Below are positions 1 through 43,496 of a stretch of 43,496 nt of DNA, in pieces; within the stretch, counting starts at the first letter, position 1, and every line of letters starts with the position of its first letter. The position numbers and the translations under genes are program-made. The stretch spans positions 1 to 43,496 of the forward strand of contig JAJZAI010000027.1 in the NCBI GenBank assembly GCA_021799495.1, given 5' to 3'. Origin of the DNA: Deltaproteobacteria bacterium (GTDB taxonomy: Bacteria > Desulfobacterota > Binatia > Binatales > Binataceae). The notes beneath the pieces were generated by a model. It was not told the DNA's origin. It ran no database searches and was given only the letters and a program-made list of their open reading frames with translations.

Positions 1-108
1 GCAAGCTCCACCCCACTTCCACCTCCGCCTCGGGTCGTCCGCCCACGGCTCAGAATACCCCAATAACCTCGACCAAACCATTTATGAGACTGCTTCTAGG
101 CAATCAAA

Positions 109-140
109 GGCGGGAACGGCGGTTTAGCGCCGTTCCCGCC
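109..140 (-). terminator. Probable intrinsic terminator of the serine hydrolase gene
   Basis: A perfect 12-bp inverted repeat, GGCGGGAACGGC at 109-120 and its complement at 129-140, closes a short loop. Read on the minus strand it is followed by a short T run (CCTTTGATT). It lies about 75 bases past the stop of the minus-strand serine hydrolase gene. The T tract is weak, so termination is inferred. Confidence 0.5.
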
Positions 141-213
141 GCGTCTTACGCCATGCCCGGACGCGAAGCAAATCGCCGTCCCGGCCTTGCGGCGATCGGC
201 GCCGGCGCCGCAA

Positions 214-1380
214 TCACAAGGAAGCGTACAGCGCTTCGATCAGCCGCGCGGGCCGCGGATCGAGCAGCGGTTCATTGCCCATCTGATTCATAACGTAACC
301 GAATCCGATTTTGGCGTCGGGATCGGCGAAACCGATGGAGCCGCCGGCTCCCGGATGTCCGAACGCGCGCGGGTTCGGTCCCATCATCGCGCCCGGTTGC
401 GAAAGCATGAAGCCCAGGCCGAAGCGCGTGGTCAGCGGAAGCGCCGCGTCGGGACCGTATGATTGTTCAATATGGCATCGCTGGATCTCCGGCGGGCCGA
501 AAATTTTTACGCCATCGACTTCTCCGCCGCGTGCGAGAGTCCCATAGATGCGCGCGAGGGCGCGGGCATTGGCGTGGCCGTTGGCGCCCGGAATTTCGGC
601 GCCGCGCCAATCCCTGGAATTGGTCGTTTCCGGCGAGAACATCGTGGGCGGATTGAAAATCGCGGCGTAGCCCACCGACGACGGGTCTGCGGCGATGTCG
701 GCGAAAATATTGCGTTCGCCGGGCTTCGGCGCTGGGGCGTAGAGAATATCCGCAACCCGGGCGTCGAACTCCGGCCCGATTCCGATGTGAGCGTCCGCGT
801 CCAGAGGTTTGGCGATCTCGTCGCGGAAATAGGCGCCGAGGCTCTTCCCGCTGATGCGGCGGACAACCTCGCCGACCAGCCAGCCGAAGGTGATTGCGTG
901 GTAACCGTGCCGCGAGCCTGGCGGCCACCACGGTTCCTGCCGCGCCAGCTCGGTGGTTACCTTGTCCCAGTTGAAAAGATCCTCGTGCTTCAGCGGCGCG
1001 CGAATCGCGGCAAGTCCGGCGCGATGATTGAGCAGAGCGCTCACAGGTATCGCGGCTTTCCCGCCAACCGCGAATTCCGGCCAATATCTAGCGACCGGCG
1101 CATCGAGATCGAGTTTGCCCTGATCGGCCAGCCGATGCGCGCACATCGCGCACAATCCTTTGGTCGTGGACCAGACGTTCACAAGCGTGTCGCGGGTCCA
1201 TGGCCTCGTTCGATCCTGATTGGCGTGGCCGCCCCAAAGATCGATCAGGCCGCGGCCGTCGATCGTCACGGAAACGGCGGCGCCAACTTCCCCGTAATCC
1301 GCGAAGTTTGATACGAACGCGTCGCGGACACGCGCGAACCGTTCATCACAATGGCCGTGAACATCTACTTTCGTATCCAC
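214..1380 (-). CDS. Serine hydrolase, class C beta-lactamase / EstB-type esterase fold
   Basis: The product of about 388 aa belongs to the beta-lactamase-related serine hydrolases (COG1680), which are esterases, peptidases or lactamases. The SxxK nucleophile motif STTK is at about residues 71-74. A tyrosine in a GYHA segment near residue 160 fits the second catalytic motif. A GHPGAGGS segment near the C-terminus stands where the KTG/HxG motif normally lies. I chose a GTG start at 1380 because a GGAGG lies 8 bases upstream; a longer frame from 1455 adds 25 unconvincing residues. No signal peptide is evident, so the protein is probably cytoplasmic. The substrate cannot be told from sequence. 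It appears monocistronic, with a hairpin downstream. Confidence 0.85.
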   Translation of the reverse strand: MDTKVDVHGHCDERFARVRDAFVSNFADYGEVGAAVSVTIDGRGLIDLWGGHANQDRTRPWTRDTLVNVWSTTKGLCAMCAHRLADQGKLDLDAPVARYWPEFAVGGKAAIPVSALLNHRAGLAAIRAPLKHEDLFNWDKVTTELARQEPWWPPGSRHGYHAITFGWLVGEVVRRISGKSLGAYFRDEIAKPLDADAHIGIGPEFDARVADILYAPAPKPGERNIFADIAADPSSVGYAAIFNPPTMFSPETTNSRDWRGAEIPGANGHANARALARIYGTLARGGEVDGVKIFGPPEIQRCHIEQSYGPDAALPLTTRFGLGFMLSQPGAMMGPNPRAFGHPGAGGSIGFADPDAKIGFGYVMNQMGNEPLLDPRPARLIEALYASL

Positions 1381-1606
1381 ACGCGCTCGCCTCCAATCAT
1401 GTTTGTAATCATGGAATGCCGATGCAGAGTTGCATCGAATCGCCGCGCGTGGCAAACGTCCGCCCGGCCCGAATCAGATAATCAAGCATCGATGATGACG
1501 GGAATTCCGCGCGCGACAGCGAGGATTGCGGAATACCGCCGGATGGCGCCAGTCTGAAGCGGCGATACAGGACAAAAAATTCGGTCAGCCGATACGGGGA
1601 ATCCGG

Positions 1607-2266
1607 ATGAGCAAAATTTACGGTGAAAATCACAGGGACTTGCAGAACCGGTTCGATACCGTCCGGCTGGCCGATCGGGTTGAAGAATTGGTCGTGCGTC
1701 CGGATCTTCCGCCCGATCAGAAAGACTTCATCGAGAGCCGCGACATGTTCTTTCTCACGACCGTGGACCATCGCGGTTATCCCACCTGCTCCTACAAGGG
1801 CGGCGTTCCGGGATTCGTGAAGGTCCCGGATTCCAAATCGATTATTTTCCCGAATTACAACGGCAACGGGATGTTTCTATCGATGGGCAACATCATGACC
1901 AATGCGAAGGTCGGCCTGCTGTTCATCGACTTCGAGACGCCGCATCGCGTGCGCGTGCACGGCCTCGCCTCAATCGAAAAAGACGATCGCAAGCTTGCGG
2001 AGTTCGCCGGCGCGGAATTGCTGGTGCGCGTCGCCGTCACCGAAACTTTCATCAATTGTCCACGCTATGTTCACAAATATCAGCGGATCGAGACGTCCGG
2101 GTATGCGCCGGAAGCGGGTTGTCCCGCGCCGCCCGCACCGCAATGGAAACGAATCGACGCGATTCAAAATGCGTTGCCTGAGCACGAAAAGAATCTCGCC
2201 GACGAACTCGGCGGAACGATCACCTTCCAGGAATATGCGGCGCTCGTCGCCAAACGCGCGGGTTAG
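1607..2266 (+). CDS. Pyridoxamine 5'-phosphate oxidase-family flavoprotein
   Basis: The 219-aa protein has the split-barrel FMN-binding fold of the PNPOx-like family. The core runs from about residue 40 (DFIESRDMFFLTTVDHRGYP), through a G-x-P-G-F-V segment and a PNYNGNGMF stretch, to GLLFIDFE and RVRVHGLA. These match general 'pyridoxamine 5'-phosphate oxidase family' proteins annotated by homology as flavin reductases or stress-related oxidoreductases. True PdxH function is unlikely, because the C-terminal substrate-binding signature is not evident. The ATG at 1607 is preceded by GGGGA; upstream in-frame codons have no ribosome site. It stands alone between the divergent hydrolase and selC. 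Confidence 0.85.
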   Translation: MSKIYGENHRDLQNRFDTVRLADRVEELVVRPDLPPDQKDFIESRDMFFLTTVDHRGYPTCSYKGGVPGFVKVPDSKSIIFPNYNGNGMFLSMGNIMTNAKVGLLFIDFETPHRVRVHGLASIEKDDRKLAEFAGAELLVRVAVTETFINCPRYVHKYQRIETSGYAPEAGCPAPPAPQWKRIDAIQNALPEHEKNLADELGGTITFQEYAALVAKRAG

Positions 2267-2342
2267 CGAACGTCGTCCATAGCGTAAAGCTGAATGCGCG
2301 AATTACCCGCATCGTCCGGACGGCGCCGCGGCTGGAGATAAC

Positions 2343-2370
2343 TTGCGCGACAAATGCCCTGCTTTAAAAT
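2343..2370 (+). promoter_or_regulatory. Promoter of selC
   Basis: A -35-like TTGCGC at 2343-2348 and a -10-like TAAAAT at 2365-2370 are separated by 16 bases. The predicted start falls a few bases before the mature tRNA 5' end at 2381. It lies outside the integrated element, so the host promoter still drives the reconstituted tRNA gene. Confidence 0.6.
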
Positions 2371-2380
2371 CAAAATGCTC

Positions 2381-2476
2381 GGAGGAGGAAGGGGCCCGGT
2401 GGCCCCACCGGTCTTCAAAACCGGCCTGGCGGCTAATACTGTCGCCGGAGGGTTCGACTCCCTCCCCCCTCCGCCA
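2381..2476 (+). tRNA. selC: tRNA-Sec (anticodon UCA)
   Basis: This 96-nt gene folds as a bacterial selenocysteine tRNA. It has an 8-bp acceptor (2381-2388 with 2465-2472, one A2386-C2467 mismatch) and a 6-bp D stem (GGGGCC/GGCCCC) with a 4-nt loop. The anticodon stem CCGGU/ACCGG carries loop CUUCAAA (UCA at 2415-2417). There is a long variable arm, a T arm with UUCGACU, a G discriminator and encoded CCA. The 8-bp acceptor, 6-bp D stem and UCA anticodon are diagnostic. The gene is the left attachment site of an integrated element: everything from the anticodon loop to the 3' end was supplied by the element and is identical to the displaced half at 10084-10148, so function should be preserved. 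Confidence 0.97.
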
Positions 2477-2477
2477 T
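2413..2477 (+). repeat. Left attachment repeat, 3' part of selC
   Basis: This 65-bp sequence is identical to 10084-10148. It begins with the first nucleotide of the tRNA anticodon loop and ends one base past CCA; the flanking bases differ. This is the usual footprint of tyrosine recombinases that cross over at the anticodon loop. Confidence 0.95.
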
Positions 2478-2570
2478 TAGCTAAGTGCCTGATATTGCGA
2501 GGTTTTCTTGCTTTTGGCTCGATTTACAGAAAGCCGGACCGGGCCGTAAAATTCGACCCAATCCGGCATC

Positions 2571-2589
2571 TTGCTAACGGATTGCTAAC
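2571..2589 (+). promoter_or_regulatory. Probable integrase arm-type site, left
   Basis: TTGCTAACGGATTGCTAAC consists of two copies of TTGCTAAC separated by GGA, an 11-bp period. The identical 19-mer occurs in the same orientation at 9946-9964, and a close inverted version at 9449-9467. The site lies 94 bp inside the left repeat, between it and the integrase gene, as expected for arm sites of a lambda-type integrase. Confidence 0.7.
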
Positions 2590-2601
2590 CTGACCGCGCG
2601 G

Positions 2602-3750
2602 TCAAGAGTCGATGCCGAGCGCCCGAAGGTTAGCCTCGAAGGCGGCGGCGGCGGCTTCCTGCAGGTTCGGCAGGGCGTGCGAGTAGGTATCGAGCGTGAT
2701 TCCGACCGTCGCATGTCCAAGGCGCTCAGAGACGATTTTGGGATGCGTCCCGGCTTTGAGGAGAGCGGTCGCGTGATAGTGGCGGAGCATATGTAAGTGG
2801 GTTCGCACCCTGACGCGCGCCGCAAGCTCGATGAATTGGGTTGTGAACTTGCTCGGCTTCCACGGGCGGCCGTCCGGCTCGCAGAAAATCAGAGCATGCT
2901 CTTCGTAGCCTGCGCCCAAGGCAAGACGTTCAACGGCTTGTGCGGCGCGATGCTTCCGCAGGCCCGCGATCAGCGTCGGCGATAACGCGATCACGCGGCG
3001 GCCCTTCGCGGTTTTTGGCGACTTAAAGCTGAGGCCACTTATCGTCTCTTCGAGGGATTGGCGGATCGCCACTGTACCAGCGGTCATGTCGAGGTCGGAC
3101 CAGCGCAAAGCCAAAAGCTCGCCGCGCCTGACCCCGGTTCCGACGGCGATGAGAAGCGGCGCATAGAGCCGCGTGCTAATCGCGCCGTCAAGGAGCGCCC
3201 TAACCTGCTCATCGCTCGGGACTGCAAGCTCGCGCTGAGGCGGACGCGGCGGCTGAACGGCATCACACGGATTGACCGCGAGCAAGCGCCAAGCCACGGC
3301 TTGCCGGAGAGCTTCCCGGAGCACGCGATGATGATGGAGCACGGTCCGTGGATTCAACCCGCCCTTCCCGTCGCGGCGGCCGGATTCGAGGGCTTGCGCG
3401 TAGTAGCCCTGAATCGCAAGCGGCTGAAGGCGGGTGAGCGGGATTTGTCCAAGCGCCGGGATAAGATGTTTGCGGACGATCTCCGAGTAGCGCTCGAAGG
3501 TCTTGCCCGCGACGCGAGTTTGCACAAAGGCGAGCCACTGTTCGATATACTCGGCAAAGCTCAGCCTAGAGGGCTCGACAAAGCTCCCTCTGTGGCGCTC
3601 GTGTAGCAAGCGGGCAAGCTCGCGCTCGGCATCACGGCGCGTGCCTTTGATCGTGATCCATTTTTGCCGCCGCTTGCCGGCCGCATCACGATCGAGGTCG
3701 ATGACGATCGTCCAAGCCGATTCACTGCGCTTCACTAAATGCCCTTGCAT
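2602..3750 (-). CDS. Tyrosine-type site-specific integrase
   Basis: The 382-aa protein catalyses integration and excision of the element at selC. An AP2-like N-terminal arm-binding region (residues 1-60) is followed by a SAM-like core-binding domain (about 63-160) and the catalytic domain (about 175-362). The catalytic residues are visible: R208 in GVRRGE, the HxxR motif H320/R323 in HMLRH, H346 in GHATVG, and the nucleophile Y356 in LDTYSH. The ATG at 3750 follows GGGGAAG, which lies in the last codons of the upstream zinc-finger gene, with 2 bases between stop and start. The two genes are therefore co-transcribed and probably translationally coupled. A longer frame running upstream to 4173 is not credible. 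Confidence 0.96.
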   Translation of the reverse strand: MQGHLVKRSESAWTIVIDLDRDAAGKRRQKWITIKGTRRDAERELARLLHERHRGSFVEPSRLSFAEYIEQWLAFVQTRVAGKTFERYSEIVRKHLIPALGQIPLTRLQPLAIQGYYAQALESGRRDGKGGLNPRTVLHHHRVLREALRQAVAWRLLAVNPCDAVQPPRPPQRELAVPSDEQVRALLDGAISTRLYAPLLIAVGTGVRRGELLALRWSDLDMTAGTVAIRQSLEETISGLSFKSPKTAKGRRVIALSPTLIAGLRKHRAAQAVERLALGAGYEEHALIFCEPDGRPWKPSKFTTQFIELAARVRVRTHLHMLRHYHATALLKAGTHPKIVSERLGHATVGITLDTYSHALPNLQEAAAAAFEANLRALGIDS

Positions 3751-3752
3751 GG

Positions 3753-4361
3753 TTACTTCCCCTGCCGGCCGTGGCCGGCCGCTTTTCGCGCCGCGCGCGA
3801 CCAGCGTCTCCAGGTGCAAGCCGCCGAACAGCGCCGCGCGGTATTTCCGCGCGAACGATCCACGAAAACCTTGCCGCAAAACTCGCACACTTTCGCTCGG
3901 ACGCCTTTCGGGTTTAGAAAGAGATCGACGTACAAGAGCAGCGCGAGGCTGCCGGCGACATGATCGACGCGAAGCTGTGGTCCGCTGATTACAACTGAGC
4001 GAGTACGCGCAATATCGACGCCAAAGCCGCGAATCTGGAGCGGGACCGGAACGTCGGCAAGCTCGTTGAAGAGCCGCACAGCCTCGGGCGGAAGCCACAG
4101 CACGCGCTCGCCCTTGCCCCGAGCGGCCGTCCGCGCCGCAACCTGGCGAACGATCGCGTCGGCCTTCGCCCAAAGCGGAAAAACGCGGGGCGCGTGATCG
4201 CGCGTCGCCTCAAGATGCAGCCGGATCGTCTGGAGTAGCGCCTCGAGGCGCCGGTAATCGTCGCCCGCGAGAAAGCCGATCTCCGCGCTGGCGGCCGTTG
4301 GACCGCCGCGTACAAAGCTAACGTTTTTAGCTTGCTCCCGTTTTCGCCGTCCCGCCATCAT
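3753..4361 (-). CDS. CGNR-type zinc-finger protein encoded with the integrase
   Basis: This 202-aa protein has a basic N-terminus, a helical middle and a C-terminal treble-clef-like zinc motif, C-x2-C-x13-C-x3-C (CEFCGKVF...RRCSAAC). This resembles the CGNR zinc finger found in ABATE-domain regulators, though the CGNR tetrapeptide itself is not conserved. A DNA-binding regulatory role in integration or gene control is inferred. Two adjacent ATGs (4361 and 4358) could serve as start; AAGGCG lies just upstream. It is the first gene of the minus-strand operon and its stop is 2 bases before the integrase start. The promoter lies in the 68-bp divergent gap with the twin TGTACA sites. Confidence 0.8.
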   Translation of the reverse strand: MMAGRRKREQAKNVSFVRGGPTAASAEIGFLAGDDYRRLEALLQTIRLHLEATRDHAPRVFPLWAKADAIVRQVAARTAARGKGERVLWLPPEAVRLFNELADVPVPLQIRGFGVDIARTRSVVISGPQLRVDHVAGSLALLLYVDLFLNPKGVRAKVCEFCGKVFVDRSRGNTARRCSAACTWRRWSRAARKAAGHGRQGK

Positions 4362-4368
4362 CTTACGC

Positions 4369-4405
4369 CTTGTACAAATCTAACAATGATGTCTTGTACA
4401 GTCAA
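4369..4405 (-). promoter_or_regulatory. Integrase-operon promoter with twin TGTACA operators
   Basis: On the minus strand, -35 TTGACT (4405-4400) and -10 TAGATT (4382-4377) are separated by exactly 17 bases. The palindromic hexamer TGTACA, within CTTGTACA, occurs at 4369-4376 and again at 4393-4400, 24 bp apart. One copy sits at the transcription start and the other overlaps the -35. This suggests a repressor clamping the int promoter; the AlpA-like or CGNR protein are candidates. Confidence 0.6.
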
Positions 4406-4429
4406 GCAGCCGCGGCTAGGAAAAGACAT

Positions 4430-4627
4430 ATGAACGCACAGGCCATAACGAACGAACGGGTATGCTTGACGATCGAGGAAGCTCGCCGCTTGCTCGGCAT
4501 CGGCCGCTCGCAGGCGTATGCGGCGGCCCGCTCCGGCGAACTTCCGACGGTGCGGATCGGCAAGCGCCTGCTGGTCCCTCGCATCGCCCTCGAGCGGATG
4601 CTCGAGCGCGCCGGTGACGCGCGATGA
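4430..4627 (+). CDS. AlpA/excisionase-like helix-turn-helix protein
   Basis: The product of about 65 aa has a MerR-like winged HTH of the HTH_17/AlpA type: CLTIEEARRLLGIGRSQAY for the helix-turn-helix, then LPTVRIGKRLLVPRIALERML for the wing and last helix. Such proteins act as excisionases or as transcriptional activators of int and rep genes in P4-like elements and PICIs. The ATG at 4430 has AGGAAAAG upstream; an upstream in-frame TTG at 4370 lies inside the operator and is unlikely. It is divergent from the int operon, and its stop overlaps the next start (ATGA). Confidence 0.88.
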   Translation: MNAQAITNERVCLTIEEARRLLGIGRSQAYAAARSGELPTVRIGKRLLVPRIALERMLERAGDAR

Positions 4628-6291
4628 GCGCCGCGAACGAGCAGGCGGGCGCGGCGGCGAAGCTCCACGAGCTGGCGCGCCAAGTCGGCGAGTTGTTTTC
4701 GTTGGGCGCGACCGCCGACGATGCGGTCGGCGACTTGACGTTGCCGGCGATGAAAATGGGGATCGACCAGGCCGAAGCCGAACGGCTGGTCCGGCAGTTC
4801 TACGCGATCGAAGAGTCGCGCGAAACCCCTGCGGAATCGATCGCGCGGCTGGCGCGGCTGTCGCCGCTCGACTACGAGCGCTCGCGGGCGGGCGAAGCCA
4901 AACGGCTCGGGATGCGCGCGTCCGTGCTCGATCGCGAGGTCGAAAAGGTGCGCCCGAAAACCGCCGCAGCCGCTCCTGGAGCCGCCGATTCAATTGCGCC
5001 GCCGCCGCCCGTGCCGTGGCCCGAGCCGATTGAGGCGGGCGCCGTGCTCGACGAACTGCACGATTTTCTCGGGCGATTTATCATCGTCGATCAGCACGCG
5101 CTAACGGCGATCGCGTTGTGGATCGCGTGGACGCACGCCTTCCCGATCGCGGAAACCTCACCACGGCTCGCGATCCTCAGTCCGACAAAACGTTGCGGCA
5201 AAACCCGGCTGCTCGAATTATTATCGTTGCTCTGTCCGAGCGCGATTGCTGCCTCAAACCTAACCCCAAGCGCCGTTTTTCGCGTCATCGATCAATCCAC
5301 TTGCGTGCTCCTCCTGGACGAAGCCGACACCCTTAACGCCCACGAAAACGGCGAGCTGCGCGGGCTGTTAAATTCCGGCCATACTCGCGGGAGCGCCTAT
5401 GTCATCCGGTCGATACCGACGGCCGATGGCAACTACCAGCCAAAACGTTTCTCAACGTGGGCCGCAATCGCTACGGCGGCGATTGGAAGGCTCCCCGACA
5501 CTTGGATTGACCGCTCGATTGGAATTAGCATGCGGCGCAAACTGCCGGCGCAGCCCGTCGAGCGCTTAACTCGCGCGAACATCCGCGCCCGCGCCGACGC
5601 CAACCGGCTGGCCGCGAAGCTCGCCCGCCTTGCGGCCGACAACCTCGACGCGCTCCGCAGCGCGAATCCTGAGCCGCCGGCGCTCGATTCCGACCGCGCG
5701 ATCGATAACTGGGCGGAACTTTTGCGCGTCGCCGATTTGGCTGGCCCAGACTGGAGCGCGAGAGCGCGCGCCGCGGCCGTCGCGCTCGAATCCGTAGGCC
5801 GCGAGGCCGACGATTCCCTAGCCGCCAAGCTGCTCAGCGATATAGCAGCAATTTTTGACGCGCAGCCCGAACGCGAGTCGATCGGCTCGGCGGAGCTGGT
5901 CGATGCCCTCAACTCGCTGGAGCTATCGCCCTGGTCAACGATTTCCCGGGGTAAGCCGCTTACCGCCGCACGCCTCGCGCGGATGCTCCGACAGTTTGAC
6001 ATTTTTCCGAGGAAGACCGCAGCCCGAAACGAGTACGTCAAGGCCGATTTCGATGCAGCATTCACTAGCTATCTGACCCCTCCCCCCTTTCAAAGTTCCA
6101 AGGCTCCACAAACCCTTGCCGCTGTAGGACGAAATGACGATCTCGAAGTTCCATCCGATGGAACCTTGAAAAGCGCACAAACCCCTTCTCCGCGTAAGCG
6201 CAGTGGAGCTTTGGAGCTTTCACAGGGGGATATGGACGTTGCTCACGTTGATCGCGCCGCACCCGAAACGGAGGCGCGGGAGCTTTTTTGA
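4624..6291 (+). CDS. DUF3631-type P-loop ATPase, putative replication protein
   Basis: The product of 555 aa has an N-terminal region containing a segment typical of phage primase-helicase proteins (SPLDYER...EAKRLGMRASVLDREV, about 80-106). A linker rich in Ala and Pro follows. The P-loop domain has Walker A SPTKRCGKT at 186-194 and Walker B VLLLDEAD at 228-235, with N and R residues of a helicase-like core after it (LLNSGHTRGSA). The rest matches the general DUF3631 layout of phage and mobile-element proteins. Helicase activity for element replication is inferred. The last 70 codons hold nested inverted repeats at the DNA level. The start overlaps the AlpA-like stop by 4 bases, and the next gene starts on its stop codon. 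Confidence 0.82.
   Translation: MSAANEQAGAAAKLHELARQVGELFSLGATADDAVGDLTLPAMKMGIDQAEAERLVRQFYAIEESRETPAESIARLARLSPLDYERSRAGEAKRLGMRASVLDREVEKVRPKTAAAAPGAADSIAPPPPVPWPEPIEAGAVLDELHDFLGRFIIVDQHALTAIALWIAWTHAFPIAETSPRLAILSPTKRCGKTRLLELLSLLCPSAIAASNLTPSAVFRVIDQSTCVLLLDEADTLNAHENGELRGLLNSGHTRGSAYVIRSIPTADGNYQPKRFSTWAAIATAAIGRLPDTWIDRSIGISMRRKLPAQPVERLTRANIRARADANRLAAKLARLAADNLDALRSANPEPPALDSDRAIDNWAELLRVADLAGPDWSARARAAAVALESVGREADDSLAAKLLSDIAAIFDAQPERESIGSAELVDALNSLELSPWSTISRGKPLTAARLARMLRQFDIFPRKTAARNEYVKADFDAAFTSYLTPPPFQSSKAPQTLAAVGRNDDLEVPSDGTLKSAQTPSPRKRSGALELSQGDMDVAHVDRAAPETEARELF
6087..6225 (+). repeat. Nested inverted repeats at the 3' end of the DUF3631 gene
   Basis: An outer arm at 6087-6109 (core CAAAGTTCCAAGGCTCC) is complementary to 6203-6225 (GTGGAGCTTTGGAGCTTT). 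Sixteen of the first 18 positions match, and both differences would be G-U pairs in RNA. Inside it sits a second hairpin, GTTCCA at 6148-6153 with TGGAAC at 6159-6164, which reuses the AAGTTCCA unit of the outer arm. Thus two direct copies are followed by two inverted copies, all within coding sequence. Confidence 0.7.
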
Positions 6292-6794
6292 TGGACCCGG
6301 CCCTCGAAACGATCATCAACTCATTGGGCGGGCGGGGTATCCGCCTCTACCCGGCGGGCGACAAGCTCGCGGTCGAACCGGCGGATCGGCTGACCGACCA
6401 GGACCGCGTTTTGCTCCGCAAGCACCGCGATAGCCTGCTCGCGCTGCTCAGCGCGCCGGAGAACCGCGAGCCTGCCACCGCGCCCGCGATCGGCGAGTCG
6501 ATCCCGCCCTTGCCGATCGACCTCAGCAGGATCGCCGACGCCATCGCGCGCAATCCGCGTAGCCCGTTTCTCAACGATTTGGCGCTCGTAGTTTTCGTCC
6601 GGGGCGCCATCGGCGCCGCCCGCGCCATCGCCGATTTGCCCGAGGCCGCCCGGCCCGCAGCGCGGCTTCGCTGTCTCGGGCTGCAGCATAGGATCGTCGC
6701 CGCCATCACCGGCGCCGATTACGCGGCCGCCTACGCGCTGGCCGACGCCCTGATCAGGCTGCCGGACGAGCTGGCGGAGCTGGCGCCACAGTGA
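6291..6794 (+). CDS. Unknown protein with N-terminal TubC_N-like docking domain
   Basis: This 167-aa protein has residues 1-55 resembling the TubC N-terminal docking domain: L-x2-I-I-N-x-L-x2-R-G-I-x-L, then GDKLAVEP, then LTDQDRVLLRKHRDSLLALL. That fold was defined at termini of NRPS/PKS subunits, where it mediates protein-protein contact, but TubC_N-related proteins also occur in phages and plasmids. The remaining 110 residues are alpha-helical and Ala-rich, and I do not recognise them. The ATG at 6291 shares its A with the upstream TGA. A partner-binding role is inferred; the downstream protein at 7106 carries a similar module at its C-terminus. Confidence 0.75.
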   Translation: MDPALETIINSLGGRGIRLYPAGDKLAVEPADRLTDQDRVLLRKHRDSLLALLSAPENREPATAPAIGESIPPLPIDLSRIADAIARNPRSPFLNDLALVVFVRGAIGAARAIADLPEAARPAARLRCLGLQHRIVAAITGADYAAAYALADALIRLPDELAELAPQ

Positions 6795-6802
6795 GGTTAA
6801 TC

Positions 6803-7090
6803 ATGACTGACCAACAACTTTCCCAGCTTGTTGACCTGCTTTTCGAGATTCGTCACTGCCGTAAAGTTTTTCTGCTTGGCGACTTCGACATCGGCCGATG
6901 GGATCGCTTCGCCGACAGCGTGCGGTCCGATTTCCGCGCGCATCGCGACGATCCGGCCGCGATTCTGCCGGCCCTGATTCAGCGCGCGCGCAGTTTTCGC
7001 GCCGAACTTCAGATCGAGCGCGCGCGTATGCTGCGGGCGCTCAAGGTTCCGGGTTCGGATACCGCATATCAGTTGGACGAAACGCAATAG
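6803..7090 (+). CDS. Small unknown protein of the element
   Basis: The product is 95 aa, starting MTDQQLSQLVDLLFEIRHC, and is predicted mainly helical with a mixed charged C-terminus. I do not recognise the family. The ATG at 6803 is preceded by GTGAGG at a good distance, and the gene starts 8 bases after the upstream stop. The same GTGAGGTT leader recurs before the next gene, so both belong to one translationally organised operon. Confidence 0.65.
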   Translation: MTDQQLSQLVDLLFEIRHCRKVFLLGDFDIGRWDRFADSVRSDFRAHRDDPAAILPALIQRARSFRAELQIERARMLRALKVPGSDTAYQLDETQ

Positions 7091-7105
7091 CAAGTGAGGT
7101 TTCCC

Positions 7106-7783
7106 GTGGACTCAAGCATTACGAATTTGACGAAATTGACGAAAACGACGGCCGCCGAACAGCCCGCCCCGGCTTCGCTCCAAGAGCTGCGAGAGCGCGC
7201 ACACGCGGCGCTACTTCGCGCGCGGGCCGCCGATTCGCGGTTCTTCGAGGGCGAGCAAGAGCGCTTTTATGGAGACGTGAACGACGTTCAGCGTCATTGC
7301 GAGCCGGCGTTTTTGAGCGCGTGCCTGGCCGACTGGATTCGTCGGTTCGAGGCGCTGGCCACGCGCCCGAGCGAGCGCCCTTCGCCATATATAGGTTGGC
7401 GCGAGGCGGCTTTCACTCTCGAACGTCAAGATACATTTCTAGCGAAAATGAGCCGTCCGCAAGTCGAGCATTACCGCGCGCTACGCGAGAATCGCCACGA
7501 CCGCGAGGCCGGCGCGTTTTTGCGCGATTGCGAGGCCGGCCAGCACCTTCTGCCGCCGGGGTTCAACCTCAACCCGTCACCGCCCAATCCGCTCCCCGAC
7601 GCGATCAACTTGGTATTGCGCTTGCGGCAACGCGGATATGCTCTTGGCATCGACGGCGATTCGATTACCGTTTGCCCGGCTACGCTTTCCACTTCGGAGC
7701 GCGGAGAGCTGCAACGGCTGGGCGTTTACGTCCGCGAAGTGCTCACTTCGTCGGTCACGAAAGTTAAAATCGAGGTGAGATAG
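7106..7783 (+). CDS. Unknown protein with C-terminal TubC_N-like segment
   Basis: The 225-aa protein has three parts. The N-terminus holds a short repeat (NLTKLTKTT) encoded by 9-bp DNA repeats. A helical, charged middle with many Arg, Glu and aromatic residues follows (about 20-150). The C-terminal segment, about 165-215 (INLVLRLRQRGYALGIDGD, then ITVCPATLSTSERGELQRL), aligns with the TubC_N-like N-terminus of the protein encoded at 6291. Shared residues include R-G, x-G-D, V-x-P-A, L-[ST] and a final hydrophobic helix. The GTG at 7106 is chosen because GTGAGG precedes it as in the previous gene; an in-frame GTG at 7094 is the alternative. Function unknown. Confidence 0.7.
   Translation: MDSSITNLTKLTKTTAAEQPAPASLQELRERAHAALLRARAADSRFFEGEQERFYGDVNDVQRHCEPAFLSACLADWIRRFEALATRPSERPSPYIGWREAAFTLERQDTFLAKMSRPQVEHYRALRENRHDREAGAFLRDCEAGQHLLPPGFNLNPSPPNPLPDAINLVLRLRQRGYALGIDGDSITVCPATLSTSERGELQRLGVYVREVLTSSVTKVKIEVR
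7118..7150 (+). repeat. Nine-base phased tandem repeat
   Basis: ATTACGAAT is followed by two perfect TTGACGAAA units and a partial ACGACGG, in frame near the start of the 7106 gene and encoding LTKLTKT. A related inverted segment (TTCGTCGGTCACGAA) lies at the 3' end of the same gene near 7747-7761. Confidence 0.55.
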
Positions 7784-7788
7784 TCAAT

Positions 7789-7977
7789 ATGCAAAACCTA
7801 ATCGCCCGTGATTATGTTGCCGCGCTGATCGATGCGGCCCGCACGCAGCAGCCCGCGCCTGAGCTTCCGCCCGCCCGCGACTTGTCGGCCACAGAGATTC
7901 GCGCCGCGTTGGATAGCTATCGCGCCGAGCTACAGCGCCGCCGTCCGCGCTCCGGCCGCACGCTTTTCGGGCTGTGA
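7789..7977 (+). CDS. Small unknown protein of the element
   Basis: The product is 62 aa: a helical N-terminus (MQNLIARDYVAALIDAA), a proline-rich linker (QQPAPELPPA), then a helix ending in a strongly basic RRRPRSGR. No family is recognised. The ATG at 7789 is preceded by GAGGTGAG. The gene starts 5 bases after the upstream stop, and its own stop overlaps a possible GTG start of the next gene (GTGA), which supports it as part of the operon. Confidence 0.6.
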   Translation: MQNLIARDYVAALIDAARTQQPAPELPPARDLSATEIRAALDSYRAELQRRRPRSGRTLFGL

Positions 7978-8186
7978 CCATGCTTCCAAGTGTTGTCATA
8001 TTTGTGGGCACACTGGCGGCCATCGGCATCGCTTTCCGGGCCGGGGTTGCCGTGGGATACCAGCGCGCGCGCATGCGCAATGATTTCACCTTGGCGCATC
8101 TGACCGAGCTGGCGGAACAGTTGCTCCAGGCCAACGATTTTTTGCGCGGTGAACAGGATCAGCCCGATGTCTTCCGACTCCAGTGA
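7974..8186 (+). CDS. Small single-span membrane protein
   Basis: The product is about 70 aa with one N-terminal transmembrane segment (LPSVVIFVGTLAAIGIAF, continuing AGVAVGY), then a basic RARMR, and a cytoplasmic helical tail (LAHLTELAEQLLQANDFLRG). This N-out or signal-anchor layout is common in small phage and island proteins, including holin-like or membrane-anchored accessory proteins, but no specific family is evident. The GTG at 7974 overlaps the upstream stop; an ATG at 7980 is equally plausible. The next gene starts inside it at 8167. Confidence 0.6.
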   Translation: MTMLPSVVIFVGTLAAIGIAFRAGVAVGYQRARMRNDFTLAHLTELAEQLLQANDFLRGEQDQPDVFRLQ

Positions 8187-8607
8187 CTTGACCGCCGTGG
8201 TGCCTCGCCACCCGCGCAAGCGCCGCGATGAGCGGCTCCGCCGCCTCGCGCGTGCGATCCGGCACAACAATCCACACCTTGCGGGCGAGCCGGGAAACGG
8301 CCCTCTCGTTGGCCGCCTGTCGCGACTGTATCTACTGGGAGAGATCGCCTTCGAGCGCGCGCGCGCCGCCGCAGCGGGCGATGACGTTGCCACGTTCCTT
8401 GCCGCCACCGAATCCTATCGGCGACTCTCGGATTCTAGCAACCGGCTGGAACAACGCCTCGGCATCGGCTCGCGCACGAGCCAGCCCATAGACCTTGCGG
8501 CCGAACTGGCCCGCGCGATCAGTGGCCGCCGCAGGGCGGAGATTGCTTTCGCGCCCGCAGCTTCCGCCGACAACCCCGACAAGCCCGGCGATATCGAGCC
8601 TCATTAG
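8167..8607 (+). CDS. Unknown basic helical protein, last gene of the element operon
   Basis: The 146-aa protein has an Arg-rich N-terminus (VPRHPRKRRDERLRRLARAI). A conserved-looking central helical region follows (LSRLYLLGEIAFERARAAAAGDD, then ESYRRLSDSSNRLEQRLGIG), then an Ala-rich tail. The compact basic helical make-up would fit a DNA-binding protein, and the LEQRLGI segment faintly recalls small terminase subunits, but this is too weak to call. The ATG at 8167 has AGGA nine bases upstream and overlaps the upstream gene by 20 bases. It is convergent with the secreted-protein gene, 18 bases away. Confidence 0.6.
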   Translation: MSSDSSDLTAVVPRHPRKRRDERLRRLARAIRHNNPHLAGEPGNGPLVGRLSRLYLLGEIAFERARAAAAGDDVATFLAATESYRRLSDSSNRLEQRLGIGSRTSQPIDLAAELARAISGRRRAEIAFAPAASADNPDKPGDIEPH

Positions 8608-8625
8608 CGCCCAAAAGCCCGAATT

Positions 8626-8934
8626 TCACTGCGCCACGCCAATCGAGAAATCCGACGGCTTCGGATATTGGAACTTCCCCGTTTCGACCTGCCGCTCGGC
8701 CTGCCGCCGGTACTTCGGCTTGACCACGCCGTCCAACACGTGTTCGCAGATGATCCGATGCCTGTAAAACACGATGACCAAACTCGCGCCATCGGGCGTC
8801 ATAAATTTAGCGGCGACCTCTCCGTATTTGCGATTCTGCGCGGTCAAATAGCCGGCGCAATCGGGATACTGCGCCGCATTAGCGCCGCCAAAGGCCGCCA
8901 GCACGACCGCCACCGCGATTGCGATTCGCTTCAC
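8626..8934 (-). CDS. Small secreted protein, element cargo
   Basis: The 102-aa product has a clear Sec signal peptide (MKRIAIAVAVVLAAFGGANA, likely cleaved after ANAA). The mature domain of about 80 aa has two cysteines (DCAGY and RIICEHV) that could form one disulfide, and many Lys, Arg and Tyr. The translation starts at a GTG with AGGG seven bases upstream. I do not recognise the family. It is transcribed against the replication operon and sits towards the right end of the element, where accessory genes usually lie, so it is probably a cargo gene. Confidence 0.65.
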   Translation of the reverse strand: MKRIAIAVAVVLAAFGGANAAQYPDCAGYLTAQNRKYGEVAAKFMTPDGASLVIVFYRHRIICEHVLDGVVKPKYRRQAERQVETGKFQYPKPSDFSIGVAQ

Positions 8935-9008
8935 CTGTTGACCCTATCACTACCACGCCGCCCGCCCCAAGCGCCGCAACCAGATACCGCCCGCCCCCCA
9001 GGGCGATA

Positions 9009-9029
9009 AAAGCGGCCGTTTAGGCCGCC
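9009..9029 (-). terminator. Possible intrinsic terminator on the minus strand
   Basis: GCGGCC at 9013-9018 pairs with GGCCGC at 9024-9029 across a 5-nt loop. On the minus strand it is followed by TTTTAT. It would separate leftward transcription from the 9625-9900 gene from that of the secreted-protein gene. Confidence 0.4.
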
Positions 9030-9285
9030 GCCACAACCGCCACGCGTTGACCCTAGGGCCTTTAATTCCTGCTTGCGCCGCCGATGCCAGCCGCCGCCGC
9101 GTGCGAGCGCAGCCGATTTTCAATATCCCCCCCTATGGCATGGCCAGGGCAGCCTAGCGGCCCGGCGAAGTCAGAGCGGCGATGCCCTACGCAGCGCTAC
9201 GGTCGCGACCAGGGCAGGGGAAGCGAGCACGGGCCGAAGAGAGCCCGCGCCGCCTACGTCGGATTTAACAGCTTTTCCCCGATCG

Positions 9286-9312
9286 GCGTCTCCAGCGTCT
9301 CCGGCGTCTCCG
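9286..9312 (+). repeat. Triple 9-bp tandem repeat GCGTCTCCR
   Basis: Three consecutive 9-mers, GCGTCTCCA, GCGTCTCCG and GCGTCTCCG, are followed by a potential stem GGGCTG (9312-9317) with CAGCCC (9345-9350). That stem encloses a second hairpin, GCATC-GGCT-GATGC (9331-9344). The 9-bp phase matches the repeat at 7118-7150. Confidence 0.6.
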
Positions 9313-9448
9313 GGCTGCCAAGCAAGCCAAGCATCGGCTGATGCCAGCCCGCGCCGCAGATCGCCAATCGAGCGCGAGCGCGTTTTCGTACCTCGCCGAA
9401 CGTACTCACAGAAGGCGCATACCGGTGCGCCGGAAGAGCAACTGTGCG

Positions 9449-9467
9449 GTTAGCAACTGGTTAGCAG
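9449..9467 (-). promoter_or_regulatory. Probable integrase arm-type site, inverted copy
   Basis: Read on the minus strand, CTGCTAAC-CAG-TTGCTAAC has the same octamer pair and 3-bp spacer as the sites at 2571 and 9946, in opposite orientation. One position of the first octamer differs. Confidence 0.6.
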
Positions 9468-9624
9468 CCGCCGAATAGCGCCCGTATTTGCTAGGGTTTT
9501 TCGGGCATACCGGTTTGGTGGTGCGGTATCTCACTGCTATCGCATCGCAACGGCCAGTGTTCGTCCGGCGCGGCTCGCCGGCTCGACAATTTCCGATCGA
9601 CGGGCAAGGGCAACGAAAGCCCCG

Positions 9625-9900
9625 TCACTGCGGCTGCTTCCAAGTGCTAATATTGTTTTGTGTCATTATGGCCAGCTCTTGCAGCCGCTTGAGCTCGGTC
9701 AAAATCTGGTCCAGAGCGTCGGCATCAGTTGCCTTATCCATCTCCGCAATCTCATAGGGATGGGATTCGTTTAGTTTGTCCATAAACGCCTGATCCACAT
9801 GCCCGACCGTCTTAAGCGCTATTTGGAAATAGAGTTTGCGCAACACTCCTAGTTCTTTCCGAATCGCGCTCAGGATAGCCGCGCTTCTTTGATCGCTCAT
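9625..9900 (-). CDS. Unknown helical protein near the right end of the element
   Basis: The product is 91 aa, almost entirely helical and charged (SDQRSAAILSAIRKELGVL, later DALDQILTELKRLQELAIM), with no signal peptide or cysteines. Its base composition is less GC-rich than its neighbours, and its codon use looks natural. The ATG at 9900 has GAGG nine bases upstream. I do not recognise the family. Its place between the last operon gene and the right attachment site is where satellites and islands often carry accessory genes such as phage-defence or fitness factors; no function can be assigned. Confidence 0.6.
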   Translation of the reverse strand: MSDQRSAAILSAIRKELGVLRKLYFQIALKTVGHVDQAFMDKLNESHPYEIAEMDKATDADALDQILTELKRLQELAIMTQNNISTWKQPQ

Positions 9901-9945
9901 TGCGACAGCCTCGAGGGCCGGTTGCCCAAGGCGAGGCTAGTATAT

Positions 9946-9964
9946 TTGCTAACGGATTGCTAAC
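9946..9964 (+). promoter_or_regulatory. Probable integrase arm-type site, right
   Basis: The 19-mer TTGCTAACGGATTGCTAAC is identical and co-oriented with 2571-2589. It lies about 120 bp inside the right attachment repeat. The rest of 9901-10237 shows no gene. Confidence 0.7.
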
Positions 9965-10083
9965 ACACTACGAGACACGAGCCGGTTTTCGGCATCACGT
10001 GCGAGCATGGCAGAAGGCGGAAAGTCCAACAAACAAGCAGGTTTCGACACTGGCGAGCATAAGCCGGCATGGTAAGCAGCGCA

Positions 10084-10148
10084 CTTCAAAACCGGCCTGG
10101 CGGCTAATACTGTCGCCGGAGGGTTCGACTCCCTCCCCCCTCCGCCAT
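10084..10148 (+). repeat. Right attachment repeat, orphan 3' half of selC
   Basis: This is a perfect copy of 2413-2477 (anticodon loop to CCA plus one base). It lacks the acceptor 5' strand, D arm and promoter, so it is not a functional tRNA. It marks the original 3' end of selC displaced by the insertion. Confidence 0.95.
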
Positions 10149-10237
10149 CAATTCCCGATCCCTGCGAAAAGGGCGATTCGATTGTCGGCGTTCCGCGCGG
10201 ATTGACTATCAAGCGCCAAAAAACGATATCGAACGAA

Positions 10238-13200
10238 TCATCCCGTCTTTTCAGGAACCGCGGCTGTTTCCCGATAAACCAGGTAGTAAATCAACGGCAC
10301 GACCACGAGCGTGAATGCGGTCGATGCAAAGATACCAAAGATGAACGACCACGCGAGGCCCGAAAAAATCGGATCGAGCGTGATCACGGCCGAGCCAAGC
10401 ATCGCGGCGCCGGCGGTCAGCGCAATCGGCCGCAGGCGGGTCGCGCCCGCGGACAGAATTGCTTCTTCGAGCGGGTGGCTGGCGGCAAGTTCGCGATGGA
10501 TGAAATCGATCAGGATGATTGAATTGCGCACGACGATGCCGGCCAGGGCGATCATGCCGATCATCGCCGTCGCCGTGAAGTAGACCGGGTCGGCGTAGCC
10601 GCCGATCGTTCGGCTCGTAATCAGATCAAGCAGGAAAAAGCCCGGCATGATGCCGATCATGGTCAATGGAATCGCCGCCATGATAATCAGCGGCATCGCC
10701 AGCGATTCGGTCTGCGCCACCAGAAGAACGTAAATAAAAAAGAGCGCCGCGCCGAACGCGATTCCGAGGTCGCGAAAAACCGTGACCGTGATGTTCCATT
10801 CGCCTTCGCCCGTCCAGACAATCTGGTAATTGTGCGGAACGAGATGCTTGGTGCGACTTTCGAGCCACAGAATCTCGTTGACCGGGCTGATGCCGGCGGT
10901 GTCCGCCGTGACCATCGCGACCTCGCGCAAGTCTTTTCGGTAAATCGGCTGTTCGGCGACGGTTCGGCGGAATTCGCCGATCTCGCCGATCGGTATCAAG
11001 GAGCCGTCGGAGGCGCGCACGCGTACGGCCGCGAGCGCGGCAAGATGCGAACGGTCCGCCAACGGCATCCGCAGCTCAATCATCAGTGGATTGCGCTCCG
11101 TTTGTGAGTGGATGGTCGCCGCGGGATCGCCGCCGACCATCATGGCGAGCGTCTTCGCGACATCGGCCGTCGTCACGCCGTGCATCGCGGCCTTTTCCCG
11201 ATCGATCGCGTATTGAAGGCGCGGCTGGGCGGCGATCGAAAAATCGTCGCTATCGACGATTCCATCCGTATGATCGAAAACCCGGCGCAATTCCTTGCCG
11301 TATTCAATAAGCTGGCCGTATTCGGCTGCGGGCGGACCGTAAATTTCGGCCACCACCGTTTCCAGCACGGGCGGTCCCGGCGGCATCTCGACAATCTTCA
11401 GCTTCGCCCCGTCCCGTTTGGCGATCGCTTCAACCAGCGGCCGAATCCGGAGCGCGATTTCATGCGATGATTGCTCGCGCTTCGCTTTCGGCGCGAGATT
11501 GATTCGGATGTCAGCCTGATACGGCTCGCGGCGCATGTAGTAATGCCGCACCATTCCGTTGAAATCGAACGGCGACGCCGTCCCGACATAGGTTTCGAAG
11601 CTGGTCACTTCTGGAATGCGGCTGAGCAGCAGGCCAAAATCGCGCGCGGCCGCGTCGGTCGTTTCCAGAGGCGCGCCTTCCGGCATATCGATAACCAGTT
11701 GCAGCTCGTTCTTGTTGTCGAACGGCAGCATCTTGACCGGTACGAGTCCGAACACGACCAGCAATACCGATCCGATTAGCGCGCCGACCATTCCGACCAG
11801 AAAAATGCGCGCGCGGCGGGGGCTGTCGAGTAGCGGCTTGAGAATTCGCGTATACCAGCGCCGGATCGCGGCGGTTTCGTCTTCAGCCTCCGCCGCCGAG
11901 TCTGTGTCGTGATTGCGCCGCAGGAGATGGTACGCCGCCCATGGCGTGATCGTGAACGCCACGATCAGCGACATGAGCATCGCGAGCGGCACGTTGAACG
12001 GCATCGGCCGCATATACGGTCCCATCATGCCGGTCACGAACAGCATCGGGATGAACGATGCGATTACAGTGAAAGTTGCGAGAATCGTCGGCGGGCGGAC
12101 TTCGTCAACGGCCGTCAAGGTGGCCTCGCGCGGCGGCAGTTTGCCGAGGCGGAAATGACGATGGATATTCTCGACGTCGACGATCGGATCGTCCACCAGC
12201 AGGCCGAGCGAAAGAATCAGCGCGAAGAGCGTGACGCGATTGATCGTGTATCCGGCGAGCAGATTTCCGACGAGCGTGATGGCGAGCGTGACCGGCACCG
12301 CGATCGCGACGATCAACGCTTCGCGCAGGCCGAGCGAAAACGCCAGCAGCACGACGATAATCGCGACGGCGATTAATAGCTCGCGCACCAGTTCATTTAC
12401 TTTTTCGTTGGCGGTTTCACCGTAGTTGCGCGTTATGAGCGCATGCATGTCCGATGGAATCGCGATGCCTTCGAGCGCCTGCACTTTTCCGATCAGCTCC
12501 TCCGCCACCGCAACGGCGTTCGATCCCCGCCGTTTGGCGAATGCTATCGTCACGGCCGGATAGAAGCGTCCGCGCGAGCCGATCGCGGCGTTGCGTATCT
12601 GTCCCGGTTCGGCCGGAATCAGATCGCGCGCCGGACCGAAGCCGACACTGGTGTAAGCGACCGGCTCCGCCGGACCGTCGATGACGCGGGCGACATCCCT
12701 CAGGTACACCGGATGGCCGTCGCGAACGGCGACCACCAGGTTTGCGACCTCGCCGGCGTTCCTCAGGAAGGGGCCGCTGTCGAGCAGTATTTCGCGATCC
12801 GCGCTGGCGAACGAGCCCGCTCGCAAATTGGCGTCGGCGCCGCGCAGCGCCTGCGCCACTTCAAGCGGCGCCAGACCATGGCCGGCGAGCCGGCCGGCGT
12901 CGAGCAGCACGCGCACTTGCCGGGGCCGTCCGCCGACGACAAACGAGCGCCCGGTGTCCGGAGCCTGCTGCATCAGATGCAGAATTTCGTCGGCGACGCG
13001 CCGCAACGCCGCATCGCTTTCGCGTTCGCTCCAGAGCGTGACCGTCAGAATTGGCACGTCGTCGATCGAGACTGGCTTGACGATCCATCCGGTGACGCCG
13101 GGAGGCACGGCGTCGCGATTGGATGCGAGCTTGTTGTAAATTTGAACGAGGCTTTTGGTCTGGTCGTATCCGACCTGGAAGCGCACCGTCACCATCGCCA

Positions 13201-13549
13201 TTCCCGGCCTGGAGACGGAATAGATATGCTTGACGCCCTCCATTTCCCACAGGCGCTTTTCCAGATTGATGGTGACCAGATTTTCAACTTCGGCGGCGCT
13301 GGCGCCGGGCATCGAGACAATGATGTCCGCGAGCGGCACGGAGATTTGCGGATCCTCCTCGCGGGGCGTGACCATCAGCGCGGTCAGGCCGGCGGCGAGC
13401 GACGCCGCCAACAGCAGCATCGAGAGATTCGATCCCAAAAAGAGATCGACGATTCGCGCGGTGAAACCCAGTTTGTGATGCGATTCGCCGTTCATATCAC
13501 GATTGCCGCGCGGCGGATTGGCATTCAACCAGCCGCGACGGGACGACAT
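10238..13549 (-). CDS. RND efflux transporter, inner-membrane permease subunit
   Basis: The 1103-aa protein is of normal length for AcrB/HAE1-like RND pumps. TM1 is at about residues 38-60, followed by a large periplasmic loop. The TM4 proton-relay motif LGLLVDDPIVDVEN carries the paired aspartates of AcrB. A second periplasmic loop and the C-terminal TM bundle (TM8 to TM12) follow. It exports small hydrophobic compounds by proton antiport with the membrane-fusion and TolC-like partners encoded just upstream. The DD motif and lack of an HME-type metal signature favour organic substrates. The start ATG is 2 bases after the fusion-protein stop with no strong ribosome site, suggesting coupling. 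It is the last gene of the operon. Confidence 0.95.
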   Translation of the reverse strand: MSSRRGWLNANPPRGNRDMNGESHHKLGFTARIVDLFLGSNLSMLLLAASLAAGLTALMVTPREEDPQISVPLADIIVSMPGASAAEVENLVTINLEKRLWEMEGVKHIYSVSRPGMAMVTVRFQVGYDQTKSLVQIYNKLASNRDAVPPGVTGWIVKPVSIDDVPILTVTLWSERESDAALRRVADEILHLMQQAPDTGRSFVVGGRPRQVRVLLDAGRLAGHGLAPLEVAQALRGADANLRAGSFASADREILLDSGPFLRNAGEVANLVVAVRDGHPVYLRDVARVIDGPAEPVAYTSVGFGPARDLIPAEPGQIRNAAIGSRGRFYPAVTIAFAKRRGSNAVAVAEELIGKVQALEGIAIPSDMHALITRNYGETANEKVNELVRELLIAVAIIVVLLAFSLGLREALIVAIAVPVTLAITLVGNLLAGYTINRVTLFALILSLGLLVDDPIVDVENIHRHFRLGKLPPREATLTAVDEVRPPTILATFTVIASFIPMLFVTGMMGPYMRPMPFNVPLAMLMSLIVAFTITPWAAYHLLRRNHDTDSAAEAEDETAAIRRWYTRILKPLLDSPRRARIFLVGMVGALIGSVLLVVFGLVPVKMLPFDNKNELQLVIDMPEGAPLETTDAAARDFGLLLSRIPEVTSFETYVGTASPFDFNGMVRHYYMRREPYQADIRINLAPKAKREQSSHEIALRIRPLVEAIAKRDGAKLKIVEMPPGPPVLETVVAEIYGPPAAEYGQLIEYGKELRRVFDHTDGIVDSDDFSIAAQPRLQYAIDREKAAMHGVTTADVAKTLAMMVGGDPAATIHSQTERNPLMIELRMPLADRSHLAALAAVRVRASDGSLIPIGEIGEFRRTVAEQPIYRKDLREVAMVTADTAGISPVNEILWLESRTKHLVPHNYQIVWTGEGEWNITVTVFRDLGIAFGAALFFIYVLLVAQTESLAMPLIIMAAIPLTMIGIMPGFFLLDLITSRTIGGYADPVYFTATAMIGMIALAGIVVRNSIILIDFIHRELAASHPLEEAILSAGATRLRPIALTAGAAMLGSAVITLDPIFSGLAWSFIFGIFASTAFTLVVVPLIYYLVYRETAAVPEKTG

Positions 13550-13551
13550 TT

Positions 13552-14676
13552 CTAATTCGTCTGCGCAGCTCCCGTTTGCCCCGCGATTGTCCGCACGCGA
13601 GTTTGAGTGAGCAGTACTTTTTCTCCGGGTTTAACGCCCGCAAGGATTTCAATCCGATCGCCGAAGCGTCTGCCGATCGAAACCATCCGCACGACGGTCG
13701 CGCCGCGATCGTAAACGCGAAGCGACGTAAGTTGCCCGACCCGGACCACCGCGCCAGCCGGCACGGTCACAACCGTCTCCGTCCCGGACGTGAACGTCGC
13801 GCGCGCGAACATCCCCGGCCGCAGATTGGCGGCGGAGGGCAAAACGGCGCGCACGAGAAAGGTGCGGCTGCGCGGATCCGCGGCGGGCACGATCTCGTTC
13901 ACGCTGAGTTCAAAGCTCGCGCCCGCGGCGTCGATCGAAACGGCGAGCGGCTGGCCGATGCGAATCCGCCGGGCCAACGCTTCAGGGACTTCCAATTCCA
14001 CGCGCATCGCGGATTCGCTGTAGAGCCGCACCAGCGGCTGACCCGGCATCGCAAGGTCGCCCCGCTCGACCATCCGTTCGATTACGACGCCGCCGGCCGG
14101 AGACTGGACCGTCGCGTACGCCAGCGCCGCGCGCGCTTGCGCGACGGCGGCGCGCGCCTGCTCGGCGCGGCCGGCGGCGGCGCGATATGCGGCTTCCGCC
14201 GCGTCGCGCTCGCTCGCCGTCACCGAGCCGCGAGGATAGAGCGCGGCGTAGCGGGACTCATCGGCGCGCGCGCGCGATAATTCGCCGTTCGCGGCGGTCA
14301 ATTCGCCTTCGGCCTGCGCCAGTCCGGCGCGCAAATCAGCGGAATCGAGCGTGACCAGCGTCTGGCCGGCGCGCACCCGTTCGCCGGCATGAACCTCGAC
14401 CGCGACGACTCGCGCCGCAACCCGGCTGGCGGCGGCCACCGGAAATCGCGATTGAACCGATCCGATTACTTCGTGGCGAATCGGCACGGTTTCGCGAAGC
14501 GCTTCGCCCAGCGGCGCTTCCGGCGTCGCCTCGGCGCCGGAAGCGGCCAGGCCCGGCGCGATTCGGCCGCTCTCCAACCAGCGCGCGCCCAGCCACAGGA
14601 TTGCGAGTCCGGCCAACACAGCAGCGGCGATCCGGCCGCGCGACAGCCCGGCCATGCGATTCGATTCCAGCGCCAT
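13552..14676 (-). CDS. RND efflux membrane-fusion (periplasmic adaptor) protein
   Basis: The 374-aa protein has an N-terminal membrane anchor (about 15-30, IAAVLAGLAILWLGARW). The lipoyl/barrel-sandwich half motif (RVAARVVAVEVHAGERVRAGQTL) is followed by an Ala/Arg-rich alpha-helical hairpin (about 110-190). The second lipoyl half is GGVVIERMVERGDLAMPGQP, followed by a beta-barrel and a membrane-proximal domain (VPAGAVVRVGQLTSLRVYD). It bridges the RND pump and the outer-membrane channel. The ATG directly abuts the TGA of the TolC-like gene (TGAATG), and the pump gene starts 2 bases after its own stop, so the three are one operon. Confidence 0.94.
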   Translation of the reverse strand: MALESNRMAGLSRGRIAAAVLAGLAILWLGARWLESGRIAPGLAASGAEATPEAPLGEALRETVPIRHEVIGSVQSRFPVAAASRVAARVVAVEVHAGERVRAGQTLVTLDSADLRAGLAQAEGELTAANGELSRARADESRYAALYPRGSVTASERDAAEAAYRAAAGRAEQARAAVAQARAALAYATVQSPAGGVVIERMVERGDLAMPGQPLVRLYSESAMRVELEVPEALARRIRIGQPLAVSIDAAGASFELSVNEIVPAADPRSRTFLVRAVLPSAANLRPGMFARATFTSGTETVVTVPAGAVVRVGQLTSLRVYDRGATVVRMVSIGRRFGDRIEILAGVKPGEKVLLTQTRVRTIAGQTGAAQTN

Positions 14677-16038
14677 TCAGGGTTCCTTCAGTTCGTAAGG
14701 ATCGGATCCCGCGGCGAGGTTGACGGCGGCGCGATCGACGGCCACGTTGATTTCCGAACCGGCCAGCCGCATGTCGGCCTGCTCGCGCGCCGTTTCGGCG
14801 TCCAGCACGGCGACGTTCGGCGCCAGTCCGGCGCCGTAGCGGTCGTCCAGGATGCGCAAGGCGTCGCGCGCGTAACCGACGTCGCGCCGCGCCACGACAA
14901 GGCCTTCCCGCGCCGCCTCGAGCCTTCGCCACGCGGTCGAGACCTGCAGGCGCACCGCCTCGTCAAGGTCGCGCGCCAGAACTTCGATCCGATCGAGCCG
15001 CGCCGCCGCCGCGTCCACCCGCGCCCGCGACGCCAATCCATTGAACAAATTGAGCCGCGCATTGACGAATACTCCGGCGTTGTTGCCCGCGCGCATCAGC
15101 GCCTTCGAGTCGTTCTCGTAAACGCTGGCCACAGTTATGGTCGGCATGTAGTCGGCGCGCGCGATCGTGATCTGCTGGCGCGCCTCCGCGATTCGCGTGC
15201 GGGCCGCATGCAGCTCGGGCCGCGCCGCGACGGCGCGCGCCATCAGCGCGTCGAGCGGCTCCGCGGCGCCGGCCGCCGCGGCAAGCTCGGGCGGATTTTC
15301 GAGCGGCGCGAAGCCCTGATCCTCGGCGCCAAGGACGTGGCCGAATTCGTCGCGCGCGATCGCCACTCCGCTTGCCGCCTCGATACGCTGCTGGTCGAGC
15401 GCGCCCACCGCGACTTCCGCCCGCAGCACGTCGGAATTTACCGCAAGTCCGTGATGATACCGGTCCTGCGCGACCGCCAGATGGGCGCGTGCGGCGGCCA
15501 GCGCGCGGTCCACCACGGCCACGCGCCGCTCAGCCAGTACGGCGGCGTAATAGGCGCGGATCGCGTCGAACTCGACCCGCTGCCGCGCCTCGGTTTCCTG
15601 CCAGCGCGCAGCCTCCGCGTTCAATCCGGCCGCCCGCCACGCCGCCAGCAGCCGTCCGCCCGCGAAAACCGGAAACGACAGCGTCACGTCGCTTTGAAAA
15701 TTCGAGAAGAACCCCGGATGGTTCAGCGAATTGAGCGCGAAATCGCTCGCGGCGAAATCCTGCTGCAGCAGCAGATCCGAAAAAACCTGCACCGGATTGT
15801 CGGTCGCCGAATAGTTCTCGCCCGCGTCCAGATGCGGAATCATCGCGCCCCGCGCGACGTCGGTCTCGGCCTCCGCCGCCGCGCGATCGAAACGCGCCGC
15901 CGCCAGCCCGCGATTCCGCCTGAGCGCGATCGTTATCGCCTGCCCAAGCGGGATGCGGCGCGGCGCCGCGCCGCACGCCGCGCCCGCCGTCAACGCGAGC
16001 GCCGCCGCCAGCACAACCGTCCCGATCCGCAGCCTCAT
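14677..16038 (-). CDS. TolC-family outer-membrane efflux channel
   Basis: The product of about 453 aa begins with a signal peptide (MRLRIGTVVLAAALALTAGA). Two OEP repeats follow, each with long helices rich in Ala, Arg and Glu (for example LAAARFDRAAAEAETDVARG, LDRIEVLARDLDEAVRLQ). It forms the trimeric outer-membrane duct of the pump. The ATG at 16038 has GAGGAA seven bases upstream and is followed directly by the signal sequence; a longer frame to 16194 has no such features. The gene starts 12 bases after the DUF2892 stop and ends abutting the adaptor gene. Confidence 0.93.
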   Translation of the reverse strand: MRLRIGTVVLAAALALTAGAACGAAPRRIPLGQAITIALRRNRGLAAARFDRAAAEAETDVARGAMIPHLDAGENYSATDNPVQVFSDLLLQQDFAASDFALNSLNHPGFFSNFQSDVTLSFPVFAGGRLLAAWRAAGLNAEAARWQETEARQRVEFDAIRAYYAAVLAERRVAVVDRALAAARAHLAVAQDRYHHGLAVNSDVLRAEVAVGALDQQRIEAASGVAIARDEFGHVLGAEDQGFAPLENPPELAAAAGAAEPLDALMARAVAARPELHAARTRIAEARQQITIARADYMPTITVASVYENDSKALMRAGNNAGVFVNARLNLFNGLASRARVDAAAARLDRIEVLARDLDEAVRLQVSTAWRRLEAAREGLVVARRDVGYARDALRILDDRYGAGLAPNVAVLDAETAREQADMRLAGSEINVAVDRAAVNLAAGSDPYELKEP

Positions 16039-16049
16039 CGCCGCGTTCC

Positions 16050-16283
16050 TCACGAATTCGCGCTTACGGTTCCCGCCGCACCCGCTCCGCCCGCCGGCCT
16101 GGTCACGCCGAGCTTGCGCAGGATGTCCTCCATCAGGCACCAGCGCGTCAGCGCCGATTGGAACAGGTTCGCGCCGACGAACAGCGTGAACCACAGCCAG
16201 TAGCGGCTCTGGAAGTAGCTCAGCGCGACGCTCAGCATGATAAACGTTCCCGCGATTAACCGAATCATTCGTTCCGACGACAT
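16050..16283 (-). CDS. DUF2892 (YgaP-type) small membrane protein
   Basis: The product is about 77 aa. It has the DUF2892 layout: MSSERMIRLIAGTFIMLSVA, then YWLWFTLFVGANLFQSALTRWCLM, then ILRKLGV, forming two membrane helices with the typical G-x-N-L-F-Q-S and W-C-P/L-M features. In YgaP this domain anchors a rhodanese; here it is stand-alone, while a rhodanese occurs in the divergent regulator. The ATG at 16283 has GGAGGAAAA upstream. It is the first gene of the efflux operon, so its expression probably follows the divergent promoter region. Confidence 0.88.
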   Translation of the reverse strand: MSSERMIRLIAGTFIMLSVALSYFQSRYWLWFTLFVGANLFQSALTRWCLMEDILRKLGVTRPAGGAGAAGTVSANS

Positions 16284-16394
16284 GGCGATTTTCCTCCGTT
16301 TCAAGATTGTTCCCGGCGGCGCGGTTTGGCCAGCGATTGCCGCGTCCGACGGACGCGCCGTACCGCTTGACGCGGCGCCGTCATATATTCAATC

Positions 16395-16406
16395 ATTCAA
16401 TTGAAT
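16395..16406. promoter_or_regulatory. Palindromic operator in the efflux/ArsR divergent region
   Basis: ATTCAATTGAAT is a perfect 12-bp palindrome in an AT-rich island (16382-16415) that also holds a second ATTCAAT (16387-16393) and ATTCAT. It lies 26 bp before the ArsR-rhodanese start. ArsR-family regulators commonly bind such ATTC-n-GAAT dyads, so autoregulation and control of the divergent operon are likely. Confidence 0.55.
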
Positions 16407-16431
16407 TAATTCATAACTCAGGCGCTAAAAG

Positions 16432-17115
16432 ATGTCAAACGAAAATCCCTCCATCGCGATGTTCGCCCAGTTCGCCGCCGTCGCCCGCGCCCTCGGCCAT
16501 CCCCATCGGCTCGCCCTGATGCAACTGATGGCGCAGGGCGAAGGCGCCGTCGAAACCCTGGCCGAGCGCGCCGGCCTCACCGTCGCCAACGCCTCCCAGC
16601 ACCTGCAGCGCCTGCGCCGCGCGGGATTGGCCGCCGCGCGCAAGGACGGCCAGCGCGTCTATTACCGCCTCGCCGGCGATTCCGTGCTCAGCCTGCTCGC
16701 AGATCTCCGCCGCGTCGCGGAACGCAATCTGGCCGAGGCGCGCCAGCTCATTCAGGCCTACTTCGAGCGGCGCGACAGCCTGGAGCCGGTCACGCGGCGC
16801 GAGCTGAAGCGGCTGATGCGTCTCGGCTGCGTGACTGTGCTCGACGTCCGTTCGCCTGCGGAATTTTCCGGCGGCCATCTGCCCGGCGCGATCAACGTTC
16901 CCGTGCGCGAACTCGAAAGGCGGCTCAGGGCGCTCCCGCCGTCGCAACGCGTCGTCGCCTACTGCCGGGGGCCGTATTGCGTTTTCTCGTATGAAGCGGT
17001 CGCCCTGTTGCGCAAGCACGGTTACGACGCGCGCCGGCTCGAGGACGGTTTCCCTGAATGGCGCGCGGCGCGTATGCCGGTCGAAGCGGACGGCGATACG
17101 GCGCGGAAACGATGA
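16432..17115 (+). CDS. ArsR-family regulator fused to a rhodanese domain
   Basis: This 227-aa protein has an N-terminal winged HTH (residues 10-100, with recognition region LTVANASQHLQRLRRAGL). A C-terminal single rhodanese domain follows (about 125-220), with VLDVRSPAEFSGGHLPGAIN and the active-site loop YCRGPYC. Such fusions couple sulfur-transfer or persulfide chemistry to transcription. The ArsR part has no cysteine, so it lacks the dithiol sensor of SqrR/BigR; sensing would have to use the rhodanese cysteines. It is divergent from the DUF2892-efflux operon, with a palindrome between them, and is the likely regulator. The OsmC gene follows 95 bases downstream. Confidence 0.93.
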   Translation: MSNENPSIAMFAQFAAVARALGHPHRLALMQLMAQGEGAVETLAERAGLTVANASQHLQRLRRAGLAAARKDGQRVYYRLAGDSVLSLLADLRRVAERNLAEARQLIQAYFERRDSLEPVTRRELKRLMRLGCVTVLDVRSPAEFSGGHLPGAINVPVRELERRLRALPPSQRVVAYCRGPYCVFSYEAVALLRKHGYDARRLEDGFPEWRAARMPVEADGDTARKR

Positions 17116-17210
17116 ACCCGCAGCGCGGCGAATCGCTGTCGTTCGATCGGCTGGCGGGGCAGTATAAAATTGGATTGGCGGCGCGAATCGCGCGCACCGG
17201 AGTTTTACCG

Positions 17211-17645
17211 ATGAAACCATTGCCCCATCAATACGAAGCGCGGCTCGACGGCGGAAGCGACGGCTACGCGACCGTCGCCTCGGCCGGCCTGCCCGATTTA
17301 CGCGTCGCGCCGCCGGCGGATTTCGACGGTCCCGGCGACGCATGGAGCCCCGAGCATCTGTTGCTCGCCTCGGTCGAGGCCTGCTTTATGATGACGCTGC
17401 GGGCGATCGCGCGCGCCTCGAAATTCAGCTTCCTCGCGCTTGAGATGGATTCGGAAGGGACGGTCGATCGCAAGGACGGCGCGACCCGCTTCACCGCGAT
17501 CGTGCTGCGTCCGCGGATGAGGGTCGCGGCCGGAACTGATCGCGACAAGGCTCTGCGCCTGATGGAAAAGAGCGAAAAGGCCTGCCTGATTTCGGCCTCG
17601 CTCAATTTCGCCGTGCGGCTGGAACCCGAAGTGCTGGCCGGATGA
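17211..17645 (+). CDS. OsmC-family protein
   Basis: The 144-aa OsmC/Ohr-like protein of the YhfA type probably reduces organic hydroperoxides or handles thiol compounds in the cytoplasm. The two family cysteines are present: SVEACFMMTL (about residue 61) and KACLISASLN (about residue 125). The WSPEHLLLASVEACF segment is the family hallmark. The ATG at 17211 has GGAG nine bases upstream; the frame extends to 17058, but that part overlaps the rhodanese gene and looks non-coding. It is downstream of the sulfur-related ArsR-rhodanese gene, consistent with a thiol or peroxide-stress group. It is convergent with the ATPase gene. Confidence 0.9.
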   Translation: MKPLPHQYEARLDGGSDGYATVASAGLPDLRVAPPADFDGPGDAWSPEHLLLASVEACFMMTLRAIARASKFSFLALEMDSEGTVDRKDGATRFTAIVLRPRMRVAAGTDRDKALRLMEKSEKACLISASLNFAVRLEPEVLAG

Positions 17646-17664
17646 GATCGCGGTCGCGGCGCGC

Positions 17665-19989
17665 CTAGCGCATCCGCCGCAGCGCCGGAACCTTGACGAA
17701 ATCCAGGGCGGCCAAAAAGAGGACGCAAATCCCGAGCGCCGTTCCGACCACCGCCGCCGGCAGCGGCGCCATCAGCACGCCTTTTACCGCCATCGCGCAG
17801 ATCACCGCGATATCGGCCGCCGACGCGAGCAGCATCCAGCCGCTTGGCCGCGATTTCCAGAAATGGCCGCGCTCGCGCACCAGATAGACCATCCCCTGTC
17901 CGGTGAACACCAGTACGATGAAATCCAGCGTCTGCAATTGCGGCGTCGCCATCCCCATCGCGTCGCGTCCGTAGAAATAAAGGAACAGCGACAGCGCCAG
18001 CACGCCCGCGCCCATCGTGAATCCCGCCGCCATCAGTTCGGCGATACGCCAGCGGTCGGGCGTGCGCGAGAACGAAACATTGTCGGTCGCGATCGACATC
18101 GTCACGAAGTCGTTGGCGAACAGCAGCAGCACGATCAACAGCGGCGTGACCACGAACGATCGCGTCAGCATCACGCCCAGGCTCAGAAACAGGCCGATCT
18201 GTACCGTCTTGATAATTTTGTTGAGCGTGTAGGTCAGCATCCGCTGGTAGATGCGTCGGCTGGTCTCGACCGCGGCGAGCATGTCGGTCAGGCCCGGATT
18301 GGTCAGCACCAGGCTGGCGGAGGCCTTGGCGACGTCGGTGGCGCTCGCCACCGCGATTCCGACTTCCGCCTGGCGCAGGGCGGGCGCGTCATTGACCCCG
18401 TCGCCCGTCATCCCGGCCACGGCGCCGGCGCTTTGCAGCGAACGGATCAGGTTGAACTTGTCTTCCGGAAAGACGCCCGCAAGCACCGCGCAATTCATCG
18501 CGATCGACGGGTCGCGGCGAATTTCGCCAGCGTCGCAGACGCGACCTTCGATGCCGATTTCGTGCGCGACGGCGCGCGCGGTCACGAGGCCGTCTCCCGT
18601 CACCATCGTCACCCGCACGCCTAGTTCGTTGAGGCTGCGAATCAGGTCGCGCGAATCCGGCCGCGGCGGATCCTGCAGCGCCAGCAAGCCCGCCACGCGC
18701 ATCGCGCCCGCCGCTCCGGCGGCGACCGCCAGCACCCGGCAGCCGCCGGCCGCCAGCCGCTCGACGTCGGCGTCGAATCCGTCCGGAGCTTCGGCGCGCG
18801 CCGCGACCGCCTGCGGCGCGCCTTTGACCGCCTCGATGGGTTTTCCATTTTCGTCGATCGTCGCCGCCGCCGTTTTGGTCGCGGGATCGAAAGGGACAAA
18901 TGCCGTGCGGCGGACTCCGGCGGCCGCGGCGCCGGCGCGCTCCAGAATCGCGAGATCGATCGGATCCTGCGTGGCGGCGTCGCTGGTCAGCGCCGCGTAC
19001 CTCTGAAGCTCGTTTTCGCTGAATGGCGCGTATGCTTGCGACGCCGCCAGCGCGAGCCGGTTCTGCGTCAGCGTGCCGGTCTTGTCGGTGCACAACACGT
19101 CCATCGCCGCCGCCTCCTCGATCGCCGCGAGCCGCGTCGCCAGCACGCCGCGGCCAGCCAGCTCGATCGCGCCGAGCGTCGTCGCCAGCGTGAACGTCGC
19201 CGGCAGGGCGACCGGCACCGACGCCACCATCAGGATCAGCACGAACGGCAGCGCGTCGCTCATCGGCAGGCCGGCGATTATCGCGAACGCCAGCACCGCC
19301 GCGGCCAGCGCCCCGTCCATCGCGACCAGCGCCTTCACGATGCTGAAAATGACGGTCTGCAGATGGCTCGGCGCGCGCGCGGCGCCGACCAGTTCGGCGG
19401 TCTTGCCGAAATAGGTGCCGGCGCCCGTCGCGGTTACTTCGCCGCTCGCCTCGCCGCGCTTGATCAAGGCGCCGGCGTAGGCGGTCTTGCCGGGTCCGGC
19501 CTCGACCGGCAGCGATTCGCCGGTCAGCATCGACTGGTCGATAAGCAGCGTTCCGTCGGCCAGCGCGATATCGGCGGGCGCGATATCGCCCATCCGCAAA
19601 TAGACGAAATCGCCCGGCACGAGTTCTTCGGCGGAGACCTGTCCCCAGCGCCCGTCGCGCATCACGCGGGCGTTGATCTGAAGCCGCTGGCGCAGCATTT
19701 CGAGCGCGCCGCGCGCGCGGCCCTCCTGCCTCAGGCTGAGTATCGCGTTGAAGACCAGCAGCGCGCCGATCACGGCCGCCTCGACCGGCTTGCCGAGCGC
19801 GAGTTCCAGCGCGACCGTCGCTTCGAGCATCCACGGCACCGGCGCCCAGAATTTCGCGAGTATCGCCAGCAGCGGATTGGTCTTCTGTTCGGCGACGGCG
19901 TTCGGACCGAAGCGTGCGAGCCGCGCCCGCGCCTCCGCGCCGCTCAGCCCCCGCCGTTCTGTCATCTCTATGGGTTGATTCAATTCCAT
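17665..19989 (-). CDS. P-type plasma-membrane H+-ATPase (type IIIA)
   Basis: The 774-aa protein has a cation-ATPase N-terminal segment (residues 1-60), TM1-2 and an actuator domain with LTGES at 155-159. The M4 motif PVALPATF is near 259-266. The phosphorylation motif DKTGTLTQN has D302, followed by an N domain, TGDGVNDAPAL and four to six C-terminal helices. The length, the PVALP motif and the missing heavy-metal domains fit the fungal/plant-type proton pump family (TIGR01647). It would energise the inner membrane or export protons under acid stress. No C-terminal autoinhibitory extension is seen. It is monocistronic, convergent with the OsmC gene and divergent from a methyltransferase. Confidence 0.93.
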   Translation of the reverse strand: MELNQPIEMTERRGLSGAEARARLARFGPNAVAEQKTNPLLAILAKFWAPVPWMLEATVALELALGKPVEAAVIGALLVFNAILSLRQEGRARGALEMLRQRLQINARVMRDGRWGQVSAEELVPGDFVYLRMGDIAPADIALADGTLLIDQSMLTGESLPVEAGPGKTAYAGALIKRGEASGEVTATGAGTYFGKTAELVGAARAPSHLQTVIFSIVKALVAMDGALAAAVLAFAIIAGLPMSDALPFVLILMVASVPVALPATFTLATTLGAIELAGRGVLATRLAAIEEAAAMDVLCTDKTGTLTQNRLALAASQAYAPFSENELQRYAALTSDAATQDPIDLAILERAGAAAAGVRRTAFVPFDPATKTAAATIDENGKPIEAVKGAPQAVAARAEAPDGFDADVERLAAGGCRVLAVAAGAAGAMRVAGLLALQDPPRPDSRDLIRSLNELGVRVTMVTGDGLVTARAVAHEIGIEGRVCDAGEIRRDPSIAMNCAVLAGVFPEDKFNLIRSLQSAGAVAGMTGDGVNDAPALRQAEVGIAVASATDVAKASASLVLTNPGLTDMLAAVETSRRIYQRMLTYTLNKIIKTVQIGLFLSLGVMLTRSFVVTPLLIVLLLFANDFVTMSIATDNVSFSRTPDRWRIAELMAAGFTMGAGVLALSLFLYFYGRDAMGMATPQLQTLDFIVLVFTGQGMVYLVRERGHFWKSRPSGWMLLASAADIAVICAMAVKGVLMAPLPAAVVGTALGICVLFLAALDFVKVPALRRMR

Positions 19990-20144
19990 TCGTCTTCTCG
20001 TCTACACTCTTTGCGCAGCGGCACGCAGGCCTGCTTCCGTAATTCAGATCGTTGTCGCAACAAACGGAGCGCCCAATTTGGCCCGAATATCCGCTTCCAG
20101 CGAACTTTCAGCGGTCGTAGAATAGGTTTTGTTGAGGAGTCTTG

Positions 20145-20858
20145 ATGAATCAATCGGAACCAAGGTCCGCGGCGTCAGGCGCGGCTTCAGTCTCAATCGC
20201 GTCAAAAACAGAAACACAATCCCGGATTCAGATGAATCCGTCGCCGGTGCGCACTGTTTCTCTCGGTCAAGATCGCGGGCTGACCTGGATTGAGAGAGTG
20301 ATATCCTGGCTGTCCAACCGGCAGATTCGCGCCGCGGTAAAAACGTTTGCCGGCTTGTCCGTGGCCGATATTGGCTGCGGATACAATGCCGAATTTGCTC
20401 GGTCGGTTATTGGGCAGGCGAAATCCATTACCATAACCGATTTGTCGATCGCTCCGGAATTGAAATCCGCGCCGTCGGTTCGCGTAATTGAAGGCCGGTT
20501 GCCTGGAAGTCTCGTATCGATCGATGACGCTTCGGTCGACGTCGTAATATGCAATTCGGTGATTGAGCATCTTGATCAACCTCTCGAAACATTGTCCGAA
20601 CTGTATAGAATCTGCGCCTTTGGCGGAGTGGTTCTGATCAACGTGCCGTCATGGTTCGGTAAAACAGTGTTGGAATTGATGGCGTATCGCCTGAAAATGG
20701 GCCCAATCAACGAAGTTGAAGATCACAAAATGTATTTCGATCCGCGGGATCTTTGGCCGTTATTGATACGATCCGGATTCCGCCCCGGAGAAATCCGCGC
20801 CTTCAGGCATAAATTTCTATGCTGCACTTTCGCGATTTGTCGAAAGCGGGCGGCTTGA
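20145..20858 (+). CDS. Class I SAM-dependent methyltransferase
   Basis: This 237-aa protein has a Rossmann-type methyltransferase core of the type 11 group. Motif I is VADIGCGYNAEFARSV (about 80-95), followed by ITDLSIAP for motif II and VDVVICNSVIEHLDQP for motif IV and its HL pair. The N-terminal 50 residues are Ser/Ala/Thr-rich and not conserved-looking. The C-terminus ends with CCTFAICRKRAA. The substrate is unknown; small-molecule, lipid or polysaccharide methylation are all possible. The ATG at 20145 follows GAGGAG. The gene is clearly less GC-rich than its neighbours, suggesting recent acquisition. The 185 bases after it show no gene. Confidence 0.88.
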   Translation: MNQSEPRSAASGAASVSIASKTETQSRIQMNPSPVRTVSLGQDRGLTWIERVISWLSNRQIRAAVKTFAGLSVADIGCGYNAEFARSVIGQAKSITITDLSIAPELKSAPSVRVIEGRLPGSLVSIDDASVDVVICNSVIEHLDQPLETLSELYRICAFGGVVLINVPSWFGKTVLELMAYRLKMGPINEVEDHKMYFDPRDLWPLLIRSGFRPGEIRAFRHKFLCCTFAICRKRAA

Positions 20859-21043
20859 GCACGCCAACTTTATATTCGTGGCCGAGCCGATCTTGCTTCC
20901 GGAAACAATCGAGCTTCGTCCGCAAAGTGATGATTTCCGATATGAAGAAATCCAAGCAGGGACTCGTATCCAATTGTGAGGCCTTTTGACCCAGCGCTGC
21001 CACATCATGATGGTCTTTGCGCAGGCGAACTTTACAGTCCACG

Positions 21044-21622
21044 TTACTTAGTACGATCCAGCGCTTTGCGGACCGGATGGTCGGAAGGCAGCGCGCAGAG
21101 GCCGTCGCTGTCGATTTTGAGCGCGCAATTGAAGCGCGCGCGAAAATTCTCCAGCGCGATCGCCGCCGTCAGTTCGACGATCTGCTCCGTGGTGAACAGC
21201 GCGCGCGCTTCCGCGAACGTCTCTTCGCTCACGTCGCTCGGCGTGCGCGTCATCCCTTCGGCCAGCCGCAGCACCGCCTTCTCACTCCGATCAAAATGAG
21301 GGCTGCGCTCGAATGACGCAAGGTCATCGAACTGCTCGCTTCTGATTCCCGCTTCGCCGCCCACGGCGGCGTTGATATCCACTCAGAAGGGACATCCGAT
21401 CATCTGCGCCGCGCGCAACGACGCCATTGTCTTCAAGCGGCCTTCGACGACGCCGGACGCTGCGATCGCCGGGCCAAGATTGGCCACGGCCAGCATGATT
21501 TCCGGCCGATGCGCCATCACGAGATTCGGCGTGATCACTCGCCCGAAACGCCTGATGCTCCCGTCGAAGATCAGTTTCAGGTTGGCTGGCGCCGTTTCCG
21601 GATCGATCCCCTTGATGCGCAT
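21044..21622 (-). CDS. CxxU selenoprotein, carboxymuconolactone decarboxylase/AhpD family
   Basis: Read through one in-frame TGA (21385-21383), this gene gives a single 192-aa protein of the CMD/AhpD-like alkylhydroperoxidase family. The N-terminal part ends MASLRAAQMIGCPF. The next codon is TGA, followed without frame change by VDINAAVGGEAG, EKAVLRLAEGMT and AIALENFRARFN, all family features. The TGA sits exactly where the second Cys of the redox CxxC motif belongs (C77-P-F-U80). A 7-bp hairpin with GUG loop starts 11 nt after it, and selC is in the same window. The ATG at 21622 follows GGGAG. The likely role is thiol/selenol peroxide reduction. A nonsense mutation is the alternative, but the intact downstream frame argues against it. 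Confidence 0.88.
21355..21371 (-). promoter_or_regulatory. Candidate bacterial SECIS hairpin
   Basis: On the minus strand CGCCGCC (21371-21365) pairs perfectly with GGCGGCG (21361-21355) around a GUG triloop. The loop begins 19 nt after the UGA, which is within the range usual for bacterial SECIS elements, and the first loop base is G as expected. Hairpins are common in GC-rich DNA, so this is supportive rather than decisive. Confidence 0.55.
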
Positions 21623-21691
21623 GTTCGGCGTTCTCCCGGCAATAAATTTTTTATCGCGTAATTGCGGCAGGCAATCCGGAGGGAGCCTGAC

Positions 21692-22540
21692 TTAGGCGAC
21701 TTTCAGGCCTTCGTTCAGCGAGCCAGAGCGGAAACCTTTCAAATCGACCGTCACGAAACGGAAGCCCAGCCGTTTCAGTTCGCGATCGACCTCGGTGCGA
21801 AGCGGTTCGCTGAGCAATCGCTGAACCTCGCCGCTCTCGACTTCAAGCCGCGCAATCTCGCCGTGATGGCGCACGCGCGCCACCCGAAAGCCCATCCGAT
21901 GCAGCACGCGCTCGCCCTCTTCGACCTGCCGCAGGCCCTCGGGCGTGATCCGCGAGCCGTAGGGAAAGCGCGACGACAGGCAGGGCGACGCCGGCCGATC
22001 CCAAGTCGGCAATCCCAGCGCGCGCGAAAGTTCGCGCACGTCGGCCTTGGTCAGTTCCGCTTCGACCAGCGGATGGCGCACGCGGCGCTCGGTCGCGGCG
22101 CGAATTCCCGGCCGATAGTCGCGCAAATCGTCGAGATTGAGACCGTCAACGATCTCGTCGATTCCGAGTTCGCCGGCCTTGGCGGCGCATACCGTGAACA
22201 GGTTGCCCTTGCACAGATAACAGCGATCGATCGGATTCGCGGCGTAGCCGGGAATTTCGAGTTCGTTCGATTCGATCACCAGATGCCGCGCGCCGATCGC
22301 CGCGGCCATCTCCAGCGCGGTCAGCCGGTCGTCTTCGGGCATCGTGGGCGAAGTCGTGGTGAGCGCGATGACCCGATCGCCGATCGTATCGTGCGCAACT
22401 TTGAGCACGAAAGTTGAATCGACGCCGCCGGAAAAAGCGACCAGCACCGCGCGCATCGGGCGGAAGATTTCGCGCAGCCGTTCCAGCCGCTCATCTGTCG
22501 GCGCGGCCGCGCGGCCATCGATCTCGCGCGCATTGTTCAT
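21692..22540 (-). CDS. larE: LarE, ATP-dependent sacrificial sulfur transferase
   Basis: The 282-aa protein is of the PP-loop family, with SGGVDS at 37-42 for ATP pyrophosphate binding. It carries the family segments RCYLCK (C107, C110) and RPASPCLSSR (C187), the latter holding the cysteine equivalent to the sulfur-donating C176 of Lactobacillus LarE. It adenylates the carboxyl groups of the nicotinate-derived precursor and inserts sulfur for the nickel-pincer cofactor of lactate racemase-type enzymes. No larA, larB or larC lies in the window. It starts 7 bases after the cysK stop, so the two are co-transcribed. The extra cysteines could instead support a non-sacrificial or cluster-based mechanism. 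Confidence 0.93.
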   Translation of the reverse strand: MNNAREIDGRAAAPTDERLERLREIFRPMRAVLVAFSGGVDSTFVLKVAHDTIGDRVIALTTTSPTMPEDDRLTALEMAAAIGARHLVIESNELEIPGYAANPIDRCYLCKGNLFTVCAAKAGELGIDEIVDGLNLDDLRDYRPGIRAATERRVRHPLVEAELTKADVRELSRALGLPTWDRPASPCLSSRFPYGSRITPEGLRQVEEGERVLHRMGFRVARVRHHGEIARLEVESGEVQRLLSEPLRTEVDRELKRLGFRFVTVDLKGFRSGSLNEGLKVA

Positions 22541-22547
22541 CGCCGCG

Positions 22548-23483
22548 TCAGATACCTTCGGCCTGAAAGAGATCGGTGGTCAGATAGCGCTCGCCGGTGT
22601 CGCAGAAAACGGCGACCACCGCTTTGCCGCGGCCCAGCCGCTTCGCGATTTGCAGCGCGGCGCAGCAGTTCGCGCCCGAAGAGATGCCGACCAGGAGGCC
22701 CTCCTCGCGCGCGATCCGGCGCGAAAAGAGGGTCGCGTCCTCGTCGCTGACGGCGATCACTTCGTCATAAATTTTCGTGTCGAGCGTGGCGGGCACGAAG
22801 CCGGCGCCGATACCCTGAATCTTGTGGAAGCCGGGTTCGCCGCCTTCGAGCACCGGGGAATTCTTCGGTTCGACCGCGACAATCAGCGGTTTGTTCTTGA
22901 GATGGTCGCGCAGATAGCGGCCGGCGCCGCTGATTGTCCCGCCGGTGCCGACGCCCGCGACGAACGCGTCGATCCGCTCCATCTGCTCGATCAATTCCGG
23001 CCCAGTGCTCGCGTAATGAATTTCCGGGTTCGCGGGATTGCTGAACTGCTGCGGCATGTAATAGTTCGGATTCGCGCGCACCAACTCCTCGGCCTTCGCG
23101 ATCGCGCCATGCATCCCGCGCGTGTCGGGCGTCAACACCAGTTGCGCGCCGTATGCCGCCAGCAGCGAACGCCGCTCCTCGGACATCGTGTCGGGCATCG
23201 TCAGGATCAGCCGGTAGCCCTTCACCGCGCATACCAGCGCCAAGCCGATTCCGGTATTGCCCGAGGTCGGTTCGACGATCGTATCGCCCGGCTTGATCCG
23301 GCCGTCGCGTTCCGCCCGCTCGACCATCGCAAGGCAGATCCGGTCCTTGACGCTGCCGCCGGGGTTGTAATTCTCCAGCTTGGCCCAGACTTCGGCGTCG
23401 TCGCGGCCCGGCAACCGGTTGAGCCGGACGACTGGCGTATGACCCACAAGTTCCAGCGGCGATCGCGCCACGCTAATCGGCAT
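22548..23483 (-). CDS. cysK: Cysteine synthase (O-acetylserine sulfhydrylase)
   Basis: The 311-aa protein is a PLP-dependent fold-type II enzyme. It makes cysteine from O-acetylserine and sulfide. The PLP lysine K46 lies in GGSVKDR. The substrate loop TSGNTG, the phosphate loop GTGGTISG and the C-terminal SSGAN motif are all present and intact. It is upstream of larE in a two-gene operon, which would supply cysteine near a cysteine-consuming sulfur transferase. The ATG at 23483 is close to the divergent glycosyltransferase start, leaving about 80 bases for both promoters. Confidence 0.95.
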
Positions 23484-23563
23484 GGCCGGATTCTAGCGGG
23501 TTTCGCCACGATTTTGCGACAGCCGGAAGCTTGCGGCGCGGCGCGGATGGTATGCTAGCGACG

Positions 23564-24523
23564 ATGGCCGATAGCGAGTCCAAAGCGCCGCGCCAGTTGA
23601 TAATTTTTCCGGGCGCGCTGGGCGATTTGCTCTGCGCGGCGCCGGCGATGCGCTTTCTGATGGCGCGGCAAGCGCCCGGCGTCGCGGCGGAATTGATGGC
23701 ACGGGCGGAGTTGGCCCGCTTCGCAATCGGACGGATGGGCTTCGTCCATGGCCATTCGATCGACCGGCGCGAAGTTGGCCAGTTATTCGCCAGTGGCGCG
23801 AAGCTCGCGCCTGAAGCGTCGGCATTTTTCAGCCGGTTCGACGATATTCGCTCATTTTTCGCCAGCAACGATCCTGATTTCACCGCCGCGCTGTCCGCCG
23901 CGACCGGCGGCCGGGCGCGCTTTTATCCGTTCCGCCCCGCCGGCGTTGGACATATCGCCCGGCTCTATCTGGATGCGCTCGGGGCGCCAGCGGACACGCC
24001 GGACGCGTTCCGGCTTGAACTTTATCCCGAAGATCTCGACGCGGCGGCCGAACGGCTTGCAGCGGCGGGCTTGGCGCCGGGCGGTTACGTGGCGATTTTT
24101 CCCGGCAGCGGCGGCGTGGAAAAGAATTGGCCGGTCGAGAATTTCGTCGCGCTGGCGCGACAGCTTGCGCCGCCGCTGAGACCGCTGGTGATCTTGGGAC
24201 CGGCCGAAAACCGGCTCGGGCCGGCATTTGACGCGCTAGGACTGACGGTCTTATCCGGGCTGGATTTGGCTGAAATCGCCGCAATCGCGCATCAAGCGGC
24301 GGCATTTGTCGGCAATGACTCCGGCGTGAGCCATCTCGCCGCGTCCGCCGGCGCCCCCGGCGTCGCCATCTTCGGCCCGACCGATCCCGCGCGATGGCGT
24401 CCGCAGGGTCGGGTTGCGATTACCCATCGCATGCCGTTAGTTATGACAACCGTTGTCGAAGTGATGGATAAGCTCTTCGATGTGATCGAACGAAACGGTT
24501 CCAAGCGCCTTGCGGATGGTTAG
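23564..24523 (+). CDS. Glycosyltransferase family 9 (heptosyltransferase-like)
   Basis: The product of about 319 aa has a GT-B fold of the LPS heptosyltransferase type. The N-terminal IIFPGALGDLLCAAPAMRFL is the family nucleotide-sugar-binding start. The C-terminal half has FPGSGGVEKNWP, a LGPAEN segment and the diagnostic FVGNDSGVSHLAASAGAPGV and FGPTDPARWRP. It would add a sugar, perhaps heptose, to the lipopolysaccharide core at the cytoplasmic face. An ATG at 23552 is an alternative start; neither has a clear ribosome site. It is divergent from cysK and not obviously in an operon with htpX downstream (145-bp gap with no recognised feature). Confidence 0.9.
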   Translation: MADSESKAPRQLIIFPGALGDLLCAAPAMRFLMARQAPGVAAELMARAELARFAIGRMGFVHGHSIDRREVGQLFASGAKLAPEASAFFSRFDDIRSFFASNDPDFTAALSAATGGRARFYPFRPAGVGHIARLYLDALGAPADTPDAFRLELYPEDLDAAAERLAAAGLAPGGYVAIFPGSGGVEKNWPVENFVALARQLAPPLRPLVILGPAENRLGPAFDALGLTVLSGLDLAEIAAIAHQAAAFVGNDSGVSHLAASAGAPGVAIFGPTDPARWRPQGRVAITHRMPLVMTTVVEVMDKLFDVIERNGSKRLADG

Positions 24524-24668
24524 AATTGAAACGTGACGGTGGCGCTGAACCCGGCGCCATCCGGTGAAAAGCGCAGAAAGAAGAGAAGGCGGAACAGGGC
24601 GATGCGCGGCAGACACGATTTGGAATTAACCATGAAAATCGCCGCGACGCTCGTCCGAAATTGAATTT

Positions 24669-25526
24669 ATGTCGAGTTTCTTGAAAACCACAATCCTTTT
24701 GGCCGCTCTGACCGGCATCATCATGATGATTGGCGGCATGTTGGGTGGCCGCGGCGGTCTCGCGATCGCGTTCATCTTCGCGATCGGGATGAACTTTTTC
24801 AGTTATTGGTTCTCCGACAAGATGGTGCTGCGGGCCTACCATGCGCAGCCGCTCGATCAGTCCAACGCGCCTGAACTATACGGAATCGTGAGCGAACTGG
24901 CCGAGTCGGCGCGCATCCCGATGCCGCGGCTCTATCTGATCGACAGCGACACGCCGAACGCTTTCGCCACCGGCCGCAATCCGAAACACGCCGCCGTCGC
25001 GGTGACGCGCGGGATCATGCGGATCTGCACGCGCGAAGAGCTCAAGGGCGTGATCGGGCATGAGCTTTCCCACGTCATCAACCGCGACATCCTGGTCAGT
25101 TCGGTGGCCGCGACGCTGGCCGGCGTAGTGATGTTTGTCGGTACGATGGCGCGCTGGGGCGCCATTTTCGGCGGCTTTGGCGGACGCGACGAGGACGAGC
25201 GGGGAGGACTGTTCGGACTGATTTTCATGGCGCTCGTGGCGCCTCTGGCCGCGGCCATGATCCAGCTTGCGATTTCGCGCACTCGGGAATATCAGGCCGA
25301 CGCCAGCGGCGCCCGTCTGACCCATAATCCGCTCTTGCTGGCCAACGCGCTGCGCAAACTCGAGGCGGCCAACGAGCGGATGCCGATGCCGGACGCATCG
25401 CCCAGCACCGCCCATCTTTTCATCGTCAATCCGCTCAGCGCCGAGGGCATCCAGCGCATGTTTTCGACCCATCCGCCGATCGAAGAACGTATTCGGCGGC
25501 TCGAACAGATGGCTCATTCGGAGTGA
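24669..25526 (+). CDS. htpX: HtpX, membrane zinc metalloprotease
   Basis: The 285-aa M48-family protease degrades misfolded membrane proteins. It has two N-terminal membrane helices (about 5-25 and 30-48), zinc motif HELSH at 131-135, a second pair of hydrophobic segments (about 145-165 and 180-200) and the third ligand region SRTREYQAD. The C-terminus FSTHPPIEERIRRLE is typical. The length equals the family norm. It starts an apparent operon with the DUF1844 and DegP-like genes: the next start lies 5 bases after its stop. Confidence 0.96.
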   Translation: MSSFLKTTILLAALTGIIMMIGGMLGGRGGLAIAFIFAIGMNFFSYWFSDKMVLRAYHAQPLDQSNAPELYGIVSELAESARIPMPRLYLIDSDTPNAFATGRNPKHAAVAVTRGIMRICTREELKGVIGHELSHVINRDILVSSVAATLAGVVMFVGTMARWGAIFGGFGGRDEDERGGLFGLIFMALVAPLAAAMIQLAISRTREYQADASGARLTHNPLLLANALRKLEAANERMPMPDASPSTAHLFIVNPLSAEGIQRMFSTHPPIEERIRRLEQMAHSE

Positions 25527-25531
25527 CGCCG

Positions 25532-26011
25532 ATGGAACGCGAAGAAGAAGAGAAAGCGCGCGGTTTCAAAGTCGAAGATCGCCGACGTTTTTCCTCGGAA
25601 GGCGACGTTAAGCCAGAATTTCGCGAAGATTCGGCCGCCGCCGCGCCGTCCGCGCCGGAGCCGGCCGGACATAGCCGAACCGCGCCCGAGAGCGGTTCGC
25701 CCGATCCGAACCGTGCGACGCACGCCGCCGCCGCGGATCATGCGCACGGGCCGGAGCCGGAGGTGACGTTCGGCGCCTTTATGGTCGGGCTTTCGACCCA
25801 GGCGCTGATGCTGCTCGGCGATATCGCCGACCCCGAAACCGGCGCGGCGCGCGCGGATCTTCCCGGCGCGCAGCAGCTCATCGATATTATCGGGATGCTT
25901 CAGCGCAAGACCCAGGGCAATCTCGACCGCGACGAAGCGCAATTGATCGAAACCATCCTGTTTGAGTTGCGGATGAAATACGTTGAGCGAGCGCGCGCCG
26001 CGACGCGCTGA
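25532..26011 (+). CDS. DUF1844 domain protein
   Basis: The product of about 159 aa has a charged N-terminus (MEREEEEKARGFKVEDRRRF) and an Ala/Pro-rich disordered linker (about 30-80). The DUF1844 core follows: FGAFMVGLSTQALMLLGDI, GAQQLIDIIGMLQRKTQGNL, then DEAQLIETILFELRMKYV. The family is of unknown function and common in deltaproteobacteria and relatives. The ATG at 25532 has GGAG about 8 bases upstream, which overlaps the htpX end. The gene ends 4 bases before the likely DegP-like start, supporting a protein-quality operon. Confidence 0.9.
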   Translation: MEREEEEKARGFKVEDRRRFSSEGDVKPEFREDSAAAAPSAPEPAGHSRTAPESGSPDPNRATHAAAADHAHGPEPEVTFGAFMVGLSTQALMLLGDIADPETGAARADLPGAQQLIDIIGMLQRKTQGNLDRDEAQLIETILFELRMKYVERARAATR

Positions 26012-26015
26012 CACG

Positions 26016-27500
26016 ATGGCCGGCGGCGGGTCGAAGCATGCGCCCGCGGCAATTCGGGCGCGGCGGATCGGCGGTCGAATCGCGGTCGCGATCATGGCCG
26101 CGTCCGCGGGGATTTTGCTGGCCGCCCGCGCCGGCGCGCAGACGCTCTGGACCGATCTGCGCGGCGACACGGTTCGCGCGGCCGGATCGCTGCCCGACTT
26201 CGTCGCGCTGGCGGCGCGCCTGTCGCCGGCCGTGGTGAATATTTCGACGGCCCGCAAAGCGAACGCCGGCGCCGGCGCGCAATCGCCCGAAGCGCAAAGC
26301 GATCCGTTCGATCGATTCGGCGCTCCGTTCGGGCCGCGCGGCGCCCCCGTTCCGCACAGCCTCGGCTCCGGCTTCGTGATCAACCGCGGCGGCTACATCC
26401 TGACCAACCAGCACGTGATCGCGGATGGCGGCGCGATCGTCGTCACGCTGCAGGACGGCCACGAATTGCAGGCGCGCGTGATCGGGAGCGACGCGAAAAC
26501 CGATATCGCGCTGCTCAAGGTCGCCGCGCCTTTCGCGTTGCCCGTGGCGCCGCTCGGCGACTCGGACGCGGTCCGCGTCGGCGAATGGGTGATCGCGATC
26601 GGCAATCCCTTCGGCTTCGATCATTCGGTGACCGCCGGAATCGTCAGCGCCAGAGGACGCTTCATACCCGGCAGTTACGACGACTTTATCCAGACCGACG
26701 CGTCGATTAACCCGGGCAACTCGGGCGGTCCGTTGATCGATCTGCGCGGCGCGGTAATCGGCGTCAACTCGGCGATATACACCCGCACCGGTTCGAGCAT
26801 GGGAATCGGCTTTTCGATTCCGGTCAATCTCGTCAAGGCGGAATTGCCGCAGCTGCTCGCGCACGGATCGGTGACGCGCGGATGGCTCGGCGTGTATATC
26901 GAGCCGGTGGACGAGCAGGCCGCGCGCGCGGCCGGCCTTGCCGAGCCGCGCGGCGCGATGGTTTCCGAAATTATCGATCGCGGCCCGGCGGCCGCGGCGG
27001 GCCTCAAGCCGGGCGACATCATTGTCGCCTTCGATCATCGCGCGATTCGCGAAGCGCAAGAGTTGCCGCTGATGGTCGGCGACGTTCCGATTGGCAGGCG
27101 CGCGACGCTCACTGTTATCCGGGGAAAGAAGACCATGGAGATGCCGGTGACGGTCGAGGCGTCGCGCGAGACCGAACTGGCGAGCGCCGCCGGCGCGCCC
27201 GACGCGAACGCTCCCGAAGCCTTTGGTCTGGATGTCAAGGCGCTCAATCCGAGGCTGGCGCGGCAGTTGGGAATCGCGCCCGCTGGCGGCGTGATGGTCG
27301 CGCAGGTGGCCGCGGGCAGCCAGGCGGATCGGGCCGGATTGCGCGCCAACGACGTCGTGCTCGAAGTCAATCAGCAGGAGGTCTCGGATGTCGCGGATTT
27401 CCGCCGCGCCTTTCGCGCCGGAGGCGGACGCGATATCGTATTGCTGCTGGTGCGCCGCGCGACCGGCACGCTTTTTATCCCGCTCAGGCGCCAAGGTTGA
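26016..27500 (+). CDS. DegP/Do-like periplasmic serine protease
   Basis: The product of about 494 aa is a trypsin-fold HtrA protease with two PDZ domains, which degrades or refolds damaged envelope proteins. After an Arg-containing signal sequence (VAIMAASAGILLAARAGA) come the catalytic residues: H133 in TNQHVIADGG, D163 in KTDIALLKV and S236 in NPGNSGGPL. PDZ1 begins near RGWLGVYIEPV and PDZ2 near ALNPRLARQLGIAPAGG. The ATG at 26016 is weak in ribosome site, probably coupled to DUF1844. It lies between htpX-DUF1844 and a PBP1 gene, a coherent envelope group. Confidence 0.94.
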   Translation: MAGGGSKHAPAAIRARRIGGRIAVAIMAASAGILLAARAGAQTLWTDLRGDTVRAAGSLPDFVALAARLSPAVVNISTARKANAGAGAQSPEAQSDPFDRFGAPFGPRGAPVPHSLGSGFVINRGGYILTNQHVIADGGAIVVTLQDGHELQARVIGSDAKTDIALLKVAAPFALPVAPLGDSDAVRVGEWVIAIGNPFGFDHSVTAGIVSARGRFIPGSYDDFIQTDASINPGNSGGPLIDLRGAVIGVNSAIYTRTGSSMGIGFSIPVNLVKAELPQLLAHGSVTRGWLGVYIEPVDEQAARAAGLAEPRGAMVSEIIDRGPAAAAGLKPGDIIVAFDHRAIREAQELPLMVGDVPIGRRATLTVIRGKKTMEMPVTVEASRETELASAAGAPDANAPEAFGLDVKALNPRLARQLGIAPAGGVMVAQVAAGSQADRAGLRANDVVLEVNQQEVSDVADFRRAFRAGGGRDIVLLLVRRATGTLFIPLRRQG

Positions 27501-27569
27501 TTTCACGGTGATGCGAATCGGGTTGGGAGCCGCCCGCCGCCATGCCCGCAAGCCAACGGCGGCCGGACG

Positions 27570-30005
27570 ATGAGCGCGCGGCGGGTCTTCAAATTCAGCC
27601 TGCTCGCGATCGCCGCGCTGGCGCTGTTCGCGCTCGGCCCGGCGCTGTACTGGTTCCTCCAGTATTATAATTCGCTCGAGCAGGAAGTGGCCACGCGCTT
27701 CGCCGGCAAGCGCTGGACGATACCGTCGCGCATCTATTCCGATTCGACGCTGATTTATCCGGGCCAGCGGCTCGGCGATCTTGGTTTCATGCAGCGGCTC
27801 GCGCGCCTCAATTACCATCCCGCCGCCGCTAGCGATGAAGTCCACGATCGCGGCGAATATTTTTACGACAAAAAACGCGGCCGGATGCTGCTGTTCCTGC
27901 ACAGCTTCGCCTATCCCTATCGGAATTTTCCCGGCGAACTGGTCAATATCAAGCTCGGATCGGACGGCACGATCGCCGCGATGGCCGACGCCGTGACGCG
28001 CGAGCCGCTCTATTCGCTCGAACTTGAACCGGAGATGCTCGGCGCGATCTTTCAGGGCGATTGGCAGCAACGCCGCCTCGTGCCGCTTGCCGACCTCCCG
28101 CCCGCGTTTATCGACGCGATTCTTGCCGCCGAAGACCATCGCTTTTACGAGCATCACGGCATCGACGTCGTGCGCATCATCAAGGCGGCGTGGATCGATT
28201 TTATTTCGGGGCGGGTGGTGCAGGGCGGTTCGACGCTCACCCAGCAGTTGATGAAGAATTTCTTCCTGACCAGCAAGCGCGACTGGCATCGCAAGGTCAA
28301 GGAAGCGCTCATGGCGTATATCGCGGAGCGGCTCTATTCCAAGGACGAAATTCTCGAAAATTACATCAACGACATCTATCTCGGGCAGCGCGGGCAGGAG
28401 GGAATCTACGGCGTCTGGGAGGCGGCGGAATTCTATTTCTCAAAAGAGCCGCGCGATCTGAATATCGCCGAGATGGCGACGATCGCCGGCATGATCCGCT
28501 CGCCCAACCGCTACAATCCGCTGCGCCACGCGGCGCTTGCGGTCCGCCGCCGCAACGAGGTGCTCTCCTCGATGCTGGCGGACGGCTATATCAGCAAAGC
28601 CGCCTATGACGCGGCGGTGACTTCGCCGATGGTCGCGCGCGAGCCGTTCGTCGAAACCAACGACGCGCCCTATTTCGTCGAATTTGTGAAACGGGAGGTG
28701 GCGGAGCGCTATCCGCCGTCGGTGCTGAGCGGCGAGGGCCTGCGCATCTTCACCACGCTCGACGTCCACATGCAAAAAGAGGCGCAACTCGCGGTGCAGA
28801 ACAATCTCGCCGATCTCGAAGCGCGCCATCCGGCGCTCAGGCGCAAGGAAAAAAGCGAGGAGTTGCAGTCCTGCCTGATCGCGATCGAACCGCAGACCGG
28901 AAAGATCCGCGCGATGGTCGGCGGCCGCGATTACCGCGAAAGCCAGTTCAACCGCGTGACGCAATCCAAACGCCAGCCAGGCTCCGCGTTCAAGCCAGTC
29001 ACCTATCTGGCCGCGCTGCAAGAAACGCTGGACGGCGGTCCCGAGCATTTCCTGCCCACCAGCTACGTTGACGACACGCCTTTCACCTGGCAATACGGCG
29101 ACCAGAGCTGGACGCCGCGCAACTACAAGGATCGTTATTTCGGCCGCGTCACGCTCGAATTCGCGCTCGAAGAGTCGCTCAATTCCGCGACCTCGCGCGT
29201 CGCATATGCGGTCGGCCTCGACCGCATCCTGCAAATGGCGGGCAAGCTCGGCTTCGGCGATTTGCCGCCGTATCCGTCGATCATCCTGGGCGGTATCGAA
29301 GAGTCGCCGATGCAAGTCGCGAATGCGTACGCGATCATGGCCAACGAAGGTCTTGAGGTGCCGTCGTACGCCGTCACTGCCGTGCTCGATCAATCGGGCA
29401 AAGTAATCGAAGGGCATGAACTGAAGGCCGAGCAGACGCTATCGCCCGATCTCGCCTACATGATGGACTTCATGCTCGAGCAGGTGGTCAACCACGGCAC
29501 CGGCGAAGGCGCGCGCAAGCTCGGCTTCACGCGGCCGGCGGCGGGCAAAACCGGCACCACCAACGATTCGGTGGACGCATGGTTCGCCGGATTCACTCCC
29601 GACCTGCTGGCCGTGGTCTGGACCGGATTCGATCAGAAAGAGGCGCTCGGCCTGACCGGCGCGCAGGCGTCGCTGCCCGCATGGACGAACTTCATGAAGG
29701 CGGCGACCGCGCCGCGGCCCGCGCTCAACTTCACGATGCCGCCCGATATGGTCGCGGCGCGCGTCGATCCGGCGACCGGCTATCTGGCCGGTCCATATTG
29801 TCCCGGCGCGGTCGATGGGGTTTTTCCCAAGGCGCTTGCGCCGACCGAAATGTGTCCGTTCCACACTTCGCCCGGCATGAGCGCGGCGCCGATGCCCGCC
29901 GCGGCCGGCGGCGCGCCGCCCGTATCCGCGGCGCCGAAGCAGGGCAATGACTGGGAGCGCGCGCCCGGCGCATCCGGCCCGGCCGATTCCACGCCCAACG
30001 ACTAA
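27570..30005 (+). CDS. Bifunctional penicillin-binding protein 1B-like (GT51 and transpeptidase)
   Basis: The 811-aa class A PBP polymerises and cross-links peptidoglycan. One N-terminal membrane helix (about 9-32) is followed by a UB2H-like domain (about 60-140), the glycosyltransferase with EDHRFYEHHG and QGGSTLTQQLMKN, and the transpeptidase. In the last, SAFK (nucleophile S472), SLN in ESLNSATS and KTGTT are all intact. The C-terminal tail is Ala/Pro-rich and ends NDWERAPGASGP. The UB2H domain suggests activation by an outer-membrane lipoprotein of the LpoB kind. A TPR protein gene follows after 86 bases and shares the WERAPG motif. Confidence 0.94.
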   Translation: MSARRVFKFSLLAIAALALFALGPALYWFLQYYNSLEQEVATRFAGKRWTIPSRIYSDSTLIYPGQRLGDLGFMQRLARLNYHPAAASDEVHDRGEYFYDKKRGRMLLFLHSFAYPYRNFPGELVNIKLGSDGTIAAMADAVTREPLYSLELEPEMLGAIFQGDWQQRRLVPLADLPPAFIDAILAAEDHRFYEHHGIDVVRIIKAAWIDFISGRVVQGGSTLTQQLMKNFFLTSKRDWHRKVKEALMAYIAERLYSKDEILENYINDIYLGQRGQEGIYGVWEAAEFYFSKEPRDLNIAEMATIAGMIRSPNRYNPLRHAALAVRRRNEVLSSMLADGYISKAAYDAAVTSPMVAREPFVETNDAPYFVEFVKREVAERYPPSVLSGEGLRIFTTLDVHMQKEAQLAVQNNLADLEARHPALRRKEKSEELQSCLIAIEPQTGKIRAMVGGRDYRESQFNRVTQSKRQPGSAFKPVTYLAALQETLDGGPEHFLPTSYVDDTPFTWQYGDQSWTPRNYKDRYFGRVTLEFALEESLNSATSRVAYAVGLDRILQMAGKLGFGDLPPYPSIILGGIEESPMQVANAYAIMANEGLEVPSYAVTAVLDQSGKVIEGHELKAEQTLSPDLAYMMDFMLEQVVNHGTGEGARKLGFTRPAAGKTGTTNDSVDAWFAGFTPDLLAVVWTGFDQKEALGLTGAQASLPAWTNFMKAATAPRPALNFTMPPDMVAARVDPATGYLAGPYCPGAVDGVFPKALAPTEMCPFHTSPGMSAAPMPAAAGGAPPVSAAPKQGNDWERAPGASGPADSTPND

Positions 30006-30091
30006 ATCCGCGGTTGTTCAATTCCGGCGCGATGGCCACCGCTCTGGCGGATGCCGCGCGGGCGGGACGATTGCTATAGTAGACGCGCGAA

Positions 30092-31123
30092 ATGCGTATC
30101 CGCTCCAATATCCGCGCGGCCGCCGGCGTTTTGCTGGCGATCGCGTGCGTGCCGGCGCCGACCGCCCAGGCGTGGATGTCCGCGAGCGCGCGCGGGCCGG
30201 CCGCTATCGCCAACGGCGATAGCGCGCCGATCGTGCTGGCCCATCTGGACGAGCAGAATTTGCCGTCGGCGGAGCTTCCGCCCGGAGCGGCGGAGGGCGA
30301 GTGGGAGCGCGCGCCGGGGTCCGGCCCGAGCCCGTCGCCGGCGCTATCGCCGCAAAACGCGCCGACGCCCGCAGGTGCGGCAGCGACGCCGCCGGGTGCG
30401 CCGGAGGAGATTTCGGTTCCGGCGGATTCGGGAACTCCAGCAAGCGACAATGGAGCCGGCGCGGCTGCGGCGAATCCCGCCGGCAACGCCGCGCCCGACG
30501 CGGTGAGCGCGCCGGCCGGACCGCCGCCGGCGCTCGATATCAGCACGGTCACGGCCGCGCCCGATCCGGCCGATCAGCCGCTGGCCGGCGCGATCGCCAG
30601 CGCCGATACGCCGGCGTTGGCCGCCTCGCTGCGCACCACCGAGGAAGCGCGGCAGGAATTGGCGAAAGGCTCGATCGACGACGCGATGCGGGCGCTGACG
30701 CGGGCGGTCTCGATCGATCCGGGCAATCCTTACGCCTATTTTTTTCTGGGCCGCGCCTACGCCGCGCGCCGCAATTTTGACGAGGCGCTGACTTTCTTCC
30801 GGCGCGCCGAAATCGGTTTCGGCGCTGATCCGCAATGGCTCGGCGAAACGATCGGTTACGAAGGAATTTGCGAAGAAGAAGAGGGCCAGTTGAGCGAAGC
30901 CGCCGCGTCCTATCAGCGCGCGCTTGGCGCCGCGCCCAACAATCTGATCGCGCGGGTTGGATACGGCCGGCTGGCGGCGAATCTGCCGAATCCCGCCGGG
31001 ATGGACGCGCCGCCTCCGCCTGCGAGCGACGTTGCCGCGCCGCCGCAGGCGAATCTGAGCGCGCCCGCGCCCGAAGAGGCGCCGCCGCCACCGCCGCCGA
31101 GGGCGGGTTCCGGCGATCAATGA
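30092..31123 (+). CDS. Secreted TPR-repeat protein
   Basis: The 343-aa product has a signal peptide (MRIRSNIRAAAGVLLAIACV, cleavage likely after AQA). A long disordered Ala/Pro/Gly-rich region follows (about 40-175). TPR-like repeats lie at about 185-290: ARQELAKGSIDDAMRALTRA, then NPYAYFFLGRAYAARRNFDE and LSEAAASYQRALGAAPNN. A Pro-rich tail ends the protein. TPR proteins scaffold multiprotein assemblies; being next to the PBP1 gene, it may act in periplasmic cell-wall synthesis. The ATG at 30092 has TATAGT about 15 bases upstream, which could be its own -10 box. Confidence 0.85.
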   Translation: MRIRSNIRAAAGVLLAIACVPAPTAQAWMSASARGPAAIANGDSAPIVLAHLDEQNLPSAELPPGAAEGEWERAPGSGPSPSPALSPQNAPTPAGAAATPPGAPEEISVPADSGTPASDNGAGAAAANPAGNAAPDAVSAPAGPPPALDISTVTAAPDPADQPLAGAIASADTPALAASLRTTEEARQELAKGSIDDAMRALTRAVSIDPGNPYAYFFLGRAYAARRNFDEALTFFRRAEIGFGADPQWLGETIGYEGICEEEEGQLSEAAASYQRALGAAPNNLIARVGYGRLAANLPNPAGMDAPPPPASDVAAPPQANLSAPAPEEAPPPPPPRAGSGDQ

Positions 31124-31154
31124 TCCTTGTGCGCATTTACGCTTGCGGAGAACC

Positions 31155-32159
31155 ATGAAAGTTTTGGGAATTGAATCGTCATGCGATGACGCCGCCGCGG
31201 CGGTAATCGAAACCGGCGCGCCCGGAATCGCCACGGTGCGCGCGAGCGCCGTCGCGAATCAGGATGACATCCATCGCGCGTATGGCGGGGTGGTGCCCGA
31301 GCTGGCGTCGCGCAATCACGTGGTCGCGATCATGCCGGTAATCGCGCGCGCGCTTGCCGAGGCGGGAATCGCGCTCGCCGAGCTCGACGGAATCGCGGTG
31401 ACGCGCGGTCCCGGCCTGGTCGGCTCGCTGCTGGTCGGCCTGATGTGCGCGAAGGGGCTGGCGCAATCGAGCGGATTGCCGATGGTCGGCGTGAACCACC
31501 TCGAGGGCCATCTGCTGGCGCCCCTGCTGGAGCATCGGGTGGCGATGCCGTATCTCGCGCTGGTCGTTTCGGGAGGCCATACCGCGCTTTTCATGGTCGA
31601 GGATTTCGGCCGTTATCGCCGGCTCGGCGCCACGCGCGACGACGCCGCCGGCGAGGCCTTCGACAAAGCCGCTAAGCTGATGGGTCTGGGTTATCCGGGC
31701 GGCAAGATTATCGACGAGATGTCGCGCAAGGGCCGTCCGAACGGGGTGAAATTCCCGCGCGCTCGCGTCAAGGGCGCGCCGCTCGATTTCAGCTTCAGCG
31801 GCGTAAAAACCGCGGTCGCGGTCTTTCTTGCGAGCGAGGCCGGAGCGGCGACCGCGCGCGAAGATCTGGCCGCGAGTTTTCAGGAGGCGGTGGTCGAGAT
31901 GCTGGTGCGGCCGACGCTCGCGGCGGCGCGCGAGCACGGCGCCGAAACGATCGTCCTGACCGGCGGGGTCGCGGCGAATTCGCGACTGCGTGAGCGGCTG
32001 TCCGCCGCGGCCGCGGCCGACGGCCGGCGCGTGGTCGCGCCGTCATTCAGGTTCTGCACCGACAACGCCGCGATGATCGCGCTGGCCGGAAGCGTCCGGC
32101 TGATGCGCGGCGAGCGCGACCCGCTCACGCTCGACGCGGAGGCGAACCTGCCGCTGTGA
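31155..32159 (+). CDS. tsaD: TsaD, tRNA N6-threonylcarbamoyltransferase
   Basis: The 334-aa ASKHA-fold enzyme transfers threonylcarbamoyl to A37 of ANN-decoding tRNAs, working with TsaB and TsaE. The N-terminal VLGIESSCDDAAAAVIE, the metal-binding HxxxH in NHLEGHLLAP, the SGGHTALF loop and the C-terminal TGGVAANSRLRERL are canonical. The length is typical. The ATG at 31155 follows GGAG. It starts a long co-oriented cluster, and its TGA overlaps the GTG of rsmA. Confidence 0.97.
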   Translation: MKVLGIESSCDDAAAAVIETGAPGIATVRASAVANQDDIHRAYGGVVPELASRNHVVAIMPVIARALAEAGIALAELDGIAVTRGPGLVGSLLVGLMCAKGLAQSSGLPMVGVNHLEGHLLAPLLEHRVAMPYLALVVSGGHTALFMVEDFGRYRRLGATRDDAAGEAFDKAAKLMGLGYPGGKIIDEMSRKGRPNGVKFPRARVKGAPLDFSFSGVKTAVAVFLASEAGAATAREDLAASFQEAVVEMLVRPTLAAAREHGAETIVLTGGVAANSRLRERLSAAAAADGRRVVAPSFRFCTDNAAMIALAGSVRLMRGERDPLTLDAEANLPL

Positions 32160-33073
32160 GGCGAGCGCGGACCTCGCGCGCGGCTCCGCCCGTGGAAACG
32201 ATCCCGGCCGCGAGCGCCGAACGTCCGACGGCCGCGCTGGCGGCGGCGGGCGTGATTCCGAGCCGTGCGCGCGGACAGAATTTCCTCGTGCAGCCGCGCG
32301 TCGCGGACCGGATTGTCGCGCTGGCGCATCTGGAAGCGGGCGAGACCGCGCTCGAAATCGGACCGGGGTTGGGAATCCTGACGGAGCGAATCGCGGCGGC
32401 GCCGGTCGGCCGGATAATCTTGGTCGAACTCGACGCGCGGCTCGCGGCGCGGCTTGCGCAACGCTTCGGGGCCGACCCGCGCGTCGTGGTCGTGAATCGC
32501 GATTTCATGGCGTTGGAGCCCGGCCAGATTGCGGATGCGGCGCCGATCAAGGTGATTGGAAATCTTCCGTTCAATTCCGCCGCCGCGATTCTCGAGCGGC
32601 TCGCGGCGCTGCGCGGGCGGATCGCGCGGATGACCCTGATGTTCCAGCGCGAGGTGGGCGAACGGATTCGGGCGCAGCCGGGTGCGCCGGCCTATGGCGC
32701 GCTCAGCGTTTACACCGCGCTCTATTGGGAGATCGCGGAACATTTTCGCGTCGGCGCCGGATGTTTCCATCCGCGGCCCAAAGTCGATGCGGAAGTGCTC
32801 GCGTTCGCGCCGCGCATGGATGAAGTCGGCGGTCCGGCCCGGGAGCGGGCGATCCTGGCGGCGATTCGCGCGGCGTTTTCGGCGCCGCGCAAGACGCTGC
32901 GCAACGCGCTGGGCCATACGCTGGGGATGCCGCCCGCGGCGGTCGAGAGCGCGCTGCTCGACGCGGGAATCGATCCGGCGGCGCGGGCCGGAACGCTGGG
33001 GATTCAGCAATTCGCGCGGCTGGCGCAAACGATCGAGCGCGAACAGGCCGCATGGGGGAAGCGCGATGCCTGA
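32156..33073 (+). CDS. rsmA: RsmA/KsgA, 16S rRNA adenine dimethyltransferase
   Basis: This 305-aa enzyme dimethylates A1518 and A1519 of 16S rRNA. Landmarks are GQNFLVQPRVADRI, motif I ALEIGPGLGILTERI, the catalytic motif IV as NLPFNSAA (Phe in place of the usual Tyr) and the C-terminal FHPRPKVDAEVL and APRKTLRNAL. The first 35 residues are an Arg/Ala-rich extension, so translation may begin later. The GTG at 32156 overlaps the tsaD stop by 4 bases. The mutM gene overlaps its 3' end. Confidence 0.95.
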   Translation: MRRARTSRAAPPVETIPAASAERPTAALAAAGVIPSRARGQNFLVQPRVADRIVALAHLEAGETALEIGPGLGILTERIAAAPVGRIILVELDARLAARLAQRFGADPRVVVVNRDFMALEPGQIADAAPIKVIGNLPFNSAAAILERLAALRGRIARMTLMFQREVGERIRAQPGAPAYGALSVYTALYWEIAEHFRVGAGCFHPRPKVDAEVLAFAPRMDEVGGPARERAILAAIRAAFSAPRKTLRNALGHTLGMPPAAVESALLDAGIDPAARAGTLGIQQFARLAQTIEREQAAWGKRDA

Positions 33074-33899
33074 ATTGCCGGAAGTTGAATCGCTGCGGCG
33101 GATTCTCGCGCGCAGCGCCAGGGGCCGCACCATTGTCTCGGCCGCCGTGCGCGAAAAGCGTTTGCGGCGGGCGTTGGGCGACGAAGTGGCCGATTCCGTC
33201 GCGGGCCGCGCGATCGTCGAAATCGGCCGCCGCGCCAAGTACCTGCTGATCGAGCTGGGTGGCGGTATGGCGCTGATGGTCCATCTGGGAATGAGCGGCA
33301 GCCTGACGCATCGCCGCGACGGTTTCGATCCCGGCCCCTTCGATCCGCGGCACGATCACGTCGAATTCGCGCTCGACGACGGCAGCCGATTGGTTTACAA
33401 CGACCCGCGCCGCTTCGGCCTGATCAAGCTGATGCGGCAGGCGGAGCTGGCAAGCGCGGCCGAGTTGCGAGGTCTGGGGCCCGAGCCGCTCAGCGGAGAT
33501 TTCAGCGCCGAATATTTCTGGCGCGCGACGCGCGGCCGCAAGGCGGCCGTCAAAACGCTGCTGATGGACCAGCGGATCGTGGCGGGGGTGGGCAATATTT
33601 ACGCCTCCGAGATACTTTTCCGCGCCGGCGTGCGGCCGACGCGCCGCGCGGGCCGCGTCACGCGCGCCGAAGCCGGGCGTATCGCGGCGCACACGCCGGC
33701 TGTATTGAGCGAAGCGATCGGCGGCGGCGGCACGACGTTTCGCAGCTATCGCGATTCGCGCGGCCAGCCGGGCCGCTTCGCCAAGCGGCTGCAGGTTTAC
33801 GATCGCGAGGGCAAGCCCTGCGTCACGTGCGGCGCGGCGATCCGTCAGGCGATCGTCGGGCAGCGGTCCAGCTTCTACTGCCCCCACTGCCAAAAATGA
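33066..33899 (+). CDS. mutM: Formamidopyrimidine-DNA glycosylase
   Basis: This 277-aa Fpg/MutM removes oxidised purines such as 8-oxoguanine. The N-terminal PELPEVE places the catalytic Pro at position 2 after Met removal. HLGMSG and YNDPRRFG are present, with the helix-two-turns-helix GVGNIYASEILFRAGV. The C-terminal zinc finger is C-x2-C-x16-C-x2-C, ending CPHCQK. All parts are intact. Its start overlaps rsmA by 8 bases, and its stop overlaps the next small ORF. Confidence 0.97.
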   Translation: MPELPEVESLRRILARSARGRTIVSAAVREKRLRRALGDEVADSVAGRAIVEIGRRAKYLLIELGGGMALMVHLGMSGSLTHRRDGFDPGPFDPRHDHVEFALDDGSRLVYNDPRRFGLIKLMRQAELASAAELRGLGPEPLSGDFSAEYFWRATRGRKAAVKTLLMDQRIVAGVGNIYASEILFRAGVRPTRRAGRVTRAEAGRIAAHTPAVLSEAIGGGGTTFRSYRDSRGQPGRFAKRLQVYDREGKPCVTCGAAIRQAIVGQRSSFYCPHCQK

Positions 33900-34090
33900 A
33901 CGAAGGGCGTGACGGGCAATGGCGCCACGCCGGCGCCGCACGTAATCTGATGCCGGTGTCAGAGTTCAAAATCCGCACGTCCGGCCGAATCGCGCCGGCC
34001 GATATCACCGCCGAGGTCGAAGCGGCGGTGGCGCGCGCCGGCATGCGCGGTCCCGGCACGAGTCGCGCCGGCGAACGGAGCGCGGCATGA
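33896..34090 (+). CDS. Small ORF resembling a truncated YjbQ/UPF0047 N-terminus
   Basis: The 64-aa product starts on the mutM stop (ATGA) and ends overlapping the pilD start (ATGA), so it is part of the operon. Residues 18-52 (MPVSEFKIRTSGRIAPADIT, then EVEAAVARAGMRG) resemble the first 35 residues of YjbQ/UPF0047 proteins. The sequence then stops being similar and lacks the rest of that domain, about 100 residues with the conserved HTT motif. It may be a remnant that was kept as a coupling ORF, or a chance resemblance in a genuine short gene. The base composition is like its neighbours. Confidence 0.5.
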   Translation: MNEGRDGQWRHAGAARNLMPVSEFKIRTSGRIAPADITAEVEAAVARAGMRGPGTSRAGERSAA

Positions 34091-34959
34091 CGGATTTCCC
34101 GCGCGGCCTTGGCGCGGCGCTCGCTTTTATTCTGGGAGCTTGCGCCGGCAGTTTCGTCAACGTCGTCGCCTATCGGTTGCCGCGCGAAATCCCGCTCGCG
34201 ACGCCGCGATCGTTCTGCCCGCGATGCAACCGGCCAATTCCCTTCTACGCGAATATTCCGATCCTCGCCTATCTCGGATTGCGCGGGCGCTGCCTGATGT
34301 GCGGCAGGGCCATACCATTCCGCTACTTCCTGACCGAACTCGCGATGGGCGTGGCCGGCGCCTATCTCTATCTGTATTTCACGCCCGAACGCGCGCTGGC
34401 CCGGTTCGTCTTTTGCGCCGCGCTCTACGCGGTCGCGCTGATCGATTACGACTGGCGCGTCATTCCCAACGTCATCACCTTTTTCGGCATCCCCGTGGGG
34501 CTGGCGTGCGCCGCGTTCGTGATGCCCGAGGTGGGACTGCGCAGCGCGCTGATTGGCGCGGTCGCCGGCGGCGGCGCGTTGTTTATCACCGGCGAGGCCT
34601 ATCTCTTGCTGCGCCGGCAGGAGGGAGTCGGCCTGGGCGACGTCTGGCTGCTCGGGATGATCGGCGCGTTTATCGGATGGCCGGGGGTGCTTTTCACGCT
34701 CTTCTTCGGCTCGCTGTTCGGCACGGTTGGAGGGATCGTTTTCGCGCTCGCCGGAGGCGCGCCCGCGCCTCCCGACGAGGTCGTGCCGCAAGCGATCGCA
34801 GAGGTCACCGGCGTTCGGCGCGGCGTCGCGCCGGAAGATCATCCGGGCGGTCCGTCCCTGATGCGAACCGAAGTTCCCTTCGGTCCTTTCCTTGCGCTCG
34901 CCGCCGCGGCTTACACGCTGTTTCAGCCGCAACTGCTTCATTGGTATCTTTCGCGCTGA
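34087..34959 (+). CDS. pilD: Prepilin peptidase / N-methyltransferase
   Basis: This 290-aa bifunctional A24 aspartic protease cleaves and methylates type IV pilins and type II pseudopilins. The N-terminal domain has GACAGSFVNVVAYRLPREI and two CxxC pairs (CPRC and CLMC). The catalytic aspartates are in ALIDYDWRVIPN and GLGDVWLLG. The second motif usually reads GxGDxK, whereas here a Trp follows GDV. About seven membrane helices are apparent. A central hydrophilic insert with APAPPDEV lies before the last helix. Pilin genes are not in this window. The next gene overlaps its stop. Confidence 0.93.
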   Translation: MTDFPRGLGAALAFILGACAGSFVNVVAYRLPREIPLATPRSFCPRCNRPIPFYANIPILAYLGLRGRCLMCGRAIPFRYFLTELAMGVAGAYLYLYFTPERALARFVFCAALYAVALIDYDWRVIPNVITFFGIPVGLACAAFVMPEVGLRSALIGAVAGGGALFITGEAYLLLRRQEGVGLGDVWLLGMIGAFIGWPGVLFTLFFGSLFGTVGGIVFALAGGAPAPPDEVVPQAIAEVTGVRRGVAPEDHPGGPSLMRTEVPFGPFLALAAAAYTLFQPQLLHWYLSR

Positions 34960-35597
34960 TGGGCCGCGGGATGTTCATCACGCTTGAAGGCGTCGAAGGA
35001 TCGGGCAAGACCACGCAGTCCGCGCTGGTCGCCGAGGCTTTGCGCGCCGCCGGACGCGTCGTCAGCGTGACTCACGAGCCGGGCGGAACACGCGCGGGCG
35101 AGGCGATACGCGCCATTTTCCTCGATCCGGCGATAAAGCTCGAAGTGGCCGCGGAACTGTTGCTGGTGCTGGCCGATCGCGCACAGCATGTGCGCGAAAA
35201 GCTGCGCCCGGCGTTGCAGGCCGGCGAGATTGTGATTTCGGATCGCTACTCCGATTCGACCGCGGCCTACCAGGGTTACGGCCGCGGTTTCGATTTGAAA
35301 CTGCTCGCGGAGCTTAACCGGCTGGCCAGCGACGGGATGCGTCCCGATTTGACGTTCGTCCTCGACTGTCCGGCGGAAATCGGCCTGGAGCGTTCGCGCG
35401 CGCGGCGCGGGCCGGGCGCCGATCGGCCGGACCGTTTCGAGGGCGAGCGCATCGAATTTCATCGCCGGGTTCGCGACGGCTTTCTCGCGATCGCGCGGGC
35501 CGAACCCGGCCGCGTAATCGTGGTCGATGCGACGGCGCCGCGCGCCGCGGTAACGGCGCGGGTCGTCGCGGAAATCAACGCGCGGACCGCCGCCTGA
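34959..35597 (+). CDS. tmk: Thymidylate kinase
   Basis: This 212-aa enzyme phosphorylates dTMP to dTDP. The P-loop GVEGSGKTTQ, the DR(Y/H)-type segment SDRYSDSTAAYQGYGRG and the LID-like region SRARRGPGADRPDRFEGE are all visible. The LID region carries several arginines, as in the type II (E. coli-like) kinases. The ATG at 34959 shares its A with the pilD TGA; a second ATG at 34971 could also be used. The holB start overlaps its own stop, which matches the widely conserved tmk-holB pairing. Confidence 0.96.
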   Translation: MGRGMFITLEGVEGSGKTTQSALVAEALRAAGRVVSVTHEPGGTRAGEAIRAIFLDPAIKLEVAAELLLVLADRAQHVREKLRPALQAGEIVISDRYSDSTAAYQGYGRGFDLKLLAELNRLASDGMRPDLTFVLDCPAEIGLERSRARRGPGADRPDRFEGERIEFHRRVRDGFLAIARAEPGRVIVVDATAPRAAVTARVVAEINARTAA

Positions 35598-36652
35598 TGG
35601 CGCTTGCGGGAATCGCGGGAAACCGCGGGCTGATCGCGGCGCTCGAAGCCGAAATCGCGCGCCGGCCGTCGCACGCTTACCTGTTCGCCGGGCCGCGCGG
35701 CGTCGGCAAGGCGCTGGTGGCGGCCGGTATCGCCCACGAAATTTTGTGCGAACGCGGACCCGGTTCGGGCTTCTGTTGCGATCCGATCGCCTGTCCGGTG
35801 CGCGCGGCGTCGGCCGCGCCAGGCGGGCGCGCGCGCGCGGCGGATTCAACCGGGCGTTGCGAATGCTGTCCGGCGTGCGTGCAGGTCGCGATGGGCGTCC
35901 ATCCGGATTTCGTGCGTATCGCCCGTCTTCCCAACCGCAGCGACGTTTTGATCGAACAGGTGCGCGATTTGATCGAGAAGCTCGGCGTGCGCCCCGCGCG
36001 CGGTTCGCGCCGCGTGGCGATAATCGACGACGCCGAAACGCTGAATCTGCCGGCCCAGAATGCGCTTCTGAAAACTCTCGAGGAGCCGCCCGGCCATACG
36101 ATTATTTTTTTGATCGCGCAGAGCGAACGCGCGCTGCTGGAAACCGTGCGGTCGCGGCTGCGTCCGGTCCGGTTCGCGCCGCTCGAACCGGCCGAAATCG
36201 CCGCGGTGCTCGAACATCGCGCCGGATTGGACCCGCAACGCGCGCTCGACGTGGCGCGGCTGGCGCGCAGCAGCGCCGCCCGCGCGCTCGAGATGGCCGC
36301 CGGCGAAGAACCTCCATCCGCCGCCCTGCTGGCGGCGCTGGAGCGCGCGCCGGCGCTTGATTTCCCCGCGATTCAGGCGCTGGCGCAGGAATTTTTCGGC
36401 GCGCGCGAGCAGGCGGTGGAAAATTTCGAGCTAATCGCGCGGCTGATCGAGGAAATGCTATGCTCGAAACTGCTCGACTCGAATTCCGCCGCCGCATCGC
36501 GCGGACTGGCCGGGCGCGCAGGCGCGGAGACGCTGGCCGTGATTGGCGACGCCGCGCTCGACGCCGCCGCGGCGGTTGAGGCGATGGCCAACCCCCGCCT
36601 TCAGGCGGAGCGTTTCTGGTTGGAAGCGGGCCGGGCGCTGAGGGGTGAATAG
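35597..36652 (+). CDS. holB: DNA polymerase III delta' subunit
   Basis: The 351-aa AAA+ clamp-loader subunit has a degenerate P-loop GPRGVGKALVA and the zinc-module cysteines (CDPIACP...CECCPAC), with an extra Ala/Arg/Gly-rich insert between them. The sensor region is VAIIDDAETLNLPAQNALLKTLEEPP, followed by SRLRPVRFAPL. Delta' acts as the stator of the clamp loader. The start overlaps tmk and the stop overlaps the ricT GTG, consistent with strict translational coupling. Confidence 0.95.
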   Translation: MALAGIAGNRGLIAALEAEIARRPSHAYLFAGPRGVGKALVAAGIAHEILCERGPGSGFCCDPIACPVRAASAAPGGRARAADSTGRCECCPACVQVAMGVHPDFVRIARLPNRSDVLIEQVRDLIEKLGVRPARGSRRVAIIDDAETLNLPAQNALLKTLEEPPGHTIIFLIAQSERALLETVRSRLRPVRFAPLEPAEIAAVLEHRAGLDPQRALDVARLARSSAARALEMAAGEEPPSAALLAALERAPALDFPAIQALAQEFFGAREQAVENFELIARLIEEMLCSKLLDSNSAAASRGLAGRAGAETLAVIGDAALDAAAAVEAMANPRLQAERFWLEAGRALRGE

Positions 36653-37506
36653 TGGCCGCCGATATCGATCCACTTGAAAGCGGTTCGGTTGAACCGAAAA
36701 TTGTCGCCGTCAGCCTGTTTCCCGCCGGCCGCCTGCATAATTTTCTCGCCGGCGATCTCGTGCTGCGTCGCGGCGACCGCGTGCTGGTCGAGAGCGAGGC
36801 GGGTCCGTGTCTTGGCACGGTTGAAATTCCGCCGCACGAACCGGCGTTGACGCTCGATTTGGCCGCGCTCAAGCCGATCGTGCGCGTGGCCGGCGATCGC
36901 GATTTGCGGCTGGAGGAGGATTTGCTCGGCCGCGAACATCAGGCGGAGCGGCTTTGCGTCGCGCGGATTCGCGAACGCGGCCTTGCGATGAAGCTGGTGC
37001 GCGTGGAATTCGCGTGGGACGGCCGCAAAGCGACCTTCTATTTTTCGGCCGAAACCCGCGTCGATTTCCGCGAGCTGGTGCGCGACCTCGCGACCACGCT
37101 GCGGGTGCGGATCGAAATGAAGCAAATCGGTTCGCGCGACGAAGCCAAGGTCGCCGGAGGAATCGGCGCGTGCGGACGCGAACTGTGCTGTTCGTCGTGG
37201 CTGCGCGACTTTGAGGCGGTGACGGTCAAAATGGCGCGCGAGCAGGGACTGGCGCTGCATCCCTCGCGGCTGGCCGGGATGTGCGGCAAGCTCAAGTGCT
37301 GCCTGCGCTACGAATACGCCTCGTACGTCGAACTGAAGCGCGCGTTGCCGAACATCGGCAAACACGTCGAATCGGTGGCCGGTTCGGGCAAAGTCGTGCG
37401 GCAGAATATCCTAAAGCAGACCGTGCTGATTCAGCGCGAGGATGACGGCGGCGTGGTCGAGGCGACGCTCGAACAACTGGTCGCCGCGCGCGACTCCGGC
37501 GCATGA
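36652..37506 (+). CDS. ricT: PSP1-domain protein RicT (YaaT)
   Basis: This 284-aa PSP1 C-terminal domain protein has the RicT signature: two cysteine clusters, CGRELCCSSWL and CGKLKCCLRYE, that bind Fe-S clusters in the Bacillus RicAFT complex, which governs RNA processing. The N-terminal PSP1 part includes GTVEIPPHEP and RVEFAWDGRKATFYF. A role in RNA maturation is inferred from the family. It starts with GTG on the holB TAG stop. metG follows after 37 bases, a very common order. Confidence 0.93.
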   Translation: MAADIDPLESGSVEPKIVAVSLFPAGRLHNFLAGDLVLRRGDRVLVESEAGPCLGTVEIPPHEPALTLDLAALKPIVRVAGDRDLRLEEDLLGREHQAERLCVARIRERGLAMKLVRVEFAWDGRKATFYFSAETRVDFRELVRDLATTLRVRIEMKQIGSRDEAKVAGGIGACGRELCCSSWLRDFEAVTVKMAREQGLALHPSRLAGMCGKLKCCLRYEYASYVELKRALPNIGKHVESVAGSGKVVRQNILKQTVLIQREDDGGVVEATLEQLVAARDSGA

Positions 37507-37543
37507 TCGGCCGATCGCCGCGGCCCAATCCGGCGACTTCACG

Positions 37544-39100
37544 ATGTCAGACCGAATTCATATCACCACCGCGATTTTTTATTGCAACGGCGCGCCGCAC
37601 GTCGGCAGCGCTTACGAGGCGCTCGCCGCCGACGTGTTCGCGCGCGCGATGCGCCGGCGCCACGGCGCGGACCACGTCAGCTTTCTGAGCGGCACCGACG
37701 AACACGGCGATAAAATCCGCCGCGCCGCGCTGGCCGAGGGGCTTGCGCCCAAGGCGTACACCGACAAGATGAGCGCGCTGTTCCGCGACGTCTTCGCGGG
37801 CCTGAACACGACCTTCGATTACTGGGTGCGCACCACCGACGCCGCACATGAAAAATTCGTCCAGGAGATGCTCACGCGGACGAATCAGCGCGGCGATATC
37901 TATTTCCGCGACTACGAGGGGCTTTACTGCGTCGATTGCGAGCGTTTCTATACCGAAAAAGAATTGCTTCCGGGCAATGTCTGCCCCGCGCACAACCGCC
38001 CGGTCGAGCTGATCAGCGAAGGCAACTACTTCCTGCGCATCGACAAGTACCGCGACGAGGTGCGCAAAAAAATCGAATCCGACGAACTGAGTATCCGGCC
38101 GGTGCGCTACAAGAACGAAGCGCTCAACATGCTGGCCGAACCGCTCGCGGATCTATGCATCTCGCGGCCCAAGACGCGGCTCGACTGGGGAATCGAAATT
38201 CCCTTCGATAATCGTTACGTCACCTATGTCTGGTACGACGCCTTCTGGGCGTATGTCAGCGCGCCGGCGGCGCGGCTCGGGCTCGACGCATTCATGTCCG
38301 GCGCATGGCCGCATACCGAACATTTCATCGGCAAGGACATCCTGAAAACTCACGCGGTTTATTGGCCGCCGATCCTGCTGGCGGCGGGCCTGCCGCTGCC
38401 GCGCCATCTGAATGTTCACGGATGGCTCAATTTCGGCGGTTCGCGGATGTCGAAAAGCTCGGGCAACGTGCGCGATCCGCTGTACTACGAAACCACTTTC
38501 GGCCCCGACGTGCTGCGCTACTTCGTGATGCGCGAAGTGGTCTATGGACTCGACGGCGATTTTTCCGAAGAGCGCCTGATCGAACGCTACAACGCGGACT
38601 TGGCGAACGATCTTGGCAATTTGACCAGCCGCGTGCTCGCGATGGCTCAACGCTATCTTGGCGGCGCGCTCACGGCTTCCGCGAACGCGGACGGCGACGA
38701 CGATCAAAACCACACGCTCGCGCGAGCGCTGCACGGATTGGAAGGTCGCGTCTCCGATCTCGCGGCGGAACTGGCGTTTAATCGCGCGCTCGAGGCGATC
38801 TGGCAGGCGCTCGACGTCGCCAATAAATATGTCGCGGCGACGGCGCCGTTCACGCTCGCCAAAGATCCCGCGAACCTGCCGCGCGTCGGCGCGATTCTCG
38901 CCAATCTGGTCGAAGCGTTGCGCGTGATTGCCGACACACTGGAGCCGTTCATGCCGGTTACGTCCGGCAAAATCCTCGCGCTCCTGAACGTCGATGCGGT
39001 TACCGCGCGCAAGCCGTTCGGCGAAGGAATCAAGCCCGGCCACAAGGTGAATCCGCCGATCGCGCTGTTTCCGCGGATCGAAAAGCCCAGATCCGCGTGA
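37544..39100 (+). CDS. metG: Methionyl-tRNA synthetase
   Basis: This 518-aa class I synthetase charges tRNA-Met. The HIGH motif is PHVGSAYEA, preceded by TTAIFYCNGAPH. The zinc-knuckle region is CVDCERFYTEKEL...GNVCPAHNRPVE (one of the usual four ligands is replaced by His). WYDAFWAYVS and the KMSKS motif RMSKSSGN follow, then the anticodon-binding helical domain with the NDLGNLTSRVLAM segment. No C-terminal tRNA-binding EMAP domain is present. The ATG at 37544 gives the exact family N-terminus. Confidence 0.96.
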   Translation: MSDRIHITTAIFYCNGAPHVGSAYEALAADVFARAMRRRHGADHVSFLSGTDEHGDKIRRAALAEGLAPKAYTDKMSALFRDVFAGLNTTFDYWVRTTDAAHEKFVQEMLTRTNQRGDIYFRDYEGLYCVDCERFYTEKELLPGNVCPAHNRPVELISEGNYFLRIDKYRDEVRKKIESDELSIRPVRYKNEALNMLAEPLADLCISRPKTRLDWGIEIPFDNRYVTYVWYDAFWAYVSAPAARLGLDAFMSGAWPHTEHFIGKDILKTHAVYWPPILLAAGLPLPRHLNVHGWLNFGGSRMSKSSGNVRDPLYYETTFGPDVLRYFVMREVVYGLDGDFSEERLIERYNADLANDLGNLTSRVLAMAQRYLGGALTASANADGDDDQNHTLARALHGLEGRVSDLAAELAFNRALEAIWQALDVANKYVAATAPFTLAKDPANLPRVGAILANLVEALRVIADTLEPFMPVTSGKILALLNVDAVTARKPFGEGIKPGHKVNPPIALFPRIEKPRSA

Positions 39101-39133
39101 TTTTTTCGTGAGCCGAACCGACTCCGCACCGTG

Positions 39134-39919
39134 ATGACGCCGCTGGTCGATACGCATTGTCATCTTGCCGACCCGAAACTCCGGCCTGACGCCGACGCGG
39201 TAATCGAGCGCGGCCGCGCAGCTGGAGTACGCGCGTTCGTGTCGGTGGGCGCGATTGGAACGATCGAAACCGACGCGGCGACGGTCGCGATCGCCGAGCG
39301 GTATCTCGACGTTTACGCGGTCGTCGGAGTGCATCCGCACGACGCGGCCGGCGCCGATTCGCGCCGGTTCGATCAGTTGCGCGAACTCGCACGCTCCTCG
39401 CGCGTGCTTGCGATCGGCGAGACCGGGCTGGATTTTCACTATCTCCATTCGCCGCGCGAGGCGCAGGAAGCGGCGCTCCGCCGCCATCTGGAATTGGCCG
39501 CGGAACTCGACCGTCCGATCGTGATTCACTGCCGCGCCGCCGAGGCTCGTCTCGTCGAAATCGTGCGCGAAGTCGGGATGCCGCGGCGCGCCGGCGTGAT
39601 CCATTGTTTCACCGGCGACGCGGCGGCGGCGCGCGAATTCCTCGCCCTCGGTTTTTTCATCTCGTTTTCGGGAATCCTGACCTTCAAGAACGCCGGCGCG
39701 CTGCGCGAGGCCGCTCAGGTCGTTCCGGATGATCGCGTGCTGGTTGAAACCGACGCGCCTTATCTCGCGCCCGAACCGTATCGCGGCCGGGTCAACGAGC
39801 CGGCCTACGTATCGCGCACGCTCGCGGCTCTCGCCCGCTTGAAAGACACCGCGCCCGAGACGCTTGCCGATCGCGTTCTCGAAAACGCTTCGCGCCTGTT
39901 CGGATTCGCGGCCGGCTGA
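39134..39919 (+). CDS. tatD: TatD-family metal-dependent DNase
   Basis: This 261-aa TIM-barrel hydrolase of the TatD/YcfH type probably has 3'-5' exonuclease or D-aminoacyl deacylase activity. Metal ligands are visible as DTHCHL at the N-terminus, the Glu in IGETGLDFHY, HCR in VIHCRAAE, HCF in VIHCFTGD and the ETDAPYLAPEP signature. It follows metG by 33 bases, the standard metG-tatD order. A GTG three bases upstream of the ATG could be used instead. It is the last gene of the long cluster. Confidence 0.94.
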   Translation: MTPLVDTHCHLADPKLRPDADAVIERGRAAGVRAFVSVGAIGTIETDAATVAIAERYLDVYAVVGVHPHDAAGADSRRFDQLRELARSSRVLAIGETGLDFHYLHSPREAQEAALRRHLELAAELDRPIVIHCRAAEARLVEIVREVGMPRRAGVIHCFTGDAAAAREFLALGFFISFSGILTFKNAGALREAAQVVPDDRVLVETDAPYLAPEPYRGRVNEPAYVSRTLAALARLKDTAPETLADRVLENASRLFGFAAG

Positions 39920-39973
39920 TTTCGACCCGGCGCCGCTTCACATTATCCGGCGGTTCGGGGTTATAACCGCACG

Positions 39974-40480
39974 ATGGAGCCCGACGGGAATTTTCCGCTT
40001 CCGCCGCCTTTTGACGAGGCGGTGCGCCGGCACGAGCATGAACTGATGCGCTACCTGATGCGCACGACGCGCGATCGGGAAGACGCGCTCGACGTGTTCC
40101 AGGAGATGTGGCTGCGGGCGTATCGCGCATGGCCGACGCTCGCTTCCGCCGAGGGCGTCCGGCCGTGGCTTTATCGTATCGCGACCAATCTTTGCCTGAA
40201 TCGAAGCCGCGACCGGATGCGCCGCGCGCGCGTAATCGCGGAAGACGCGCCGGAGTTCGTATCCGAAACCTCAAGCATCAACGGATCGAACGAAGCGGTG
40301 GTCCATCTGCGGGACGCGATCGCGGCGCTGCCGAGCAAGCAGCGCGAAGCGTTCGTGATGCGCAAGTTCGGCGGACTTGATTACGAAGAAATCGCCGCGG
40401 CGCTTGCGTGCTCGCCCGAAAGCGCGCGCGCCGGCGTATATCAGGCGCTCAAAAAACTGCGCGCCGCGGCAGGAGGTTGA
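39974..40480 (+). CDS. ECF-type RNA polymerase sigma factor
   Basis: This 168-aa sigma-70 family factor has region 2 (HEHELMRYLMRTTRDREDAL, VFQEMWLRAYRAWP, WLYRIATNLCLNRSR) and region 4 (LPSKQREAFVMRKFGGLDYE, ALACSPESARAGVYQALKKL). It directs polymerase to a small set of stress promoters. No anti-sigma gene of the usual zinc (ZAS) or membrane type follows; instead the Ogt-Ada protein starts 8 bases after its stop, with AGGAGG inside the sigma 3' end. That gene is thus a candidate for its control partner or its main target. Confidence 0.93.
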   Translation: MEPDGNFPLPPPFDEAVRRHEHELMRYLMRTTRDREDALDVFQEMWLRAYRAWPTLASAEGVRPWLYRIATNLCLNRSRDRMRRARVIAEDAPEFVSETSSINGSNEAVVHLRDAIAALPSKQREAFVMRKFGGLDYEEIAAALACSPESARAGVYQALKKLRAAAGG

Positions 40481-40487
40481 ATCAGTG

Positions 40488-41354
40488 ATGAAGCATCGCG
40501 CTATTGCGCGCAAAGTTCCCCGGCGCGCTCGCCCGGATGCGGAAGCGGTTTCGATCCTCGCCGATGATCTGCCCGCGCCGCCCGACGCCGCTATCGCCGG
40601 CGACGGGATCGACGCGATGGTCGAGGATGCGCATCGGCGGATGGCGCGGGCGCTGCGGCGTTTCCGCCGGCCGGCGGTTCGGGCTGGAATAACCGAATCG
40701 CCGCTCGGGCGGTTGCTGGTCGCCGAAGGTCCGCGCGGCCTGCTCGCGGTCGCCTATCTCGACACGCCGGGAGCGGCGGCGCCGCTCGAGGCTTTGCGCT
40801 CCGGCTACGACGTTATCGAAGATTCGGCGGTCGCCGTCCGTGTGCGGGAGGAGATCGATCGATTGTTGGCGGGCGACAGCGCGCCGATCGACGGTCATCC
40901 GGTTGACCTCAGTCTGGTGGCCGGAGATTTCCAGCGGCGCGCGCTGGCCCATCTGCGCCGCGTTCCGCCGGGAGCGGTGGTCACCTACCAGGGGCTTGCC
41001 GAGGCGATCGGCGCGCCGTCGGGTCAGCGCGCGATCGGAAATTCGATGGCGTCAAATCCGCTGCCGGTTTACGTCCCGTGCCATCGCGTAATTCGATCGG
41101 ACGGCGCGATTGGCAACTATGGCGGCGGCGTCGAACGCAAGCTCAGCCTGCTGCGCGCGGAAGGTTTCGAAATCGGACCAGACAAACGGCTACCGCCGCA
41201 GGCCGTATGGGGCCATCGCCGTTCGCATATTTTTTGCCGTCCCGGATGCGCCGCGGTGCGCCGCGCGAGCCGGCCGCGCTGGATGATCTTCGCGGACGCG
41301 GAACATGCCTGCGGTGCCGGGATGCGTCCATGCAAACTCTGCGCTCCGGCGTGA
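40488..41354 (+). CDS. Ogt-type O6-alkylguanine methyltransferase fused to a C-terminal Ada metal-binding domain
   Basis: The 288-aa protein has three parts. Residues 1-60 are an Arg-rich unrecognised segment. Residues 65-230 are an Ogt methyltransferase with acceptor C198 in VPCHRVI and an intact IGNYGGGVERK. Residues 238-288 match the Ada metal-binding domain, with IFCRPGC and GMRPCKLC (C250, C254, C282, C285). In E. coli Ada that domain is N-terminal, accepts methyl from phosphotriesters and turns on transcription. Here the order is reversed and the AraC domain is missing. It is coupled to an ECF sigma factor, so methyl-sensing control through the sigma is plausible but inferred. The ATG at 40488 follows AGGAGG. 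Confidence 0.92.
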   Translation: MKHRAIARKVPRRARPDAEAVSILADDLPAPPDAAIAGDGIDAMVEDAHRRMARALRRFRRPAVRAGITESPLGRLLVAEGPRGLLAVAYLDTPGAAAPLEALRSGYDVIEDSAVAVRVREEIDRLLAGDSAPIDGHPVDLSLVAGDFQRRALAHLRRVPPGAVVTYQGLAEAIGAPSGQRAIGNSMASNPLPVYVPCHRVIRSDGAIGNYGGGVERKLSLLRAEGFEIGPDKRLPPQAVWGHRRSHIFCRPGCAAVRRASRPRWMIFADAEHACGAGMRPCKLCAPA

Positions 41355-41371
41355 GTGCGGCTGATCCGGAG

Positions 41372-41407
41372 AAAAAAAAGCGGCGGAACGCAGGTCCGTT
41401 CCGCCGC
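41372..41407 (-). terminator. Intrinsic terminator of the glycine-zipper lipoprotein gene
   Basis: On the minus strand GCGGCGGAACG pairs perfectly over 11 bp with its complement (41407-41397 and 41390-41380) and is followed by eight T residues (41379-41372). It lies 27 bases after the stop at 41434. There is no T tract on the plus strand, so it serves only the leftward gene. Confidence 0.9.
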
Positions 41408-41433
41408 ATCTAATCAGGCCGGAAAGAGCCGCG

Positions 41434-41781
41434 TCATTCCGTATTCTGCTGGCTCTGCAACTGTTCGATCTGCCGGCGTTGCGATTCAAGCTCCTGTTGC
41501 TGCTGCTCCATCTGGCCCTGCGTCTGCTGGTTTTGCACCTGCTGATTCTGCATTTCATTGCCTACGACAAAGCCGCCGGCCGCGCCCAAACCGCCGCCGA
41601 TCGCGGCCCCTGCCGCGGGATGGCCAACCGCCGCGCCGATAATTGCGCCCGTGCCGGCTCCGAGCAGCGCGCCCACGCCCGTACCCTTTTCGCGCTCCGT
41701 CAGCGGCTGCCCCGAGCAGCCCGCCGCCAGCATCGCGACGGCCAACGCCAGAGCCGCCGGTACGATCCATTTGCCACGCAT
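41434..41781 (-). CDS. Glycine-zipper lipoprotein
   Basis: The product of 115 aa has a lipoprotein signal peptide with lipobox LAAGC (Cys about 22). A glycine-zipper region follows (GVGALLGAGTGAIIGAAVGH, continuing to GGGLGAAGG), then a Gln-rich coiled coil ending QLQSQQNTE. It is probably anchored in the outer membrane and inserted or tethered through the zipper, like YMGG-type or SmpA-like proteins. The ATG at 41781 has GGAGG upstream. It is a tandem paralogue of the next gene on the same strand, 140 bases away, and ends at a strong terminator. Confidence 0.88.
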   Translation of the reverse strand: MRGKWIVPAALALAVAMLAAGCSGQPLTEREKGTGVGALLGAGTGAIIGAAVGHPAAGAAIGGGLGAAGGFVVGNEMQNQQVQNQQTQGQMEQQQQELESQRRQIEQLQSQQNTE

Positions 41782-41921
41782 TTAATTTACCTCCGGAACG
41801 TCGTCCGACGCCCGTTGCAATAATACCATTACGTCATTCCAAATGCTTCACAGAAAAGCTGTCGCTTCCTTAGACGAATTAAAAGATCGATTCGTTTCGC
41901 GGGCGCGTTTCGAGTCCCGTT

Positions 41922-42269
41922 TCACTCCGTGTTCTGCTCCATCTGGAGCTGTTGAATCTCGTGCCGCTGCCTTTCGATTTGGCGCTGCTGCGAAAGAACT
42001 TCGCGCTCGTTGCGATAGTTCATGTTCTGCTGCGTCTGCAGGGCGCTGCCGACCGCGTAGCCGCCGACGCCGCCGACGCCCGCGCCGATCAACGTGCCTA
42101 CGATCGGATGCCCGACCGCCGCGCCGACGATCGCGCCGGTCCCGGCGCCAACCAGCGCGCCGACGCCGGTTCCTTTTTGCGTTTCCGTGAACTGCGCCGA
42201 GCAGACCGCCGGCGCTCCAATAAAAATTGCCAGAGCCAGCGCCGCAGGCGCCAGGAATCTGCTGCCCAT
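41922..42269 (-). CDS. Glycine-zipper secreted protein, paralogue of the adjacent lipoprotein
   Basis: The product of about 115 aa has a signal peptide (FLAPAALALAIFIGAPAVCS) and a glycine zipper almost identical in layout to its neighbour (KGTGVGALVGAGTGAIVGAA). A Gln/Arg-rich coiled coil ends QLQMEQNTE. The sequence APAVCSAQF makes a conventional signal peptidase I site likelier than a lipobox. The ATG at 42269 follows GGGGAGG; a longer frame to 42287 lacks this. It arose by tandem duplication with the 41434 gene, with divergence mainly in export mode and in the coil. Confidence 0.86.
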   Translation of the reverse strand: MGSRFLAPAALALAIFIGAPAVCSAQFTETQKGTGVGALVGAGTGAIVGAAVGHPIVGTLIGAGVGGVGGYAVGSALQTQQNMNYRNEREVLSQQRQIERQRHEIQQLQMEQNTE

Positions 42270-42287
42270 CGCGCTCAACCTCCCCAC

Positions 42288-42607
42288 AAAACAATCCGCC
42301 GTGAAAAGCGGACACCGTTATCTTTAAGCACTTTATATGCCGTGCCTGATAGACCGCTAAATTGGCCAATTAGACGAATAAACCCACGGTATCGTGTAAT
42401 TATTGCCCATTTCGTCCGGCTCGCGGGCCGGATTTGGGATAATTCCCCGTGTGATCTTCCCGAATGGCCGACAAGTCCGGCCGCGCGATCGCAACGTCTT
42501 GTCAGCGCAACCATGGCTCGGCTAATGGAAGGCGGGAGGCCTCGATTTTCGGCGCCCGGCCAATTTCGCTCGGCCCGAAAATTTTCGGCCGCGAGGAGGA
42601 CCTTTCG
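42288..42607. other. 320-bp intergenic region before the HpaB-like gene
   Basis: I see no gene here. It holds the divergent promoters, an AT-rich stretch (about 42310-42410), a 12-bp palindrome AATTGGCCAATT at 42360-42371, and a small GC hairpin (TCCGGC at 42415-42420 with GCCGGA at 42427-42432). The palindrome is a candidate operator for the downstream monooxygenase gene. Confidence 0.5.
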
Positions 42608-43496
42608 ATGGCCTCGACCGACGCCGCTGCGCGCGCCAAATCCGACGCCGATCACGCCGCCGTGCGTCCCTACACCGGCGCCGAGTTTCTCGACAGCATC
42701 CGCGACTCTCGCGAAGTCTGGATCTACGGCGAGCGCGTTCGCGACGTCACGCGCCATCCGGCGTTCCGAAATTCCGCGCGAACTCTGGCCCGGATGTACG
42801 ACGCGCTGCACGACGACGCCCGCAATGCGGAGCTAATCGCCCCGACCGATACCGGCAACGGCGGTTTTACCCATCGCTTCTACCGCGTGCCCCGCACCAT
42901 CGACGATCTGGTCGGCTCGCGCGACGCGATCGCCGCCTGGGCTCGCATGTCCTACGGATGGATGGGCCGGTCTCCCGACTACAAGGCGAGCCTGACCGGC
43001 ACGCTCGGCGCCAACGCCGACTTTTATGCGCCGTATCAGGAGAACGCGCTGCGATGGTATCGGCGCGCGCAGGAACGATGCATGTTCCTCAATCACGCGA
43101 TCATCAATCCGCCGACCGACAAGTCCCGCCCGCCCGACGAAGTCGGCGACGTCTTCGTTCACGCCGAAAAAGAGACCGATGCGGGTGTGATCGTCAGCGG
43201 CGCCAAGGTAGTCGCGACCGGCTCAGCGCTCACGCATTGCAATTTCATCGGGTTCTATGGACCGACCCCGCTCGGCCGGCCGGATATGGCGCTCTTCGCG
43301 ATTATCCCGATGGACACGCCCGGCGTGAAACTCATCTGCCGGCCCTCGTATGAGCTGAACGCCGCCGTGATGGGCAGTCCGTTCGACTATCCGCTCTCGT
43401 CGCGCTTCGATGAAAACGACGCGATACTCATCCTCGACAAAGTCCTGATTCCCTGGGAAAACCTGTTCGTCTATCGCGATCTCGAAAAGGCCAACG
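42608..43496 (+). CDS. hpaB: 4-hydroxyphenylacetate 3-monooxygenase large subunit (HpaB-like), partial
   Basis: The open frame runs off the window with 296 codons and no stop; the family is about 480-520 aa. Visible family features include the N-terminal [20 protein letters not shown], the [18 protein letters not shown] segment, and the [12 protein letters not shown] and [18 protein letters not shown] stretches. These belong to the acyl-CoA-dehydrogenase-like FADH2-dependent monooxygenases that hydroxylate phenolic compounds with a separate reductase (HpaC). The substrate could be 4-hydroxyphenylacetate, another phenol or a related aromatic. The ATG at 42608 follows GAGGAGG at a suitable distance. 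Confidence 0.93.

Follow-up and report, generated by a model that had tools for sequence, protein, structure and literature searches.

A gene for a protein of the CMD/AhpD fold lies on the reverse strand of the window (the whole stretch of 43,496 nucleotides that was analysed) at 21622..21044 and comprises 192 codons and a TAA stop, with one in-frame TGA. As read from the sequence, it begins with an ATG at 21622-21620 and ends with the TAA at 21046-21044, and GGGAGAA, which may be a ribosome-binding site, lies 5' of the ATG (21631..21637, reverse strand). The TGA (21385-21383), read as selenocysteine (Sec), would specify residue 80 counted from the ATG and occupies position 2 of a CxxC motif, position 1 being the TGT codon of Cys77 (21394-21392). 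An earlier note on this DNA had taken two adjacent frames to be a single frame split by one TGA, falling exactly on the second position of the motif. The sequence and the alignment of homologues described below agree with this; the frame is unshifted across the TGA, with GCPF-U-VDIN as the read-through motif, and there is no other stop within the 192 codons. Openness of the frame is nevertheless weak evidence in DNA so rich in G+C, as at most two in-frame stops were found in 5.4% of mononucleotide shuffles of the same letters. TGA ends nine of the 13 other ORFs in the window that have a family match and therefore has not been reassigned throughout. Comparison with the copy in genome G003 gave a dN/dS of 0.14 for the part beyond the TGA and 0.37 for the part preceding it, which takes in 23 codons 5' of the ATG, and these values indicate selection against protein change downstream of the TGA.

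The read-through protein matched 86 of 96 related genomes (E <= 0.001). An initial set of 39 rows was made up of 30 loci, the best matches with one per genome, and nine of 11 loci from named records found by a scan of GTDB contigs, the other two being copies of the G003 and G014 loci; in the aligned column TGA was present in 34 rows and TGC or TGT in five. With the addition of 20 more matches picked from the 86-genome list, which left weaker matches, with a TGA in some and none in others, outside the set, there were 59 rows, with TGA in 42 (from 30 genomes and six named records), TGC or TGT in 16 and GTC (Val) in one, L077, which is without either Cys of the motif. The earlier expectation that homologues carry either Cys or UGA here is thus borne out in 58 of the 59, and a sequencing error at the TGA, which the same note had raised, is very unlikely with the codon common to so many rows. 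None of the 59 rows had a further TGA within the part that was aligned. One TGA row (L082; G059:C24:33286-33903) also has three TAG codons in the matched frame, and may be either a decayed copy or a frame overrunning the end of the gene. In a 37-protein alignment (A2) Cys77, the Cys/Sec80 column and Gly92 were invariant, and the Asp two residues past the Sec/Cys was kept in 36/42 Sec rows and 10/16 Cys rows. A tree of 58 rows implies at least five exchanges between Sec and Cys, as is expected for real Sec/Cys pairs. Since an open frame says little here and the hairpin of the window taken alone is borderline, it is on the homologues that the case for Sec rests.

A SECIS-like hairpin with a 7-bp stem and a GUG loop (21355..21371, reverse strand) follows the TGA, much as the earlier note had drawn it: nucleotides 12-18 after the TGA pair with nucleotides 22-28 and the loop occupies nucleotides 19-21. 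Judged against a synonymous-codon control this hairpin is borderline (P = 0.058), and its folding energy is unexceptional (z = -0.11, P = 0.47). The stem test and the analysis of paired changes cover the first 39 rows. Among the 34 TGA rows the best stem had a 3-nt loop at nucleotide 19 in 24 and a 4-nt loop at nucleotide 19 in two; the loop was at nucleotide 21 in six, these being the rows from Acidobacteriota and Chloroflexota, and at nucleotide 18 in L031 and L035, with five and four pairs respectively. A position-specific stem test in which protein and codon use were held fixed gave P<0.05 for 20/34 TGA rows and 0/5 Cys rows. The loop begins with G in all 25 rows in register at nucleotide 19. 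Pair 15/25 is T-A in 24 of these 25 rows and C-G in the window, so that both sides have changed, while pair 13/27 is T-A in 13, G-C in seven, T-G in one and unpaired in four; pair 12/28 fails in six. Folding energy was tried as a discriminator and rejected (mean z -0.41 with 3/34 at P<0.05 for TGA rows; mean z -1.40 with 2/5 for Cys rows); the TGA rows stand out solely in the position-specific stem test and in their paired changes. Comparison of these sequences indicates that a hairpin with a small G-led loop is kept at the same place, with paired changes, in most TGA relatives.

The genome also encodes the machinery for Sec. All three genes that the earlier note had proposed looking for are present, selB at 360.2 bits (cut-off 242.25), selA at 567.1 bits (cut-off 267.9) and selD at 381.5 bits (cut-off 125); selD itself contains a single TGA, which coincides with the U of UAGK, and the accessible part of PMC13188914 lists UxxK as a motif of selenophosphate synthetase. 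The tRNA-Sec gene already recognised in the window, with anticodon TCA, is at 2381..2476 on the forward strand (Rfam RF01852, 72.2 bits). Across the homologues selA exceeded its cut-off in 28 of the 30 genomes with a TGA row vs one of eight Cys-only genomes (Fisher P 2.2e-5, in a test that ignores relatedness, four of the eight belonging to one family, f7). A genome was counted as Cys-only if it had only Cys rows among those fetched, and selA status was read by hand; the single Cys-only genome with selA was G045. Two TGA genomes, G015 and G073, had no detectable selA, yet their tRNA-Sec matches scored 74.2 and 81.4 bits, and no selB over the cut-off was found in G040 and G073. Four others (G042, G046, G060 and G093) gave only weak tRNA-Sec matches, with selA and selB present.

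The surroundings of the tRNA-Sec gene show signs of insertion. A 65-nt direct repeat, with identical copies at 2413-2477 and 10084-10148 that lie 7,671 bp apart, encloses a phage-type integrase (2602-4173) and a DUF3631 protein (4624-6291), and an integrative element (2413-10148) seems to be lodged in the tRNA-Sec gene. The corresponding site in G003 (L058) is uninterrupted, and the tRNA-Sec of the window is still complete despite the element. Two strong tRNA-Sec matches were seen 2.9 kb apart on contig C18 of G006 and 4.2 kb apart on contig C298 of G017, which perhaps reflect further insertion or duplication at tRNA-Sec. Elsewhere in the window an ArsR-type regulator fused to a rhodanese domain (16432-17115) adjoins the genes of a three-part RND efflux system (10238-16194).

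The distribution of the gene is patchy. Close copies occur in two of the seven genomes of the genus, G000 and G003. In G006 the larE and P-type ATPase flanks are syntenic and only a 3' piece is found between them (residues 162-183 of 192, 86% identity), so the gene has probably been deleted there. Searched at E <= 0.1 out to 1.5 kb from larE, G001, G002 and G004 showed no trace of it, and G005 (83% complete) gave two doubtful fragments (E 0.02 and 0.06). The copies in G044 and G089, from another family of the class, are 67-72% identical and group with the g1 and g9 copies, which suggests transfer or patchy loss. Neighbouring genes were compared for 29 loci with flanks reaching at most 1.5 or 5 kb, and less where a contig ended, a sample that leaves out L012, L041-L049 and later loci. 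The idea that the gene works together with its neighbours larE and cysK was dropped, as the block is preserved at the G003 locus (L039) alone; the other loci match only ORFs over the gene itself, with the exception of L021, which has one weak match (27% identity) to an HlyD-like gene at 13552. Between the gene and the P-type ATPase the window has about 1.1 kb (19957-21053) with a methyltransferase-like ORF (20142-20858), an interval of about 175 bp in G003.

The window protein matched the Pfam CMD family PF02627 at 30.8 bits (cut-off 23). The best NCBIfam family was NF053654 (GroundWater_YciW, 'YciW-related (seleno)protein'), matched over residues 25-198 of the 215 searched at 140.8 bits, which lies below the equivalog cut-off of 310. 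The same family was the top NCBIfam match for nine of ten relatives tested, and all ten were, like the window protein, far below 310 bits; the group is therefore related to NF053654 and is not that family. The peroxidase-related (AhpD-like) subfamily TIGR01926 scored 33.9 bits, below its cut-off of 81.8, and an acidobacterial TGA relative, L045, passes it at 100.8 bits. E. coli YciW has been linked to cysteine tolerance in the accessible part of PMC10821248, a function that is not carried over to the window protein here.

Selenoproteins with a CxxU motif were published in 2005, when AhpD-like (27 sequences, COG2128) and CMD (four sequences) groups were described in the accessible text of PMC1088965 and a 4-carboxymuconolactone-decarboxylase-like selenoprotein was predicted in Geobacter sulfurreducens, according to the part seen of PMC1242214. 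By 2008 there were 299 'AhpD-like 1' entries (PMC2398784, in the section consulted), and both the AhpD-like and the CMD groups stand in a 2026 table (PMC13188914, as excerpted). The excerpt of PMC12013277 makes no mention of AhpD or CMD, and in the literature searched one review, PMC9312934, available in part, brought 'selenoprotein' and 'YciW' together. This kind of CxxU selenoprotein is thus already published and the window gene is a new example of it. As far as the accessible portions of PMC1088965, PMC9312934 and PMC13188914 describe it, the AhpD-like selenoprotein (COG2128/TIGR01926) resembles the window protein in having Sec at position 2 of the CxxC, the same kind of domain and a bacterial SECIS whose small loop contains G; the window protein differs in lying below the TIGR01926 cut-off. 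The CMD selenoprotein (PF02627) is alike in domain and CxxU, and its entry in the text seen of PMC1088965 rests on domain and motif.

The structure was predicted with high scores (pLDDT 93.7, pTM 0.89) and has helices at 61-75 and 78-91. Cys77 and Sec80 are at the start of helix 78-91, and in the model the CxxU thus opens the second of the paired helices, as the AhpD-type criterion asks. Among solved structures the debrominase Bmp8 (6OHI) ranked first in the sequence-profile search (E 3.5e-32) and again in the fold comparison (Z 21.3 over 183 residues, at 20% identity), where several AhpD-like chains came within about 1 Z of it. The two-helix CxxC fold is common also to the AhpD-like peroxidase PA0269 (2O4D; Z 18.9) and to M. 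tuberculosis AhpD (1GU9; Z 11.3). In the accessible text of PMC3141380 the AhpD relay comprises Glu118, Cys130, His132, Cys133 and His137, both positions of the CxxC being involved, and both relay Cys and the His are invariant across the AhpD-like structures compared. PA0269 and M. tuberculosis AhpD have the relay Glu and His, whereas in the window protein Thr stands where the Glu would be, 12 residues ahead of the first Cys, and Asn where the His would be, four past the second. Relay Glu and His occur together in 9/42 Sec rows and 0/16 Cys rows, and the loss of the relay is therefore not tied to Sec. Its absence weakens a peroxidase reading, and with it the peroxide handling put forward in the earlier note. 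The same note had called the Sec a replacement for the resolving cysteine. Sec in a CMD/AhpD protein is supported, but the label 'resolving' was an assumption and should be dropped, since either residue may attack the substrate: C82, the residue mutated in Bmp8, aligns with Cys77 and not with Sec80, and the AhpD relay draws on both positions.

Other explanations of the TGA were weighed against these observations. A TGA in the middle of a frame is the usual sign of decay, and the gene is dispensable in the genus, being absent near larE in three genomes and reduced to a remnant in G006; a pseudogene or an assembly error, with homologues that share the TGA by chance, is nevertheless highly improbable, because the codon recurs across 30 genomes and six named records, the stretch beyond it is conserved as protein and the frame holds no other stop. 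Much the same must be said of translation that ends at the TGA, with an incidental hairpin and a separate downstream protein made from an internal start. An ORF with a GTG directly 3' of the TGA does exist (21044..21382) and the borderline hairpin of the window would suit such a reading. The CxxC pair and the fold, however, span the TGA, 16 homologues have an unbroken frame with Cys at that site, and many TGA relatives carry a non-start codon immediately 3' of the TGA (e.g. GTA, GTC, ATC, AAG, CAG or CTC), although others carry GTG or ATG, so that an internal start is scarcely credible.

A different alternative accepts the Sec protein and would make it a Bmp8-like reductive dehalogenase with deiodinase-like chemistry instead of a general thiol oxidoreductase. 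Bmp8 is a reductive debrominase of halopyrroles that uses Cys, and its chemistry has been compared with that of the selenoenzyme deiodinase; it leads the solved structures by both profile and fold. The lead by fold is narrow, with several AhpD-like chains close behind, and the low identity and the alignment of C82 with Cys77 also stand against a Bmp8-like activity, which appears quite unlikely. Bmp8 differs from the window protein too in having Cys in place of Sec and other residues past the motif. Also unlikely, though worth stating, is that the proteins form a separate Sec clade on the AhpD fold in which the Glu/His relay was given up for an acidic selenol, possibly to catalyse something other than peroxide reduction, for instance the reductive dehalogenation of small aromatics, a kind of reaction that Bmp8 carries out with Cys.

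The locus is almost certainly best explained as one intact gene of the CMD/AhpD fold in which SelB and tRNA-Sec would decode the UGA at 21385-21383 as Sec, guided by the hairpin just 3' of it. The frame, the Sec/Cys column, the paired changes in the hairpin and the Sec machinery are all seen in the sequences, and we infer that selenium is actually inserted and that Cys77 and Sec80 would cycle between a reduced form and a selenenyl-sulfide. Our reading is that the product would act as a selenol/thiol oxidoreductase, the likely reaction being reduction of a peroxide, a disulfide or a similar small substrate. With the Glu and His of AhpD replaced by Thr and Asn, the naturally acidic selenol may spare the protein the need for a relay.

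The gene is a clean and well-supported case of one that plain reading of stop codons would split in two. It adds to the published group of CxxU selenoproteins a clade whose scores fall short of the cut-offs set for its matching NCBIfam families. The repeated exchange of Sec and Cys, the gene remnant in a relative and the missing relay make the gene useful for testing why selenium is retained at this position.
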